Origin: Flavobacterium tructae
GTDB taxonomy: Bacteria; Bacteroidota; Bacteroidia; Flavobacteriales; Flavobacteriaceae
Assembly (NCBI RefSeq): GCF_002217475.1
Contig: NZ_MUHH01000004.1
Coordinates: forward strand, 1 to 64,000
Length of the DNA: 64,000 nucleotides
Reading direction: 5' to 3'
The notes beneath the pieces were generated by a model that was given only the letters and a program-made list of their open reading frames with translations, did no database searches and was not told where the DNA came from. The position numbers were made by a program, and so were the translations under genes. Shown one piece after another: positions 1-64,000 of the stretch (its first letter is position 1; the number at the start of each line of letters is the position of its first letter).

Positions 1-129
1 GAACAATATTTATTCAAAATGTAGTACATCATTCAGGATGTTCTTTCGATACCTAATTAAAAAAGTGGCATGAGTTATTGATTTGATTCTTTGACTCATT
101 ATTTTATTTATCATTTTAAAATATAAATT

Positions 130-1881
130 TTGATTAGAAAACATTCCTTAAATAGTACTTTTAGTTTTTTTAAACTAAAGTTCAAACACAGAAAGATAAC
201 TCACTACACTTTAATAGCCTGTGTTATTCTTTTACAAATAATTGCAATAGTTATTTGGTACAACGAATCGTCTAATGAATCAGAAATGTCGAAGACTTTA
301 AACTCGATGGATTCATTGAACAGAATAACGAATTTTACCAGCGGTATTAATAATTCATTTGTCAGTTCTCAAAAAAGTTTTAACAATTATACCTATTATA
401 AAGACAAAGAATCACTAAATAAGTACACCGCTTCCTTAAATGAGATCAGCCGATTGATTGACAGCTTAACCTTGATTACAAAAGACAATAAGGAGTTCAT
501 GAGGATTCTTAAAGAAAAGAATCAGTCTGAGAGTTCTGTCGAATCGATAAAATTAAGTATCGATTCTATTATCGAGTCACAAATCAATCCGGACAAGACT
601 ACTTTGTCTAAACCTTTTAAACTGAACAAATTTGCGTATAAGAAGATTTTAGACAGTATCAAAACTGACTCATATATAAAAGTAGATAGTGTGTCTAAAA
701 AAGGTTTGTTTTCAAGATTGGGAGCTGCTTTGGCCGGAAAAGTGGATGTGCAGAAAGAGCAGTTGAAGATTACGGTTACAATGAAATATGATAATAAAGT
801 AGTAACCGGAAGCATTGAAGAACAATTTGCTAACCTGTTTAATACGACTAATAAATTTTACGAAGAACAGTTTAAGAATCTAAAGAGATCATTTGCCAAT
901 TTAAAAGATCAGGATGCTAAACTAAAAGAGTTTAATAACGAATTACTGAACTTAGAGGCAGAGATTATGCCGAATTACAACAATTCGTTGAAATTGCTTC
1001 AGGATAATACTCAAAAGCAATTGCAAAAGCAATACGATTCAAATAAAATTGCGAGAAGTTATACCATTGCGATTTTGATCTTAATGATGTTTATCGTTTC
1101 GCTTGTACTTTTTGGCTTCACAAGACTGGCTTTTCAATATGAAAAAAGACTGACTATCGCTCAGATGCAGATCCGAGAAAACCTAAGTTTTAAGAACAGA
1201 ATTATGGGAATGATCAGTCATGAAATCAGATCTCCTTTAAGCATCATTTCAATTTATAGTAAAATGATAAGTGCATCTATAAAGGATGCTGAAATAAAAG
1301 ATACTTTTAAATCAATTCAGTTTACTACAAACTCATTGCTTCTTTTGGCCAATCAGATTCTGGAGTATTCGAAAGATGGAAATTATGAGCCCAAATTAAA
1401 CAATAAGAAATTCCTGCTTAAGGAAGAAATTCATCAGATTGTTAATTCGATGGCTTCATTGGTTGAAAGTAAAGGAAACAAGATTGAAGTGAATTCTAAT
1501 CTGATTTCAAATCTTGAAGTGAATTCCGATGCAGCAAAAATTCATCAGCTTTTTTATAACATTATTGGTAATGCGAATAAGTTTACCGAAAATGGATTGA
1601 TAAAAATTGCGATGGATCTTGAGAAGACCTCCGATAAGCAAGTAAATTTAAAAATAGAAATTGAAGACAGTGGAATAGGAATTGCCAAGAATGACCTGAA
1701 AAACATATTCGAACTTTATTATCAGGGTACCGTTTCAGGAAAAGTAAATGATCTTGGCGTAGGTTTGGGGCTCAATTTGTGTAAAGAAATAGTAGAATTG
1801 TTTGATGGGAAAATAGATGTTCAAAGCGAAGAAGGCAAAGGGACAACGATTATTTTCAACCTCTTCATAAGTTTAGTTTAA
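130..1881 (+). CDS. membrane sensor histidine kinase
   Basis: Sensor kinase of a two-component system, probably paired with the LuxR-type regulator that follows 90 bp downstream. Seen: an N-terminal membrane helix (about 26-44), a large extracytoplasmic part rich in Lys/Asn and likely helical (about 45-310), a second membrane helix (about 312-337), a HisKA motif SHEIRSPL with the phospho-accepting His at 364, and an ATPase domain with N box (about 478-486), G1 DSGIGIA and G2 GLGLNLC. There is no receiver domain, so phosphate must pass to a separate protein. The start is a TTG directly after an in-frame stop at 124-126; the next in-frame ATG lies after the first membrane helix, so TTG or another non-ATG codon is required. 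The sensory part matches no domain I recognise, so the signal is unknown. Confidence 0.88.
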   Translation: MIRKHSLNSTFSFFKLKFKHRKITHYTLIACVILLQIIAIVIWYNESSNESEMSKTLNSMDSLNRITNFTSGINNSFVSSQKSFNNYTYYKDKESLNKYTASLNEISRLIDSLTLITKDNKEFMRILKEKNQSESSVESIKLSIDSIIESQINPDKTTLSKPFKLNKFAYKKILDSIKTDSYIKVDSVSKKGLFSRLGAALAGKVDVQKEQLKITVTMKYDNKVVTGSIEEQFANLFNTTNKFYEEQFKNLKRSFANLKDQDAKLKEFNNELLNLEAEIMPNYNNSLKLLQDNTQKQLQKQYDSNKIARSYTIAILILMMFIVSLVLFGFTRLAFQYEKRLTIAQMQIRENLSFKNRIMGMISHEIRSPLSIISIYSKMISASIKDAEIKDTFKSIQFTTNSLLLLANQILEYSKDGNYEPKLNNKKFLLKEEIHQIVNSMASLVESKGNKIEVNSNLISNLEVNSDAAKIHQLFYNIIGNANKFTENGLIKIAMDLEKTSDKQVNLKIEIEDSGIGIAKNDLKNIFELYYQGTVSGKVNDLGVGLGLNLCKEIVELFDGKIDVQSEEGKGTTIIFNLFISLV

Positions 1882-1971
1882 AATAAGACCAAATTAATAT
1901 ACTTTTTGTATATTGACAGTAAAAAGGCAATTAGTTAGAGAAAAGCGCTGAAACAACCCTAAATTAGGTAA

Positions 1972-2622
1972 ATGAAAATGAAATCCCCATCCAATAACTA
2001 TAGCTTTTTAGTAGCTGATGACCATAGTGTGGTTCGACAAGGCGTTTCTTTGATGATAAAAGAGTTATTTTCGAATGCTTTAATTCATAAAGCCGGAAAT
2101 TTTAAGGATACCCTTACTATTTTAAAAGAACAGAGTATAGATTTATTAATTTTAGATGTGAATTTTCCTGATGGAAACAGTATCAGCATCATAACAGAGA
2201 TTAAATCCATCCAGCCCGAAGTGAAAATACTGATCTTCTCCGCTTATGATGAGAATATCTATGCAATGCGTTATCTGAATGCCGGAGCATCCGGATACCT
2301 GAACAAAGAAACTTCGGAGGAAGAAATGAAAAACGCAATCAGTTCGATGATTTTGTCCGGAAAGTATATTACGCAGAATCTTAAAGACAGGATTCTGGAC
2401 TCTTATATTTCAAAAAAACCAACAAACCCATTAGATGTATTGTCCAACAGAGAAATCGAAGTGGCACAGCTTTTAATTAAAGGCTACGGCAATCTCGAAA
2501 TAATTGAACATCTGAACATTAAAAAAACAACAGTAAGCACCTATAAAAACAGGATTTTTGAAAAGCTGGAAATTGATAATCTGGCCGATTTGATTAAAGT
2601 TTTTCAGTTGTATGCGGATTGA
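1972..2622 (+). CDS. LuxR/NarL-family response regulator
   Basis: DNA-binding response regulator, 216 aa, typical length for the family. The N-terminal receiver domain has the acidic pocket (VADDHS), the phospho-acceptor Asp62 in LILDVNFPDG, the conserved Ser/Lys region (IFSAYDE, GYLNKET), and a C-terminal LuxR-type HTH (about 148-212: LSNREIEVAQLLIKGYGN, then TTVSTYKNRIFEKL). It sits 90 bp after the histidine kinase in the same orientation and is the most likely partner. A rho-independent terminator follows, so the pair forms a closed two-gene unit. Target genes cannot be read from the sequence. Confidence 0.93.
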   Translation: MKMKSPSNNYSFLVADDHSVVRQGVSLMIKELFSNALIHKAGNFKDTLTILKEQSIDLLILDVNFPDGNSISIITEIKSIQPEVKILIFSAYDENIYAMRYLNAGASGYLNKETSEEEMKNAISSMILSGKYITQNLKDRILDSYISKKPTNPLDVLSNREIEVAQLLIKGYGNLEIIEHLNIKKTTVSTYKNRIFEKLEIDNLADLIKVFQLYAD

Positions 2623-2648
2623 TAAACAACGTACTTCAAACCTATTTT

Positions 2649-2682
2649 AAAAAACAGGACTTTTTAAGTGCCTGTTTTTTTT
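2649..2682 (+). terminator. intrinsic terminator after the HK-RR pair
   Basis: Stem AAAAAACAGG / CCTGTTTTTT (2649-2658 with 2671-2680) and a run of T on the 3' side, 27 bp after the stop codon of the response regulator. The loop closes imperfectly (bulged A/C) but stem and U-tract are clear. The rest of the gap to 3003 is T-rich and holds no other structure that I can support. Confidence 0.75.
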
Positions 2683-3003
2683 GTGATTCATATTTTTTTT
2701 GTGATGTTTTTTCTGTAGAAATAATTCTACAACAAGGCGTTCCATGTTCTATAACGTATTGATTTTATTGCATGTATTTTTGTTTTGTCAGGAAGACGCA
2801 GTTGCTGGAACTTTATAAATAAGATGGATTTGTAGCAGAATGGATTATTTTTTTTCAGCATCTAGCTTCCTGTATTAAAAGATACTCTTTTGTTGTTACG
2901 GACGGCTTTTTTTGTTTTTGTTTTTTGGGTTATAAAAATCAGGTCAATTTTTATTTTTTTAGAAGATCGCCGTCTGATCAACAAATAGTGCTTTTATAAT
3001 CTA

Positions 3004-4581
3004 ATGCAAATTTTAGTGCTAAAGAAAACTACAGTTAATAGAAAGGGAATGTATAAAAGTAAGACTATGGAATTCGATTTTTATAATACAAAGAAGAAGG
3101 CAAATGTGAATGTTTTTAAATCTAAAGCATTTGATGAGGTTCATGACGCTCTTTTCGTATTTACGATTTCGGCAGATAACGATTATGAAATGCCATTTAT
3201 AAATGACGCTACTTATGAAATGTTTGAAGTTTTATCCAATACCATGTTTACTAATACCGTACTTTCTATATACGATCGAATTCATCAGGATGATAAAAAA
3301 AGAGTGAAAAACTCTTTATTCGACGCTATTAAAAAAAGAAGAAAATGGAGTGTTGTGTTCAGGGCAGAATTACCTTTCAACGGATTAAGCTGGTTTAAAG
3401 TGACTTCAAAAAGAATAGTCAATAAAGATGGAAGTACGGAATTTTATGGTCGTATAACTGATATTACCGAATTAAAGGAGCAGGAGTTAAAACTCAGAAG
3501 AACGGAAGAACGTTTTAGGTTTATGCTGATGACTTCAAACGAAGGCATTTGGGATTGGGATCTAACCAGTGATCGAATTTATTATTCGCCGCAAGCCTTA
3601 AATATATTGGAATTAAAAGCTTCTGATATTTCTTATACTTGTGAGGGATGGAAGAAAATGATACATCCGGAGGATGTTGAGGATTGTCAAAAGGCATTTA
3701 ACTATCATTTTGATAACAGAACTCCTTACTACGAAAATTTTCAACGTGTGTTAACCTCAAATAAAAATTACAAATGGATTCTCAGTAAAGGAATGGTGAC
3801 CGAGCGTGATCTTGAAGGAAAACCATTAAAAGTAATAGGAACTTACAGCAATGTTTCTTTTCAAAAAGAGAAAGAGCTTGAGTTAAGAAGAGAAATGGAA
3901 GTGTATAAAGAAAAGAACAACAGATTGTTGAATTTTTCGCACATCGTTTCTCATAACCTAAACTCGCACGCAGGTAATTTTAAAGTTCTTTTGGACTTGA
4001 TCGATTCAGAAGAAGGTTTTGATGAAAAAGTTGAAACATTAAAATACCTGCGTGCGGTTTCCGGAGATCTTAGTAAAACAATTGAAGATCTGTCGCAAAT
4101 TGTAAATGTTCAAAACAATGCCGAAATTAATATCGAGGCGCTGAATTTAAACAGTTATTTAAACAGGGTACTCAACATTGTTAATGCCTATAACAACAAG
4201 AATAATGTTACGATAATCAACAACGTTTCCCCTGAAGCAGTGGTTCATTTTAATCCGGCATATCTTGAAAGTGTATTGCAAAATCTAAGTAGCAATGCTA
4301 TAAAATATGCAGATCCTAAAAAACCACTGATCGTTGAATTTAATTTTTTCAGAGAAAATGGAAGAAAAGTATTCACCATAAAAGACAATGGTTTGGGAAT
4401 TGATCTTAAAAAACACGGAGATTTAATTTTCGGAATGTATAAAACATTTCACAAACACGAAAAAGCAAACGGTTTGGGCTTATACATTACAAAAAATCAG
4501 ATCGAATCTATGAATGGAAACATTACAGTAGAAAGTCAGGTAGGAGAGGGGACAACTTTTAAAGTCTTTTTTAAAGATTAA
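3004..4581 (+). CDS. PAS-domain sensor histidine kinase (cytoplasmic)
   Basis: Soluble kinase with no membrane helix. Two PAS folds are visible: about 40-155, ending in FYGRITDITELKEQE, and about 165-290, beginning ERFRFMLMTSNEGIWDWD and ending VIGTYSNVSFQKEKE. Both end in the usual PAC linker. A coiled linker leads to a kinase core of the Bacteroidota type with SHNLNSHAGNF (His317), then ATPase motifs NLSSNAIKYA, DNGLGID and GLGLYITKNQ. No receiver or DNA-binding domain follows, and no regulator is adjacent, so it is an orphan kinase. The N-terminus is uncertain: ATGs at 3004, 3049 and 3067 are all possible, and the first 20 residues look less conserved. Confidence 0.85.
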   Translation: MQILVLKKTTVNRKGMYKSKTMEFDFYNTKKKANVNVFKSKAFDEVHDALFVFTISADNDYEMPFINDATYEMFEVLSNTMFTNTVLSIYDRIHQDDKKRVKNSLFDAIKKRRKWSVVFRAELPFNGLSWFKVTSKRIVNKDGSTEFYGRITDITELKEQELKLRRTEERFRFMLMTSNEGIWDWDLTSDRIYYSPQALNILELKASDISYTCEGWKKMIHPEDVEDCQKAFNYHFDNRTPYYENFQRVLTSNKNYKWILSKGMVTERDLEGKPLKVIGTYSNVSFQKEKELELRREMEVYKEKNNRLLNFSHIVSHNLNSHAGNFKVLLDLIDSEEGFDEKVETLKYLRAVSGDLSKTIEDLSQIVNVQNNAEINIEALNLNSYLNRVLNIVNAYNNKNNVTIINNVSPEAVVHFNPAYLESVLQNLSSNAIKYADPKKPLIVEFNFFRENGRKVFTIKDNGLGIDLKKHGDLIFGMYKTFHKHEKANGLGLYITKNQIESMNGNITVESQVGEGTTFKVFFKD

Positions 4582-4640
4582 AGGTGCTGTGTTCAGCATT
4601 ATAAATAGAATTTCAGATTACATAAATAATTATTTTTAGA

Positions 4641-5000
4641 ATGGAAAAATTTATCGTTATTAAAAAAGCCAATGGAGAATTTCAATTCGAATTTGTAAAT
4701 AAAAATGGTGAAATTATTTTAAGCAGTGGCGATTATACCCGAAAATTCATGTGTATGAAAGGGATTGAATCAGTAAAAGTTAATTCACAGGACAACACAA
4801 AATTCTTCCGGAAAACAAATTCAAAAGATGAAAGATATTTTAATCTTAAAGCTTTTAACGGAAAGATTATCGGAACAAGTAAAATATTTAAAGACAGAGA
4901 TTCCCGCGATGAAGGAATACTGGAATTTAGAAAATATGCACCACACGCTATTGTAGAAGATCACTCTAATACAGTATTGGCTGAGAGTGCAGCATTTTAG
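4641..5000 (+). CDS. YegP-like DUF1508 protein
   Basis: Small soluble protein of 119 aa with two tandem DUF1508 (YegP) units: residues about 8-56 (GEFQFEFVNKNGEIILSS ... MKGIESVKVNS) and about 58-108 (FNLKAFNGKIIGTSKIF ... EGILEFRKYAPHA). Family members are about 110 aa; the molecular function is not established. It lies 59 bp after the PAS kinase and may be cotranscribed with it. A terminator at 5123-5146 closes the unit. Confidence 0.85.
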   Translation: MEKFIVIKKANGEFQFEFVNKNGEIILSSGDYTRKFMCMKGIESVKVNSQDNTKFFRKTNSKDERYFNLKAFNGKIIGTSKIFKDRDSRDEGILEFRKYAPHAIVEDHSNTVLAESAAF

Positions 5001-5122
5001 AGTTATTCAATAAAACCGTCTGCCATTCGGTTTGATTTTATAAAACAATGAACTTTTGTCGTTTTCCGGATTGTAATAACGGAATCGTTTTTTAGATAAT
5101 TTAATTGGTATATTACACACCT

Positions 5123-5146
5123 AAGACCGCTTTTGCGGTCTTTTTT
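5123..5146 (+). terminator. intrinsic terminator
   Basis: Perfect 8-bp stem AAGACCGC / GCGGTCTT with a TTTT loop (5123-5142) followed by T residues. It lies 122 bp after the YegP-like gene. A weaker hairpin, AAACCG/CGGTTT, sits at about 5013-5032. Confidence 0.8.
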
Positions 5147-5256
5147 GTTTTTAATAAACTCAAGTTATAAATTAAAAACCTAAAAAAGAATCAGTTGTAA
5201 AGTTGGTAATTAAACAAAAAGTTTAGATAATCTAACCAGGAAGATATCTGGTCAGA

Positions 5257-5523
5257 TTTGCTCTGAAAGAGTTTTAGCATTAACATGATGTGCAGCACTA
5301 TGAATGATAATGGCAATTATAGGTTACGCCCTGAAAGGGCAAAAGCCTGATCGAAAAGGAAGGCATCCACATATTTTGTATAAGATTCTTTAAGAATGCG
5401 AGCGTTTTTTTTGAATTTGTTGGGGATGAAAATTGCTTTTGCCCCTTCAGGGCAATTCTGTATCTTGATCTAATACATAGTGCTTTGCACTATGCTGTTG
5501 CTTTTCAGGCTTTCAGCCCTTTT
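5257..5523. repeat. dispersed triple-palindrome repeat, copy A (inverted pair)
   Basis: Two related units in opposite orientation. Forward unit, about 5257-5354: CTCTGAAAGAG, then GTGCAGCAC with ACTATG, then GCCCTGAAAGGGC and AAAAGCCT. Reverse unit, about 5434-5523: GCTTTTGCCCCTTCAGGGC, then CATAGTGC-ttt-GCACTATG, then GGCTTTCAGCCCT. Each unit has the same three short palindromes in the same order. Related copies lie at 44463-44690 and 51617-51715. The rest of the 5001-5940 gap has an AT-rich stretch and the upstream region of the next gene, with no ORF or RNA gene that I can support. Confidence 0.8.
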
Positions 5524-5940
5524 TTCCGCAGCTTCTGTTCTTGATCTGCGATAAGCTGAAAAACATTTGCGTCTTTGTTACTTGTCCGTTTTATTTTATT
5601 ACTTTTTTTATTGTTTTTTGGTAAAAAAAAAGATTAATATTTTACAAATAGTAAAAAAAATAACTTTCCAGGGAAGTTACGCTTAATCAATACTTAACTT
5701 ATGCTCCGTGCAGTATTTTATCTGCTACTTTCCTTGAATTTCCTCACTTTAAAGATGTAAATCAAGCACTATTCTGTCAATATTTCAAGGATTATAAAAC
5801 TATTTTTTTACAAATACTTAACAAATTGGACCTCTCAATTTTCTTTTCTTTAACAATTAGATAATTTTTGATTATTTACTATTTATAAAAATCATTGTTT
5901 ATTTGCTTGTATAAATTTAATATTTGTAAACAAATTAACC

Positions 5941-8817
5941 ATGAAAACAATTTACAAGGCAATTTTAATTTTTTCGGTTGCACTTTTTACTCAAAACATG
6001 ACCGCCCAAAAGGCAACAATAAGCGGAACGATTACCGATGCGCAGTCCCCACTTCCGGGCGCAACCATTGTACTGTCTAATAATCAAAAAGCAACAACTG
6101 ATTTTAGTGGTTATTTTACAATTCAGGATGTAGGATCGGGCAGCTTTGAATTACAGATCTCCTATATAGGATATGAGGTAAAGAATATAAAAATTGATAT
6201 TAAAGACAATCAACAGTTAAAGTTAGGAATCATTCAACTGCAAAGCAATTCCAAAGAACTGAATGAAGTTGTCGTGAGCGGAATGGCTCAAAGAAATAGT
6301 GAAGCGAGAGCATTGAACATGCAGAAAAAATCAATGAGTATTGTAAATGTAATTGCTGCCGACGGGATTGGAAAACTACCGGATCGTAATGCTGCCGAAA
6401 CCGTACAGCGTATGCCGGGAGTTTCAATAGAGCGTGATCAGGGTGAAGGACGTTTCGTATCGGTGAGAGGATTACCGCCATTTTGGTCGTCGACTACAAT
6501 TAACGGAAACAGAATTCCAACTGCAGAAGAAGAAACGACTTCGAGAGCTACCGCATTTGATTTTTTCCCTTCAGATCTTATCGCCTATGTTGAAGCTACT
6601 AAAGCGCTTACACCCGACATGGATGGTGATGCGATTGGCGGAAGTGTCAATTTTACTACACAAACCGCTCCAACGAAAAGAACAATTAAAGCAAGTGCTT
6701 TTAGTGGATACAATCAAAAATCTGATAAAGGGATTTATAGTGGATCGCTTACAATAGGGGACAAAAGTAAAAATGGAAAGTTTGGATACATTATCAATGG
6801 TACGTATTGGGATAGAAACTGGGCTACCGATAATTACGAGGCGAGAAGACAAGGTGATCAGGGCGTTTACAGATTGGAGTTGAGAGATTACACCGGAGTT
6901 AGAAAAACCACAGGTTTAAATGGTGCAATGGAGTTTAATCCTTCATCGAGAGATAAAATTTTTCTGAAAGTAACTTATGGCGGACTTACAGATGAAGAAA
7001 CACATTACAAACACCGTATCCGATTTGATAAATTCAACGGTACAACAAATGCGTTAACGGTGGAACAGCAAGATATTCACAACCAATTAATGACACAATT
7101 TTTAGGTCTTGATTTAGGAGGAAAACATCAGTTAGCGAACGGAAAATTAGACTGGAGTCTGGCTTCTTATCGAAACAGGTTTAAGTATGGCAACATTCCA
7201 AATGCAGAAGACAACAGTTATTTTTTAATTCAGTTCAATCAAACCGGAGTAGGGGTTAAACCCGAATATTTAAAAACAGTGCCGCTTGCCAGTGGTGGAG
7301 CAGGAGGTCCAAGAGCGTATTGGGCTGCTGATGGCGGAATTATGGATCCAAGCAATCCAAAATCAATATTTGATTTTTATTCCGATCCAAATTTCAAAAC
7401 AGATCCAACAAAAATGAAGTTCTCTACTTTAGAACTTTACAAAATCAATATCGTAGAAAGAGACAACATTATTGCGGCTGTAAACTACGAGCATAATTTT
7501 AATGAGAATCTTAAAATGAAGTTCGGAGCGAAAGTAACAGATAAAGATCGTATCGCTACTTTTAGAGACGAATACTACAGCTGGACGGGTTCTCCAACTC
7601 CTTATTTGTCCAACTATGCTTCTGATTTAATTCTTCAACCGGGAGGTACAGATTACTTAAGGAAAGAAACAGGCACTTTGATTGGAAATAGTTTCGGTCC
7701 GGTTTTATCTCCGGACGGAATGACAAAATTATTCAATACCTCAAAAGCAAATCTGGTTTTAAATCCTGCTGATTCGCAGATTCCGGAACTGGGAAAAGGA
7801 TTAGGAAGAAACTTTAATGTAGGGGAGACAACCTCTTCTGTTTATGCGATGTCTACCTATAATCTGTCTGATAAATGGACTGTTTTGGGAGGTCTGCGTG
7901 TAACCAATACCATAACACAGGTAACGGGTAAAACAGTAGAAAACAATGTGGTGGTAGATGCTGAGAATACTAAAACATATACGTCAGTGCTTCCAATGTT
8001 GCACGTAAAATACACTCCGATTGAGAATTTGAACCTACGTTTTGCAATAACCAGAACATTTGCAAGACCTAATTTTGGAGACATTTCACCGGCAGGTTCA
8101 TTAAACACGATTGACGGAGAGTATGCAGGAGGAAATCCAAATTTGAACCCTACCTATTCCTGGAACTTTGATTTGTTAGGAGAGTATTTCCTTGACGAAG
8201 TGGGAATCATTAACGCCGGAGTATTCTACAAATCGATTACAGATCCAATTTTTGACGATACTTATCAGGGTACCATTAACGGCATTCCTGATATAGAAAT
8301 CAGTTCACCTGCTAACGGAGGAAATGCGTGGATTGGCGGAGTTGAATTTGGAATTACCAAGAGATTCAGCTTCTTGCCGGGATTCCTGAAATATTTTGGA
8401 ACTCAGATCAATGCAACTCTTATGGACTCTGAAATGACTTTAGGAAAAAATGCTAACAATCCTAACGGAAGAAAAGTATCAACACCTTATCAGGCAAAAC
8501 AATTATACAACTTGCAACTGTTTTATGAGAGCGGTAAACTGAATGTGAGAGCTGCCTTCAACCATAAAGGAGCTTATGCCACAAGTTTTGATGCCAATGC
8601 TAAAAATACAGACATGAATGATATTTATTACGGTAAATACAACTCGCTTGATTTTTCTGCTTCCTATAAAATTGGAGATCATTTTACCATTTTCAGTGAT
8701 GTAAATAATGTATTGAATGAGCCTTTGATGTACCATTTTGGAGAAACACCAAACCGCCCAAAACAGGTAGAATATTACGGAATGAAGTTTAACCTTGGTT
8801 TAAAATATAATTTATAG
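5941..8817 (+). CDS. TonB-dependent receptor (substrate of the phosphonate-like cluster)
   Basis: Outer-membrane active transporter, 958 aa. Signal peptide residues 1-23 (cut after MTAQ), then a carboxypeptidase-regulatory-like beta-sandwich (about 25-100), a plug domain (about 120-240) and a 22-strand barrel ending in an aromatic-rich C-terminus. The plug has the pattern GKLPDRNAAETVQRMPGVSI, RFVSVRGL and ALTPDMDGDAIGGSVNF, typical of the Xanthomonas/Caulobacter-type receptors (TIGR01782 group), which usually serve nutrient uptake rather than siderophores. It opens a same-strand run with DUF5690, FAD oxidase, HAD hydrolase and phosphodiesterase genes, so the ligand is probably an organophosphonate or related compound. 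That substrate is inference from neighbours. Start ATG at 5941 gives a clean signal peptide. Confidence 0.92.
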   Translation: MKTIYKAILIFSVALFTQNMTAQKATISGTITDAQSPLPGATIVLSNNQKATTDFSGYFTIQDVGSGSFELQISYIGYEVKNIKIDIKDNQQLKLGIIQLQSNSKELNEVVVSGMAQRNSEARALNMQKKSMSIVNVIAADGIGKLPDRNAAETVQRMPGVSIERDQGEGRFVSVRGLPPFWSSTTINGNRIPTAEEETTSRATAFDFFPSDLIAYVEATKALTPDMDGDAIGGSVNFTTQTAPTKRTIKASAFSGYNQKSDKGIYSGSLTIGDKSKNGKFGYIINGTYWDRNWATDNYEARRQGDQGVYRLELRDYTGVRKTTGLNGAMEFNPSSRDKIFLKVTYGGLTDEETHYKHRIRFDKFNGTTNALTVEQQDIHNQLMTQFLGLDLGGKHQLANGKLDWSLASYRNRFKYGNIPNAEDNSYFLIQFNQTGVGVKPEYLKTVPLASGGAGGPRAYWAADGGIMDPSNPKSIFDFYSDPNFKTDPTKMKFSTLELYKINIVERDNIIAAVNYEHNFNENLKMKFGAKVTDKDRIATFRDEYYSWTGSPTPYLSNYASDLILQPGGTDYLRKETGTLIGNSFGPVLSPDGMTKLFNTSKANLVLNPADSQIPELGKGLGRNFNVGETTSSVYAMSTYNLSDKWTVLGGLRVTNTITQVTGKTVENNVVVDAENTKTYTSVLPMLHVKYTPIENLNLRFAITRTFARPNFGDISPAGSLNTIDGEYAGGNPNLNPTYSWNFDLLGEYFLDEVGIINAGVFYKSITDPIFDDTYQGTINGIPDIEISSPANGGNAWIGGVEFGITKRFSFLPGFLKYFGTQINATLMDSEMTLGKNANNPNGRKVSTPYQAKQLYNLQLFYESGKLNVRAAFNHKGAYATSFDANAKNTDMNDIYYGKYNSLDFSASYKIGDHFTIFSDVNNVLNEPLMYHFGETPNRPKQVEYYGMKFNLGLKYNL

Positions 8818-8830
8818 ACAACTATAAGTT

Positions 8831-8900
8831 AACCCGTTGGATGTGCGCAGATTTTATTTTTACAGTTTATTTTTTTTTAATCTGCTGCAATCAACGGGTT
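8831..8900. repeat. inverted repeat / terminator-like hairpin after the receptor gene
   Basis: Nested arms AACCCGTTG (8831-8839) with CAACGGGTT (8892-8900), and GCAGATT (8847-8853) with AATCTGC (8879-8885). It lies between the receptor and the DUF5690 gene. It may attenuate read-through. The GCAGATT/AATCTGC core resembles inverted repeats at 22046-22135 and 25474-25552. Confidence 0.6.
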
Positions 8901-8963
8901 TCTAAAACAACCGTACTTATTTCACATTGATCACAACCCCATCACGTTAAATCTTAAGAACTA

Positions 8964-10247
8964 ATGTCTAAAAAAGCGTCTAATTTCAGGTTCATACTCA
9001 AAACGTCCATAGCGGCATTCGGCACTTATTTTTGTATGTATGCTTTCAGAAAACCTTTTACGGTCGCTACTTTCGATCAGTTGTCTTTTTGGGGAATAGA
9101 TTATAAAATTCTACTCATTTTAGCACAGGTTTTAGGCTATACTTTTTCTAAATTTTTAGGAATCAAAATCATATCCGAATTAAAGTCGGCCAGGAGAATT
9201 TTATATTTAATCAGTTTTATAGCCATTTCAGAACTGGCTTTGCTGGGCTTTGCTTTGGTACCGGCACCTTATAACATTCTATTTTTATTCATCAACGGAT
9301 TGCCTTTGGGAATGATTTGGGGAATCGTTTTCTCTTATATTGAAGGCCGAAAGACAACTGAATTACTGGGGGTAATTTTATGCTCGAGTTTTATCGTTTC
9401 CTCAGGAGCGGCAAAATCTGTCGGAGTATTTGTTCTGAAGATTTTGGGGTGCAATGAGTTTTGGATGCCTTTTGTTTCGGGATTACTTTTTATTGTTCCG
9501 CTAATCGTATTTTCATTGTTTTTGGAAAAAATCCCAAATCCGGATGACGAAGATCTGGTCATGAAATCCAAACGAAGACCTTTAGATAAAAAAGAACGTG
9601 CATCATTATTCCGACAATTTGCTTTTCCGTTGACCATACTGATCATTTTTTATGCCATGTTAACGGCAATGCGTGAATTCAGAGATAATTTTGCAAGAGA
9701 ATTATGGGATTCTTTGGGATACAAAGAGAGTATTTCGATTTATATGTATTCCGAGATTCCTATTGCGATATCTGTTTTGGTCATTTTAGGATTTTTAGGA
9801 AGTATGAAAAACAACTACAAAGCCTTCAAAAATTATCATTTGGTATTGCTCCTGGGTTCTGTACTTATAGGGATCACAACCTTATTGTTTCAAAAGCACT
9901 TAATGTCGCCACTTCTGTGGATGATGATTTCCGGATTTGGAATGTACGTTTGCTACATTCCGTTCAACGGTTTGTTTTTTGACCGTATGATTGCCACTTA
10001 TAAGATAGATGGAAATACCGGATTTTTAATTTACATCGCCGATGCTTTTGGTTACTTAGGAAGTGTATTGGTATTGTTTTTTAAAAATTTTGGTGACAAG
10101 AATATTTCCCTGTTAAGCTTTTTTACCACCTGTATTTATCTGCTCTCTTTTGTTGGGATCATCACTACCATCATGTCCTTTAACTATTTTAAAAGGAAGT
10201 TTAGAAAGACTGCTAAAATTCATGCGGCTATGAGTTATGAGATGTGA
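8964..10247 (+). CDS. DUF5690 family MFS-type membrane transporter
   Basis: Integral inner-membrane protein, 427 aa, with about 12 hydrophobic segments and two halves separated by a charged loop near residue 200 (LEKIPNPDDEDLVMKSKRRP). The N-terminus (FGTYFCMYAFRKPFTVATFD) and the motif LPLGMIWGIVFSYIEGRKTTE match the DUF5690 group, which resembles organophosphate antiporters of the MFS (GlpT/UhpT-like). It probably moves the compound delivered by the upstream TonB receptor from periplasm to cytoplasm. In Bacteroidota this family is often next to TIGR03364 oxidases and TIGR03351 hydrolases, as here. Substrate specificity is inferred, not seen. Confidence 0.88.
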   Translation: MSKKASNFRFILKTSIAAFGTYFCMYAFRKPFTVATFDQLSFWGIDYKILLILAQVLGYTFSKFLGIKIISELKSARRILYLISFIAISELALLGFALVPAPYNILFLFINGLPLGMIWGIVFSYIEGRKTTELLGVILCSSFIVSSGAAKSVGVFVLKILGCNEFWMPFVSGLLFIVPLIVFSLFLEKIPNPDDEDLVMKSKRRPLDKKERASLFRQFAFPLTILIIFYAMLTAMREFRDNFARELWDSLGYKESISIYMYSEIPIAISVLVILGFLGSMKNNYKAFKNYHLVLLLGSVLIGITTLLFQKHLMSPLLWMMISGFGMYVCYIPFNGLFFDRMIATYKIDGNTGFLIYIADAFGYLGSVLVLFFKNFGDKNISLLSFFTTCIYLLSFVGIITTIMSFNYFKRKFRKTAKIHAAMSYEM

Positions 10248-10392
10248 GTTATGAGATGCAAGATGCAAGATTTGAGACGCCGTGGAAAACCTGAAACTTG
10301 AAACCTGAAACTTAAAACTTGAAACTTGAAACCTGAAACCTGAAACAACAAACCAAAAACAAATAAACAGTAAAACAAATAAAAACACAAAC
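10248..10392. repeat. short degenerate tandem repeats
   Basis: Low-complexity DNA built of GAGTTATGAGATG and then units close to CCTGAAACTTGAAA repeated about five times (10290-10346). It separates the transporter and oxidase genes. The chance ORFs read on the minus strand here translate these repeats and are not genes. Similar simple repeats occur at 12405-12490 (CAATTAA units) and 49850-49885 (TTTACTC units). Confidence 0.7.
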
Positions 10393-11550
10393 ATGAAAGA
10401 GAAGTATGATTTAATAATTGTCGGGTCGGGAGTTCTGGGCACATTTCACGCCTACCATGCCCTGAAAAAAGGAATGTCGGTTGCCATTCTGGAAAAAAAT
10501 AGTAAACCGGAAGGTGCGACCGTTAGAAATTTTGGACAGGTTGTACCGTCCGGAATGGATCGAAAATGGCAGAATTTTGGAAAAGAAAGTTTAAAGATTT
10601 ATAAAGATATTCAATCGCAGTTTGACATTAGTATCCGTCAGAACGGAACTGTTTATCTGGCTTCAAATGAAGAAGAATTACAATTGATTGAAGAACTCCA
10701 TCAGATTAATATTTCGAACGATTACGAATCTAATTTGCTGACTAAGGAGCAATGCCTGAATAAATATGACGGTTTACGTGCTGACTATTGTAAAGGAGGA
10801 TTGTTTTTTCCGCAGGAAGTTACCGTTGAACCTTCCACAATGATTCATAAATTACATCAGTATATGACAGCTAATCTTGGACTTGATTTGTTTATGAATA
10901 CTACTGTCGTAGAAACCCGGGACCTAAACGATGAAGTAATAGCAAGAACTGCGGCAGGTGCAGTATACAAAGCTTCAAAAATTATTATTTGTAACGGAAG
11001 TGATTTCAAAATATTATATCCTGAGATTTACAACAACAGCGATCTGATTGTTTCTAAACTACAGATGCTGCAGACGAAACCTCAGAATAATTACAAACTG
11101 GACGGCTCTATTTTAACGGGATTGACCATCAGAAGATATGAATCGTTTGAAGAATGTAAATCGTATCAGGCCATCAAAGCAAAAGAGAATCCGGATAGTT
11201 TTGAGAAAAAGTATGGCGTTCATATCCTGTTCAAGCAAGCCCTTGACGGTTCGGTGATTTTAGGAGATTCTCATGAGTATGCTCCCGCAAAAGAAATTGA
11301 TTCTTTGGGATTTGATCTGAATATGGACATCGATCATTTTATGATTGAAGAAGCCAAAAAGATAATCGATTTGCCTACTTATGAAATCCAGAACAGATGG
11401 TTTGGAATGTACTCGCAATGTAAGACCAAAGATATTTTCGAATACACCGTTGACCAGAATATTCACATCATAACCGGAATAGGAGGAAAGGGCATGACGG
11501 GAAGTGCAGGATTTGCCAAACATAATATTGATACAATTTTTAATGCATAG
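10393..11550 (+). CDS. FAD-dependent oxidoreductase, TIGR03364 type (aminophosphonate oxidase candidate)
   Basis: Flavoenzyme of the D-amino-acid oxidase (DAO) fold, 385 aa. The N-terminus has the dinucleotide-binding motif IIVGSGVLGTFHAYHALKKG with the acidic end of beta-2 (ILEKN), followed by GATVRNFGQVVPSG. The C-terminus has the second FAD contact ITGIGGKGMTGSAGFAKH. This layout fits the TIGR03364 family, which genomic context ties to oxidative deamination of 2-aminoethylphosphonate-like compounds, usually next to a TIGR03351 phosphonatase-like hydrolase. That gene is in fact next here. The expected product would be an aldehyde for the HAD enzyme. The exact amine is not readable from sequence. 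No signal peptide, so cytoplasmic. Confidence 0.88.
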   Translation: MKEKYDLIIVGSGVLGTFHAYHALKKGMSVAILEKNSKPEGATVRNFGQVVPSGMDRKWQNFGKESLKIYKDIQSQFDISIRQNGTVYLASNEEELQLIEELHQINISNDYESNLLTKEQCLNKYDGLRADYCKGGLFFPQEVTVEPSTMIHKLHQYMTANLGLDLFMNTTVVETRDLNDEVIARTAAGAVYKASKIIICNGSDFKILYPEIYNNSDLIVSKLQMLQTKPQNNYKLDGSILTGLTIRRYESFEECKSYQAIKAKENPDSFEKKYGVHILFKQALDGSVILGDSHEYAPAKEIDSLGFDLNMDIDHFMIEEAKKIIDLPTYEIQNRWFGMYSQCKTKDIFEYTVDQNIHIITGIGGKGMTGSAGFAKHNIDTIFNA

Positions 11551-11709
11551 GGATTGTAAGTTTTGAGTTATGAGTTATATGGGAAATTATTAATCATAGT
11601 TTATAATCTACATTTATAGTGCTTTCTAGAGCAATAAACAATAGATTTTAAACCATCAACCATTAACCACCAACCAAAAACTATAAATTTTTTAAAATAA
11701 ATACACAAA

Positions 11710-12390
11710 ATGAAAATTAATGAAATTGAAATGGTTGTTTTTGATATGGCAGGAACAACAATAAATGAGCAAAATATAGTTTACAAAACATTGCATAAAT
11801 CCATCAACAAATTCGGGATCGAGGTTTCTTTGGAATCGGTATTGTCATTAGGAGCAGGAAAAGAAAAACATCAGGCGATCAGGGATATTTTAGAATACAA
11901 TAACATCACAGACGAGAATAAATCAGATGTAATATTCGAATATTTTAAAGAAACACTGGACAATGAATATCTTTCAGCTTCCGTTTTACCTATTGAAGGC
12001 GTTGAAAATGTTTTTGAAAATTTAAAAAAGGACGGTGTAAAAGTGGTACTAAACACTGGTTACAGCAGTCACGTTGCGAATACCTTATTAGAAAAGTTAA
12101 ACTGGAAGGAAGGAAACCAATACGATGCCTTAATCACCGCCGATGATGTAGTGCTGGGACGTCCATTTCCGGATATGATATACAAAGCCATGCAATTATT
12201 TGCAATTACAGACGCTTCAAAAGTACTAAAAGCGGGAGATTCTGCGATAGATATTGAAGAAGGTAAAAATGCTAAATGCGGTGTAACAATAGGCGTTTTA
12301 TCCGGCGCACAAACCAGACAGCAGCTTGAAGCAGCCCAGCCCGATTACATATTAAATTCGCTGGCATCGCTTTATAGTGTTATGAAGTGA
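11710..12390 (+). CDS. phosphonatase-like HAD hydrolase, TIGR03351 type
   Basis: HAD-superfamily hydrolase, 226 aa. Motif I is VVFDMAGTT with nucleophile Asp12, close to the DxAGT of phosphonoacetaldehyde hydrolase (PhnX). The cap region has LGAGK, whose Lys51 is at the place of the Schiff-base lysine in PhnX (MGxxK). Motif II is NTGYSS (about 118-123), and motifs III/IV are GRPFPDM and KAGDSAIDIEEG. This suggests C-P bond cleavage of a phosphono-aldehyde, leaving phosphate. The family is separate from true PhnX and its substrate is not settled. Gene order right after the TIGR03364 oxidase supports a two-step pathway. The 160-bp gap before it contains no gene. Confidence 0.9.
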   Translation: MKINEIEMVVFDMAGTTINEQNIVYKTLHKSINKFGIEVSLESVLSLGAGKEKHQAIRDILEYNNITDENKSDVIFEYFKETLDNEYLSASVLPIEGVENVFENLKKDGVKVVLNTGYSSHVANTLLEKLNWKEGNQYDALITADDVVLGRPFPDMIYKAMQLFAITDASKVLKAGDSAIDIEEGKNAKCGVTIGVLSGAQTRQQLEAAQPDYILNSLASLYSVMK

Positions 12391-12561
12391 GGTGTTTGAT
12401 GTGAATAATGTTAGAAACAAGAAGTTAGAAGCAAGAAGAAAGAAGTAACAATTAACAATTAACAATTATCAATTATCAATTAACAATTAGTAAAAACAAT
12501 ATCCCTGCAGGAAAAGTTTCAAACAAGTAAATAAATAGTAACCATAAAACAATTCAACCCA

Positions 12562-14244
12562 ATGAAAAAGATTTTTAGATTAAGTTACATTACAATTCTT
12601 GCAAGTGTGCTTTTAGTCACTTCCTGTACCAACGATTCAGCGCTTGTGAAAGACGAACAGGCAGTAAATGCTAAAACAAACTCTAAAACCGGCAAATCTG
12701 CTTTAAGCAGTGGTACCAGAAAATTGCTTATTATAGGAATCGACGGCTGTCGTGGAGATGCCCTAATGGGAGCCAATACTCCTAATGTTCATGCTTTATT
12801 ACCGAATGCGGTTTACAGTTTAGATGCATTGACCGAAGCACCTACGTGGAGTGGAAACGGCTGGTCGACGATGCTTACCGGTGTGACCCATTTAAAACAT
12901 GGCGTAACCGATAATTCATTTTCGAGTCCGAATTTTACCTCGTATCCTAGTTTTTTGAAAAGACTTGAAACGTATAATTCTGCTTTAAAAACCATGTCGA
13001 TTGTGCATTGGGCACCCATCAATACCTATATTGTGGATGGCATTGATGTAGAGAAAACGCTCACCACCGATTTGGCCGTTAAAAATGAAGTGGTTGCCGC
13101 ACTTACAAATGACAACCCGGATGCTTTATTTTTGCATTTTGATGATGTGGATCATGCAGGACACAGCTATGGATTTTCGCTTAATGTGCCACAATACAAA
13201 TCTTCAATCGAAACCACAGACGGTTACATAGGTGAAATCTTAACGGCTTTAAAGAACAGACCTAATTATGCCAATGAAGACTGGCTGGTTGTGGTAGCGC
13301 CGGATCACGGAGGGATTGTTACAGGTTCTAGCGGATCTCATGGCGGAAGTTCTTACGAAGAACGAAACATCTTTACTATTTTCAACAATAAAAACTTTAC
13401 TTCGACTAAAATCGAAAAACCGGTTGATCCCACTACAACGGTAACGGGTAAATTTGTCAATTTTAATTCCAATTCTATTTATGCTTCAACATCCAATGCA
13501 CTTTACAATTTCGGAACTTCGAGTTTTACAGTAGAATGTCGAGTAAAAACATCAGGATATAGCAGTGATCCTTCGCTGGTTTCGAATAAAAACTGGGTGA
13601 GTGGTAAAAACCGAGGTTTTGTTATCTGTGCCAATACCGGAGGAACATGGAAGGTAAATATTGGGGACACTCAAAGTCGTGTGGATATTTCCGGTGGGAC
13701 AATCAATGATGGGAAATGGCATCACTTGACACTTGTAGTAGACCGTACAGCCAAATTGGTTAAAACGTATCAGGACGGTGCTTTTGTGGGGCAGGCTGCT
13801 ATTGGAGCCAGTTTCGGAAGTCTGACTTCCGGACTGCCTTTCGCAATAGGACAGGACGGAACGCTCACATATGGTGCCAATGTAAACGGAAATATTGCTG
13901 AGGTGCGTGTATGGAACAAAGCCTTATCGGAAGCTTCGATTTTAAATTATACCTGTTCTTCAGTTACCGCTTCACATCCGGATTACTCCAATCTTATTGG
14001 ATATTGGAAAGGAGATAACGGATCAGGAAACAGTTTTACCGATTCAAGCGTTCAGCAGGTAAACCTTGCTTTTCCAAATACTCCAACATGGACAAGCAGT
14101 ACAGCTACCTTAAAATGTGGTACCGCAACAGGAGCAGTTCCAAAGATGGTAGATATCGCCTATTCTTCATTGCAATGGTTTGGTGTACCCATCAATACAA
14201 GCTGGTCATTAGACGGCCGTTCATGGCTTCCGACAGCGAACTAA
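12562..14244 (+). CDS. lipoprotein phosphodiesterase / alkaline-phosphatase-superfamily enzyme with embedded LamG domain
   Basis: Exported enzyme, 560 aa. The lipobox LVTSC (Cys22) marks a lipoprotein. The catalytic fold is type I phosphodiesterase / nucleotide pyrophosphatase: metal ligand Asp61 in IGIDGCRGD, nucleophile region APTWSGNGWSTMLTG (Ser97 is the best candidate), DDVDHAGH (Asp194-His201), APDHGG (Asp248, His249) and SHGG (His260). At about 295-515 comes a LamG/concanavalin-like sandwich (SFTVECRVKTSG, DGKWHHLTLVVDR, NIAEVRVWNKALS), and then the last part of the phosphatase fold (PKMVDIAYSSLQWFGVPI, WSLDGRSW). The LamG domain therefore sits inside the catalytic domain. It may liberate phosphorylated or phosphonylated head groups from a glycan or lipid at the cell surface. 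Cluster membership is supported by orientation and order. Confidence 0.87.
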   Translation: MKKIFRLSYITILASVLLVTSCTNDSALVKDEQAVNAKTNSKTGKSALSSGTRKLLIIGIDGCRGDALMGANTPNVHALLPNAVYSLDALTEAPTWSGNGWSTMLTGVTHLKHGVTDNSFSSPNFTSYPSFLKRLETYNSALKTMSIVHWAPINTYIVDGIDVEKTLTTDLAVKNEVVAALTNDNPDALFLHFDDVDHAGHSYGFSLNVPQYKSSIETTDGYIGEILTALKNRPNYANEDWLVVVAPDHGGIVTGSSGSHGGSSYEERNIFTIFNNKNFTSTKIEKPVDPTTTVTGKFVNFNSNSIYASTSNALYNFGTSSFTVECRVKTSGYSSDPSLVSNKNWVSGKNRGFVICANTGGTWKVNIGDTQSRVDISGGTINDGKWHHLTLVVDRTAKLVKTYQDGAFVGQAAIGASFGSLTSGLPFAIGQDGTLTYGANVNGNIAEVRVWNKALSEASILNYTCSSVTASHPDYSNLIGYWKGDNGSGNSFTDSSVQQVNLAFPNTPTWTSSTATLKCGTATGAVPKMVDIAYSSLQWFGVPINTSWSLDGRSWLPTAN

Positions 14245-14267
14245 AAAATTTGTGTTTTTTGTTTTTT

Positions 14268-14300
14268 AAAGGGTTATCTTCTTTTTTGAAGGTAGCCTTT
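14268..14300 (+). terminator. probable intrinsic terminator of the phosphonate-like cluster
   Basis: Imperfect stem AAAGGGTTATCTTC / GAAGGTAGCCTTT with a T-rich loop and a T-run after it, 24 bp past the phosphodiesterase stop codon. Several mismatches lower confidence. Confidence 0.55.
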
Positions 14301-14322
14301 TTGATTTGATTCTGGCTTGGAG

Positions 14323-14512
14323 TTTAACCGCAAAGAACGCTAAGATGTTACACAAGGTTCGCAAAGTTTTTTAATGTAAAGAGATGGTTTAACCGAAAAG
14401 AGCGCACAGATGTTATGCAAGATTCGCGAAGTTTTATTTACAAAGCTTTGCGAACTTTGTTTTTTAAAAGGTTTGACCTGTAAAAATAACTTAGCGTTCT
14501 TTGCGGTTAAAA
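14323..14512. repeat. inverted/direct repeat array (CCGCAAAGAACGC family)
   Basis: Two direct units start TTTAACCGCAAAGAACGC (14323) and TTTAACCGAAAAGAGCGC (14388). Both run through ATGTTA, CAAG and TTCGC-AAGTTTT. A reverse unit (about 14444-14512) ends CTTAGCGTTCTTTGCGG TTAAA. The outer arms match over about 22 bp. The array lies between the convergent phosphodiesterase and regulator genes and has no ORF. Confidence 0.75.
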
Positions 14513-14522
14513 ACGGTTAAAT

Positions 14523-15107
14523 CTAATTATTACTCTCAGAATAAAAGTAGAGCACCAGCATCACACAGTTTTCTGTTGTTCGGTTTTGAGGCACGTGCGG
14601 ATGCCTTCCGTTGAAACATAGCGAATCGCCTTCATTGACAACCACTTCTGCATCATCTATAATATAAGTCACACTTCCTTTAATGATGTATTTGAACTCC
14701 CAGGCATCTGTAATTACTTTTTCACGTTTACAGTTGGGTTCTACGTCAAGAATTACAGCTTCAAAACCAATAGAGTTAATGCTTTTACTGAAAATATGAT
14801 AATAGTTAAAACCGGTAGTTTCGGCACGGTCCTCTTTTTCTATTTTTTGATAATCTTCTTTTTTAATATGAATGTATTTCGCATTCTTGGTATTTTCAAC
14901 GCCTTCAAAAAAGTAACTCACATCCGTATTTAAGGATTGGATCAATTCAATTAGAACGGGTAGGGAAGGAATTGTTCTTCCGTTTTCAATTCTGGAAATC
15001 AAACCGTTGCTAACTCCGGCTCTGTTGGCTACTTCGTGTATGGTTAATGCATTTTTCTTCCTGATCTCTTTTAATCTCTTTCCAATACCAATTAAAAAAT
15101 CTTCCAT
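14523..15107 (-). CDS. XRE-family regulator with C-terminal cupin domain
   Basis: DNA-binding regulator, 194 aa. Residues about 8-63 form a lambda-repressor-like HTH (RLKEIRKKNALTIHEVANRAG, VSNGLISRIENGRTIPSL). Residues about 115-190 form a small cupin barrel (AWEFKYIIKGSVTYIIDD, EGDSLCFNGRHPHVPQN). HTH-cupin proteins commonly sense a small metabolite and control an adjacent catabolic cluster. It is convergent with the phosphodiesterase gene, and I infer that it controls the TonB receptor-to-phosphodiesterase run and senses a pathway compound. No operator could be identified. Start ATG at 15107 gives the full HTH. Confidence 0.9.
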   Translation of the reverse strand: MEDFLIGIGKRLKEIRKKNALTIHEVANRAGVSNGLISRIENGRTIPSLPVLIELIQSLNTDVSYFFEGVENTKNAKYIHIKKEDYQKIEKEDRAETTGFNYYHIFSKSINSIGFEAVILDVEPNCKREKVITDAWEFKYIIKGSVTYIIDDAEVVVNEGDSLCFNGRHPHVPQNRTTENCVMLVLYFYSESNN

Positions 15108-15215
15108 AATAAAAACTTCAGTTTAGTATGGTAAATATAATACAATTAGCGGGTGAGTTGCAAAAGCAGGGAAGCCTTTGCGTTAATTTTACATTTTTTA
15201 TAGCTCGGATCATGG

Positions 15216-15382
15216 CACATGGATGATACGGATTCGCTAGGTGAAGACGCGGATCTGCACGGATTTTTTTGTTTTATCCGGGATAGGATTATTTTATCAT
15301 GATTACGCATTTTATTCTTCTAAAAATCCGTTTTCATCCGCTTTCATCCGCGTTTTTGTGAAACGAATCCGCTTCATCCGTG
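15216..15382. repeat. large imperfect inverted repeat (ACGGATTCGC family)
   Basis: The left arm (15216-15267) contains ACGGATTCGCTAGG, GACGCGGAT and CACGGATTTT. The right arm (15322-15382) contains the reverse complements AAAAATCCG, ATCCGCGTTTTTGTG and GAATCCGCTTCATCCGTG. The arms match over most of about 50-60 bp and are separated by about 54 bp. There is no ORF. It occupies most of the gap between the XRE-cupin and TPR genes (15108-15440). Confidence 0.75.
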
Positions 15383-15440
15383 TATTTTTTTTAGTACGAA
15401 CTTAAAAACTAAAAAGAAGCTTTTTAAAATAGGACAGAAA

Positions 15441-16001
15441 TCAATTCACCGTGACATTTCTAACCTTTGTTTTTTTAATGAGGTTGAGAGAATCCCTGAT
15501 TAACGATTTTATTTCTAACGATGGAGCTTTGCGAATTTCATGTCTGTTTTGAATTGGGCCCTCTATGTCCATTTTAGCAGCCTGTAAATGGGCTTCGAAC
15601 GCTCTGAGCACCTGATTTTCGATAGTTGAATGTTTCTTGTAGTAATAGATTGCATTGTGCAAATCCTCTATGTGGCCCGTAAAATCTAAGATTGCTCTTT
15701 TGGATACCGCCCGATTGTAGTAAATAGAAAACTCTAAAGGATCAGTTTCAATGGCTTTGTCGAAATCCTCAATAGCATTATAATGGTAATCCAGTTTTTG
15801 AAGACAAGTTCCTCTTAAGGCATATACCCCCTGATCAAATCCGGAATTGATCGCACAGTTTAAATGCAGCAGGGCATCCTGAAACCGATTCGACAAATAA
15901 AACTGTCTGCCCTTTTCCAGATGAAGAGAACCATCATTAGAAACGGGTTTTGAAAGTCTTTCCGTAAACTTTTTTATTACTAAAGTGTTGAACCATTTCA
16001 T
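15441..16001 (-). CDS. TPR-repeat protein
   Basis: Soluble protein of 186 aa with tetratricopeptide-type helix pairs between about 28 and 135: LEKGRQFYLSNRFQDALLHL, GVYALRGTCLQKLDYHYNAI and FSIYYNRAVSKRAILDFTGH. It has no signal peptide, catalytic motif or membrane segment. TPR units usually mediate protein contacts. Neighbours give no clear partner: inverted-repeat DNA on one side and the PepSY gene 212 bp away on the other. Start ATG at 16001. Function unknown. Confidence 0.8.
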   Translation of the reverse strand: MKWFNTLVIKKFTERLSKPVSNDGSLHLEKGRQFYLSNRFQDALLHLNCAINSGFDQGVYALRGTCLQKLDYHYNAIEDFDKAIETDPLEFSIYYNRAVSKRAILDFTGHIEDLHNAIYYYKKHSTIENQVLRAFEAHLQAAKMDIEGPIQNRHEIRKAPSLEIKSLIRDSLNLIKKTKVRNVTVN

Positions 16002-16213
16002 GCTTTTGAGATTTTAGCCAACAGATTAAACAAGTCCTAAAAAGATTTATTAGAAATGGGGGGATTAAATTTAGTTAAATTTTTGAAATATAGCAACTTA
16101 CGATTGTTTTTATTTCGAAGAACACAGCAAAAGGATCCTAATTACCGAATAGGTAAGAAAATTTTTCCAAAGAAATACAACAACCGAATAAGATGATTTG
16201 TTTTATCAAAAAG

Positions 16214-17320
16214 CTACTTTTTCTTTCTGCCGAGCCAAATAATTAGTCCCGTAATTGGTAATGTCGCAGCAAAAAGGCAAACCAAAAAAGCAATTATTTT
16301 GGTGGTTAATCCATAAACACTTCCGGTATGAATAGGATACATCAAACGTTTCAGTTTGTCACCGTTTGAATAGGATTTATAAGGTCTGTTTTCAATATTT
16401 TCCGCCGTATACTTATCAAAATAAGCCGAGCTGGATTGATGTGGAATGATTCTTTCGAGATCTTCCTTCAGAACGGTAATACTATTAATTGTATCCACCG
16501 GCATTCTAATTTGGATATTTCCGGTATAAGGAAAAATACTGTCGGTCTTATTGTAAATACTTTGGTAAAAAGCAGTATTATTGAGTTTAGGATCTATTTT
16601 TGTTGGATTCTCTACTTTTAAAGACAGTTTTTTACTGGTTGTTCCATCGGCCATTAAATAAAGACCATTTTGAAACCAGTCGAAGGCGAAGGAAAGACCG
16701 GTTAGCGAAATAATAAGTAAAGCTAAAAAGCTGTAAAAGCCAAAAGTAGAATGAAAATCCCAATTGATTCTTTTGAAAGAACCGCTCCATTTTACCTTTA
16801 GTCGTTGTTTTAAATTTTTAATTTTTTTCGGCCACCATAACACCATACCTGTGAGCAGCATCAGAACAAAGATAATACAGGAAGATCCCATAATAAGCTG
16901 ACCGGCATCACCCATTAGCAGTTGTCTGTGGAGTGAAAGTACGACCACAAAAAATCGACTTTCCTGAGGTGTTGTGGCGAGCACTTTTCCGGTATAAGGA
17001 TCAATAGAAAAAAACTGTGCCTTTTTATCAGCATCCTTTGCCAGAATTTGGAAGGTACGCGAAGGATCATTAAAGGTATAAATTCGGGTGATTTTTTTGA
17101 TGCCGTATTGTTTCTGAAGAACGTCTGTACAATAATCAATCGTTTTTTTGGTAGTTCCTACAGATGAAACCTGATAGTATTGAGGATGTAAGAATGAGTC
17201 AATTTCTTTTTCAAAAACTAAAATACTGCCGGTTAAGGCCGCAATGAAAACGATTAAACCTGAGCCAAGCCCCAGCCATAAATGTATTTGTCTGATCGTT
17301 TTTTTTATTCCTTTCTTCAT
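16214..17320 (-). CDS. PepSY-TM membrane protein, candidate ferri-siderophore reductase
   Basis: Inner-membrane protein of 368 aa with four hydrophobic segments: near 13-36 (HLWLGLGSGLIVFIAALTG), 140-164, 196-220 and 335-362. Two PepSY-type periplasmic stretches are visible (STTPQESRFF-like processing region about 90-130, and about 235-310). Conserved His residues lie in HLWLG, LHRQLLMG, DFHSTFGFY and IHTGSVYGL. This is the PepSY_TM layout; a characterised relative, FoxB, is a heme-containing inner-membrane ferri-siderophore reductase. The gene is divergent from a TonB siderophore receptor and close to a complete hydroxamate biosynthesis cluster, so iron release from the imported siderophore is a good guess. 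The promoter has a dyad at 17429-17441. Confidence 0.85.
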   Translation of the reverse strand: MKKGIKKTIRQIHLWLGLGSGLIVFIAALTGSILVFEKEIDSFLHPQYYQVSSVGTTKKTIDYCTDVLQKQYGIKKITRIYTFNDPSRTFQILAKDADKKAQFFSIDPYTGKVLATTPQESRFFVVVLSLHRQLLMGDAGQLIMGSSCIIFVLMLLTGMVLWWPKKIKNLKQRLKVKWSGSFKRINWDFHSTFGFYSFLALLIISLTGLSFAFDWFQNGLYLMADGTTSKKLSLKVENPTKIDPKLNNTAFYQSIYNKTDSIFPYTGNIQIRMPVDTINSITVLKEDLERIIPHQSSSAYFDKYTAENIENRPYKSYSNGDKLKRLMYPIHTGSVYGLTTKIIAFLVCLFAATLPITGLIIWLGRKKK

Positions 17321-17415
17321 TTAGTAGCTTATTTGGTTTTATTGGCACTCCGGTTCACACCGTAATAGCATCATTTTCTGTTGGAATTAAACTTGAATCC
17401 ACAGAAAATGCGTCG

Positions 17416-17441
17416 CAAATTTATACTTATTTAGACTAAAT
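17416..17441 (-). promoter_or_regulatory. promoter -7 element and overlapping palindrome for the PepSY gene
   Basis: On the minus strand TAAATTTG (17423 to 17416) matches the Bacteroidota -7 consensus TAnnTTTG. Immediately upstream is the perfect odd palindrome ATTTAG-A-CTAAAT (17429-17441), placed in the -7/-33 spacer. The sequence CTTATTTAGA around it matches the core of the operator-like elements at 17734-17748 (opposite strand) and 31706-31730. A clear -33 box is not seen. Likely an iron-regulator site, by inference. Confidence 0.6.
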
Positions 17442-17661
17442 CTTTATTTTTTAAATGAAAAAAAGAACCGTAAAACCTCAAAAATGCTCATTTATTAACT
17501 TTTGAATGGAGTAGTCTTAAACTTTGAGAAGAGAAAACTTACAGATTGATTTTGAATCGTTTTGTGACATTCGTACAATTTTTTAAGCTGCCGCAGTTGC
17601 AATATTGCTTTTTTATCAAGAAACGGATTTATTTTCTGACAAAGGCGCATGAATTATTAAA

Positions 17662-17675
17662 TATTCTATAGAATA
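17662..17675. promoter_or_regulatory. 14-bp perfect palindrome in the PepSY/receptor intergenic region
   Basis: TATTCTATAGAATA is a perfect dyad 15 bp upstream of the -33 box of the receptor promoter. Its half-sites ATTCT and AGAAT are those of the operator at 17734-17748, with closer spacing. It may be a second regulator site. Confidence 0.45.
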
Positions 17676-17689
17676 AATCGAAATAATAC

Positions 17690-17719
17690 TTGTTAAACAA
17701 TTATTAATCTTTATTTTTG
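17690..17719 (+). promoter_or_regulatory. Bacteroidota-type promoter of the siderophore receptor
   Basis: TTG at 17690-17692 (-33) and TATTTTTG at 17712-17719 (-7, exact TAnnTTTG) are separated by 19 bp, as in known Bacteroidota sigma-ABfr promoters. Transcription would start near 17726, giving a leader of about 50 nt. Confidence 0.65.
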
Positions 17720-17733
17720 CGCTGTTTTTATTA

Positions 17734-17748
17734 ATTCTAAATAAGAAT
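17734..17748 (+). promoter_or_regulatory. operator-like dyad at the receptor transcription start
   Basis: ATTCT-AAATA-AGAAT: 5-bp arms, exactly the reverse complement of 31706-31720 upstream of the siderophore biosynthesis operon. It lies about 15 bp downstream of the -7 box, so a bound protein would block initiation. A Fur-like iron repressor is the natural candidate. Confidence 0.65.
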
Positions 17749-17776
17749 AAAATCACTAACCAAAAAATTAAAATCA

Positions 17777-20164
17777 ATGAAATATCTTAGTTTAAGAACA
17801 TCAAAGTTTTTATTTATTATCAGCCTCTTATTTTCAGTCTTTTCTTCTTTTGCACAACAAAATGGTGGAAAAATTAAAGGACAAATCACAACCTCTGACG
17901 GAAAATCGGCTTCGGGAGTTATTATTACACTTAAAAATTCAAGATATAAAACCATTTCAAATATTGACGGCAGCTTTAGACTGAACAAAATTGCAGAGAA
18001 TATTTATACACTACAAGCTTCATTATCGGGTTACGAAACGATTGAACAGGAAGTTACGGTTGCCAACAATGAAACGACCAATGTGACTTTGCAATTGAAA
18101 TTTAATGGTAAAGAAACCAGAGCTTCTGAAGACAATGGTGACCAACTCGATGAAATTATCGTTTCAGCGAGCAGAAAAGTAGAAACCTTATCAAAAACAC
18201 CTTCTTCGGTAACCGTAATCAACGCTAAGGATATTGAAGACTTATCAATTGTAAGTTCAAATATTGCCAATACTGTGGCATTTGCAGTTCCGGGTTTGGG
18301 ATCGGGTACAAACAATACAGGGAATTACGGTCAGACACTTCGCGGAAGAAATCCCTTAGTTTTGATTGATGGGATTCCGCAATCGACACCGTTGAAATCT
18401 GCAGGACGTGAACTGCGTTCTATAGATCCTTCGGTAATTGAACGTATCGAAGTCATTAAGGGAGCAACTGCCATTTATGGGAATGGTGCTGACGGAGGTT
18501 TGATTAATTACATTACAAAATCAGGTAAAACTCAGAAGAAATTTGCCGGATACAGTGAGGCAGGAACTAACGGAAATATAAAAGGTGACAGTACATTAGG
18601 ATACCGATTCAATCAGCAGTTTTACGGAAAAATCAGTAAGTTTAACTATATGGTAGGCGGAACTTATGAAAAAACGGGTGTTTTTCGTGATGGAGGAGGG
18701 AAGGTTATTTCTCCTGAATACGGATTAGGGGAAACTAAAACGTATAATGTGTTTACCAAAGTAGGTTACGATTTAACTCCTAAGCAAAGAATTGACTTCA
18801 TGTACAATTACTTCAGTTCGAATCAGGATTCGGATTTTATCCTTAAAAATGGAGTATACGGTGTAAGCCCGGCAATTGGAGTATTGGGTAACAGGCCTGG
18901 TGTAGACGAAGGAAATCGTTACAATCATAACGCTAATCTTCAATATGTAAACAGAGGGATTTTTGGAAGCACTTCACTTACAGCTAACTTGTATTTTCAG
19001 GATTTCCTGACGGCATTTTCTAACTCTACTTTTTTCTACGGAAGCGGACAATCACAAACAGCATCTACTAAAAAAGGGTTAAGAGTATATTTGAATTCTC
19101 CTTTTGTAATTTCGTCAAACTTCACAGGTGATGTGACTTACGGATTCGATTTACTAAACGATAAAACGAATCAAAAACTGGTTGACGGACGTGTTTGGGT
19201 TCCGAACATCGATATGGTCAATTTGGCACCATATGCGCAATTATCGACACAGTTGTTTGGTGACTGGAATGTAAAAGCAGGTTTACGTGCAGAAAATATT
19301 AAAATCAATATCGACGATTATAATACTCTTGCTACCGGTGCAAATGGAGCGGGAAGTATCGCTGTAAAAGGTGGTGAACTTAATTATGATGCTTTTGTTT
19401 TTAATACAGGTATTCGATATTCAAGATTTAAATTCTTCAATCCGTTTGTGAGTTTTTCTCAGGCTTTTTCTGTATTTGATTTAGGAAGGGTTTTAACCAA
19501 TGCAAAACAGGATGCCATCTCTAAGTTAGAGACAGAACCAATTATTGTCAACAACTATGAAGGAGGTTTTAGCAGTCAGTTAGGGAAATTCAATTTAAGT
19601 GCTTCTTATTATTTGAGTACATCAAAATTAGGAACCAATTTGATTCAGGTAGACGGATTTTTAGTAGCAGAACGTTTGCCGGAAAGAGTTTGGGGATATG
19701 AAGTTCAGGCCGATTACCAAATTCTTAAGGAATTGACAGTAGGGGGTAACTATGCAAATGTACAGGGAAGAGGGGATAAAGATTCTGACGGGAACTTTTA
19801 CGGACCAAACGATATTTATTTGAAATCAAACCGAATTCCTCCGGTTAAAATTACAGGTTACGCAAAGTATGGCGGTAAAAGATTAAATGTTGAATTGTAC
19901 TGGATGTACGTTGGTGATCGTGATGTTTTCAAACCAAATGCAAAAGGAGCTTATGCCATTGGTGAAGGACCAATTCATTCGTTCAATTTATGGAATCTGG
20001 CATCTGCTTATAAAGTAACAGATAGCATCCGTGTTAAACTTGGAATTGAAAATATATTCAATACCGATTATTATCCAACGACTTCGCAATTTTTCGGTAC
20101 AAATGCCAATTATACAAGAGGAAACGGTACCAGATTTAATTTAGCACTGGGATATAGCTTCTAA
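17777..20164 (+). CDS. TonB-dependent siderophore receptor
   Basis: Outer-membrane receptor of 795 aa. Signal peptide 1-27 (cut after SSFAQ), carboxypeptidase-regulatory-like domain (about 32-110), TonB-box-like DEIIVSA (about 127-133), plug (about 140-255: VETLSKTPSSVTVINAKDIE, TLRGRNPLVLIDGIPQS, RIEVIKGATAIYGNGADGGL) and a barrel ending ALGYSF. Plug sequences of this form are typical of ferri-siderophore receptors. It is divergent from the PepSY reductase candidate and convergent with the biosynthesis operon, with which it shares an operator-like sequence. The natural substrate is therefore probably the siderophore made by 31638-20350. Heterologous hydroxamates are a possible alternative. 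Confidence 0.92.
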   Translation: MKYLSLRTSKFLFIISLLFSVFSSFAQQNGGKIKGQITTSDGKSASGVIITLKNSRYKTISNIDGSFRLNKIAENIYTLQASLSGYETIEQEVTVANNETTNVTLQLKFNGKETRASEDNGDQLDEIIVSASRKVETLSKTPSSVTVINAKDIEDLSIVSSNIANTVAFAVPGLGSGTNNTGNYGQTLRGRNPLVLIDGIPQSTPLKSAGRELRSIDPSVIERIEVIKGATAIYGNGADGGLINYITKSGKTQKKFAGYSEAGTNGNIKGDSTLGYRFNQQFYGKISKFNYMVGGTYEKTGVFRDGGGKVISPEYGLGETKTYNVFTKVGYDLTPKQRIDFMYNYFSSNQDSDFILKNGVYGVSPAIGVLGNRPGVDEGNRYNHNANLQYVNRGIFGSTSLTANLYFQDFLTAFSNSTFFYGSGQSQTASTKKGLRVYLNSPFVISSNFTGDVTYGFDLLNDKTNQKLVDGRVWVPNIDMVNLAPYAQLSTQLFGDWNVKAGLRAENIKINIDDYNTLATGANGAGSIAVKGGELNYDAFVFNTGIRYSRFKFFNPFVSFSQAFSVFDLGRVLTNAKQDAISKLETEPIIVNNYEGGFSSQLGKFNLSASYYLSTSKLGTNLIQVDGFLVAERLPERVWGYEVQADYQILKELTVGGNYANVQGRGDKDSDGNFYGPNDIYLKSNRIPPVKITGYAKYGGKRLNVELYWMYVGDRDVFKPNAKGAYAIGEGPIHSFNLWNLASAYKVTDSIRVKLGIENIFNTDYYPTTSQFFGTNANYTRGNGTRFNLALGYSF

Positions 20165-20204
20165 GAGATAGCTTTTCAAATAGTATTATTTTGTTTTTTT
20201 ATTT

Positions 20205-20242
20205 AAAAGGTTCCTGACGCGGTTTTGTCAGGAGCCTTTTTT
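20205..20242. terminator. strong hairpin terminator between convergent genes
   Basis: Stem AAAAGGTTCCTGAC / GTCAGGAGCCTTTT (one G-T wobble) with the loop GCGGTTTT (20219-20226), and T-runs on the 3' side in both directions. It can end the receptor transcript on the plus strand and backstop the siderophore operon on the minus strand. Confidence 0.85.
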
Positions 20243-20267
20243 GTTTTGGAAGGATATAAAAAAGTCA

Positions 20268-20325
20268 CAGTTTACAGTCTCAGTAATCAGTAAACACTGA
20301 AACTAGGTAATACGACTGTAAACTG
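20268..20325. repeat. inverted repeat CAGTTTACAGTC / GACTGTAAACTG
   Basis: Perfect 12-bp arms at 20268-20279 and 20314-20325, with further partial copies (CGACTGAAAACTGTG) just downstream. It is located 3' of the minus-strand siderophore operon and could protect or end its mRNA. Confidence 0.65.
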
Positions 20326-20349
20326 CGACTGAAAACTGTGATTGAAAAA

Positions 20350-21738
20350 CTATAAAGCTCCTTCTAATTCCAGTGACTCCTTAAGTAAAGGATAGTTTAC
20401 TTTTCCGTTTGGTGTAAGCGGAACGTCTTCTATGTGCATCACTTTTAAAGAACTGGCATGAAGATTTAGTTTGGCTTTTAGCACTTTCAGAATCAATTCT
20501 TTGTTCAGATTTTCGTCGGTGTACATTACGGCCAGATGTTTATCGTTTATTCCGATACAGATAAACGTTTGTCCGCCCAATGCATCTTTCAGCAATAATT
20601 CTGTTTCGTCAAGATTGAGACGTACTCCGAACAATTTAACGATTCGTTTGATTCGGCCAACAATATAGTAGTAACCTTCTTCATCTTTTCGGGCTTTGTC
20701 TCCGGTGTGGAGCCTTTCCTTTTCCTCATAAAACTGAAGATCGGCTCTCACATTGGCATATCCGCCGTAGACATTGGGACCAATATAAATCAATTCCTCT
20801 GTTTCGTTATCGATCTCAAAACGTCCATTTTTAACTGGTAAACCAATAGAAGTTCCTTTTCGTAGCAGATCTTTCGGAGGCAGATAAGCCATACGACCGG
20901 AGGCTTCCGTTTGACCATACTGAGCAAAGAATTGTTTGCCGAATTTCTCATTAAAATCTGAAATTGCCTCAATTAGTTTGTGGTTCAGCATTCCGCCCGT
21001 ATGAGTCAGGTAACGTAAGGAAGGATGATCTTTCTTGAAGAATCCGATACTGTACAACATCTCATAGAAGTACGGAACTCCACCTAAGGTAGAGTATCCG
21101 TAGTTTTTGAAATCGGCCCAGAATTCTTTTTGAAAAGCATCTTTATCCGTACAAACAATCTGACTGGCTTTGATACAATTGGTGGTAAAAATCGACAAGC
21201 CATACACAAAATTAATAGGTACATTTAAAGGCACTACATCATCTGACCGGATTGGCATATACTCCATAATCGATTTTGCATTGTGCACCAGGTTTTCATC
21301 AGAAAGCCTAACAAATTTAGGCGATCCTGTAGTCCCGGAAGTACTTAGCAAAAGTTTTATTTTGGCATGTATCGGGTAAATTAAATTTACGTTTCGTTTA
21401 AACAATACTATCGTTTCTGATGCATTTACCGCCGTATAACCTTCTATTTCAGTTCGCGTAGGGTCGTAGATATAATAAGGAGTATATTTCTGTTCCAGAT
21501 TTTCCTTAAAATTTTCAAGTAAACCCATTCCCAACAAAGCAATCGTAAACCTGCTCTGGTAAAAATTTAGAAGCGTTTCAATAGCCGGTAACTGATTGTC
21601 ATTGTAAATAAAAACAACTGAACGGATGTTTTCGATTTCCAGTGACTGATCCATTTCTGCAATAGATTTTGAAACTCCGGTACTGGCGTCGGTAAAAGTC
21701 AGTTTTTCATTTTTTCTGATTAAATCGTATAGTTCCAT
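20350..21738 (-). CDS. AMP-forming acyl/aryl ligase
   Basis: Adenylate-forming (ANL) enzyme, 462 aa, rather short at the N-terminus. Core motifs are complete: LLLSTSGTTGSPKFVRLS (A3, P-loop), QYGQTEASGRM (A5), LHTGDKARKDEEGYYYIVGR (A7), RIKRIVKLFGVRLNLDE (A8) and NGKVNYPLLK with the catalytic Lys (A10). It would activate a carboxylic acid as the adenylate and load it on the acyl carrier protein, whose gene ends 17 bp upstream. The pair is the last in the siderophore run. It may supply a fatty or other acyl group for the siderophore, but the 161-bp gap between the MATE and ACP genes leaves room for an independent unit. Confidence 0.88.
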   Translation of the reverse strand: MELYDLIRKNEKLTFTDASTGVSKSIAEMDQSLEIENIRSVVFIYNDNQLPAIETLLNFYQSRFTIALLGMGLLENFKENLEQKYTPYYIYDPTRTEIEGYTAVNASETIVLFKRNVNLIYPIHAKIKLLLSTSGTTGSPKFVRLSDENLVHNAKSIMEYMPIRSDDVVPLNVPINFVYGLSIFTTNCIKASQIVCTDKDAFQKEFWADFKNYGYSTLGGVPYFYEMLYSIGFFKKDHPSLRYLTHTGGMLNHKLIEAISDFNEKFGKQFFAQYGQTEASGRMAYLPPKDLLRKGTSIGLPVKNGRFEIDNETEELIYIGPNVYGGYANVRADLQFYEEKERLHTGDKARKDEEGYYYIVGRIKRIVKLFGVRLNLDETELLLKDALGGQTFICIGINDKHLAVMYTDENLNKELILKVLKAKLNLHASSLKVMHIEDVPLTPNGKVNYPLLKESLELEGAL

Positions 21739-21755
21739 AAGTTTAGTGGTCTATT

Positions 21756-21998
21756 CTAATTGATTTCAAATCCGTATTTTTTAAGAATGTCTTTAATTTT
21801 TGCTACACTTCCCATCTCCAGAATGTCTTCCATTTCGATTGAGATTTTATAAGTACTTTCAAGTTCTTCTACTAATACCAAATGACTCATCGAATCCCAT
21901 TCGGCTATAGCCTGATATTCCAGTCCGTCGTTTACTGATTCAACAGGAATTTCAAAAGCTCTTGCAAATACTCCGTGTAATTGTTCTATTGTACTCAT
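21756..21998 (-). CDS. acyl carrier protein
   Basis: Small acidic carrier of 80 aa. Helix I is followed by the phosphopantetheine attachment site EWDSMSHL, with Ser36 as the modified residue, then helices typical of ACP (LVLVEELESTYKISIEMEDIL, SVAKIKDILKKYG). The DSM site differs from the DSL of fatty-acid-synthase ACP, as is common in dedicated ACPs. It lies directly upstream of the AMP-forming ligase, so the two form a loading module. The partner that takes the acyl group is probably the GNAT part of the NIS fusion protein or an unlinked enzyme; this is inference. Confidence 0.9.
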   Translation of the reverse strand: MSTIEQLHGVFARAFEIPVESVNDGLEYQAIAEWDSMSHLVLVEELESTYKISIEMEDILEMGSVAKIKDILKKYGFEIN

Positions 21999-22045
21999 TG
22001 TTCTATTATTTAATATTAAATTGATATTTTTTATTTGTGTTACTC

Positions 22046-22135
22046 TTTCACGCAGATTCTGCGGATTCAGGCAGATTTCAATTTGATTTAATAATCTGTG
22101 TACATCTGCTCAATCTTTTTAAAATCTGCGTGAAA
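22046..22135. repeat. inverted repeat with perfect 13-bp ends in the siderophore operon
   Basis: TTTCACGCAGATT (22046-22058) and AATCTGCGTGAAA (22123-22135) are perfect inverted ends. Inside are GCGGATTCAGGCAGATTT and AATCTGTGTACATCTGCT. The 90-bp element fills most of the gap between the MATE and ACP genes. It looks like a small non-autonomous repeat, and as RNA it would form a long hairpin. Confidence 0.75.
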
Positions 22136-22159
22136 CAATTTTTTTGAATTTTGATTTTA

Positions 22160-23566
22160 TTAAACCTTTGTATGTTTCCATTTTCCTTTTCGGAAGACGA
22201 CAATACAAGCCACTGCCAATATAATTTCTGAAACAAGGATGGCTGTAAAAACACCGTTTGATCCCAGGTCAAAAGAAATTCCCAGAGCATAGGCAAGCGG
22301 AATCTGTATGACATAGAACATTAGGATGTATAGCCAGGTCACCACTTTTACTTCACCGGCAGCATTAAGGGCTCTTGAAATCACCATCGTATAACCTAAT
22401 AAGATGTAGGCTATCGAAATTAGATGAATGTACATGGTACTAAAAGAGATCACCTCAGGAATATCAGTAAAGATTTTTATGACCGGAACAGCAAGGAATA
22501 TCCAGGAAATTCCAATTAAAACCAGAAATCCCATGTTTAACATTCCCGCTCTCCAAACTGATTTTTCGGCGCGTTCGGGCTGTTTCGCTCCCAGATTTTG
22601 TCCGGTTAAAATTCCTGCTGCATTTCCAAGACCCCAAGCCGGCATCGTAGCGATAGAAGTGACTCTTTGTGCCAGAATGTAACCTGCAAGAGCACTTTCG
22701 CCAAAATGCGACATGATCTTAATCATGAACACCCAGCTTGATGCCGGAATGATGAATTGTACGGTACCGCCAAAAGCCAGTTTCAGTACTCTTTTGAAAA
22801 TAGCAAGATTAAAGACCATTTGTGCCAGACCAATTTTTAACATGGTTTTTGCCCTTATCAGATACCAGGCCTGATACAGCACTCCAATTACTCTCGCAAT
22901 TAAAGTAGCCAGTCCAACTCCCAATAAACCGTATGCCGGAACAGGACCCCAGCCATAAATAAATACGGGACACAGTATAATGTTCAATGCATTGGAAAGC
23001 CACAGTATTCTCATGGCAGTCGAGGCGTCTCCAACACCTCGAAAGATTCCATTTACGACGATTCGAAGAATCAAAAATCCGCTGGAAGCAAACATGACGA
23101 TGCCGTAAGTTCTTCCTTCCTCAACCATAGCATCCGAAAGTCCCATGGCACTCATAATATCGGTGGTCCAGATGGTGCAGACAATACTAATCAGGGCGGC
23201 AATAGGCACTGTAGCATAAATCACCTGCATGGTGGTCTGACCTGCCGCTTTGAATTTTTTCTCGCCAATTCTTCTGGAAATCATCGCTGAAGCCGCTATC
23301 CCCAAACCAATGGAAACCGAATAACAAAAAGTGATGAAAGTAGTGGTCGCTCCCGCAATTGAAATAGCATTCGTACCCAATCGGCTAACAAAGAACAGAT
23401 TGGAACATACAAATAGTGATTCCATCAGAAGCTCAACCACCATTGGAACTGACAGTAAAAGAATGGTTTTGTTAATGCTGCCCGAAGTGAAGTTTTTTTC
23501 ACTTCCGGCAAGAGAACGCCTTAATAAACCAAAGAAGGAGCGTGTTTTTAAAAGGGCTTCTTTCAT
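22160..23566 (-). CDS. MATE-family efflux transporter, siderophore exporter candidate
   Basis: Inner-membrane protein, 468 aa, with about 12 hydrophobic segments. The N-terminal half has SVPMVVELLMESLFVCSNLF and NAISIAGATTTFITF; the second half has the internal repeat (AWGLGNAAGILTGQNLGAKQ, ERAEKSVWRAG) typical of MATE cation/drug antiporters. The start codon overlaps the stop of the upstream NIS synthetase (TAATG, sharing one base), so translation is coupled. Export of the newly made siderophore across the inner membrane is therefore the likely role. A cytoplasmic tail ends KGKWKHTKV. Confidence 0.9.
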   Translation of the reverse strand: MKEALLKTRSFFGLLRRSLAGSEKNFTSGSINKTILLLSVPMVVELLMESLFVCSNLFFVSRLGTNAISIAGATTTFITFCYSVSIGLGIAASAMISRRIGEKKFKAAGQTTMQVIYATVPIAALISIVCTIWTTDIMSAMGLSDAMVEEGRTYGIVMFASSGFLILRIVVNGIFRGVGDASTAMRILWLSNALNIILCPVFIYGWGPVPAYGLLGVGLATLIARVIGVLYQAWYLIRAKTMLKIGLAQMVFNLAIFKRVLKLAFGGTVQFIIPASSWVFMIKIMSHFGESALAGYILAQRVTSIATMPAWGLGNAAGILTGQNLGAKQPERAEKSVWRAGMLNMGFLVLIGISWIFLAVPVIKIFTDIPEVISFSTMYIHLISIAYILLGYTMVISRALNAAGEVKVVTWLYILMFYVIQIPLAYALGISFDLGSNGVFTAILVSEIILAVACIVVFRKGKWKHTKV

Positions 23567-25398
23567 TAGTTTTCTTTTGCTGTTACTATTTTTTCATGGA
23601 TTAACTGATGTAACGGATTCGGTACAAAACCACTTTTCTTCATGTGTGGAAATCCGGCCGTTTCTTCATAACCATTATACAAACGTCGGCTATTGAAAAT
23701 AAGACGTTTGAATTCAGGTATGAACATATTGTACTTGTCGAAGATTTCCTGAAGCTCAGGATGTTCTGCCTGATATTCGATGATAATGTCGTAAACACAA
23801 TTCCAAAATTCCTTCTCTGTATAGTTAGCGTTTGTAATCATAACGTGACTCAGGTATCTGAAGAAGGCATCAAAAATGGCGATTAGTATTGTTAACGGTG
23901 CATTTTCCGGATTTGGAGATGCATTAAACAAGTTATCAATAAATTCCTGTGGCAATTTTTTCTTTGCTTCTTCATTAATTAAAATATCTCCCACAAAGTC
24001 CTGCAAGGCAATACGTGTTGGCACATAATCTTTTAGAATCAGAATCACATTTTGCCCATGTGGATCGATAGATAACGAATGCTGGTAATAAATCTGAAGC
24101 ACAGGCTTAAGATACGCAGTCATATAAGCTTTGAGCCATTGTTCTGTAGAAAGACCTGACTTTTCTATAAGTTCTTGTACAAGACTTTTTCCGGTGTTGT
24201 CTACATATAATAATGCCGCCATTGTCATTAAATTCTCTCCTTCTCTAAGGGAATTTATAGGACTTTCGCGCCACATAGCACCCAGATATTCATTGTACTG
24301 GTAAGGAGGATTGTCAATTTTACTATAACTTGGGTGGGCATAGGTAACCGAAACGACTTCGCCTAAAAGTACAACTCCCATTTTTTGCAAGTGCTCGTCT
24401 TTTTTAAGAACATTTTTCAGATACTCAGTCAAACGTGGCGCTATCAATAATTGTTTAGGAGACAAACCTCTGACATGACTGGTGTTTAAAATAGACATTG
24501 ATGTTTTTACATAATGTTTATGAGGTGCACTTTCGTTGAAAAAAGTACGGATGCTTTGTTGAGGACTGTAAATGTCTTCGGTTAATTCTAATGGGATAAG
24601 ATGTTTGGAAGCAATATCATTAGAAAATTGCATCACGAGTTTATTTTGCCATTGCCATACATGCACCGGAATAAAAACATAATCATACGGATCTACATTT
24701 AATGTCGCTAACTTGCTTCTAAAGGCATCCAGTTTTTCTTTTCCAATTTCATTTTCATAAAAATCCTGATCGTCCACATCGGTCTGTAAACGCAGATTAG
24801 CTCTGTTTTTATGAGCAGCAATCCAAATTAAACGTGTTCTTTGATCAGACTCGGGATTGTATTTCGTATAATCTTCCGAGTCAAAACCAATACGCCCCTT
24901 GTTGACTATTACCCACGGGTGCCCATCGAGACTGTGTTCGATCGTTTGAAAATCAGCATCGGCCAGTTCCGCAGCAGGCACACGACGGTTTGACTGAATG
25001 AAAGCATCAGCGTATAAGGTGTGCAGTAACTCTTCGATATAATGAGCCAGGGTAAAAGAGTTAATACCAAAGGTTTCCTGAAGTTCGATAAAGAAATTAG
25101 GGACATCGATATGCTCTAATTTTACTTCATGCTCCACTTTACAAAGGCTGTCTTTAACGATATGCCAATAGTTAAGAAACCTCGGATAAGCCGAAAAAGT
25201 ATAGTAAATACTTGCGGTGTCGGTTTCTAATCTGAAATGAGTAAGGCCATCCTCATCTTTAGCGGTTATTTGAGGGTTTGCGACGTCTTCACGCATCAAT
25301 TCCGAAATACTTTTGGCGAGTAAGTTTCGATTGACCTGATTCCAAATATCGGCGTTGAGGTGCTGAGCGTCTTTAAAGGTATTTTCTGGGGTTATCAT
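23566..25398 (-). CDS. IucA/IucC-family NIS siderophore synthetase
   Basis: NRPS-independent siderophore synthetase, 610 aa, normal length for the family. IucA/IucC domain about 130-390: HPWVIVNKGRIGFDSEDY, YVFIPVHVWQWQNKLVMQF and KTSMSILNTSHVRGLSPK (ATP/carboxylate site). The FhuF-like C-terminal domain is about 410-600 (HGQNVILILKDYVPTRIALQ, NSRRLYNGYEETAGF). It joins an N-hydroxy-N-acyl diamine to citrate, succinate or a similar acid through an acyl-adenylate. With the fusion protein (27033-29474) it makes two NIS modules, the number found in two-arm citrate hydroxamates such as schizokinen or rhizobactin 1021. Its stop overlaps the MATE start by one base. Confidence 0.93.
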   Translation of the reverse strand: MITPENTFKDAQHLNADIWNQVNRNLLAKSISELMREDVANPQITAKDEDGLTHFRLETDTASIYYTFSAYPRFLNYWHIVKDSLCKVEHEVKLEHIDVPNFFIELQETFGINSFTLAHYIEELLHTLYADAFIQSNRRVPAAELADADFQTIEHSLDGHPWVIVNKGRIGFDSEDYTKYNPESDQRTRLIWIAAHKNRANLRLQTDVDDQDFYENEIGKEKLDAFRSKLATLNVDPYDYVFIPVHVWQWQNKLVMQFSNDIASKHLIPLELTEDIYSPQQSIRTFFNESAPHKHYVKTSMSILNTSHVRGLSPKQLLIAPRLTEYLKNVLKKDEHLQKMGVVLLGEVVSVTYAHPSYSKIDNPPYQYNEYLGAMWRESPINSLREGENLMTMAALLYVDNTGKSLVQELIEKSGLSTEQWLKAYMTAYLKPVLQIYYQHSLSIDPHGQNVILILKDYVPTRIALQDFVGDILINEEAKKKLPQEFIDNLFNASPNPENAPLTILIAIFDAFFRYLSHVMITNANYTEKEFWNCVYDIIIEYQAEHPELQEIFDKYNMFIPEFKRLIFNSRRLYNGYEETAGFPHMKKSGFVPNPLHQLIHEKIVTAKEN

Positions 25399-25473
25399 CT
25401 GAGTTGATTTTTAGTATGATCTAATGGTTGACTGTAATTATTTTTTGTGACTAATGTGCCGCAAAAATGTTTT

Positions 25474-25552
25474 TTGCCACTGATTTTGCAGATTCACACA
25501 GATTTGATACACAATTATTATAGTAATCTGTGAAAATCTTCTAATCTGTGGC
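25474..25552. repeat. CAGATT/AATCTG inverted repeat in the siderophore operon
   Basis: TGCCACTGATTTTGCAGATT and CACAGATT (25497-25504) pair with AATCTGTG (25525-25532) and AATCTGTGGC (25543-25552). Related in core sequence to 22046-22135 and 8831-8900. It lies in the 264-bp gap between the hydroxylase and NIS genes. Confidence 0.65.
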
Positions 25553-25597
25553 TATTTTTAGCATCATGCTAGTAGTCATGGATAGTTCTATTATTTT

Positions 25598-25630
25598 TTA
25601 ACACATAGAAACATAGGTTCTATGTGTTAA
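25598..25630. repeat. perfect 13-bp hairpin TTAACACATAGAA / TTCTATGTGTTAA
   Basis: Arms 25598-25610 and 25618-25630, loop ACATAGG. On the minus (coding) strand it is followed by A-rich, not U-rich, DNA. It is therefore not a standard terminator of the hydroxylase transcript; on the plus strand it is followed by T-rich DNA. An mRNA stability or processing element is possible. Confidence 0.65.
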
Positions 25631-25662
25631 GTGTTTTTTAATTACATCAAATGGGTTAAGAT

Positions 25663-27015
25663 CTAATGATTTACTTGCTCGTTTACTAATTCCAAAACAT
25701 TCGCTGATGAAAATTCAGGAGTTGCTCTTTGTACTCCGAATTGTTGAAAAGCAATGCGTTTTTCAACCTTATACACTTCACGATTAGCGATTTGGTTAAT
25801 GATGTACGAATTTCGATAAGCACCCATTCCTAAGTCCGGAGTCGAAAGTCCATGCGTGTGCAATTCAGCATTCTGAACAAAAATATCCGTACCGTTTTTG
25901 TCAATAGTATAATTGCGATGTACTTTGAATAAGCCATTTTCCAGTCGGCCAATTTTGTCCTGAATTCCTGAAAGAATAGCAGGTTCTTTGTATTTGTAAC
26001 CCGTTGCCAGAATCACATAATCGGTTTGATCCTCGAAAGGCTGCTCCAGTTCTGTTTGTACAAAATCAAGTAAATGCGAACCATCCGTATCTTCTTTTAC
26101 CGAAGTCAGACGCATGTTCGAACGCAATTCTACATTTAGTGGAGTGTCTTCTAAGCTCATCTCGTACAAGCTGTCGAAAATCTCGTTAATCAATTCGTGA
26201 TCAATCCCTTTGTATAGCCCATGCTGACTGTCTAAAAGCTGTTTTCTTTTTTGTGCCGAAAGACTGTGAAAATGATCTACATATTCCGGAGAAGTCAACT
26301 CCAAAGTCAGCTTAGATTTATTGTCAAGCGGGAAGAAGTGTGACGAGCGGGTGAACCATTTCAATTGTAATCCGTCTTCCGTATCCGGTAAAAGATCACG
26401 GAATACCTCGGCAGCACTTTGTCCTGAACCAATGATTGTTACCGACGCATTTTTCTGAATCTGAGGTTTGAAATACAAATATTGAGAGGCATGAATCACA
26501 TTTGGAAGAGCTTCGGTGTCAATAAAATCAGGAACATGAGGTGAAGTTCCCGTACCCAAAACTATTTTATGCGTATAATAAACAGCCGTAACACACGTCT
26601 GAGTATTGATTACCGTGACTTTATACACATCATCAACAGGGTCAATTGAAATCACCTTGTGCGAAAATTTAAGGTTGCTTAACTGAGCCGCCGCCCATTT
26701 GCAATATTCATTGTACTCTCTTCTGTAGATAAAGAAATTTTCACGGATGTAAAATTTATAAGCACGTCCGCTTTGTTTGATGTAATTTAAGAAGCTGTAT
26801 TTATTCGTAGGATCGGCCATTGTAACCAAATCGGCTAAAAACGGAACCTGTAAAGTGGCATTGTTTAACATTAAACCCGGGTGCCAGTCAAATCCTTCCG
26901 ACTGATCAAAAAACAGTGCCGATAAATCTTCAATGGGTTCGATAAGTGCGGCAAGTCCAAGGTTGAAAGGACCAATTCCAATTCCGATTACCGAATATAT
27001 TTTTTCTGTATTCAT
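25663..27015 (-). CDS. lysine/ornithine/diamine N-monooxygenase (siderophore N-hydroxylase)
   Basis: Class B flavin monooxygenase of the SidA/IucD/PvdA/DesB group, 450 aa. FAD motif IGIGIGPFNLGLAALIE at the N-terminus, substrate/FAD segment LQVPFLADLVTMADPTN, NADPH motif VTIIGSGQSAAEVFRDLL (about 188-205), the ATGYKYK motif, and the family C-terminus THGLSTPDLGMGAYRN. It hydroxylates the free amine of a diamine or amino acid, giving the hydroxylamine later acylated to a hydroxamate. With a PLP decarboxylase in the operon the substrate is probably a diamine (cadaverine, putrescine or diaminopropane) rather than the amino acid. The start is 17 bp after the fusion gene's stop. Confidence 0.94.
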   Translation of the reverse strand: MNTEKIYSVIGIGIGPFNLGLAALIEPIEDLSALFFDQSEGFDWHPGLMLNNATLQVPFLADLVTMADPTNKYSFLNYIKQSGRAYKFYIRENFFIYRREYNEYCKWAAAQLSNLKFSHKVISIDPVDDVYKVTVINTQTCVTAVYYTHKIVLGTGTSPHVPDFIDTEALPNVIHASQYLYFKPQIQKNASVTIIGSGQSAAEVFRDLLPDTEDGLQLKWFTRSSHFFPLDNKSKLTLELTSPEYVDHFHSLSAQKRKQLLDSQHGLYKGIDHELINEIFDSLYEMSLEDTPLNVELRSNMRLTSVKEDTDGSHLLDFVQTELEQPFEDQTDYVILATGYKYKEPAILSGIQDKIGRLENGLFKVHRNYTIDKNGTDIFVQNAELHTHGLSTPDLGMGAYRNSYIINQIANREVYKVEKRIAFQQFGVQRATPEFSSANVLELVNEQVNH

Positions 27016-27032
27016 TGTGGTTATTTTATGAA

Positions 27033-29474
27033 TTAAACTTGTGGGGCTGAAACGATATTTTTTTGAAACTCTTCGGCAGCCGGGAATTTAGCCCAGTACC
27101 ATTCTCTGTAACAAAAGTTCAGATTGGCTTTTTTATGAGGCATTTCGATTACTTTTTGAATTTTAAATCCAACGTGAGCTTTGTTCATCATCGAAGCGAT
27201 AGAATCTACAGAACCTTCACCTACCATTTTGCCTACTTTTGATTCGCTCAATACAAAATCCATCATAGATTGTGTTGCCGGAGAACCGTATTTTAGTTTC
27301 GGATCCGTTGGTGCGATAAACTGGTGCGTTCCATAATCAGACGGAAGTACGTCATAGTATTCTCCCACAATGTCACGGCTCGCCCAATACACTTCGATAT
27401 TAAAAGTAGGAACACCATTAGCTTCTCCAATGTAACTGTGCGAGTGACCACCCGGAAGCAACGTGCGATAAAATACCTCCAAATCGCGAATGGGCCAGTT
27501 CATCTGCCAGATTTTTAAAGCATGTTCGCGGTGAAACCACTCGTGAAGCATCTCCAAATCTTTGTCGACATCTACCGGACGCAAGGTGATTGTTACATTT
27601 TCTTTCTCAAAATAACGGCTGAAAACAGTAGTGTTTGCTTGTGGCTGAATTAATTTTTTAGAGAAAAAGTGTCTGTTTAAAGGATTTGGGAAAGTTTTGT
27701 ACACCGCCGGATTGGTTCTTGGTGCACTGGCCTCATCCATATTGTTTAGACTGGTTAGTAAATTTCCTTTTACGATTAATTTGACACTTTCGGTGAAATG
27801 GGAGACTAAACCTGTAACATCTGATTCTCCCTCTTTTTTGATCGCTTCGTAAATCAGGTTAAGCAGTGTATCTTCGTCGGCAAGTTTGTTCTTACCCAAA
27901 GCGCTCACAATTCCAAGCAAGTGATTGATTAAGAAATAGTACCCCCAGAAATCAATAATTCTTTTTTCAGCAATAAAAGAACGGCTGTCTTTACCAAATT
28001 CCGGAATCAAACGTTCCAGTTCTTCTACTTGTCCCTGACGGAAAAAGTATCCTTGATTGTCTCTGAAATAGAATTTTGAAGGGAAAAGATTTTCATCGAA
28101 TTCAACCATTACATTCTGTTGGTGAAATTCTGAACCAAATCCGTATTTGTTGAAAATACCAATTAAAGGCGTAAGGCTAATATTCAGGTATTGTTTGAAC
28201 CAGGCAATAGCAGTGTCTGCTACTGTCAAATCCTGTCTTTTGGCCGATTCTTCAATCAGAGTTACGATTCTTGGGAGTTCAGTCAAAATGTTATCCTGTG
28301 TCAAAGAAGCTACCAGCGTCACATTTTTATTAGCGTTGGCTCCATGAAAAGGATTTTGACGAATGCTGGTACTGAAACCGTCAATAATTTTATCTTCATA
28401 AACCACTGTAATGAACGCAGGATCAGTAATAAGCTGAATTTGAGGGTAATCTTTCTGGATTCCTTTTCCCCAATCTGTTTTCATCAGCTGTGCGGCATCA
28501 TAACCACGATTTAATTCGTGTAGGTAATTGACACGGAAGGAATTAGTGATTTTTACATGCAAAGAGAATTTATACATCCATTCACTGTCGGCATTGTAAA
28601 CGGTACGAACAGATGAAGTCGCTGCATAAGAAGGTCCAAATTGCCCCAAACTGAAAAGAAGCTGTTTAGACTGCATTTCTTTCACCTCTTTTTGCTCCAA
28701 TAAATAAGTCGCTTCCCAAGGGTGAACCGGTACTATTTTGTATTGCGAATAGAAATCCAGTAATTCTGTGGCATTTTTATCAGCAAATTGCGAAACTTCT
28801 TTTCTTAGATAGTCGGTAATCAAATAGTCTTCGGCACTTTTTTCGGCTACATTTTCCGGATGGATCAGGAAATAGTGGAGCGGGAATTGTCCTTGGGTTT
28901 CAGGAGAATATTGAACCAATTCGTCCTTTGTAAATCCTTCTCTGCTTTTTGGCAACGGATGTACGGTATGTCCCAGGATCAAAGATTGTTCAGAAGCAAT
29001 AAAAGACTGTTCCGGATTGTTGGCTGTACGGTCACTGTTTTTGTAATGTTCCAGATAAAGTGCCAGATTCTCGATGCTGTTTTGCATGCGTTTTTGCGTA
29101 GGAACAGGATCAATATCAGGATTTTCTGTTTTAGAATAAGCCGCAACAAGTTCCGTAAATTCGATTGGATTTATTTCCCGGAATGCATCTGTTGCAATAG
29201 TACGTGACACTACGGGAAATCCGAAAGCATGTACGCCACTTTCAGAAAAATAAACCAAAGGAGCAAAAACTTCCTGACCAATAGCAGTGAAGTCAAATTT
29301 AAGAAAAGAGCTATGATCGATAGTTTTCATAAATTCGGCCAAAGCAGGGTCGTATTTCGGAACACCTTCGTATTGGATCCAATTGCTAAATTCTCTGCAA
29401 TAGCAATTGAGCAGGGATTTGTAGTTTACTTGTTCTGCCAGTTGGTAAAAATTAGTTGAGTCTGTGGTATTCAT
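27033..29474 (-). CDS. fusion: IucA/IucC NIS synthetase plus C-terminal GNAT acyltransferase
   Basis: Two-domain enzyme, 813 aa. Residues about 140-590 form an IucA/IucC + FhuF-like synthetase (GHTVHPLPKSREGF, VPVHPWEATYLLEQKEV, LHVKITNSFRVNYLHEL, FHQQNVMVEFDENLFPSKFY). Residues about 625-805 form a GNAT acyltransferase of the AlcB/IucB type (TITLRPVDVDKDLEMLHEWF, IWQMNWPIRDLEVFY, GVPTFNIEVYWASRDIVGEYY). The GNAT part would acylate the hydroxylamine made by the hydroxylase, and the synthetase part would condense the hydroxamate with a carboxylate. DfoC of Erwinia joins the same two activities in the opposite order. The start overlaps the decarboxylase stop by 23 nt, so the two are translationally linked. 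Confidence 0.92.
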   Translation of the reverse strand: MNTTDSTNFYQLAEQVNYKSLLNCYCREFSNWIQYEGVPKYDPALAEFMKTIDHSSFLKFDFTAIGQEVFAPLVYFSESGVHAFGFPVVSRTIATDAFREINPIEFTELVAAYSKTENPDIDPVPTQKRMQNSIENLALYLEHYKNSDRTANNPEQSFIASEQSLILGHTVHPLPKSREGFTKDELVQYSPETQGQFPLHYFLIHPENVAEKSAEDYLITDYLRKEVSQFADKNATELLDFYSQYKIVPVHPWEATYLLEQKEVKEMQSKQLLFSLGQFGPSYAATSSVRTVYNADSEWMYKFSLHVKITNSFRVNYLHELNRGYDAAQLMKTDWGKGIQKDYPQIQLITDPAFITVVYEDKIIDGFSTSIRQNPFHGANANKNVTLVASLTQDNILTELPRIVTLIEESAKRQDLTVADTAIAWFKQYLNISLTPLIGIFNKYGFGSEFHQQNVMVEFDENLFPSKFYFRDNQGYFFRQGQVEELERLIPEFGKDSRSFIAEKRIIDFWGYYFLINHLLGIVSALGKNKLADEDTLLNLIYEAIKKEGESDVTGLVSHFTESVKLIVKGNLLTSLNNMDEASAPRTNPAVYKTFPNPLNRHFFSKKLIQPQANTTVFSRYFEKENVTITLRPVDVDKDLEMLHEWFHREHALKIWQMNWPIRDLEVFYRTLLPGGHSHSYIGEANGVPTFNIEVYWASRDIVGEYYDVLPSDYGTHQFIAPTDPKLKYGSPATQSMMDFVLSESKVGKMVGEGSVDSIASMMNKAHVGFKIQKVIEMPHKKANLNFCYREWYWAKFPAAEEFQKNIVSAPQV

Positions 29475-30972
29475 CTCCGTTTTGTTTTATGAGGTTAAGA
29501 ATGTTTTTAATATCATTTAGGGTGGTAAGAGGATTTAAAATGGTGAATTTCAGGTAGAATTCCCCATTTACTTTGGTGCTGGCAACCAGTACTTCTCCGC
29601 CATAGAAAAGCTTCTCTTTGATGTATTTGTTGACGTCACAAGAGTTTGATTCAACGGGTCCGTCCAGATAGCGGAACAATAAAATACCAATATCAGAGTG
29701 GCATAACAGTTCAAAATTCGGATCGGCTTCAATGTAGGCAGCAGTTTGTTGAGTGATTTCAATTAAGGCTTCAGTAAATTGTCCAAGCTTTTTCTTGCCC
29801 ATATAACGAAGCGTAAACCAAAGTTTCAAAGCATCAAAACGGCGTGTGGTCTGAACAATCGATTTATTAACCTGAGCCGGAAGCACATCGTAATTTTGTT
29901 CTTTTGGATTCAAATAATCCGCGTGATGCTTGATAATGTTGAGCTGAAGTTTGTCTTTTACAATAAAAGCACTGCTGCTCACTGGCTGGAAGAACGATTT
30001 GTGGTAATCGATGGTTACAGAATCGGCAAGTTCGATACCGTTTAATAAATGCCTTTGTTTTTCTGTCAGTAATAATCCACATCCATAAGCTGCATCTACG
30101 TGAAGCCATAAATTATAGCGGTTGGCAATATCAGCAATGGTTTTTAGAGGATCAACATTACCGAAATCGGTCGTACCTGCTGTTGCGGTAATAGCAATTG
30201 GAATGTTTCCTCTTCTAATTTCGTCCGCAATCGCTTTTTCCAGTTTTTCAGGATCCATACGGTATCTTTGATCTACTCCGACGTTTACGATTGCCTGTTC
30301 TCCAAGACCTAAAACCCAGGTAGTTTTATGATTGCTGAAATGCGCCTTGTCCGAAACAAAAATTCTGTATTTGTGTGCATCCGGAGGAAGACCTTCCAAT
30401 TTGATATTCCATTTCTGATACTGCAAAGCATAGTAATCTCTCGCCAATAGCAGCCCCATTAAATTACTTTGAGAGCCTCCCGCTGTAAAAACACCATCGC
30501 CCTGAGTATAGCCAATCTGCTCGCTTGTCCAGTCAATCAGTTTTCTTTCGATAAAAGTTCCACCGGCGCTTTGGTCGTAAGTATCTTGTGAGGAGTTGAT
30601 GGCACTGATCAGAATTTCGGCAGCTAGTGCGGGAATAACAACGGGACAGTTTAGGTGGGCAATATATTCCGGAAGGTGGAAGGCAGTAGCATGGTTAACA
30701 TATAGCTCGTCTACTTCGTTCAGCAGACTTTCGTAATCGGGTAGTGGAGTGTCAAAATCTATCTCTTCAACTTTGGCTCTGATTTCCTCAGGTTTGATTC
30801 CGCTGAAAGGTTTTTTGTTATTTTTTAGGAAATTCGAAACACGTTCCTGTGCTAATTTCATGGCTTGAGCGTATTCTGTTCCGGAGTTTTGATGGAAAAT
30901 GTCTTTATAAAAATCCTGGTCCTGCTGGACTCCTTTTTCGGTGACTTCTGTACGGATCAATGTGGTATTCAT
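29452..30972 (-). CDS. PLP-dependent group II decarboxylase (lysine/diaminobutyrate type)
   Basis: Fold-type I PLP enzyme, 506 aa, in the DesA/DfoJ/RhbB group. Seen: TAGGSQSNLMGLLLARDYY (phosphate-binding), TATAGTTDFGNVDPL, LWLHVDAAYGCG (pyridine-N Asp) and DYHKSFFQPVSSSAF, with Lys325 as the Schiff-base residue. In siderophore operons this family makes the diamine backbone: cadaverine from lysine for desferrioxamine and bisucaberin, or 1,3-diaminopropane from 2,4-diaminobutyrate for rhizobactin 1021. No aminotransferase that would make diaminobutyrate is present nearby, which slightly favours lysine or ornithine as substrate. It lies 33 bp after the nitroreductase gene. Confidence 0.92.
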   Translation of the reverse strand: MNTTLIRTEVTEKGVQQDQDFYKDIFHQNSGTEYAQAMKLAQERVSNFLKNNKKPFSGIKPEEIRAKVEEIDFDTPLPDYESLLNEVDELYVNHATAFHLPEYIAHLNCPVVIPALAAEILISAINSSQDTYDQSAGGTFIERKLIDWTSEQIGYTQGDGVFTAGGSQSNLMGLLLARDYYALQYQKWNIKLEGLPPDAHKYRIFVSDKAHFSNHKTTWVLGLGEQAIVNVGVDQRYRMDPEKLEKAIADEIRRGNIPIAITATAGTTDFGNVDPLKTIADIANRYNLWLHVDAAYGCGLLLTEKQRHLLNGIELADSVTIDYHKSFFQPVSSSAFIVKDKLQLNIIKHHADYLNPKEQNYDVLPAQVNKSIVQTTRRFDALKLWFTLRYMGKKKLGQFTEALIEITQQTAAYIEADPNFELLCHSDIGILLFRYLDGPVESNSCDVNKYIKEKLFYGGEVLVASTKVNGEFYLKFTILNPLTTLNDIKNILNLIKQNGDEYHRLN

Positions 30973-31005
30973 AAAATAGTTGTTTTAAGGGGTTAAAGTT
31001 ATTTT

Positions 31006-31638
31006 TCAGTCGAGGTAGACGACTTTTTTAGATAAAGGGGTTCTCTTTTTTTTGGAAGGTTTTAAGGCTTCGGGATAATATCCCAGATAAAGAAGCCCTA
31101 GTGATTTTTCATTTTCTGAGAGACCAAATTTTGCCACATAATCGATAGCTACTCCTTTGGTACTCCAGTAACTGCCCATTTTATGAGCATGGCAGGTAAG
31201 CGCAATATTTTGTACAGCTGAAGAGACTGCAGCAATTTCTTCCCATTCAGGCAGGTCAATTTTGGTGTTTTTCACCAGGACTACTCCAATCATGCAGGCT
31301 GCATTGAGCGGATAATTTTCGAGATAAGAAAGCTTGTCTTTTTGATCTTCCGGAGATAATTCAGTATAAAAATCTTTGTAATAGTGAGCCATATATTCAC
31401 CATACTTCTTCAAATATTTGCCCCTAAAAACGATAAACCTCCAGGGTTCTGTCATTTTGTGAGTAGGAGCCCAAGTGGCATTCGTCAAAATTTCTTCAAG
31501 CAATTGATCCGGTAATTCTCCCTTGATAAACTGATTGGCATAGACGCTTCTCCTGTTACGGATGTTCTTCGAAATTTTGTTTAATTTATAAGAAGAGTCT
31601 GATAGCTTGATTTTGCTGGGGTTGTTCTTAATTTTCAT
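31006..31638 (-). CDS. nitroreductase-family flavoprotein, first gene of the siderophore run
   Basis: FMN-dependent oxidoreductase of 210 aa. Signature: IRNRRSVYANQFIKGELPDQ (FMN phosphate contact at RRS), ILTNATWAPTHKMTEPWRF, IAAVSSAVQNIALTCHAHKMG and LGLLYLGYYPE. It belongs to the short (about 180-210 aa) nitroreductases that use NAD(P)H. It is the promoter-proximal gene of the siderophore operon, directly after the operator-like site. Its task is unknown: possible roles are flavin/ferric reduction in iron release, or reduction of a precursor. The first 20 residues are Lys/Asn rich, and the start could be the ATG at 31638 or slightly inside. Confidence 0.88.
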   Translation of the reverse strand: MKIKNNPSKIKLSDSSYKLNKISKNIRNRRSVYANQFIKGELPDQLLEEILTNATWAPTHKMTEPWRFIVFRGKYLKKYGEYMAHYYKDFYTELSPEDQKDKLSYLENYPLNAACMIGVVLVKNTKIDLPEWEEIAAVSSAVQNIALTCHAHKMGSYWSTKGVAIDYVAKFGLSENEKSLGLLYLGYYPEALKPSKKKRTPLSKKVVYLD

Positions 31639-31705
31639 TTATTTTGGAAATTTTTCTAAGAAAATTCTTTTTTATTTTGGCCAAATAAAAATAAATTTGT
31701 AAGTA

Positions 31706-31730
31706 ATTCTTATTTAGAATGAATAAGAAT
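31706..31730 (-). promoter_or_regulatory. operator-like dyad upstream of the siderophore biosynthesis operon
   Basis: Arms ATTCTTATT (31706-31714) and AATAAGAAT (31722-31730) form a perfect 9-bp dyad around 7 bp. The segment 31706-31720 is the exact reverse complement of the element at 17734-17748 before the receptor gene, and about 22 of 25 positions agree over the whole site. It lies just downstream of the -7 box, so binding would block transcription. Probable iron repressor (Fur-like) operator; regulator identity is inferred. Confidence 0.7.
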
Positions 31731-31739
31731 AGTTCGAAA

Positions 31740-31747
31740 CAAAAGTA
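31740..31747 (-). promoter_or_regulatory. promoter -7 element of the siderophore operon
   Basis: TACTTTTG on the minus strand matches TAnnTTTG exactly. The predicted start is near 31733, adjoining the dyad at 31706-31730, leaving a leader of about 95 nt before the nitroreductase start. I do not see a good TTG -33 box at standard spacing. The remaining DNA up to 32333 is very AT-rich with no ORF or RNA structure that I can support. Confidence 0.55.
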
Positions 31748-32333
31748 TAAATTTATCTGACAGAAAAAAAAGTTTTTTTTAAAATTTATACGAATGAACG
31801 TACACTTGTCTTTAAATCTTTTTGATTTTTATTATTTAATATATTGATTTTAAGTAATTTATGTTTTAGTGTTTAAAGTCTTTTTACAGCTATTATTAAA
31901 TTGTAAAAAAGAAGTTACGTGTAATTTTTACAGATAAAAAGAGAGGCGAAAACACTTGTTTTATTTTGGATTCTTACAAGAAGTTAAATGAGGAGAGCAA
32001 ACCAGCAGGGAAGTAGCATTTAGCCTAGTTTTAGGAACTTTTCAGCAAAATTTTTATGGAATTATTCTCGTCCATTTTGAAATAGAAAAGGGGTGGGAAT
32101 TTTAGAATTTTGAAGCTCTTTTTTGAGTAAAAATGCCTCAGGATGGATTAATTTAATTTTAAATTGAGAATAGTTGTTTTGAATTAACTTTTAAATGTGA
32201 TAAAATTCTTTAATTTTTAGTTTTTAATGTGATAATTGTAATTTTTGTTGCTATAAATAAATAAAGTCATAAAAGTTAGTAGCTTCTTGTTGTAAGTGTA
32301 AAATTATTTTGTGACATCGTTTAAATTTGTGAG

Positions 32334-32711
32334 GTGCGAAAAATCATTATATATCTCTTCATCTTTTTAATTGTATCCAATATTGGGTTCTTTCAGCAGT
32401 TTTATAAATTGCCGATATTGCTGGAGCATTTTAAGGAACATCAGCAAAGACATGATATCAGTTTTTTTGATTTTTTGGAAATGCATTATTGGGGAGAAGA
32501 TTTAAAAGACAATGATTCTGATCGTGATATGCAGCTTCCGTTTAAGAACATATCCGGACCTTACGTACAGCTGGTGTTTGTTCCGCAGGACAAACCGGTA
32601 TTTTATATTCCTTTTACCGTTGGATTTTCACCATCGGGTACAACTCCTTATACCTCAGATTTGTATTCAAATCCTTCCTTGTTTTCGGTATTTCGCCCTC
32701 CTGTAGCCTAA
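32334..32711 (+). CDS. small exported/membrane-anchored protein of unknown function, metal-efflux operon
   Basis: 125-aa protein starting with GTG. Residues 1-22 (MRKIIIYLFIFLIVSNIGFF) form a signal peptide or anchor. The rest contains LPILLEHFKEHQQRHDISFFDFLEMHYWGEDLKDND, with a His/Asp/Glu-rich patch that could bind metal, then FVPQDKPVFYIPF. I do not recognise a Pfam family, but short proteins with the LEHFxEHxxxxxxxSFxxFLxxHY pattern are often found just before CusA/CzcA genes in Bacteroidota. It is 83 bp upstream of the RND gene and probably in the same transcript. A metal-sensing or chaperone role would be inference only. Confidence 0.75.
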   Translation: MRKIIIYLFIFLIVSNIGFFQQFYKLPILLEHFKEHQQRHDISFFDFLEMHYWGEDLKDNDSDRDMQLPFKNISGPYVQLVFVPQDKPVFYIPFTVGFSPSGTTPYTSDLYSNPSLFSVFRPPVA

Positions 32712-32794
32712 TTTGATTTTATAGAATTTTTATTATGGTTAAGACATTTTTGATGTTTTAGCCCTGGCATTACTATATTCAAATAAATTAAATT

Positions 32795-35700
32795 ATGCTT
32801 AATAAGATCATACAGTTCTCCGTTAAAAATAAACTGGTAATTGGGATCTTCACGTTGCTATGGATTATCTATGGTGTGTTTGAAGTAACCCGTTTACCTA
32901 TTGATGCCGTTCCTGACATCACCAACAATCAGGTACAAATTATTACAACCGCTCCGTCTTTGGGAGCCGAAGATGTGGAACGCTTAATTACATTTCCAAT
33001 CGAACAGGCGATTAGTAATATACCGCAGCTGAAAGAAAGCCGCAGTATTTCGCGTTTTGGACTTTCGTTGGTTACGATTGTTTTTGCTGACGATACAGAC
33101 GTGTATTGGGCACGTCAGCAGGTGGTAGAACGATTGCAAAAAGTAGAAATTGCAGAGAACGCGAGTATTCCTGAAATGGCACCCGCAACTACAGGTCTGG
33201 GCGAGATTTACCAGTATGTTTTGAAACCGCAACCCGGATATGAAACGAAGTATTCTCTGGAAGACCTGCGTACTATTCAGGATTGGACAATAAGAAGACA
33301 GCTTCTGGGAACTCCCGGAATTGCCGATGTCGCTACTTTTGGAGGGAAACTAAAACAATATGAGGTTGCCGTTAATCCGTCGCGGCTTAAAGCGCAGAAC
33401 CTGACTATTAAAGAAGTTTTTACAGCCCTGAACAGTAATAACGAAAATACGGGTGGGGCCTATATTGAAAAAGGGCCAACGGTACTTTACATCCGAAGTG
33501 TTGGATTGACTCGAAACATAAAAGACATTCAGAATATTATTGTCAAAAATACACAGGCCGGAACTCCAATTCTGATTAAAGATATTGCTGAGGTAAAAAT
33601 GTCTTCTGCCATACGCTACGGAGCCTTAACGACAGATGATATTGGCGAGTCGGTTGGTGGAATTGTAATGATGCTTAAAGGAGAGAATGCCAGTAATGTG
33701 ATCGTAAAGGTTAAAAAACGAGTTGCTGAAATTGAGAAAATCTTACCCAAAGGTTTAAAAATAGAACCTTTTTTAGATCGGACTAAAATGGTAGATAATG
33801 CTATTGGAACGGTAGAGAAGAATCTTATAGAAGGGGCTCTGATTGTAGTATTGGTACTGGTACTTTTTTTAGGCAATTTGCGAGCAGGTTTTATTGTAGC
33901 TTCGGTAATTCCTTTGGCCATGCTGTTTGCCATTATCATGATGAATACGTTTGGTGTGAGCGGGAATTTAATGAGCTTGGGTGCGCTTGATTTTGGTTTG
34001 ATAGTCGATGGCGCGGTGATTATTGTGGAAGCCATTTTACATCATATTCATTCCTCCAAAAAATACAAAGAAATCGATTCTATTTCACAAGAAGAGATGG
34101 ATAAGGAAGTGACGGGATCAGCAGGACGCATGATGAACGCTGCGGTATTTGGACAGATTATTATTCTGATCGTATACCTTCCGATCTTATCACTGGAAGG
34201 CATCGAAGGAAAGATGTTCAAGCCAATGGCACAAACGGTGGCCTTTGCCATTTTAGGAGCCTTTATACTGTCGCTTACCTATGTTCCTATGGTAAGTGCT
34301 TTGTTCATTAGCAAAAAAATAAATCATAAACCGAATTTATCGGATCGAATAATGACAAATCTGGAGTCTTATTATGAAAGAGTTTTGTCACGAGCATTGC
34401 AGGTTAGAAAAGGGATTGTGATTTCAGCTTTCGTTTTGTTTGGTATCGCCTTGTTGCTTTTTAGCCGAATGGGCGGTGAATTTATACCACAATTGGAAGA
34501 AGGTGATTTTGCCGTAGAAACTCGTTTATTGTTGGGAACAAATTTGTCAACTACGACAGCAACCATTGAGAAAATTTCGACTGCATTAAAAAATACTTAT
34601 CCGGAAGTAGAAAAAGTCGTTTCGAGAATCGGGAGTGCCGAGATTCCAACAGATCCTATGCCTATAGAAGGAGGTGATATGATTATTGTCCTGAAGGATA
34701 AATCAGAATGGACCAGTGCTTCTTCGTTTCCTGAATTAGCAGATCAAATGACCCAAACCGTTAAAGAGGTTGCACCGGGAGTTACGACTGGTTTTCAGTT
34801 TCCGGTTCAGATGCGTTTTAACGAATTAATGACGGGAGCAAAGCAGGATTTGGTTTGTAAAATTTACGGAGAAGATTTGGACAAACTGGCTCAATATGCC
34901 GAGCAGTTGGGAGCCATTAGTAATACTGTTGAAGGAGCTACAGATCTTTATGTGGAGAAAGTTACCGGAATGCCACAAATTGTTATTGACTATGATTGGG
35001 CAGAAATGGCGAAATACGGTATTTATGTTTCAGACATCAATCAAACCGTAAATGCCGCTTTTGCAGGAGCTGTAGCAGGCAGTATTTATGAAGGAGAAAA
35101 AAAGTTTGATATGGTGGTACGTGTAGAAGCCAGCGGACGGAAAGATATTGAGGATGTTCGAAATTTACTGATTTCAACCCGTTCCGGAATGCAGATTCCG
35201 TTGTACCAGGTCGCTTCGGTAAAAGAAGTGGAAGGCCCGAACCAGATTCAGCGGGAAGATGCTAAAAGGAGAATTATTGTTGGTTTTAATGTAAGAGGCA
35301 GGGATGTTGAATCTATTGTTGAAGAATTGCAAAAGAAAGTAAACAGTCAGATCAAATTTGCTCCGGGTTATTACATTACCTATGGAGGTACTTTTGAAAA
35401 CCTGCAACAGGCAAAATCCCGTCTGGGAGTTGCGGTTCCGGCCGCTTTGTTTATGATTTTGGCGCTGTTGTATTTTGCTTTCCGATCTTTTAAAGAAGGC
35501 ATTATCATTTTTACTGCCATTCCGTTATCGGCAATTGGCGGTGTTTTTGGACTGGCGTTGCGGGATATGCCGTTTAGTATTTCGGCTGGTGTTGGTTTTA
35601 TTGCCTTGTTTGGCGTAGCTGTTTTAAATGGAATTGTTTTAATCTCCGAGTTCAACCGAATACAAAAACAAGGTGAAATTACCGATCCGCTTCAAATTAT

Positions 35701-37174
35701 CATTACCGGAACAAAAAACAGGTTGCGTCCTGTATTGATGACAGCCGCTGTTGCTTCTTTAGGATTTTTACCTATGGCTTTGAGCAATGGCGCAGGAGCA
35801 GAGGTGCAGCGTCCGCTGGCCACGGTCGTTATTGGCGGACTGATTACGGCTACTTTGCTTACGCTCTTTGTACTTCCTGCGATTTATTTAATGACGTATC
35901 ATACCAAAGTTTTTTCTAAGAAAAATAAAAAACATAAGATGGATAAACTGACTTTACTAGTGCTGGCTTTGTTTCTTACGGCTTCGGTTCAGGCACAAGA
36001 TGCATCTATTTCGCTTGAAGAATCTTTATCAATAGCGATGCAGCACAACAGAAGAATTAAATCTTCTCAATTGAATGAGAGATCAAAAGAACAATTAGAA
36101 AAATCGGCTTTTGATATTCCTAAAACAGCTTTTACTGCCGATTATGGTCAGTTTAATAGCGCTGTAAACGACACCCGTTTTGGTATTAGTCAGACTTTTG
36201 CTTTTCCAACAGTATATACGAATCAGAAAAAAGTATTGATAGAACATCACAATGCCGCAAAAGCAGAATCGCAGCTAACAGTGCAACAGGTTAAGTCGAA
36301 TGTGAGGAACTTATTTTATTATTACATCTGGCTCAACAGTAAAAAGGAATTGCTGACTTATGCCGATTCTATTTACAGATTAATGGAACAGAAATCAGAG
36401 CTGCGCTACAAAACGGGAGAAACTAATGTTTTGGAAAAAACCGCTTCTCAATCTGCACGGCAGTTTTATATGAACCAGCTTGCAATGGTGAATAAAGATA
36501 TCGCCATCACGCTTAAAACGTTTAATACGGTTCTTCAGGATAGTATGGTTCATGTGCCCGCTTCAGAGACTGTAAAAAATGATTTTATGGTTTCATTACA
36601 TCAAAATAAAGATACTGCAGAGCTTCCTCAGGTACAACTTTCAATGTACGAAGCCGAAGCGGCAAAATGGAGATGGAGAACGGAACAGTCCAAAATACTA
36701 CCTGATATTACCATTGGCTATAATAATTTAAGCATCATCGGAACACAAACCAGCGCTGCAGGTCAGGATGTTTATTACAATGGAAGTCAGAGATTTAATT
36801 ATGTCAATTTTGGGTTATCAGTCCCTCTTTTTTTCGGCAGTCAGTCCGCGCGTAATAAAGCTGCCAAAGTAGATTATGAAGCGTACAAAATGCAGGCAGA
36901 AACTACAAAGATTGAATTGAAGACAGAGATTGTCAATGCGGTAAATGAAATCGAAAAATACAAAGAAAGCCTTTCCTATTATGAAAATGAAGGATTAAAA
37001 AATGCGACAATCATTATCGATACAGCCAACAGTCAATTGGAAAATGGAGATATCGATTACCTGCAATGGGTTTTAGTGGTCAATCAGGCGATCACCATAA
37101 AAAATGAATATTTAGACCGAATTAATGATTACAACAAAGCAGTAATTGATTGGCAAACCCTTAATAATTTATAA
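32795..37174 (+). CDS. heavy-metal RND permease fused to an outer-membrane efflux factor (CzcA-CzcC-like)
   Basis: 1459-aa two-part protein. Residues 1-1045 are an HME-RND permease: N-terminal helix, porter loops, helices and the proton-relay motif DFGLIVDGAVIIVE with Asp399, Asp405 and Glu412. This is the CzcA/CnrA form (divalent ions such as Zn, Co, Cd, Ni) rather than the Cu/Ag form. After RND helix 12 and a Lys-rich loop (SKKNKKHK) comes M1049-DKLTLLVLALFLTASVQAQD, a signal-peptide-like segment, and then a TolC/CzcC-type helical factor (about 1075-1459: ISLEESLSIAMQHNRRIKSS, LRYKTGETNVLEKTASQSAR). Fused permease-factor proteins are known in Bacteroidota. The adaptor gene follows within 5 bp. 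Confidence 0.93.
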   Translation: MLNKIIQFSVKNKLVIGIFTLLWIIYGVFEVTRLPIDAVPDITNNQVQIITTAPSLGAEDVERLITFPIEQAISNIPQLKESRSISRFGLSLVTIVFADDTDVYWARQQVVERLQKVEIAENASIPEMAPATTGLGEIYQYVLKPQPGYETKYSLEDLRTIQDWTIRRQLLGTPGIADVATFGGKLKQYEVAVNPSRLKAQNLTIKEVFTALNSNNENTGGAYIEKGPTVLYIRSVGLTRNIKDIQNIIVKNTQAGTPILIKDIAEVKMSSAIRYGALTTDDIGESVGGIVMMLKGENASNVIVKVKKRVAEIEKILPKGLKIEPFLDRTKMVDNAIGTVEKNLIEGALIVVLVLVLFLGNLRAGFIVASVIPLAMLFAIIMMNTFGVSGNLMSLGALDFGLIVDGAVIIVEAILHHIHSSKKYKEIDSISQEEMDKEVTGSAGRMMNAAVFGQIIILIVYLPILSLEGIEGKMFKPMAQTVAFAILGAFILSLTYVPMVSALFISKKINHKPNLSDRIMTNLESYYERVLSRALQVRKGIVISAFVLFGIALLLFSRMGGEFIPQLEEGDFAVETRLLLGTNLSTTTATIEKISTALKNTYPEVEKVVSRIGSAEIPTDPMPIEGGDMIIVLKDKSEWTSASSFPELADQMTQTVKEVAPGVTTGFQFPVQMRFNELMTGAKQDLVCKIYGEDLDKLAQYAEQLGAISNTVEGATDLYVEKVTGMPQIVIDYDWAEMAKYGIYVSDINQTVNAAFAGAVAGSIYEGEKKFDMVVRVEASGRKDIEDVRNLLISTRSGMQIPLYQVASVKEVEGPNQIQREDAKRRIIVGFNVRGRDVESIVEELQKKVNSQIKFAPGYYITYGGTFENLQQAKSRLGVAVPAALFMILALLYFAFRSFKEGIIIFTAIPLSAIGGVFGLALRDMPFSISAGVGFIALFGVAVLNGIVLISEFNRIQKQGEITDPLQIIITGTKNRLRPVLMTAAVASLGFLPMALSNGAGAEVQRPLATVVIGGLITATLLTLFVLPAIYLMTYHTKVFSKKNKKHKMDKLTLLVLALFLTASVQAQDASISLEESLSIAMQHNRRIKSSQLNERSKEQLEKSAFDIPKTAFTADYGQFNSAVNDTRFGISQTFAFPTVYTNQKKVLIEHHNAAKAESQLTVQQVKSNVRNLFYYYIWLNSKKELLTYADSIYRLMEQKSELRYKTGETNVLEKTASQSARQFYMNQLAMVNKDIAITLKTFNTVLQDSMVHVPASETVKNDFMVSLHQNKDTAELPQVQLSMYEAEAAKWRWRTEQSKILPDITIGYNNLSIIGTQTSAAGQDVYYNGSQRFNYVNFGLSVPLFFGSQSARNKAAKVDYEAYKMQAETTKIELKTEIVNAVNEIEKYKESLSYYENEGLKNATIIIDTANSQLENGDIDYLQWVLVVNQAITIKNEYLDRINDYNKAVIDWQTLNNL

Positions 37175-37178
37175 AATA

Positions 37179-38309
37179 ATGAAAATATATAGCAGTATCA
37201 TTTTTGTTTTTCTATGCTTGGTTTCCTGCCAGAGCGACAAAAAAGAAGCACAAAGTAAAAAAGTACTAACACCCGAAAACAGTATTCAATTAAGCGATGC
37301 ACAGATCCAAAATGCAAAATTGATTATTGGTTATCCTGAAGAAAGAGCAGTAAAAGGAATATTACAGCTTCAGGGAACAGTGACGGTACCTCCGAAGAGT
37401 GTGGTTACAGTGAGTATTCCTTTAGGAGGTTACATCAAAAAAACGGATTTAATGGCAGGTATGCATGTTAGAAAGGGACAAGTATTGGCGGTAGTCGAGG
37501 ACATGCAATACATACAATTGCAACAGGATTATCTTACCGCGAAAGAAAAATTTCAATTGGCTCAGAGTGAGTTTAACCGACAAAAGGAACTTAATGCCAA
37601 GAAAGCAAGTAGTGATAAGTTGTTTGAACAGACTGCAACTGAGATGCAGACACAACACATTTATATGTCATCGTTAGCCCAAAAGCTGGGGTTGTTAGGG
37701 ATTAATGTCAAAAAACTCACCGCTTCAACGATAAGCAAAACGGTTGTGATTCGTTCACCAATCAATGGGTTGGTTGCTAAGATCAATGTGAATGTGGGAA
37801 AATACATTTCGGCGACCGACATGCTTTTTGAATTAATCGAAATGAGCGACATTGTCCTGACAATGAATGTTTTTGAAAAAGACATACAGCAACTTTCGGT
37901 AGGGCAAACCGTTACGGCTTTTACCAATGCTAATCCGTCTAAAAAGTACCAGGCAAAAATTGCTTATATCAATCAAAGTCTAAATGATGATCGTGCAGCA
38001 GAGGTGATTTGTAAAGTGAATCAGTATGAAAGTTCGTTAATTCCTGGACTTTTTATTAATGCTGAGGCAGAGTTTGACAATGCAAAAGCGCTTACAGTTC
38101 CGGAAGATGCTGTGGTAAGATGGCAGGGTAAGTTTTTTGTTTTTTCGGTAAGTACAAACGGAATCTATAAGATGGTTCCGGTAGAAACCGGATCTTCAGG
38201 GTACGGATACCGACAGATAAAGTCGCCAATTATAGATCAATCTTCGAAGATTGTAATCCAAAATGCTTATACACTTTTAATGAGCTTTATGAATAAAGGA
38301 GATCAGTAA
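37179..38309 (+). CDS. RND periplasmic adaptor lipoprotein (CzcB/CusB-like)
   Basis: Membrane fusion protein, 376 aa from ATG 37179. The N-terminus MKIYSSIIFVFLCLVSCQSD is a lipoprotein signal with lipobox LVSC; an upstream TTG at 37146 would bury it and overlap the permease gene, so I chose the ATG. Domains: beta-barrel/lipoyl halves (VVTVSIPLGGYIKKTDLMAGMHVRKGQVLAVVE, and VIRSPINGLVAKINVNVGKYI), separated by a coiled coil (about 110-165), then the C-terminal barrel (VPEDAVVRWQGKFFVFS). It links inner- and outer-membrane parts of the efflux complex. It lies 4 bp after the permease-factor stop and is the last gene before a strong terminator. Confidence 0.93.
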   Translation: MKIYSSIIFVFLCLVSCQSDKKEAQSKKVLTPENSIQLSDAQIQNAKLIIGYPEERAVKGILQLQGTVTVPPKSVVTVSIPLGGYIKKTDLMAGMHVRKGQVLAVVEDMQYIQLQQDYLTAKEKFQLAQSEFNRQKELNAKKASSDKLFEQTATEMQTQHIYMSSLAQKLGLLGINVKKLTASTISKTVVIRSPINGLVAKINVNVGKYISATDMLFELIEMSDIVLTMNVFEKDIQQLSVGQTVTAFTNANPSKKYQAKIAYINQSLNDDRAAEVICKVNQYESSLIPGLFINAEAEFDNAKALTVPEDAVVRWQGKFFVFSVSTNGIYKMVPVETGSSGYGYRQIKSPIIDQSSKIVIQNAYTLLMSFMNKGDQ

Positions 38310-38310
38310 C

Positions 38311-38342
38311 ACAAAAGGCAGCTTTTTTAAGCTGCCTTTTGT
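38311..38342 (+). terminator. strong intrinsic terminator of the metal-efflux operon
   Basis: Perfect 12-bp stem ACAAAAGGCAGC / GCTGCCTTTTGT around the loop TTTTTTAA, 1 bp after the adaptor stop codon, followed by T-rich DNA. Confidence 0.92.
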
Positions 38343-38486
38343 ATTGTTTTGATTTAATTTAATATGTGATTGCTTATTAAATTCAGGTATTTGATTTTAT
38401 GCGTCATATCCAAACGATCGGTCGTAAAAAAAGAACATTTTATCTCAAATTATTTTTATATTTATCCAAGTTTACCACTAGCTGCA

Positions 38487-40475
38487 ATGAAAACTTCCAA
38501 CTTTCCAATACCGGTCAACGAATCAGAGCGTTTAGCTGCTCTAAAACGTTACAATATACTTGACACACTACCTGATCATGCTTTTGATGATGCAACCAAA
38601 TTAGTATCCTATATCTGTGATGTACCAATAGCTCATATTTCCTTTATAGACGAGAACAGACAGTGGTTTAAATCTGAAATTGGAATCGGCGTTTCTGAGG
38701 TGCCTCGCGAAATTTCTTTTTGTCAGTACACTATTTTAGAATCTAAAATGGTTGAAATAAATGATACTTTTTTAAATGAGAGATTTAAAGACGATGCTAA
38801 TGTTACGGGTGGTTTTAAAGTTCGATTTTATGCCGGTATACCGCTGACAACGCCGGACGGTTATAATATTGGAACGTTATGTGCCATTGATCATGTTACA
38901 AAAGAACTGAATGAAGATCAGCGAAATGCACTCAGAATTGTAGCAAAACACGTAATCAGTCAGCTGGAATTGGCAACAAAGAATATTGAGCTTGACAGGC
39001 AGAAAAAGATTGCGGAGAAAGCCGTTCTGGCAAAGGACAGTTTTTTGGCTAATATGAGTCATGAAATCAGAACGCCTTTAAATGGTATCATTGGTTTTAC
39101 CGATCTGCTTGCGCAGACGAAACTCGATACTGTTCAGCGGGACTATATCAACAGCGTGCAGATAGCAGGAGAAAATCTGCTTTTAATTGTCAATGATATT
39201 CTGGATTTGTCTAAAATGGAATCCGGTAATCTGACCATAGAAGCCATGCCTTTCAATTTAAAAAGCACTTTAAGACATATTTACAATTTACTTAAAATAA
39301 AGGTTTCTAAAGAAGTAGAATTCAATCTTTTTCTGGATGCTGATATGCCAGAAATTGTTATTGGAGACGAAGGACGATTAAATCAGATATTGGTTAATTT
39401 AATAGGCAATGCACTTAAGTTTACTCATGAAGGAGAAGTGACGGTCTCGGTAAAAGTGATTGAAGAAACAGAGGATTATTACTTGCTTAAATTTTCCATT
39501 AAAGATACAGGTATTGGAATTCCTCCCGAAAAACTGAAAACTATTTTTGAACGTTTTACTCAGGCGGAGGACAGCACCACAAGAAGATTTGGAGGGACTG
39601 GTTTAGGACTTAATATCGTAAAACAATTAATTGAATTACAAGATGCCGAAATTAATGTAAAAAGTCAGGAGAACAGAGGATCGGAATTTTTCTTTGTTAT
39701 TAATTACAAAAAAGCAGATTATATTCAAGAAACTGATGAGGAAATATCAGGAGAAAGTTTGGGGAAACTAAAAATATTGCTTTGTGAAGACAATGTTTTA
39801 AACCAGAAACTGGCCAAAAGTGTCATTCATAATTTTGGTTTTGAATTGGAAATAGCAGAAAACGGAGAAGAAGGCATCGAGCTTTTATCGAAAAATGAAT
39901 ACGATTTGGTATTGATGGATCTTCAAATGCCGGTTAAAGACGGATATCAGACTACTGATTATATTCGAAATGAAATGAATTCGAGTATTCCGATTATTGC
40001 CATGACCGCACATTCGCTCGTAGGCGAACAAGAACGTTGTTATAATGTAGGGATGGATGGTTATGTACCGAAACCGTTCAAACAGCCGGTGCTTTTAGAA
40101 GCCATAAGAGCAGTAATGAATCCGGAGTATAAAGTAACGCGTAAGAGAAAAGTAAATTTATCTCTTATTGATGAGATGGCATGTGGTGATTTAAACTTCA
40201 GACAGGACATGATCAATCTTTTTATCGAAAAAATACCAAATGAAGAAGTTTTGCTTCAGGAAGCATTTAAAAATAATGATTTCATAAAAGTAAAAAACCT
40301 GACCCATAACATGAGATCCAGTTTAGACTTATTTATGTTGGATGATCTCAGTAATTGTTTAGCTGTAATCGAAGAAGAAGCCAGGACTGAAAAATTTACA
40401 AACGACGCAGCAGATAAGGTAAATATTTTTCATTGTGGCATAATTGAAGTAATTAAATATTTAAAAGAACTATGA
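38487..40475 (+). CDS. hybrid sensor kinase: GAF-HisKA-HATPase-REC-HPt
   Basis: Cytoplasmic phosphorelay kinase, 662 aa from ATG 38487; a longer reading from 38370 adds 39 unlikely residues. Domains: GAF (about 20-165: [50 protein letters not shown]), His[15 protein letters not shown] (His192), HATPase ([30 protein letters not shown]), receiver ([10 protein letters not shown], Asp478 in LVLMDLQMP) and HPt (LTHNMRSS, His607). It has every module of a His-Asp-His relay and can pass phosphate on to the single receiver encoded 88 bp downstream. The GAF type suggests a small-ligand or redox signal. It heads the exopolysaccharide-like gene run. Confidence 0.93.
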
Positions 40476-40563
40476 TAAAAGCGAAATATCACGTAGCTTT
40501 ACAGTAGTTTTTAATTTTAGAATATAGAATTATCAATTCCCCCCAAAGACAAATTTTGAACCT

Positions 40564-40929
40564 ATGAGAATAGTTTTAGCTGAAGATAATGATATCCTAC
40601 GCAAATCATTATCATTTTTCTTAGAGTCGAAAGGATATAACGTTGACCAGTTTTCTGATGGTAAAGACGCACTCGGAGCTATTAAAAGCAATAGCTATGA
40701 TCTGATCCTTACAGACATAAATATGCCCGGCATAAGCGGAATGGAAATTACGCAGTATGTGAGGCAAACTCTTAATTTAGATATTCCGGTAATTATACTT
40801 ACTTCTTCAGGGGTTGAGCAAACAGAGCTTGATTCTTTTGACATCGGAGCAAACGAGTTTATTGCAAAACCTATAAGCCCTGCCGTACTTTTGGTAAGAA
40901 TTAATAAATTACTAAATGTACGTGCTTAA
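40564..40929 (+). CDS. single-domain response regulator
   Basis: Receiver-only protein, 121 aa: acidic pocket LAEDND, phospho-acceptor Asp51 in LILTDINMPG, Thr/Ser at ILTSSG and Lys at FIAKPIS. There is no output domain, so it must act by protein contact, as CheY-like regulators do. The stop codon overlaps the start of the YaiO-like gene (TAATG, sharing one base), so translation is coupled to the export machinery. The HPt of the hybrid kinase is the likely phosphate donor. Its target is probably within this operon, for example the HEAT protein or the glycosyltransferase. Confidence 0.92.
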   Translation: MRIVLAEDNDILRKSLSFFLESKGYNVDQFSDGKDALGAIKSNSYDLILTDINMPGISGMEITQYVRQTLNLDIPVIILTSSGVEQTELDSFDIGANEFIAKPISPAVLLVRINKLLNVRA

Positions 40930-42143
40930 TGAGATGGGTATACTATCTGGCTGCCCTGTTGTTTGTCTCGATTACTGCTGCGGGACAGGAAATGAATATC
41001 GATGAAACTCTGACAAGTGCAAGGAGCGAAGCAGAGCAGGGTCGTTATGATAAAGCGCTATCACTAATTGATCCTTTGCTTAAAACATATCCTGAAAATG
41101 AAGATATAAAAACTTTCTCAGGACGTATTTACAGCTGGAAAAAAGAGTATAAAACAGCCATACAAGCATTGTCCCCAATGGCAGACAGGGTCAACCCGAA
41201 TCCGGATGCTCTGCTAGCCATTACAAATGTGTATTACTGGACAGAAGATTTTGAGAAATGCATATTCTATTGCGATCGTTATCTGGCAGTTGATGCTACG
41301 AATGTTGACGTCTTAAAAATAAAAGTGACCTGTCTTGAAAAACTGGACAGAGACAAAGAAGCACTGGAGATTATCGAAAAAGCATTCGTAAACGAAAATA
41401 GTACTCAGGCCTTTAAAGCGCTACGTACACTTATTGATCGTAAGACTAAAAATGCCGTTTCGGTTTCTTATTTAAACATTTCGACTTCAAACCCGGGGCA
41501 GGCGCCATTGCATTACGGCTATGTTGAGTATACACGTAAATTCAGTAAATCAGCTCTTGTAGGACGTGCTAATATGGGGCATATCGGGAACGATACTCAG
41601 GCATTGTTTGAGGCAGATTATTATCAGACTTTTGCCAAAAAAGATTATCTGTATGTAAATGCAGGAGTTTCGACAGGAGAAACTATATTTCCGGTGGCAA
41701 AATTTGGTGCCGAATATTATTTCAGACCGCAAAAAAGATTCGACTATGCTTTGGGAGCGAGATACATGCATTTTGAAACCGATGATTTGACATTACTTAC
41801 CGGACAAATTTCTTATAAAACCGGAGCAAACACAATTGCTTACAGACCTTATTATGATACAGGAAATGCGTTATTCTCTCATGTTTTAAGTTTTCAGCAT
41901 ACTAATGAAGAAAAAGAACGTGTCATAAGATTCGAAGTTCAATACGGAAATGTGCCGTATTTATATTTGTACAGCGATTTTGTACAGCCTTTAAAAGCAT
42001 ATAGAGCAGGAGTGCAGTATCAGCACCGTTTGGGTAATTCATTTTTTGTACGTCCAATTTTTCTGTATGAATATGAAGAATATCTGCCAAACGAATACAG
42101 AAACAGGTTTAACGCTCAGATAATTATCACGAAACGATTTTAA
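40929..42143 (+). CDS. YaiO-family TPR plus outer-membrane beta-barrel protein
   Basis: 404 aa: signal peptide 1-20 (cut after ITAAGQ), TPR-like helices about 25-175 (ARSEAEQGRYDKALSLIDPL, PENEDIKTFSGRIYSWKKEY, AVDATNVDVLKIKVTCLEKL) and a beta-barrel domain about 180-404 with alternating aromatic strands ending RFNAQIIITKRF. A periplasmic TPR part joined to an outer-membrane barrel is the layout of PgaA/BcsC-type polysaccharide exporters, in smaller form. E. coli yaiO also lies beside a family 2 glycosyltransferase gene (yaiP). I infer that it guides or exports the polymer made by the glycosyltransferase encoded two genes downstream. Confidence 0.88.
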   Translation: MRWVYYLAALLFVSITAAGQEMNIDETLTSARSEAEQGRYDKALSLIDPLLKTYPENEDIKTFSGRIYSWKKEYKTAIQALSPMADRVNPNPDALLAITNVYYWTEDFEKCIFYCDRYLAVDATNVDVLKIKVTCLEKLDRDKEALEIIEKAFVNENSTQAFKALRTLIDRKTKNAVSVSYLNISTSNPGQAPLHYGYVEYTRKFSKSALVGRANMGHIGNDTQALFEADYYQTFAKKDYLYVNAGVSTGETIFPVAKFGAEYYFRPQKRFDYALGARYMHFETDDLTLLTGQISYKTGANTIAYRPYYDTGNALFSHVLSFQHTNEEKERVIRFEVQYGNVPYLYLYSDFVQPLKAYRAGVQYQHRLGNSFFVRPIFLYEYEEYLPNEYRNRFNAQIIITKRF

Positions 42144-42144
42144 G

Positions 42145-42966
42145 ATGACAGATCTATGGGAATTTTATAAAAGAGGGACATGGGTTGAACCATTTTTAAC
42201 CTTTTCAATAGGTCTTTTTGTATTGGCCTCGTTATTCTTTTACCTTTTAATTATTCAAAGCCGTAATAGAAAAATTAAAGAAGAAAGACGTAGAGAAAGA
42301 TATGATGCATTTATTGATAAACTGTTGTTTTCTGTCGTTTTTGAAGATATTTCTTTTTCTGACGTCTTGAAGAATAATGATTATACGTTAATGGCTGAAA
42401 ATAAGTTTTTCAGAGAAGTTATTACAGAATCTCTTATCAATCTTCATAAAAACTACCAGGGTGTTTATGCACAAAAGCTAGAACAGTTTTATCAAGATTC
42501 AGGACTTATAAATGATTCTTTGAAAAAACTGAAAAGTTTAAAATGGGATGTCAGAGGTAAGGGAATCACAGAACTGGCAGAAATGAATGTTTATGACGCT
42601 TTTGATACCCTAATAACATTCTCAAATGCCCGTAATAAAGTACTGCAGATTACAGCTATAAACGCCTGTATTAAACTGGCAGGAACAAAAGGTATTGTAC
42701 ACCTTACAGAACATACCAATCCTATTGACGACTGGGCTCAGGTGAATATTATTCATGCCTTCAAAAAACATGATATCGGAGATACAAAAGGTATCGAACT
42801 TTTATTGGAATCGCAAAATACTACAGTGGTTACACTTGGTTTAAAACTTATTAAAGAACTTAAACTGACACAAAAGCTAATTTTTGTAGAACAATTAGCA
42901 GAAAGAACTTCAAATACATCAGTGAAATATGGAGCTCAGCATGTAGTGTTAGCATTAACCGTTTAA
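42145..42966 (+). CDS. membrane-anchored HEAT-repeat protein
   Basis: 273-aa protein with one N-terminal membrane helix (about 17-38: LTFSIGLFVLASLFFYLLII), a basic stop-transfer segment (QSRNRKIKEERRRERYD), and a helical-repeat region about 130-270 with HEAT-like pairs (LKSLKWDVRGKGITELAEMN, NKVLQITAINACIKLAG, TTVVTLGLKLIKELKL). The positive segment places the repeats in the cytoplasm. It starts 1 bp after the YaiO-like stop and is followed 12 bp later by the glycosyltransferase. A scaffold between the receiver protein and the synthase is a reasonable guess; no catalytic motif is visible. Confidence 0.85.
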   Translation: MTDLWEFYKRGTWVEPFLTFSIGLFVLASLFFYLLIIQSRNRKIKEERRRERYDAFIDKLLFSVVFEDISFSDVLKNNDYTLMAENKFFREVITESLINLHKNYQGVYAQKLEQFYQDSGLINDSLKKLKSLKWDVRGKGITELAEMNVYDAFDTLITFSNARNKVLQITAINACIKLAGTKGIVHLTEHTNPIDDWAQVNIIHAFKKHDIGDTKGIELLLESQNTTVVTLGLKLIKELKLTQKLIFVEQLAERTSNTSVKYGAQHVVLALTV

Positions 42967-42978
42967 AAATCGTAGCTA

Positions 42979-44412
42979 ATGACTTTTTTTAATCAAGAAA
43001 TAGCATTTTTTGTCCATACTTACTTAATTCTGATATTGGCTTATGCGATATTGATTATGTCGTCTTATCTTATATTGGCCTATCTCTCCGCAAAGGAATT
43101 AAGAGATTATTTAAAAAGAAACAGTTTTATAGATTATGATGTACTCTTAACGAGTGGATTGGCTCCTAAACTTTCTTTAATTGCTCCTGCATACAATGAA
43201 GGTTTTACTATTGAAGAAAATGTAAAATCACTACTTTCCTTAAACTATAATCAGTATGAGGTAATTGTGGTGAATGACGGAAGTAAAGACAATTCGATGG
43301 AGTTGTTAATTCATACTTACGATCTTGTTCTTACAGAGCTTTCTTTTCATCAACAGATTGAAACAAAAAAAATCAGAGGACTTTATACTTCCAGAAATGC
43401 AGCTTTTAAAAAGCTGATTGTTGTGGATAAGGAAAATGGAGGCAAAGCTGATGCGCTTAATGCCGGACTGAATATTGCACAAAATCCATATGTAGTTTGT
43501 ATTGACGTGGATTGTATTCTCGACAAAGATTCGCTTCTTAAACTGGCAAAACCATTTTTAGAGTCCAACGAACAGCGTATTATTGCAACGGGCGGCGTCG
43601 TTCGGATTGCAAATCAGTGTATTATTAAAAACGGACGTTTGATTGAAGTGAATGTCCCGGACGTTATGTTGTCCAGAATACAGGTTTTAGAGTATTTAAG
43701 AGCTTTTCTCTTAGGAAGAATGGCTTGGGGAAGATTAGACGGTTTGTTGCTTATCAGCGGGGCTTTTGGTGCTTTTGATAAAGAAATTGCTTTACTGTCC
43801 GGAGGTTACAGTACCAAAACTGTAGGGGAAGACATGGAACTGGTCGTAAGAATGCGCCGTTATATGCTCGAAAACAAATTGCCGTATTCCGTGCGATACA
43901 TTCCCGACCCGCTTTGCTGGACAGAAGCTCCGGAAGATTTCAAAATATTTAAAAAACAACGCAGCCGCTGGATGCGAGGAACAATTGAAACCTTAAGTTT
44001 TCATAAAAAAATGTTCTTAAATCCTAAATATAAATTGCTGGGAATGCTGAGTATTCCATACTGGACTTTGTTTGAATTTTTAGCTCCCGGTATTGAATTT
44101 ACAGGTCTTCTTATTACCATTGTTTTTTTTGCATTTGGACTGCTCAATTGGCATTTTTTCCTTTTACTGTTATTGTTTGTGTATGCTTTTGCCATTTTCT
44201 TTTCGGTTATTGCTTTGTACAGCGAAGAAAGAACGTATCATAAATATCCCAAACAAACGGATTTTTTCAAACTTTTGATGGCTGCTTTTATCGAACCTTT
44301 TTATTTTCATCCTTTAGCGGTTTACGCTGCTTTGATAGGTTATAAAGAAAAAATTTTAGGTACAAAAGGCTGGGGAGAAATGACCCGAAAAGGTTTTACA
44401 AAAAAAGAATAG
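42979..44412 (+). CDS. processive family 2 glycosyltransferase (polysaccharide synthase)
   Basis: Membrane GT2 enzyme, 477 aa: membrane helix about 12-38, a cytoplasmic GT-A domain with APAYNEG (69-75), VVNDGSKDN, GGKADALNAGL, IDVDC (D176, D178), GEDME (catalytic base region 283-287) and QRSRW (327-331), then three or four C-terminal helices (about 350-460). D,D,D,QxxRW places it with processive synthases such as poly-GlcNAc synthase PgaC and hyaluronan/cellulose synthases. It makes a linear polymer from nucleotide sugars and passes it through the inner membrane. It is the last gene of the five-gene unit; no hydrolase or deacetylase is present. The sugar is unknown. Confidence 0.92.
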   Translation: MTFFNQEIAFFVHTYLILILAYAILIMSSYLILAYLSAKELRDYLKRNSFIDYDVLLTSGLAPKLSLIAPAYNEGFTIEENVKSLLSLNYNQYEVIVVNDGSKDNSMELLIHTYDLVLTELSFHQQIETKKIRGLYTSRNAAFKKLIVVDKENGGKADALNAGLNIAQNPYVVCIDVDCILDKDSLLKLAKPFLESNEQRIIATGGVVRIANQCIIKNGRLIEVNVPDVMLSRIQVLEYLRAFLLGRMAWGRLDGLLLISGAFGAFDKEIALLSGGYSTKTVGEDMELVVRMRRYMLENKLPYSVRYIPDPLCWTEAPEDFKIFKKQRSRWMRGTIETLSFHKKMFLNPKYKLLGMLSIPYWTLFEFLAPGIEFTGLLITIVFFAFGLLNWHFFLLLLLFVYAFAIFFSVIALYSEERTYHKYPKQTDFFKLLMAAFIEPFYFHPLAVYAALIGYKEKILGTKGWGEMTRKGFTKKE

Positions 44413-44462
44413 AGAATAGAGTATATTTTTCTTGATCTGATGCTTAATGATTATTGGAATTA

Positions 44463-44690
44463 TTTGCTTTTGCCCCTTCAGGGTAATGCGTGAGATTAAC
44501 TTATTTCGTAGTGCGATACACTACGCTAATTTTTTTTAGACTTTCAGCCTATTTTTATGAGGATTTGAAAAATATCATTAAAAATTCGTAACCTTGCTCT
44601 GAAAGAGCACTAGCAATAACATAGTGCGGAGCGCTATGAATAAAAAACAAGATCTTATAAGCCCTGTAAGGGCGTAAAGCCTAATCTCAA
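44463..44690. repeat. dispersed triple-palindrome repeat, copy B (inverted pair)
   Basis: Reverse unit about 44463-44555: GCTTTTGCCCCTTCAGGG, CGTAGTGC-gat-ACACTACG, GACTTTCAGCC. Forward unit about 44592-44690: TTGCTCTGAAAGAGCA, CATAGTGC-gga-GCGCTATG, GCCCTGTAAGGGC and TAAAGCCTAATC. Same three palindromes in the same order as copy A, but with the pair in the opposite relative arrangement. It occupies most of the gap between the glycosyltransferase and the convergent receptor. Confidence 0.8.
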
Positions 44691-44783
44691 TTAATAAAAC
44701 ACTACAAAAAGGCAAAATTTGGTTCGCTTAAATTTATGACTATTAGATTTGTCTTCGTAATGAAGTTCAGGTTCTTAAAAAAA

Positions 44784-44819
44784 TCCCCCAGTTTCAAAAG
44801 GGACTGAAACTGGGGGATA
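44784..44819 (-). terminator. strong intrinsic terminator of the Oar-like receptor gene
   Basis: Perfect 14-bp stem ATCCCCCAGTTTCA / TGAAACTGGGGGAT (44784-44797 with 44806-44819), loop 44798-44805. On the minus strand it is followed by TTTTTT. It is 22 bp past the receptor stop codon. Confidence 0.93.
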
Positions 44820-44841
44820 ATAAAAAAATAAAACACAATCT

Positions 44842-47800
44842 TTAGAACGTATACCTCACTCCAAATTGTCCCTGGAATCTTGAGGCTAACTGATCTACAG
44901 TATAAGGTGATGTCGAAGGTTTCTGGAAGGTATAAGTTGGATCGCCAGTAGCAACTCCGCCTAAGTTTCCTGATTTTGTTAACCCAAGATTTGCTGTTGA
45001 ATTGTAGGTGTTCGGAACAAAGTAACTTCTTCCCCAATCTTTATTAATCAGGTTTCCGACATTTGCTATGCTGAATGAAAGCTGTAAAGTACCTGCTTTA
45101 ACAATTTTGATTTCATCCATTAGTTTCAAGTCAGCTTGTATGTTCCATGGGGTAGTAGCGCCGTTTCTTTCTGTGAAGTTTCCTCTTCTGCTTTTCAAAT
45201 AATCATTTCCATTAATAAAAGCTTCGTAATCTGCTACCTGTTGAGCTGCTGTAGCCGACGGAACTCCTGCTGCATTTACTCCAATGTATTTCGCTGCTTC
45301 TGCCGCATCCTTGAAGATATAAGCCAATCCTGCTGCCTGACCTGTTCCTGCAATAGTGGAGTTTACAAATCCCCATGAAAACGGATTTCCGGATTGAGCA
45401 TTGAAATATACATTTGCTGAGAACCTATTGTTATCGGCCACTTTTACAGCATATCCAACATTTGAAACAATTCTGTGCTTGATGTTGAAGTTGGATGTTG
45501 CTAACTGTGGATTATTTGGTGTTAACGACTGATTCATCTGAAAATTACTTTCCATCGAGTTACGGATTCCGTTAGTAATATCTTTAGAATTTCCGTAGGT
45601 ATAAGCCACCATAAAGTTAAGACCAAAATCATACGTTTTTGAGATCATCTCCGTAATACTGTATCGGTATCCTTTGTTGGTGTTTGATAATAAATAAGCA
45701 TTTGAAAAAGCAGGATTTATATTGGCTGCATAAATGGGCATCTGATGATTGGTATCATAAGAAAAATAAGTCGGGTTATCAGTCTTATTCACCTGTTGGA
45801 ATTCCAGGTCACGAATCACTTTAGTATAAATACCTTCAGTAGTAAATTTATAACCGTTGATGATTTTATCGATTGCTAAGGAGTTTCTCAACACTGCCGG
45901 CATTTTAAATTTGTTATCCACCAGATCGGCCTGTACTTTTGGCGTTGCATCGTGATATCCGTTTAATCCGTTGGTTGCCAAAGGATCTCCAGCCGTAGCA
46001 ACCTGTGCCGGGGTAAGGTTATTTTTGTCATAACTTCCGTAACCTACACCATCATTGTAGTAAGCATATCCCAGCCATGCAAATGGAATTCTTCCTGTGA
46101 ATACTCCGGATCCGCCGCGAATAACAAGTGTTTTGTCTTCGTCTACATTGTACGTAAATCCAATTCTTGGAGAAACTAATGCCGTACTGAAAAAGTTATT
46201 TTTAATCTGGCTTAACGGAGTATAGGAGTAAGTGTTACCGTAATTTGGATCCGCCGGAGAGTTTTGTACTTGCGGGCTTAATTTTGGTTTATTAGGCAAG
46301 TCAGTGTAGTCTATTCTCACACCGGGAGTAACTTTAAGTTTGTTGCCAATTCTAATTTCATCCTGTACATAAACACTGTAAAGATTTACTTTGAACTGTG
46401 CATAAGGATTGTTAAAGATTTGATCTCTTGAAGAACCGTCGAAAGGATAGGTTCCGCGAACACGGGTAGGAAGTTTGTTGTAGAAATCTGCCAGAGATTT
46501 GTAGGATACTCTTCCGTTAAGGGCATTTACGAATCCGTAATTGATGTCGTAGAACTCATTGTGTGTACCGAACAATAAGGTATGATTTCCGGTTTTGTAG
46601 GTAAGGTTATCTGTGATTTCGGCAGTATTTTGTTTCATGTTGAATACTGTTGCTTCACGATCATTCCCTAAAAAGATGGTTCCGCCGTTATATCCAATTT
46701 CAGTTTGTGGAAACATGATATTAGCTGATTTTGGATCGCGATAATCTTTGATAGCCGAGTAACTTGCAATGAACGAGTTAGACCACTGGCTGTTAAAATG
46801 ACTTTTAAGTTCTAAAACGGTACTGATAGATTGGTTTTTTTGCGTAAAATCCATGCTGGAGAATCTGAAGTTTGCTGCATCACGCTCTAAGTTGGAAGCT
46901 TGCGAGATTACGGTGTTGTTTCGCAACGATAACGAATGTTTTTCGTTAATTTTCCAGTCTAATTTGTTGAAGAATTTTTGACTTTTTGCAAAGTTATTGT
47001 ACCCACCGAAAGTTCCGGTATCAAATCCGTAGTTTGTTTTTACGAAGTCTGAGATTTGCTGTGCGGTAGTATTGTCTACCAATGAAGTCAGTTTTCCGTT
47101 AGAATCGGTTTGTCCTGCATTGTAAAATATAGGATCTGTTCTTTCGGCATATTCCATATTCGTAAAGAAGAACAATTTATCTTTTACGATCGGTAAACCC
47201 AATCGGAATCCAATTTGATAATCACCAAAAGAATTTGGCATTTTAGAACCGTCACCGGCATTGTTACGGCCTGTAATAGCTGCGTTTCTTCCGTAACTGT
47301 AAATCGATCCCGTAACATTGTTGGTACCACTTCTGGTAACAGCATTAACGCTTCCTCCTAAAAAGTTACCTAATTTAATATCGTAAGGGGCGATATAAAC
47401 CTGAATATCCTGTATAGCGTCAAGACTTATAGAATTGGAACGTGTACTGCTTCCGGGCATTCCTGAAGTTCCTGATTGTCCCCCTAAAGACGGGCTAAAA
47501 CCGATCGCATCATTGTTGATCGAACCGTCGATCGTGACGTTGTTGTATCTGAAATTGGTACCGGCAAAAGAGTTGTTGGAACTTTGAGGGACTAATTTTG
47601 TCACATCCTGAATCCCGCGATTGATTAACGGAAGACCATTGACCTGTTTTTCATTAATATTCGTTCCGTTATTTTTGGAAGAGGGTTTAGAACTTGTAAT
47701 CACAACTTCTTCCAGCACATTGTTGTCTGCTTTGCCAACCACTATCACCGGAAGGTCATTATCGCCAAGTGCTAAGTGTATTTGTGCATTAGAGTAGTCT

Positions 47801-48057
47801 TTAGTAGCAGAACTTTTAATTTCTAATTCGTAAGGTCCGCCGGCATTTAAATTTTCGAAACTAAATCTACCTTGTTTGTCAGTTACAGCTTTGTACACTG
47901 CATTAGTAGGTAAATGAGTTAAAGTAACTTCTGCACCCGTAAGCGGGCTTGTACCATCATTAACTTTTGCAGATAATGAAGAGGTGGTAATCTGAGCAAA
48001 AATGTTTCCCATAACAAGGAGCATTACAGCCGAAAAAATGAGTTTTAGTTTTGTCAT
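44842..48057 (-). CDS. Oar-like TonB-dependent receptor
   Basis: Outer-membrane protein, 1071 aa. Signal peptide 1-22 (cut after MGNIFAQ), carboxypeptidase-regulatory-like domain about 25-110 (GTSPLTGAEVTLTHLPTNA, GRFSFENLNAGGPYELEIKS), plug about 115-240 (VNGLPLINRGIQDVTKLVPQ, FRYNNVTIDGS, GGSVNAVTRSGTNN) and a large barrel ending FGVRYTF. The plug sequence with TIDGSINNDAIG and NAVTRSGTN is typical of the Oar/OmpA-related TonB receptors, which are thought to handle peptides or large products in Bacteroidota and Myxococcus. It is a single-gene unit with its own terminator. The ligand cannot be read from the sequence. Confidence 0.9.
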   Translation of the reverse strand: MTKLKLIFSAVMLLVMGNIFAQITTSSLSAKVNDGTSPLTGAEVTLTHLPTNAVYKAVTDKQGRFSFENLNAGGPYELEIKSSATKDYSNAQIHLALGDNDLPVIVVGKADNNVLEEVVITSSKPSSKNNGTNINEKQVNGLPLINRGIQDVTKLVPQSSNNSFAGTNFRYNNVTIDGSINNDAIGFSPSLGGQSGTSGMPGSSTRSNSISLDAIQDIQVYIAPYDIKLGNFLGGSVNAVTRSGTNNVTGSIYSYGRNAAITGRNNAGDGSKMPNSFGDYQIGFRLGLPIVKDKLFFFTNMEYAERTDPIFYNAGQTDSNGKLTSLVDNTTAQQISDFVKTNYGFDTGTFGGYNNFAKSQKFFNKLDWKINEKHSLSLRNNTVISQASNLERDAANFRFSSMDFTQKNQSISTVLELKSHFNSQWSNSFIASYSAIKDYRDPKSANIMFPQTEIGYNGGTIFLGNDREATVFNMKQNTAEITDNLTYKTGNHTLLFGTHNEFYDINYGFVNALNGRVSYKSLADFYNKLPTRVRGTYPFDGSSRDQIFNNPYAQFKVNLYSVYVQDEIRIGNKLKVTPGVRIDYTDLPNKPKLSPQVQNSPADPNYGNTYSYTPLSQIKNNFFSTALVSPRIGFTYNVDEDKTLVIRGGSGVFTGRIPFAWLGYAYYNDGVGYGSYDKNNLTPAQVATAGDPLATNGLNGYHDATPKVQADLVDNKFKMPAVLRNSLAIDKIINGYKFTTEGIYTKVIRDLEFQQVNKTDNPTYFSYDTNHQMPIYAANINPAFSNAYLLSNTNKGYRYSITEMISKTYDFGLNFMVAYTYGNSKDITNGIRNSMESNFQMNQSLTPNNPQLATSNFNIKHRIVSNVGYAVKVADNNRFSANVYFNAQSGNPFSWGFVNSTIAGTGQAAGLAYIFKDAAEAAKYIGVNAAGVPSATAAQQVADYEAFINGNDYLKSRRGNFTERNGATTPWNIQADLKLMDEIKIVKAGTLQLSFSIANVGNLINKDWGRSYFVPNTYNSTANLGLTKSGNLGGVATGDPTYTFQKPSTSPYTVDQLASRFQGQFGVRYTF

Positions 48058-48351
48058 TGATTTTTGAGTTTTTATTTGACAAAGAAACTCAGTTTGCTCC
48101 GATCGGATTTAACGCTTTTGTTAACTTAAAATGATAAAAATAGTTAGTGTTAATTTAAAATTATCAAGCTGTTAGGTTTGTAGAATCTTTTAGGTCTTTA
48201 AAATCAATGATTTGTGTAAATGATTAAAAATAAACAGATTAGAATTGTGTTTAAAGTAGATTAGAGAAAGATTAGAGTGTTAAGTAAAGGTTACCAACTG
48301 CAAAAACAGACCGGATTAAGGCTTACTAAAACAGCAGAAAAACGAATCAGA

Positions 48352-49719
48352 TTATGGAAATATTAAGGTGACAGAAGTACCTTTTCCAACTTCAGAATCT
48401 ACTCTAACATGAATATGATGCAGTTTAAGTATCTGCATGGTAATGAAGAGACCTAAACCTTGTCCCTGTATGTGGCGGGTATGATCACTTCTGAAAAAAA
48501 GATCAAAAATAGATTCTTTGTCCTGTTCTGAAATCCCGGAACCCTGATCTGTAATTTGTATTAAAAGTTTATTGTGCTCAGAGAAAGTTAAAACATTTAC
48601 CGGTTTTGGAGATGAAAACTTGATAGCATTGTCTAAAATATTGTAAAGGGCTATAAAAAGCATATGTTTATTGGCATGAACCGAAAGTAAATTTTCGCGA
48701 TCGGCCAAAGCGCTTAGATCTACCGATACTTTAGATTCGGGGTATTCAATTGCTTTTTTCTCCAATACATTCCATAGTATTTCATCAATTCTTATGGTTT
48801 CCATTTGCTGAGGTTCAGACAGCTGAAGTCCCGATAGTACCAGAAGACCATCTAAGGTTGATTTTAAATGCAGCGTGTCTTTTTTAAGAGATTTTAAAAT
48901 TTCTTCATATTGCTCGTTGGTTCTGGGTTGTTGCAGGGATACGTCAATATCACCTATGATGATGGTCAAGGGAGTTTTGAGTTCGTGCGAGGCATTTTTT
49001 AGAAAATTTTTCTGCGTCATCACACCGGTTTCAAGCCTTTCTAAGAGATAATTGAAAGTAGTTACAAGTTCTTTAATTTCATCTTTTTCCTGAGCTTGCT
49101 GTACTTCTAATCTCGAATGCAGATTTTCGGTGGTGATGGTATTTACCTTTGCAATGACTTCTTTAAATGGACGGAAGGTTTGTTTGGCTAAAAATGTTCC
49201 CAAAAGATAGTTTAGAGGAATGCCTGCCAGGTAAAAAAGGATAAACATTAGACCCAGAATCTCAAGTTGTCGGTTTCCGGTGTGATTGATACCAGAGACT
49301 ACAATTATAAAATCGCCCTGATTGTCTTTGTAAAATAAACCTACAAACTGCCTGTTTTTTATGGTAAACGATTCAATTTTGTTTTTTACAATAGTATTCA
49401 GTTCATGGTCGCTAAGCTCAATATCAATTGAATCTTTTAAGTACAATTTTTTGGTTTTAGCATCGTAAACCCGAATGGATTCATTGTTGATTCGGTGGTA
49501 CTGAACTTCAATCTGATGATAACGTTCGTTTGTAAATTCTTTTATTTCATCTTTCTTAAAATAAAATAAAGCAGCGGTCAGGGCATGATCTTCCAGATTG
49601 TCATAGTAAAGATCTTTCATATGACTTCTGAAAAGCAGGAATGATCCGGTCATGAGTAATCCGACGATAAAAGCAAAAAGCAGGGTCGAATTTACCGCTA
49701 ATTTTTTTTTTAGATTCAT
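48352..49719 (-). CDS. sensor histidine kinase (HAMP-HisKA-HATPase)
   Basis: Classic membrane kinase, 455 aa: helix about 10-29, periplasmic domain about 30-150, second helix about 154-176, HAMP-type linker (AKVNTITTENLHSRLEV), HisKA KNASHELKTPLTII (His245), and ATPase with YNILDNAIKFS, ITDQGSGISEQDK and GQGLGLFITMQI. It belongs to the OmpR-partner class. The cognate regulator gene is 170 bp upstream on the same strand, and a bestrophin-like channel gene precedes that. The periplasmic part shows no motif that I recognise; it is short enough to sense a small ligand or ion. Confidence 0.92.
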   Translation of the reverse strand: MNLKKKLAVNSTLLFAFIVGLLMTGSFLLFRSHMKDLYYDNLEDHALTAALFYFKKDEIKEFTNERYHQIEVQYHRINNESIRVYDAKTKKLYLKDSIDIELSDHELNTIVKNKIESFTIKNRQFVGLFYKDNQGDFIIVVSGINHTGNRQLEILGLMFILFYLAGIPLNYLLGTFLAKQTFRPFKEVIAKVNTITTENLHSRLEVQQAQEKDEIKELVTTFNYLLERLETGVMTQKNFLKNASHELKTPLTIIIGDIDVSLQQPRTNEQYEEILKSLKKDTLHLKSTLDGLLVLSGLQLSEPQQMETIRIDEILWNVLEKKAIEYPESKVSVDLSALADRENLLSVHANKHMLFIALYNILDNAIKFSSPKPVNVLTFSEHNKLLIQITDQGSGISEQDKESIFDLFFRSDHTRHIQGQGLGLFITMQILKLHHIHVRVDSEVGKGTSVTLIFP

Positions 49720-49889
49720 AACGCTTTAGGGCTGTTTTTAATACATTCGGGACATCATTCAAAATAAACTGCATAGTGATGTTTTTTCTCTCGCAGATTG
49801 CTTCGCCTGTTCGCTATCGCTCGGGTTAGCAGATTCAGCAGATTTTTATTCTTTACTCTTTACTCTTTGTTCTTTACTCTTTACTCTTT

Positions 49890-50573
49890 TCAACCCTTCT
49901 GTTTCAACATATACCCGGTTCCTTTTATCGTATGAATGAGCGGAGTAGGGAAATTCTTGTCGATTTTATTTCGCAGATAATTAATATACACGTCAACAGT
50001 ATTGGAGGTACTGTCAAAATCAATGTTCCAGACCGCTTGTGCAATGGAAACTCTTGATAAGGCAGTTTCGCGATTTTTCATAAAGAAAATCAGGAGTTTG
50101 AGTTCTCTTGACGAAAGGTTGAGCTCTTTGCCATCTCTTGTGGCACTTTGTTCTTTCATATTGATTTCGATTCCGGCATAGGACTGAAAATCGAGAATTC
50201 CGGTACTGAATTCGGCACGACGAAGCTGTGCATTAATTCGGGCCAAAAGTTCTTCAAACAAAAAGGGTTTGGCGAGATAATCGTCGGCTCCGGATTGTAA
50301 ACCTTTTACTTTTTCCTGTGGTGTATCTAGTGCACTTAAAATAAGTATGGGCACTATAATTTTTCTGCTTCGTAGAACTTCGCAAACTTCAAAGCCGGTA
50401 ATGTCCGGAAGCATGATATCAAGAATAATGATATTGTACTCGTTTTCCATGACCTCTTTGATGGCTTCAAAACCTTTGGCAATGGTTTTAACTTCATACA
50501 AATGTTCTTCTAATCCTCTTGTGATAAATGATGCCACTCTGGGATCGTCTTCAACTAATAACACTCTGTTCAT
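49890..50573 (-). CDS. OmpR/PhoB-family response regulator
   Basis: 227 aa: receiver domain with VEDD pocket, phospho-acceptor Asp52 in IIILDIMLPD, ILSALDT and Lys in YLAKPFL. A winged-helix DNA-binding domain is at about 130-225 (LNLSSRELKLLIFFMKN, TNTVDVYINYLRNKID-like TSNTVDVYINYLRNKID, HTIKGTGYML). Pairs with the downstream histidine kinase. The gap to the kinase gene holds tandem TTTACTC units and a partial GCAGATT-type repeat. It starts 30 bp after the bestrophin gene, so the three probably form one transcript. Confidence 0.93.
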   Translation of the reverse strand: MNRVLLVEDDPRVASFITRGLEEHLYEVKTIAKGFEAIKEVMENEYNIIILDIMLPDITGFEVCEVLRSRKIIVPILILSALDTPQEKVKGLQSGADDYLAKPFLFEELLARINAQLRRAEFSTGILDFQSYAGIEINMKEQSATRDGKELNLSSRELKLLIFFMKNRETALSRVSIAQAVWNIDFDSTSNTVDVYINYLRNKIDKNFPTPLIHTIKGTGYMLKQKG

Positions 50574-50603
50574 ATTCGAAGTATAATTGAGGTGTAATAC
50601 CTC

Positions 50604-51527
50604 TTAAGTAATAAAGTAATTGTTATGGTGCGTTACCGGATTTATTTTTTTATCGTTTAATTCTAACAAGGTGTTCTCGATCATTTCAGACATTGTATCA
50701 AGGGCAAGATCGTTAGGCTGTAAACCAAATGGATTTTCGAGTTCGTCTGCAATGGCTTCCAACGCTACAAAAGTATAGGCAATAAAAACAATGATAAACG
50801 GTGTGACCCAACCCATAGTTTCGACAAAACCAAAAGACAATAAAAAGCAATAAATATAAACCGTTCTGTGTAATAATACACTGTAGGTATAGGGGATAGG
50901 TGTACCGGCAATTCGCTCACAACCGCCAACAATATCAGACAGTTTATTTAGATTTTCTTCAAAAGCCAGTTGTGTAACACTGTCTATTTTATTTTCAGCT
51001 TTGGCGTCTTTTACCCAAAGTCCCAATTCTCTTAAGATAAGTATGGGTTTATAGCGAGTTTCTTTTAATTGGTCGGCTAGCTCTTCGGGTAGTAATCGAC
51101 TCATATCGGGATCAGAATTGGTTTCCCGAAGCTGATGTTTGAGACTGTATACAAATGCAATAAGCAAATTAGTGAATTTTTCGCGTTTAGCTTCGTATTC
51201 TTTATCAGGAACAAGAGTGATGCTTTGTCGGGCAAGAGATCGGGTATCATTGAGTAATGCACCCCAAAGTTTTCGCCCTTCCCAAAAACGATCGTAACTC
51301 ACACTGTTTCTGAAACCGAGGAAAATGGCCAGCGCAATTCCAAATAATGTAAAAATAGCAGGATTGATGTGCAGATTATATTGAAGGAGCCAGGGTTTAA
51401 AATAAACGACGACAAAGGAAAACAGCAGTAATAATAAAAGTCTAGGGAGAAGCTGTGGCAAAACGGAGCCTCGCCATTCAAAGAGCATTTTAAACCAGGT
51501 ATTCTTTTTCTTTATAATCATTGACAC
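50604..51527 (-). CDS. bestrophin-like (UPF0187) anion channel family protein
   Basis: Membrane protein of 307 aa with two helix pairs: about 28-75 (LLLLLLFSFVVVYFKPWLL, FTLFGIALAIFLGFRNSVSYDRFWEGRKLWG) and about 225-265 (YIYCFLLSFGFVETMGWVTPFIIVFIAYTFVALEAIADELENPFG). The FxGFRNSxSYDRFWE motif and the C-terminal ELENPFG are family hallmarks. Bacterial members form pentameric ion channels. It leads a unit with the OmpR-type regulator 30 bp downstream, so channel abundance may be part of the response, or the kinase may sense an ionic condition. The start may be ATG 51527 or the second Met. Confidence 0.9.
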   Translation of the reverse strand: MSMIIKKKNTWFKMLFEWRGSVLPQLLPRLLLLLLFSFVVVYFKPWLLQYNLHINPAIFTLFGIALAIFLGFRNSVSYDRFWEGRKLWGALLNDTRSLARQSITLVPDKEYEAKREKFTNLLIAFVYSLKHQLRETNSDPDMSRLLPEELADQLKETRYKPILILRELGLWVKDAKAENKIDSVTQLAFEENLNKLSDIVGGCERIAGTPIPYTYSVLLHRTVYIYCFLLSFGFVETMGWVTPFIIVFIAYTFVALEAIADELENPFGLQPNDLALDTMSEMIENTLLELNDKKINPVTHHNNYFIT

Positions 51528-51616
51528 TGATTAGATTTAATACCATAAAAGTAATTAAAAGTGCGCCCTCAAACAAAAAATGATAGAAATATATAAGGAT
51601 CAAACGAGATGTATAG

Positions 51617-51715
51617 ATTGGAGTTTGATCTTTCGCCCTTACAGGGCTTTGATAGATGGTTTATTTATTCCATAGTGCGTTGCACTATGTTGGTGCTTTG
51701 GCTCTTTCAGAGCTA
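51617..51715. repeat. dispersed triple-palindrome repeat, copy C (single, reverse)
   Basis: GATCTTTCGCCCTTACAGGGC, CATAGTGC-gtt-GCACTATG, GGCTCTTTCAGAGC: the three palindromes of copies A and B in reverse-unit order. It lies between the divergent bestrophin and RadC-like genes. A separate hairpin AAAGTGCG/CGCACTTT (51782-51789 with 51800-51807) is also in this gap, which otherwise holds only promoter-like DNA. Confidence 0.8.
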
Positions 51716-51945
51716 ATACAAGAGAGTAATTCTGCCTTGTTTAAGGTAAACCAATTCTAAAATAAATGTAATAATATATTAAAAGTGCGTACTTTCGACC
51801 GCACTTTAATTTTTGAAATTACTTTTCTTTGCTAAATGTTGTTATTGAAAAAATCAGCTTTGGGAAAAAGATTCAGGTTACAATATTCATTTACGTAATG
51901 GCTGTCTCTTAAGCATGTGTTTAATAATAGTATTAATTAATAACT

Positions 51946-52431
51946 ATGAGAGCAAGGAAAGAAAAACAAGATTGGAAAATTGCTTCCGAAATTGAATTGA
52001 TTTATAAGAATAAAGTAAGAGTTTCGGAACGACCTTATCTTTCATCCTCTAAAACAGCTTATGAACTAGCTTTGAAAGTTTGGGACATGGGGAAAATTGA
52101 GTTCTTCGAACAGTGTAAAGTTTTTTTGCTCAATCGTTCAAATAAGGTACTAGGGGTTTACGAAGTATCTTCGGGGGGTACCTCAGGAATTTCGGTAGAT
52201 CTTAAATTATTGTTTGCTTCAGTAATTAAGGCAAATGCATCTGCTTTTATTATGATTCATAATCATCCTTCGGGTAAAACGCTGCCTTCAATTGCTGATC
52301 GATTATTTACAAAAAAAGTTAACGAAGCAGTTGCTCTTTTAGATATTAAATTGGTTGATCATTTAATTATTACTTTGGAAGGTTATTATTCTTTTGCGGA
52401 TAACGGTAATTTTTTTGAAGATGGTTTTTAA
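51946..52431 (+). CDS. RadC-like JAB-domain protein
   Basis: 161-aa protein consisting of the JAB/MPN+ fold of RadC: metal motif HNHPSGKTLPSIAD with His105, His107 and Asp118 (HxHPx-x-D spacing kept), and the upstream Glu region LGVYEVSSGG. The N-terminal helix-hairpin-helix part of full RadC (about 225 aa) is absent. Such short forms are common in Flavobacteriia and are often linked to mobile or variable regions; the biochemical role is unknown. It is a single gene ended by a terminator. Confidence 0.9.
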   Translation: MRARKEKQDWKIASEIELIYKNKVRVSERPYLSSSKTAYELALKVWDMGKIEFFEQCKVFLLNRSNKVLGVYEVSSGGTSGISVDLKLLFASVIKANASAFIMIHNHPSGKTLPSIADRLFTKKVNEAVALLDIKLVDHLIITLEGYYSFADNGNFFEDGF

Positions 52432-52436
52432 TCCAT

Positions 52437-52476
52437 AAAAAAAAAGCCGATTTCCCCCAAGAAACCGACTTTTTTA
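52437..52476 (+). terminator. intrinsic terminator
   Basis: AAAAAGCCGATTT and AAACCGACTTTTT pair (two G-U wobbles) around CCCCAAG-type loop DNA, followed by T-rich sequence; 6 bp after the RadC-like stop. It may serve both strands. A second GC-rich hairpin, TTCCCG/CGGGAA, follows at about 52480-52495. Confidence 0.7.
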
Positions 52477-52525
52477 ATTTTTCCCGAGCGGGAAAAGTAG
52501 TTATTTAATATTTTTTATTTGATAA

Positions 52526-53377
52526 TTAACGTAAAGCAAATCTCAGTTTAAGTCCGTAAGAAACTAGTCTGACATTGTGTACGGATGGAGAATCCAATAC
52601 GCTGTTGTATTGTAGCTGTACAGGAAGTTCCGGATTGTACTGTACCAGACTTTTGTCTCCATTTTTATTGTAGATGTTATTTAGACCATAATCTATATAA
52701 GCACCAAGATAGAATGAAGTTCTGTTTCCAATCTTTTGTTTTACACCTGTTTCAAAAGTAGCAGAGTAGGACACTTTAGTATCTAAATCCTGTTCGCTGG
52801 TTTTTACATCATTTGTACTTGCAAAACCGGCAAACGCAGGGTTAAATAATTCTACATTGTATTGCGGATAGTAACCGCTTGTAGTAAGGTTTTGAAAGGT
52901 ACTCTGATAACATCCTTTAATCGCAAATCCTACTTTAGCACCCGCAGCAACATACAATTGGGTAGTTCCCTTAGTTTCAAATTGAATTGCAATTGGAACA
53001 TTTATGTAACTCAGGCTTTGTTCTTCTCTGAAGTTAGTAGCTTTGTATCTAAACTGAAAGGTTTCATTTTCGGCATCTTTAGTAACATATTGTCCACTAA
53101 AAGAAGCGTACTTTGCATCAGAATTGTAGGATTGATACTCAGCTCCAATTCCAATGCTTAAGCCTTCGTTTAAATAATAGGAGTATCTGATTCCTGCACT
53201 AATTCCGTTTCCGGGTACGATCGTACCACCGCCACTGTACTTTAGAAAGGAGCCGGGTCCTGCGACGGAGATCGATATTTCCTGTTTTTTGTCCTGACTA
53301 TAGCCCTGGAGGCAAATCGCTAAAAACGCCGTAACTGTAGCTATAGATTTTATAGAGGTACTGATATATTTTTTCAT
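52526..53377 (-). CDS. outer-membrane beta-barrel protein (PorT-like size) next to the adhesin
   Basis: 283 aa: signal peptide 1-28 (cut after LQGYSQ), then alternating amphipathic strands (GISAGIRYSYYLNEGLSIGIGAEYQSY, SYINVPIAIQFETKGTTQLYVAAGAKVGFAI, FYLGAYIDYGLNNIY) ending VRLVSYGLKLRFALR. The YxxxPxxxxF-like segment is typical of Bacteroidota outer-membrane barrels (OMP_b-brl). It follows the adhesin gene by 53 bp and is probably in the same transcript. In gliding bacteria sprB is followed by sprF (a PorP/SprF protein needed for its export), but this protein is smaller and not clearly SprF. A helper role is inference. Confidence 0.85.
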   Translation of the reverse strand: MKKYISTSIKSIATVTAFLAICLQGYSQDKKQEISISVAGPGSFLKYSGGGTIVPGNGISAGIRYSYYLNEGLSIGIGAEYQSYNSDAKYASFSGQYVTKDAENETFQFRYKATNFREEQSLSYINVPIAIQFETKGTTQLYVAAGAKVGFAIKGCYQSTFQNLTTSGYYPQYNVELFNPAFAGFASTNDVKTSEQDLDTKVSYSATFETGVKQKIGNRTSFYLGAYIDYGLNNIYNKNGDKSLVQYNPELPVQLQYNSVLDSPSVHNVRLVSYGLKLRFALR

Positions 53378-53392
53378 CTTAAAGTTGTATTA

Positions 53393-53420
53393 GCCAGTAC
53401 CATTTTGAAGTGGTACTGGC
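53393..53420. promoter_or_regulatory. intercistronic hairpin between adhesin and barrel genes
   Basis: Perfect 10-bp stem GCCAGTACCA / TGGTACTGGC (53393-53402 with 53411-53420), loop TTTTGAAG. There is no U-tract on the minus strand, so it is more likely an mRNA processing/stability element or weak attenuator than a terminator. Confidence 0.65.
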
Positions 53421-53430
53421 ATGATTTTGA

Positions 53431-56400
53431 TTATTTTACAATTACTTTGAATGACTTTTTGATATTGCCTGACTCAATAACTACAAGAACCATATTACTT
53501 TCAGTACTTGGAGGTAATTGTAGCTGTGTCTGAGCAGTAGATGATTTCATTGTTGTAAGTAGTTTACCTGTAACAGAGTAAAGACTTATTTGCATGTTTT
53601 CTAAATCACCTTCCGGTAAATCAGCATCTACAGTAAGCATTTTTCCTGTTTCAACCGGATTTGGATACAATTTAACCTCAAGTGATTTCTGTGTCTTAAT
53701 TTTAGAAGGACATGTTTGCAGCACTTTACCATCTTTAGTAGTCATTTTCACGCTATAGTCGGCTGTTAAATCCAATGTATTGGATTGAGCCTCACCTGCT
53801 GAAAAGTATTGATTAGTTCCAATTACTTGTCCGTTTTTAAACCATTGGTACGAAACAAACTCGTAACCTCCATTCGTTTGAGGGTTATTGTTTACGATAA
53901 GTACATTATTGAATTTTTGGTGTACAATATCATAGAATCCAAATGGTTTTTCTACAGTTATAGCATAAGTAGCGCTAGCACTTCCGTCTTGAGAAGTAAT
54001 TGTTACATTTTGCGTATAAATCCCAGGTTTAGGTGTATTGATCGTAAAATTAGCCGCAGGAGTAAAGGTTGCATTGGTTGTATTGGTCAACGCTACATTT
54101 ACGTTGTTCTCGCCACATGCCATCAGGTAATTAATAGTCTTAGCCGGATTTGGATAAACTTTAGTACCAACGGTAATTTGAGTAACAGTGATGTCATTGT
54201 TTTTGATCACCAAAAGCTGTGAAACATCCGGAGCAGGTAAGTAATTCGCATCACCAGCCTGAGCAGCAACAATTGTTATTTCTCCTGATCTTAGCATAGT
54301 AACTAAACCGGTTGTTGGAGCAACAGTAGCAGCAGGCAAAGCTGTGGTGTAAGTGTAGGTATAATTTACTGCTAAACCAGAATTGGCAGTAGCCCCCAGA
54401 TTGAAAGTATTTGATCCTCCAAGTGTTTTGATTCCCAATATTGGAAAAGTAATTAGCTGTGCCGCTTTTTGAATAGTAAGCTGTGCAGTAAGCGTAATTG
54501 GAGAACAATTAGGTTCGCTTGCTGAAGGAGTTACTACCGCAGTTACCGTATACGTACCCGCATTTGTAGCTGAATTTCCTGTAGATCCAGGTGCTATTGT
54601 ATAAGTAACCGTAGCTCCTGCAGGTAAATTAGCAACCTGTATTGCTTGTGGGTTTTTGTTGTAGGTTACTGTAGCATTGCTAAATGTTACTGCTTGAATA
54701 GACGAAGGAAGAACTTTAACGGTCTGATTTTGTGTGCTTGTGTTTCCACTAGCATCAGTATACGTCCAGGTTATTGTATAGGTTCCCGGTGTATTATAAG
54801 TTAAAGGATTCGTTGTGGTTGCAGTAATATTTCCACTACAATTATCCGTTGCAGTTGGAACCGGAATCTGAGCCGATAAAACAGCACAAGCGCCTGTAAT
54901 TACCGGAAGAGTGGCCACATTTGGTACTGGTGGTGTTACATCAGGAGTAGTGGTTAAAGTTACTGATAGTGGTGCAGTACAACCATTAGCATCTGTAACT
55001 GTCAGGGTATAGGTTCCCGCTGTTAATCCGCTGATGTCTTTAGTTGTTGCTCCATTTGACCACAAGTAAGTGTATGGAGTTGTACCGCCAGTTATAGTAG
55101 TAGTAATCGCTCCATTACTTGCTCCATTGCAGGAAATGTTTGTTTGAGTTGCAATAGCAGCAGACAATATAGCTGGTTGGTTGATAACAATATTAGCAGT
55201 TTTGGTACATCCATTTCCGTCAGTAACTACTACTGAATAATTTCCTGATGGCAAACCACTTGCAGTTGCTGAATTTCCTCCGGTTGGAGACCAAACGTAA
55301 GTATAGCTTCCTGTTCCACCTGTTACATTAACAGTAGCCGAACCATTGCTTCCTCCGTTACAACTAACATTTGTTCCTGTAATTGTAGTTGCGATTGCAG
55401 CTGGCTCTAAGATGTTATAAACTTGAGTTTTAGTACAACCACTACCATCTGTAATGGTTAAAGTGTATGTTCCTGCAGCAAGTCCGGTTGCTGTTGCTGC
55501 CGTACCTCCCGATGGAGACCATGAATAGGTATAGCTTCCGCCTCCACCACTTACTGTTGCTGAGGCCTGTCCGTTTTGTCCTCCGTTACAACTCACATTA
55601 GTTTGTGTAGGGACAACTGTTATAGCAGTTGGCTGAAATACAGTAACATTATTTACTGTTTTTGTACAAGAGTTAGCATCTGTAATGACAACATTATAGT
55701 TTCCGGCAACAAGACCAGTTATGGTTTGCGTAGTTGCTCCATTAGACCATAAATAGGTATAATTAGCTGTACCTCCGGTTGGAGTAACCGTTGCAGTACC
55801 GTCAGCTTGTCCAAAACAAGAAACTACTGTTGTAGTTGCAGTTCCGTTAAGAGCAGCAGGTTGACTAATAGCAATATTATTTACGGTTTTAGAACATCCG
55901 TTAGCATCAGTAATGGTAACACTATAAGTTCCCGCTGGAAGTCCCGTTGCTGTTGCAGCTGTACCTCCTGTAGGAGCCCATGAATAGGTGTAACCAGCTG
56001 TACCTCCGGTTGCTGTTACTGTTGCAGTACCATTAACACCTCCGAAACAAGAAACAGCAGTTGTAGTTGCAGTCCCGTCAAGAGCCGCAGCCGGTTGTCC
56101 GACAACAATATTACTTATTGTTTTTGAACAAGCGTTAGCATCTGTAATGGTCACGCTATAAGTTCCTGCTGGAAGTCCTGTTGCTGTTGCAGCTGTACCT
56201 CCTGTTGGTGCCCATGAATAAGTGTATCCTGCAGTACCTCCTGATGGAGTTACGGTTGCCGTACCATTAGTTCCTCCGAAACAAGAAACGGCGGTTGTAG
56301 TAGCAGTTCCGTCAAGAGCAGTGGCAGGCTGTCCTACTACAATATTATTGATAGTTTTTGAACATGAGTTCGCATCTGTAATGGTAACACTGTAAGTACC

Positions 56401-59400
56401 TGCTATAAGTCCGTTTATGGATTGAGTTGTTGATCCGTTAGACCATGCATAAGTATATCCTGCAGTTCCTCCGTTAGGAGTTACTGTTGCGGTACCATTG
56501 GCTCCTCCAAAACAAGAAACGGCAGTTGTAGCTATCGTTCCGTCTAGAGCTGCAGCAGGTTGTCCAACAACAATATTGCTTATTGTTTTTGCACAGGCGT
56601 TAGCGTCTGTAATAGTAACACTATAAGTTCCTGCGATAAGTCCGGTAATAGAAGCTGTTGTAGCTCCTGTAGACCATAAATAAGTATATCCTGCAGTACC
56701 TCCTGATGCTGTTATGGTAGCCGTACCGTTAGCTCCTCCAAAACAAGAAACAGCTGTTGTACTTGGGGTTCCGTCAAGAGCAGTAGCTGGTTGACCTACG
56801 ACAATACCCGTTATCGTTCTGGTACATCCAGTAGCATCTGTAATGGTAACACTATAGTTTCCTGCGGTAAGTCCGGTTGCAGTGGCTGCTGTACCTCCTG
56901 TTGGAGACCATGAATAGGTATAGGCAGGAGTACCTCCGGTCGCAGTAACGGTTGCTGTACCGTTAGCTCCTCCAAAACAAGAAGCAGCGGTTGTGGTGGT
57001 AGTTCCGTCAAGAACGTTTGATGGCTGTCCCACAACAATACCTGTTACTATTTTTGTACAGGCATTAGCATCTGTAATAGTAACACTATAAGTTCCGGCA
57101 GCAAGTCCTGTAGCCGTTGCTGCTGTACCTCCTGAAGGTGACCAAGAGTACGTATAAGCCGGAGTACCTCCTGATGGTGTAACTGTTGCTGTACCATTGG
57201 TTCCTCCGAAACAAGAAACGGCTGTGGTAGTAGCAGTTCCGTCAAGAGCTGCAGCAGGCTGTCCCACAACAATACCTGTTACTATTTTTGTACAGGCATT
57301 AGCATCTGTAATCGTAACACTATAAGTTCCTGCTGTAAGTCCTGTTATAGTTTGTGTTGTAGCTCCGTTAGACCATGAATAGGTATATCCCGGAACACCT
57401 CCTGATGGTGTAACTGTTGCTGTACCGTTAGCTCCTCCAAAACAAGAAACGGCTGTTGTAGATATAGCTCCATTAATAGCTGTAGCAGTTCCTATTGTAA
57501 TATTATTGATTGTACGCATACAAGAATTAGCATCAGTAATAGTAACACTATAAGTTCCTGCTGTAAGTCCTGATGCAGTTGCTGCAGTACCTCCCGATGG
57601 AGACCAAGAGTAAGTATAACCCGGAGTTCCTCCAAAAGCACTTACGGTTGCAGAACCGGTAGCTGCTCCAGAGCAAGAAACTGAAGTTGTACTTATAGAT
57701 CCATTAAGTGATGCGGCCGGTTGTGCGACAACAATACCGGTAATGGTTTTAGAACATGCGTTATTATCAGTAATCGTTACACTGTAAGTTCCAGCCTGAA
57801 GCCCTGAAGCAGTTGCTGCAGTTCCTCCTGATGGGGACCATGAATACGTATAACCTGGAGTTCCTCCTGATGCAACAACAGTAGCTGTACCATTTGATCC
57901 TCCAAAACAAGAAACTGCTGTGGTGGAAGTCGTTCCATCAAGAACAGCTGCTGGTTGTCCGACAACAATACCCGTTATCGTTTTTGCACATGCGTTAGCG
58001 TCTGTAATAGTAACACTATAAGTTCCGGCAGTAAGTCCCGTAGCCGTTGCGGCTGTACCTCCTGATGGAGACCATGAATAGGTGTATGCAGGTGTACCTC
58101 CACTTGGAGTTACTGTTGCGGTACCGTTACTACCTCCAAAACAAGAAGCGGCTGTGGTGGTGGCGGTTCCGTCAAGAGCGGTTGCTGGCTGACCTATAAC
58201 AATGTTGTTTATGGTTCTAGGGCATCCATTGGCATCTGTAATGGTGACGCTGTATGTTCCGGCTACACGGCCTGTTATAGTTTGTGTTGTAGCTCCGGTA
58301 GACCATAAGTAGGTGTATCCCGGTGTACCACCAGTCGGAGTTATTGTTGCTGTACCGTTACTGCCTCCAAAACAAGAAACAGCCGTTGTCGTAGGCAGTC
58401 CATTTAGTGCTGTTGGTTGCGTTATCGAGAAGTTTCTGGTAATTTGTGTCAATTCAGCATCGGTAATTGTAACAGTGTATGCATTTGCAGACAGTCCGGT
58501 TGCCGATGATCCGGTACCTCCTGAAGGAGACCATGAGTAAGTATAGGGAGTAACTCCTCCAATTACAGTAACACTGGCAGCTCCGGTAGTTCCTCCGTTA
58601 CAAGCCACATCTGTTTTTGAAGTAGATGAAGTGGCCAAAGCAGCCGCTGTAACAAATGTTGATTCGGCACCATAAGCTGTCCCGGCAGTATTTTTTGCAT
58701 AAGCTCTGTAATGAATAGTAGAACCGGGAGTAAGGCCTGTTACGGTATTACTAAAAATTCCAGTTCCAGTTCCGATTTGAAATTTATTATTTGCGATAGT
58801 TGGGCTTGCTGTTGTTGCCCAAACGATTCCTCTTTCTACATTGGCATCTCCGCCATCTGCAGTTACATTTCCTCCAATAATTGCTTTCGTTGAACCCACA
58901 TTTGTAGCGGTTGTAGTAGTTACGGTTGCTAAACTTACGCCATCAACCCAAACAAAATTATCAACTGCGAAATAATCGTAATTAGCGCTTAGCTGAATTT
59001 CAAGCTGGTCAATGTTGATATTGGTAAAATTAGAAACTCCGTCTGTTGCGAAGTTAACAGGGATAAAACCATTTCCGGGTAAGGCAGTACCAATATTTGC
59101 TCCTGTAGTGTTTTTTACAATAGAGAATTGTGTTACACCGCCAAGTTTTCCGGTTAAAGTAACCGAACCCGGAGCACCATTAGAGGTACTATTAGGAGTC
59201 TGACCGGAAGTACCGGTAAGGTAAATCCATAAACTGTTCATTTTAAAGCTTCCTGAGGCAGCGGTAATGAATCCGGTTTGCCCTAAACTTTGTGATGCGT
59301 TACCATCTGAGACCTGTATGTAGTTGTTAGAACCGTTATAACCATAACCAGGCGAAGTAACCACCTGAAAAGAAACATAAGTATTGGTTAGGTTAAAAGT

Positions 59401-59523
59401 TTTACCATTGCTGGTAAAGCTAGGTTGGTTAATTGTCTGAGCTTCGAAGGTCTCTACTGTTTGTGCAGTCAATTGCTGCAGCGTAAAAAACAGTAGAATG
59501 AGTAATAAGTAGAGTTTTTTCAT
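53431..59523 (-). CDS. giant SprB-repeat adhesin with T9SS sorting domain
   Basis: 2030-aa surface protein. Signal peptide 1-21 (cut after LTAQ); N-terminal sandwich-like region about 25-200; fibronectin-like part about 205-290 ([32 protein letters not shown]). Then 16 tandem SprB-type repeats of about 76-78 residues (about 295-1520; core [29 protein letters not shown], [13 protein letters not shown]). A HYR-like domain (about 1525-1605), MBG-like domains (about 1605-1780), and a C-terminal type A T9SS sorting domain (about 1955-2030: [30 protein letters not shown]) follow. Each repeat has paired Cys residues. It is secreted by T9SS and probably mediates adhesion or gliding. SprB itself is longer and uses a type B signal, so this is a paralogue. 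Confidence 0.93.
54950..58640 (-). repeat. 16 tandem coding repeats of about 230 bp
   Basis: Direct repeats in the adhesin gene. The strongest similarity is between repeats 2 and 12, for example the recurring minus-strand text for SCFGG and VTITDAN. High DNA identity suggests recent duplication or gene conversion and makes copy number unstable and assembly error-prone. Confidence 0.9.
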
Positions 59524-59610
59524 AATTAACTGATATTAGATTTATCATTTTGTATTCTTACATTTGTTTTTCCAGTTCAAACTTTAAAGCTTTAACTAAA
59601 ATTGAGTATC

Positions 59611-60630
59611 ATGTATAAACAAGAGCTTACGATTATTGTTCAATCTATCATTGCGTCAAATACTATTGATGAACACACCACATGTGCGCGAAACCTTTCA
59701 GAATTTTATGAAAAAATCGCAACAGTTAACCATTTTGAGAACAATGAAGTTCATGTTAAAGGCGGTGTTGCCTTGTCAAGCTCTGGTGCGGCAGACTGTG
59801 TTGACGATTATTTACGCACGGTTTATTTCATAAAAGGCGTTTATAAGGCTCTGACAAAATTGTGTATTGATTTTCCAGAGAGAAGTATTAATGTTCTTTA
59901 CGCGGGTTGTGGCCCTTATGCAACTTTAATTCTTCCTTTACTTCCTTTGTTTAATAAAGATAGAATTAAAGCCATTTTACTAGATATCAATACTGCTTCT
60001 ATAGCATCTGTACATCATATTTTATCGGTGACCGGTTTAAACGATTATTCATTAGAATTAATCGAAACAGATGCCATTACGTATACAAAACCGGAGGAGT
60101 TTGCAATTGATCTGGCCATCTCCGAAACGATGCATTATGCTCTTACCCGAGAGCCGCAAGTGGCGATTACGCGAAACATTGTTTCGCAGTTGTCTTCGCA
60201 TGGAATTTTAATTCCCGAAGAAATCAAGATCGATTTGACTTATACATATTCCGATCATGAGCCATCCTTAAAAGATGCTAAATCAGAGGTTAAGGGCCGT
60301 AACGAAATACAGCCCTATCCTCATAGTGTATTTGTAGATAGATTATTTACAATAAGCAAAGAACTTTTTGGCAATACAAGTCAGGATTTAGAATTTAAAA
60401 GTGACTTTTATAAGCTGCCCGATGATTTTAGTAATCATCCCGATGTGTGTATTTTTACTGAAATCAGGATATTTGAAGACATCGAATTAAAAACTGCGGA
60501 GTCTTATATTACAAACCCTTTTTGTCTTGTTTCTATGTACAATCTTACAGAGTATTCTGAAATTCAGTTTTTATACGACTTCAGCGATATACCCAAATGG
60601 TCTTATAATGTAAAAAATGCTCTTAAATAG
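59611..60630 (+). CDS. class I SAM-dependent methyltransferase, PRMT-like
   Basis: 339 aa from ATG 59611 (an in-frame TTG at 59602 is the alternative). Rossmann motif I VLYAGCGPYATL begins near residue 95, followed by the acidic end of beta-2 (AILLDINTAS) and motif IV DLAISETMHYAL near 168. SExMxxxL resembles the double-E loop of protein arginine methyltransferases, and the C-terminal half (about 200-339) is beta-rich like the PRMT barrel. The substrate is unknown. It is divergent from the adhesin and convergent with the collar protein (1 bp between the stops), so a modified partner might be one of these; this is weak inference. Confidence 0.8.
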   Translation: MYKQELTIIVQSIIASNTIDEHTTCARNLSEFYEKIATVNHFENNEVHVKGGVALSSSGAADCVDDYLRTVYFIKGVYKALTKLCIDFPERSINVLYAGCGPYATLILPLLPLFNKDRIKAILLDINTASIASVHHILSVTGLNDYSLELIETDAITYTKPEEFAIDLAISETMHYALTREPQVAITRNIVSQLSSHGILIPEEIKIDLTYTYSDHEPSLKDAKSEVKGRNEIQPYPHSVFVDRLFTISKELFGNTSQDLEFKSDFYKLPDDFSNHPDVCIFTEIRIFEDIELKTAESYITNPFCLVSMYNLTEYSEIQFLYDFSDIPKWSYNVKNALK

Positions 60631-60631
60631 T

Positions 60632-61186
60632 TTAATTTCTGGAAGGGAAAATTCCTTCTAGGCAAATGATATAAGATAATGCTACATAAGGCTGCATTAC
60701 TGAGATAGGCAGATTGCTACCAGTGGCACCAGTGGTTACATTGCTTAATAAATCGACACTTGGAGTTGCTGTTGCAAAGCCTAATGTAGGGGTGAAAACT
60801 CTCGATACAAGAGCTCCCGGTATTGCTATCGATGCTCCGGCTACCGGTGTTGAATCTGATGCATTTGTTGCACTCACAGAAATTTTACCTGGTCCTGCGT
60901 GAACGTGAGCAGGAAGGTTGCTTGTTAAAATTGAAACGTTTGGTGTACCTGCAGCTTGTCCAAGAACGTAAGTTCCTCCAGGTGAAGTTCCTTGTCCAAT
61001 AGCTGTTGCACCTTGTAGATTTGGTAAAGCGAAAGTAGTCTGACCATTTCCTCCATAGGTTGTACCAAGGATTGAGAATAATGCCGTATTTTGTGCAATT
61101 GACAATATTTGTCCGTTACAAAAGGCCCAGCCTCTTGGGGCAAAATTTCCCGCAAAAAGTTTTACAACTCCAATGAATTCTTCCAT
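60632..61186 (-). CDS. phage tail-collar domain protein (microcystin-dependent-protein type)
   Basis: 184-aa protein with the collar motif at its N-terminus: EEFIGVVKLFAGNFAPRGWAFCNGQ, LSIAQNTALFSILGTTYGG and TTFALPNLQGATAIG, ending YIICLEGIFPSRN. This is Pfam tail-collar (PF07484), MdpB-like. Such stand-alone proteins occur in many Bacteroidota outside prophages, and no other phage gene is seen here. Probable small fibre-like or surface protein of unknown role. No signal peptide is visible. The gene is monocistronic; upstream lies a long non-coding region with a hairpin at 61305-61330. Confidence 0.9.
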   Translation of the reverse strand: MEEFIGVVKLFAGNFAPRGWAFCNGQILSIAQNTALFSILGTTYGGNGQTTFALPNLQGATAIGQGTSPGGTYVLGQAAGTPNVSILTSNLPAHVHAGPGKISVSATNASDSTPVAGASIAIPGALVSRVFTPTLGFATATPSVDLLSNVTTGATGSNLPISVMQPYVALSYIICLEGIFPSRN

Positions 61187-61304
61187 AGTGTTTAGTGTTA
61201 ATAGGTTAGTGTTTATATTTGTTTTTGATATTACTTGTGTTTTTGACTAAGAAATAAAAGGACAATTTTTATATTTAAACTAAGGTATAAAATATAAAAC
61301 TCTC

Positions 61305-61330
61305 AAAAACAGGTGTTTCTACCTGTTTTT
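61305..61330. terminator. perfect hairpin AAAAACAGGT / ACCTGTTTTT
   Basis: 10-bp perfect stem with GTTTCT loop, T-run on the plus strand and A/T balance that would also work on the minus strand. No gene ends close by on either strand, so it may be a leader element of the collar gene. The rest of 61187-61943 shows no gene that I can support: an 82-codon minus-strand frame at 61336-61584 lacks protein-like character. Confidence 0.55.
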
Positions 61331-61943
61331 ATCTTCTAAAACAGGTTAAAACTAAGAATCTTAGGCACCGAAACTGAAAAATATGTCATGAGGACGGTTT
61401 TTATTGTCATGAAATATCCTTTTAGTGTCGGAAACACTAATAATGAGTGAGATAAATCACAGGGAGCAGAAAAATGAGCCACATCCTTATGTTTACTGGT
61501 GTTTTGCGCGATTTTACGGTAGAAATATGATAGTTGTAGGAGGTATAGTACAACCAAGGCATTCTGTTTGCATATTATTGTCAAAATAGGGAGAAAAATT
61601 TCTGCACTAAAAAAAACATTGTATCAAATTCACAATTGCTTGCAGTATCATTTGCTTTAACAAGTGACACTTTACAAAGCTGATATCTAATAAGATCTCC
61701 TATCAATATTGACGTAACATAAAGCATCAGATGTTAATATAATGTTTTATAATCAGGTTAGTTTATTAATGTAAACGTAACCTTCCAGACCTACCCTCAG
61801 CTTTAATTTTGAAGACATATTATAAACAACACAATTGTAGTATATGTCATTTTTTAAAATCAGAATACATCGCTGTATAAAGATTGGATCGAAAGTCTTA
61901 TTTCGAACACTTCATTCGCCAAATCATTCAAAAACGGTGTCTC

Positions 61944-62501
61944 ATGTATAAGAAGTTTACTGATGAGGAGCTTGTTGAGTTATTGAGACAAGGAAAAGAT
62001 AAAGCGTTTGATGAATTGTATTTCCGATATCGGGATGAATTGGTTCGGTTTGTTTATGTGAGGATGAAGTCGGTTCCGGTTTCCGAAGAGATTGTTCAGG
62101 AAGTTTTTACAACGATTTGGGAAAGACGAAAGAGTTTGATTATTCAAAAGAAATTTTCAGCTTATATCTACACCTCTGTTCGGTATACTACTTTAGATTA
62201 TATAAAAATGCATACTATCACCGATCAATATGTTAGAGAGGTTATAGACAGAAACACCAATGATTGCGGCGGCAGCAACACTACCGAAGATTCTATTTAT
62301 TATGAAGAACTACAGGAAGCCGTTGATAAGGCTGCGTTATTGCTTCCTAAAAAATCCAAAGAAGTTTTTATTCTCAGCAGAATCAAACATTACACCAACA
62401 AAGAAATAGCCGAAGAACTTAATGTTTCGCACGAAACGGTAAAGTATCACATTGCCTACGCATTAAAGTTTATGCGAAACTACCTGGGCGAATTTAACTA
62501 A
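61944..62501 (+). CDS. ECF RNA polymerase sigma factor (FecI-like)
   Basis: Sigma-70 family ECF factor of 185 aa from ATG 61944; a TTG at 61884 would add 20 unlikely residues. Region 2: FDELYFRYRDELVRFVYVR and EEIVQEVFTTIWERR (core binding and -10 recognition). Region 4: LLPKKSKEVFILSRIKHYTNKEIAEELNVS and ETVKYHIAYALKFMR (HTH). This is the Bacteroidota expansion class that pairs with FecR-type anti-sigma factors and TonB receptors carrying an STN domain; both follow here. It would direct transcription of the receptor operon on ligand binding. Confidence 0.93.
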   Translation: MYKKFTDEELVELLRQGKDKAFDELYFRYRDELVRFVYVRMKSVPVSEEIVQEVFTTIWERRKSLIIQKKFSAYIYTSVRYTTLDYIKMHTITDQYVREVIDRNTNDCGGSNTTEDSIYYEELQEAVDKAALLLPKKSKEVFILSRIKHYTNKEIAEELNVSHETVKYHIAYALKFMRNYLGEFN

Positions 62502-62512
62502 TAGCAGATCGC

Positions 62513-62597
62513 TAATACCGATTGTATATTCAATATAGTCCAATTGCATTGTACTATTTTCATATTACATCGGTATTATATCAGAAAGCATTGGACT
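62513..62597. repeat. interlocked inverted repeats between sigma and anti-sigma genes
   Basis: TAATACCGAT (62513-62522) pairs with ATCGGTATTA (62569-62578), and AGTCCAAT (62537-62544) pairs with ATTGGACT (62590-62597). The pairs overlap, so only one hairpin, or a pseudoknot-like fold, can form at a time. They lie in the 220-bp sigma/FecR gap. Confidence 0.6.
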
Positions 62598-62721
62598 ACG
62601 ATATAAGTAAAATTGATATAAATTAAGGTTATGCATTTTTTCTTAACAAAAGCGTAACCTTAAGCGCCTACCTGAAATTACTATTTCTAAGACATACTAT
62701 TAAAGAGATAAACAAATTATA

Positions 62722-63642
62722 ATGCCTGAAAAATTACATCAAGATATAAAACTTTTTTTAGAAGGGAAGCCCTCTTTAAATGGGGAAGAATTATGGAATA
62801 ACTGGTACGATCATCCTGAAGAAATATTCGACACGATAGCATTGATTACATCAGACCAATCGAAGTTAAAAAAGGAAATTCAAAATATAAAAAAAACGAA
62901 TAAGGTTATTTCTCTTCCAAATAGAAATTGGGCGGTAGCAGCTTCTTTGTTATTTGTAGTTAGCTTGTCCTGTTTCCTTTATTTATCCTCGCTAAAAACC
63001 ATCACCAGACAATATGCAACAAGAGCGGGAGAACACGCTAAAATAGTTTTAAGTGATGGAACTCAGATATGGCTTAATGCAGGAAGTCATGTAAAATATC
63101 CGGTTACTTTTAAAGGGGATACCAGAGAAATCTATTTAACCGGAGAAGCCTTTTTTGATGTAGCCAAAGATAAAAAGCATCCTTTTATCATTCATACCGA
63201 TAAAATGGACACCAAAGTACTGGGAACGAGTTTTAACGTGCAGGCTTATCCGGATCAGACTACTCAGGAAGTTTCGGTGCTGACGGGAAGAGTGAATGTT
63301 AAATCAACCGTGACCGAAGAAAATGTATATGTAACTCCGGGGCAAAAAGTGGTTTTTAAATCGCACAGCAACAAACTTCAGGCATTTAAGGATATCCCAA
63401 TGAATTCAATCTCACTATGGCGAAAGCATATTATTGTTTTTGAAGATGCCCCTTTACCGGAAGTCATTGCAACGATCAATCGAAATTATAACGTAACCGT
63501 TCAGATTGCAAACAAAAATTTAAACAACTTAAAAATTAGTGCCTATTTCAAAGAACTTCCGGCAGGACAGGTCGTTGCTTTGGTGTGCAATATTATCAAT
63601 GCAGAGTACAAAATAGAATCGGGGACTTATGTCATCCGTTAA
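62722..63642 (+). CDS. FecR-family anti-sigma factor
   Basis: 306 aa: cytoplasmic N-terminus that holds the sigma factor (about 1-68), one membrane helix (about 72-92: WAVAASLLFVVSLSCFLYL), periplasmic FecR domain (about 98-200: TRAGEHAKIVLSDGTQIWLNAGS, REIYLTGEAFFDVAKDKKHPF, TKVLGTSFNVQAY) and DUF4974 (about 235-305: FEDAPLPEVIATINRNYNV, ISAYFKELPAGQVVALV). It carries a signal from a TonB receptor to the ECF sigma factor. It is 220 bp after the sigma gene and 188 bp before the receptor gene. Confidence 0.94.
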   Translation: MPEKLHQDIKLFLEGKPSLNGEELWNNWYDHPEEIFDTIALITSDQSKLKKEIQNIKKTNKVISLPNRNWAVAASLLFVVSLSCFLYLSSLKTITRQYATRAGEHAKIVLSDGTQIWLNAGSHVKYPVTFKGDTREIYLTGEAFFDVAKDKKHPFIIHTDKMDTKVLGTSFNVQAYPDQTTQEVSVLTGRVNVKSTVTEENVYVTPGQKVVFKSHSNKLQAFKDIPMNSISLWRKHIIVFEDAPLPEVIATINRNYNVTVQIANKNLNNLKISAYFKELPAGQVVALVCNIINAEYKIESGTYVIR

Positions 63643-63830
63643 GTTTTAGAAAATACAGCGGAGAGAAAAATAGTTCGCATAGCGCAATGTGGGTTAGCGG
63701 AGTTGAGAGAATTTTTAAAATCTCCAATTCTTGTTTCAATCAGCTGGAATACAATTCCTTTAAAAATCAAATTAAAAAATCTACGTAGAAAACCGTTCCA
63801 CAATCAAAAACAATTAAAAAAAACACAATC

Positions 63831-64000
63831 ATGAATAAAAAGCAAATGCGGTATGTCGTAAAGGCTCAGAGCATTAAAAAATCGGTACTAACGAAGGCAC
63901 TGCTTTTCGTGGCTCTATTTTTTATCGGATTAACCGTAAAAGCGGCTCGTTTTGATATCGGTAAAAGAGTAACTTTAAAAGTAGAAAATGAAAGTATAAA
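63831..64000 (+). CDS. SusC/RagA-like TonB-dependent receptor, 5' part only
   Basis: Reading frame from ATG 63831 runs open to the window edge (56 full codons): MNKKQMRYVVKAQSIKKSVL, a hydrophobic signal core LLFVALFFIGLTVKAA, and then FDIGKRVTLKVENESIK, which looks like the start of an STN (secretin/TonB short N-terminal) domain. Position after sigma and FecR genes agrees with a transducing SusC-like receptor. The rest, including any SusD partner, is outside the window. Confidence 0.8.
   Translation, partial: MNKKQMRYVVKAQSIKKSVLTKALLFVALFFIGLTVKAARFDIGKRVTLKVENESI

Follow-up and report, generated by a model that had tools for sequence, protein, structure and literature searches.

A probable substrate-induced aminophosphonate utilisation locus in Flavobacterium, with DUF5690 as candidate carrier

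A route for aminophosphonate breakdown that couples PbfD to PhnX and dispenses with PhnW has been published (Zangelmi 2023, PMC10590968). PbfD1, a member of family TIGR03364, and a second PbfD convert N-methyl-AEP to phosphonoacetaldehyde; the assayed enzymes prefer N-methyl-AEP, and one of them also oxidises 2-aminoethylphosphonate (AEP) itself (PMC10590968). Pseudomonas putida needs AepP, a permease related to GlpT, if it is to grow with AEP as its source of nitrogen (Murphy 2021, PMC8316502). Marine phosphonate is described as mainly polysaccharide-linked, and its release by alkaline-phosphatase-type enzymes has been proposed (PMC5649143, PMC8931226); members of that superfamily such as phosphonate monoester hydrolases are discussed in this role (PMC5649143). 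Flavobacterium is already known for phosphodiesterases encoded next to PusC/PusD pairs (Lidbury 2020, PMC8115612).

We analysed the first 64,000 nucleotides of contig NZ_MUHH01000004.1 of Flavobacterium tructae (hereafter the window), in which six genes (Table 1) probably constitute a substrate-induced aminophosphonate utilisation locus. As in the published PbfD-PhnX pathway, a PbfD-type oxidase and a phosphonatase-type hydrolase would yield phosphonoacetaldehyde and then phosphate without PhnW (PMC10590968). In the present locus these two enzymes are accompanied by DUF5690, a receptor of the outer membrane, an esterase predicted to be exported and a regulator of the HTH-cupin type; its hydrolase belongs to the TIGR03351 type and scores under the PhnX equivalog cut-off. 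The core pathway is already published and better known than the first-pass annotation of this DNA assumed: that annotation regarded TIGR03364 and TIGR03351 as a known, not fully characterised pair, and its link to aminophosphonates stands, but the oxidase family is not uncharacterised, since PbfD1 and a second PbfD have been assayed (PMC10590968). New here are the DUF5690 linkage, the HTH-cupin palindrome and the recurrence of the esterase with either a TonB receptor or a SusC/SusD pair. The carrier's structural relation, the palindrome and the SusC/SusD version of the locus go beyond the first-pass annotation.

Table 1. Genes and operator-like sites of the locus (window positions).
Feature	Position	Strand	Family or remark
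TonB-dependent receptor gene, 958 aa, CarboxypepD_reg domain, no adjoining SusD	5941..8817	+	TIGR01782
DUF5690 gene, 427 aa, MFS fold, predicted aminophosphonate carrier	8964..10247	+	
PbfD-type FAD-dependent aminophosphonate oxidase gene, 385 aa	10393..11550	+	TIGR03364
Phosphonatase-like C-P hydrolase gene, 226 aa	11710..12390	+	TIGR03351
Predicted exported alkaline-phosphatase-superfamily phosphodiesterase, 560 aa	12562..14244	+	PF01663, LamG PF13385, DUF4983 PF16356
HTH-cupin transcription regulator gene, 194 aa	14523..15107	-	HTH_3 + Cupin_2
Operator-like palindrome TTTACAAATAGTAAA, exact	5641..5655	.	sole exact TTTACWAWTWGTAAA match in the 4.95 Mb genome
Operator-like palindrome, one mismatch	5875..5889	.	
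Operator-like palindrome, one mismatch	5916..5930	.	ends 10 bp 5' of the receptor start codon

Gene set and catabolic core

All six open reading frames proposed at first pass were recovered at the same positions, and profile scores matched their families. The gaps between the five plus-strand genes measure 145-171 bp, from which we draw no inference of one shared transcript. A sigma-70 promoter scan returned 34 sites against 33.3 in shuffles, and an Rfam search of positions 4900-16200 gave no match.

The oxidase belongs to TIGR03364 (420.6 bits, curated cut-off 285.1). The hydrolase is a member of the PhnX-like family TIGR03351 (240.6 bits, curated cut-off 218.9) and not of the PhnX equivalog TIGR01422 (118.1 bits, cut-off 220); in the PDB, the sequences that match it best belong to phosphonoacetaldehyde hydrolases. 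Its residues D12, A14-G15-T16, K53, R151 and D177 are kept in 82/82 homologs. We take the phosphonatase pattern, which defines the PhnX-like family, to be DxAGT, GxxK with its cap-domain Lys, and an Arg replacing the usual Lys; the hydrolase fits it with D12, A14-G15-T16, K53 and R151, K53 being the GxxK Lys by our own register. The import, oxidative deamination and C-P hydrolysis originally suggested find support in the family scores, in catalytic residues that do not vary and in synteny with other aminophosphonate enzymes that recurs between loci, and we are highly confident that the predicted core breaks down aminophosphonates.

Across the whole 4.95 Mb genome, neither PhnJ (C-P lyase) nor the PF12974 phosphonate-binding ABC protein was matched, and the best scores for PhnW (37.8 bits, cut-off 400.8), PbfA (259.7 bits, cut-off 525) and PhnA (39.4 bits, cut-off 407.55) stayed below threshold. 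The lack of an ABC phosphonate transporter, PhnW and C-P lyase, noted previously, holds genome-wide, with PhnW seen only below cut-off.

The search was extended to 247 Bacteroidota genomes, including that of the window: 18 carry TIGR03364 (E <= 1e-30) and 23 carry DUF5690. DUF5690 is present in 17 of the 18 TIGR03364 genomes (Fisher p 2e-20), which argues against a chance neighbourhood, although p-values overstate independence here because many compared loci are congeneric. For synteny, 102 loci were compared, 80 of them named (including 23 from Chryseobacterium, 10 from Flavobacterium and 9 from Arenibacter) and 22 sampled across the phylum; the tree of loci was thinned by dropping 40 near-duplicates. 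A large part of this gene set is found again in numerous relatives.

HTH-cupin genes and an operator-like palindrome

An HTH-cupin gene is present in 74 of the 102 loci, and the palindrome TTTAC-WAWTW-GTAAA occurs in 68 of these 74 against 4 of the 28 loci that lack the gene. Three copies lie upstream of the receptor gene in the window; in relatives, the same word is found upstream of DUF5690, TonB-receptor and esterase genes. Genome-wide, matches exceed those of a reversed control modestly (23 versus 16). Its position upstream of the esterase gene is a Chryseobacterium trait (21/23), found in 0/9 Flavobacterium-type loci and upstream of 0/18 SusD-linked esterases. A window site at 12480 was considered as an esterase operator and dropped, because it falls inside an AACAATT repeat and is absent from those nine Flavobacterium-type relatives. 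The regulator's similarity to PuuR is far under the PuuR model cut-off. Judging from the association between word and gene, the regulator and the palindrome very likely form a functional pair.

Receptor, predicted exported esterase and the likely substrate

The receptor scored 492.6 bits against TIGR01782 (cut-off 310), and its sequence cluster is represented in 35/80 named and 3/22 sampled loci. No SusD adjoins it in the window, so it does not form a SusC/SusD (PusC/PusD) pair, whereas a member of the SusD cluster is present in 33/80 named loci. It differs from the Flavobacterium PusC/PusD systems (PMC8115612) in standing without SusD and in its likely control by the HTH-cupin protein. In Maribacter forsetii, the SusC/SusD pair P177_RS04595/04600 was assigned to laminarin uptake by the authors, and its expressed neighbours are an alkaline phosphatase, an FAD-dependent oxidoreductase and a phosphonatase-like hydrolase (PMC11345257). 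This neighbourhood, as published, resembles the SusC/SusD version of the present locus, and the loci compared here suggest re-examining the role in laminarin uptake with which the pair is credited.

The esterase matches PF01663 (72.3 bits, gathering score 23), and its residues D61, S97, D197, H201, D248, H249 and H260 are invariant in 13 aligned esterases. We take these to be the NPP-type metal ligands and nucleophile; with the ligands intact and the nucleophile present, the protein is of the NPP type within the alkaline phosphatase superfamily. The Rhizobium phosphonate monoester hydrolase reportedly, by its paper's title, uses a formylglycine nucleophile, whereas the window esterase has Ser97 at that position, with no Cys or formylglycine, so it is not of the Rhizobium type. 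Export is predicted from a lipobox Cys22 read by eye; a crude lipobox pattern was found in 12/32 LamG-type and 8/38 SusD-linked esterases, and one Chryseobacterium homolog bears a PF18962 sorting tail. The structure model is poor (pLDDT 50.4), its pocket not judgeable, and a Foldseek list for the partial, low-confidence catalytic model was used for superfamily placement only. From its recurrent linkage and the palindrome shared in Chryseobacterium, we suggest, tentatively and at slightly under even confidence, that the esterase acts on phosphonate esters.

An alternative, which we consider somewhat improbable, is that the core degrades free aminophosphonate whereas the esterase, only a companion phosphorus scavenger, cleaves phosphate diesters of the usual kinds, such as those in lipid head groups, nucleotides or phosphoglycans. 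The best Foldseek matches, nucleotide pyrophosphatases/phosphodiesterases with ENPP7 and ENPP6 among those listed, are consistent with this, as is the PusC/PusD theme of Flavobacterium, and no sequence feature reveals the substrate. Against it, dedicated aminophosphonate enzymes repeatedly have a predicted exported esterase as neighbour, be it together with a lone TonB receptor or with a SusC/SusD pair, and these esterases fall into two divergent clusters that differ in their C-terminal modules; moreover, the Chryseobacterium esterase gene bears the palindrome in 21/23 cases.

It is unlikely that the main substrate is instead an AEP-related compound, for example 1-hydroxy-2-aminoethylphosphonate, from which the oxidase would make hydroxyphosphonoacetaldehyde, a product suggested in the TIGR family description. 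The hydrolase is indeed PhnX-like and outside the PhnX equivalog, PbfA, of the hydroxy-AEP lyase family, occurs in some sister loci, and TIGR03351 is named in no paper in the literature searched, so that we know of no tested member. However, the preference of the assayed PbfD enzymes for N-methyl-AEP, and the activity of one on AEP (PMC10590968), point the other way, and PbfA does not exceed its cut-off in the window genome.

DUF5690 and the proposed pathway

The window protein scored 555.8 bits against DUF5690 (cut-off 25), a family with 7,744 matches among 7,999 scored candidates and no mention found in the literature searched. It had no NCBIfam match, and a PDB sequence search returned none. 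A synteny survey, suggested at first pass, placed aminophosphonate enzymes near DUF5690 in 78/80 named and 16/22 sampled loci, and these enzymes vary from locus to locus (PbfD, PbfA, PhnW, PhnX, Phn-HD). They are missing from six sampled loci (L034, L038, L047-L050) and two named ones (L066; L069, close to a contig end); on the thinned tree, the enzyme-less loci require at least 5 changes.

Glucose-6-phosphate transporter SLC37A4 ranked first against the DUF5690 structure model, although by TM-score other MFS proteins, among them SPNS2 (0.69) and DgoT (0.68), match the model at least as well as SLC37A4 does (0.59). In a GlpT-anchored profile, whose match is weak and which is suggestive only (local E 0.0025; score 32.9, reversed-profile controls up to 25.6), R29 and R237 align to GlpT R45 and R269, presumably the phosphate-binding Arg pair; all 101 rows agree at three DUF5690 residues that align with residues of the GlpT phosphate site. 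Among the 16 OPA rows, R45 is kept in 14, K80 in 3 and R269 in 6. For profile building, 13/30 OPA and 15/30 FucP loci passed a length filter and the rest were dropped; an OPA profile without E. coli members gave no DUF5690 match or alignment (score 14.7). The OPA-type model TIGR00881 (cut-off 407.75) did not match the window protein and gave one weak match among ten DUF5690 proteins (22.7 bits, E 4.3e-5). Single GlpT, UhpT, UhpC, ProP and LacY sequences gave nothing significant, ProP outscoring GlpT. From the synteny with varying enzymes, the SLC37A4 rank and the aligned GlpT-site residues, DUF5690 is likely an aminophosphonate carrier. In that predicted role DUF5690 would resemble AepP, an MFS carrier that serves AEP catabolism as one protein and has GlpT-like phosphate-binding residues (PMC8316502); DUF5690 is a separate Pfam family without a significant match to GlpT alone.

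It seems improbable that DUF5690 is a general MFS protein placed here by shared descent of one cluster rather than by function: many MFS families reach TM-scores against its fold that are almost as high or higher, and 6/22 sampled loci lack clustered aminophosphonate enzymes nearby, but it persists across many genera while enzymes and gene order change, and 17/18 PbfD genomes carry it. Very unlikely is a phosphate ester substrate such as phosphoethanolamine from glycerophosphoethanolamine, with the HAD protein a plain phosphatase, which the ENPP-like esterase and SLC37/GlpT-like carrier fold would suit, but which is at odds with the presumed phosphonatase pattern in 82/82 homologs and with PhnW, PbfA, PhnX and Phn-HD as sister-locus neighbours. 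We also rejected general phosphodiester use by the cluster, since phosphonate is what the HAD residues and the varying neighbours indicate.

The sequence itself shows the genes and how they score against family models, catalytic residues that do not vary, linkage that recurs between loci, and the palindrome with its association with the regulator gene. In the aminophosphonate pathway that we favour, the surface esterase would release AEP or N-methyl-AEP that is esterified to glycans or lipids, the least certain step; the TonB receptor and DUF5690 would bring it into the cell, the latter perhaps in exchange for phosphate; the oxidase would convert it to phosphonoacetaldehyde, and the hydrolase would split this into phosphate and acetaldehyde. 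The HTH-cupin regulator would bind the palindrome and repress until substrate is present.

A broader reading, possible though rather doubtful, is that Bacteroidota at large possess phosphonate-ester loci, in which exported esterases of the alkaline phosphatase superfamily with lectin-like modules would strip AEP or N-methyl-AEP from phosphonoglycans or phosphonolipids, a lone TonB receptor or a SusC/SusD pair would take it up, DUF5690 would act as a new aminophosphonate:phosphate exchanger and the HTH-cupin protein as repressor. If so, DUF5690 would export internally made phosphate, so that aminophosphonate could be used for nitrogen and carbon despite plentiful phosphate. Taken together, the loci put forward testable candidates: enzymes, a family of thousands of proteins as carrier, and a regulator together with the operator that it likely uses.

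The window locus and its enzymes

All six genes lay exactly where the first-pass annotation had placed them, and Pfam and NCBIfam scans gave the families tabulated here, with the regulator gene on the opposite strand from the other five. The start of the PF01663 protein reads to us as lipoprotein-like, and the DUF5690 protein was 97% identical to one of Flavobacterium sp. UGB4466. Across the whole 4.95 Mb host genome, PhnJ (the C-P lyase marker) and PF12974 (the phosphonate-binding ABC protein) had zero matches, and PhnW, PbfA and PhnA had no match above cut-off, which agrees with the earlier statement that no ABC phosphonate transporter, PhnW or C-P lyase gene is present. Adjoining the locus are genes for a PepSY membrane protein and for another TonB receptor, perhaps, as a guess, for iron uptake.

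Features of the window and of compared DUF5690 loci
Source	Coordinates	Strand	Feature
Window	5641-5655		Palindrome, exact
Window	5875-5889		Palindrome, one mismatch
Window	5916-5930		Palindrome, one mismatch
Window	5941-8817	+	TonB receptor, TIGR01782
Window	8964-10247	+	DUF5690 membrane protein
Window	10393-11550	+	FAD oxidase, TIGR03364
Window	11710-12390	+	Phosphonatase-like hydrolase, TIGR03351
Window	12562-14244	+	Phosphodiesterase-family protein, PF01663 with LamG and DUF4983
Window	14523-15107	-	HTH-cupin regulator
Window	16214-20164		PepSY protein and second TonB receptor
Window	47183-47197		Palindrome with GC centre
L092	18772-19863		PF01676 protein
L071	17708-18862		PF01676 protein
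L071	13323-14603		~427-aa protein
L070	18165-19445		~427-aa protein

According to Zangelmi et al. 2023 (PMC10590968), Acinetobacter PbfD1 is annotated as TIGR03364, PbfD enzymes oxidise N-methyl-AEP (AEP, 2-aminoethylphosphonate) to phosphonoacetaldehyde, Mariniblastus PbfD2 also oxidises AEP, about 4-fold more slowly, and a PbfD2-PhnX route without PhnW is already described. The oxidase-hydrolase pair had been called not fully characterised; this no longer holds for the oxidase family, since PbfD enzymes have been assayed there; the hydrolase family, TIGR03351, found no mention by name in the literature searched. The top PDB sequence matches of the window hydrolase were phosphonoacetaldehyde hydrolases; its score against the PhnX equivalog was 118.1, below the cut-off of 220, and it is therefore classed as PhnX-like. 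D12, A14-G15-T16, K53, R151 and D177 were invariant in 82 homologs from DUF5690 loci. Automatic alignment with the PDB matches set Lys51 opposite the Schiff-base lysine of PhnX; however, position 51 is lysine in 51 of the 82 homologs, whereas Lys53 is invariant and preserves the G-x-x-K spacing, so that Lys53 appears to us to be the counterpart.

Association of DUF5690 with aminophosphonate enzymes

Among 247 Bacteroidota genomes, the window genome included, DUF5690 was present in 23 and TIGR03364 (E <= 1e-30) in 18, with both in 17 (p 2e-20). TIGR03351 matches above 160 bits, a count that omits four genomes with weaker matches (78-93 bits), occurred in 17 genomes, 16 of them with DUF5690. Neighbourhoods were compared for 22 sampled DUF5690 genes (15-20 kb each) and for 80 named ones (up to 21 kb each); the latter are the best-scoring 80 of at least 546 confirmed and therefore biased toward near relatives (23 Chryseobacterium, 10 Flavobacterium, 9 Arenibacter). 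One Zobellia DUF5690 is counted twice, as sampled L032 and as named L095. This synteny survey, proposed in the first-pass annotation, found at least one clustered aminophosphonate enzyme near DUF5690 in 16/22 sampled and 78/80 named loci (best 80 of at least 546). The enzyme sets vary, PbfD plus PhnX-like being one combination, as do gene order and strand: an Arenibacter locus has PbfA (732.3 bits, cut-off 525), and other members were PhnW (452.1 and 590.5, cut-off 400.8), PhnX (295.9, cut-off 220) and Phn-HD (215.9, cut-off 214.6). We thus propose that DUF5690 is an aminophosphonate carrier, the first functional proposal for the family as far as the literature searched shows, where neither DUF5690 nor PF18943 was found mentioned by name.

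Eight loci were exceptions. The selected neighbours scanned for L034, L038, L047-L049 and L066 were unrelated, those scanned at L050 gave a weak phosphoesterase match, and L069 is close to a contig end. When placed on a thinned 61-row tree, the eight require five or more changes and so do not form one side branch. The DUF5690 genes of L034, L047 and L049 share one supported branch and may have another role.

A palindrome and the HTH-cupin regulator

Upstream regions of DUF5690 loci conspicuously carried a 15-bp palindrome, TTTAC-WAWTW-GTAAA. With at most one mismatch there were 156 sites in 102 loci (146 intergenic, 10 coding) versus 8 in shuffles (one mononucleotide shuffle per locus). When only upstream regions of 60 bp or more were considered, it preceded DUF5690 in 29/63, the receptor in 25/38, the LamG-type esterase in 21/32, SusC in 8/42, the regulator in 10/74, the SusD-linked esterase in 0/18 and other genes in 27/551. 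In Flavobacterium it stood before the receptor (11/13) and not DUF5690 (0/10), and in the mixed remaining genera, mostly without that receptor, before DUF5690 (29/44), a split that fits the first gene of a putative operon. Palindromes at LamG-type esterases were exclusively from Chryseobacterium (21/23, versus 0/9 for the Flavobacterium type).

The palindrome occurred in 68/74 loci with the regulator gene versus 4/28 without (p 6e-14), three of these four (L054, L104, L128) being cut by contig ends; among 27 hand-picked loci, about one per genus, all 22 bearing the regulator had at least one copy. The window has three within 300 bp upstream of the receptor, one being the sole exact match in the genome, where the pattern with at most one mismatch occurs at 23 places versus 16 for its backwards version. 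From these patterns we infer that the HTH-cupin protein would bind the palindrome, a likely operator; the last copy ends 10 bp 5' of the receptor start codon and is therefore consistent with a repressor. Elsewhere in the window lies a second exact TTTAC-N5-GTAAA palindrome, outside the WAWTW pattern.

Receptors and predicted surface esterases

Two surface forms recur. In the first, a TonB receptor without SusD lies immediately 5' of DUF5690 (seen in Flavobacterium, Chryseobacterium and Tenacibaculum), with a LamG-DUF4983 esterase added in most loci of the first two genera; the second, in many other Flavobacteriaceae, has SusC/SusD and a divergent esterase, a scanned member of which carried Fn3-associated and PA14 modules. 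Among the named loci (best 80 of at least 546), the SusD-less receptor cluster was found in 35/80, the LamG-DUF4983 esterase in 30/80, SusC in 37/80, SusD in 33/80 and the divergent esterase in 32/80; carrier, enzyme, receptor and either esterase cluster stood together in 59/80 and in 6/22 sampled loci, or 62/80 and 9/22 with the PF01676 esterase-like cluster counted too. Esterase residues D61, S97, D197, H201, D248, H249 and H260 were identical in all 13 aligned sequences, both forms represented, and presumably correspond to the metal-binding residues and the nucleophile of NPP enzymes. One Chryseobacterium esterase bears a Por secretion sorting tail.

The PF01676 protein, a second member of the alkaline phosphatase superfamily, is present in 14 loci, often near DUF5690 or SusD and sometimes with a purple-acid-phosphatase-like protein. 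Conserved in 21 loci (L071, L070 and 19 others) is a protein, at most about 427 aa long, encoded downstream of the SusD-linked esterase; for the one member tested, neither NCBIfam (E <= 1e-6) nor Pfam (E <= 1e-5) gave a match, and by its motif we take the start to resemble an exported metallo-beta-lactamase-fold protein.

In Maribacter forsetii (PMC11345257), the SusC/SusD pair that reaches the highest values of all in laminarin-grown cells is expressed on glucose too, and its neighbours seen in the proteome are an alkaline phosphatase, a FAD-dependent oxidoreductase and a phosphonatase-like hydrolase. Judged from these published neighbours, that locus resembles the SusC/SusD version of DUF5690 loci, and the pair's laminarin role therefore merits a second look. 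Release of phosphonate esters of marine polysaccharides by alkaline-phosphatase-type enzymes has been proposed (PMC5649143 and PMC8931226), and the esterases of DUF5690 loci are candidates for freeing phosphonate from them. Compared with the PbfD-PhnX pathway, the window locus adds parts of its own at the outer membrane and, by prediction, at the cell surface; these parts, the likely operator and, as far as the literature searched shows, a functional proposal for DUF5690 are what is new.
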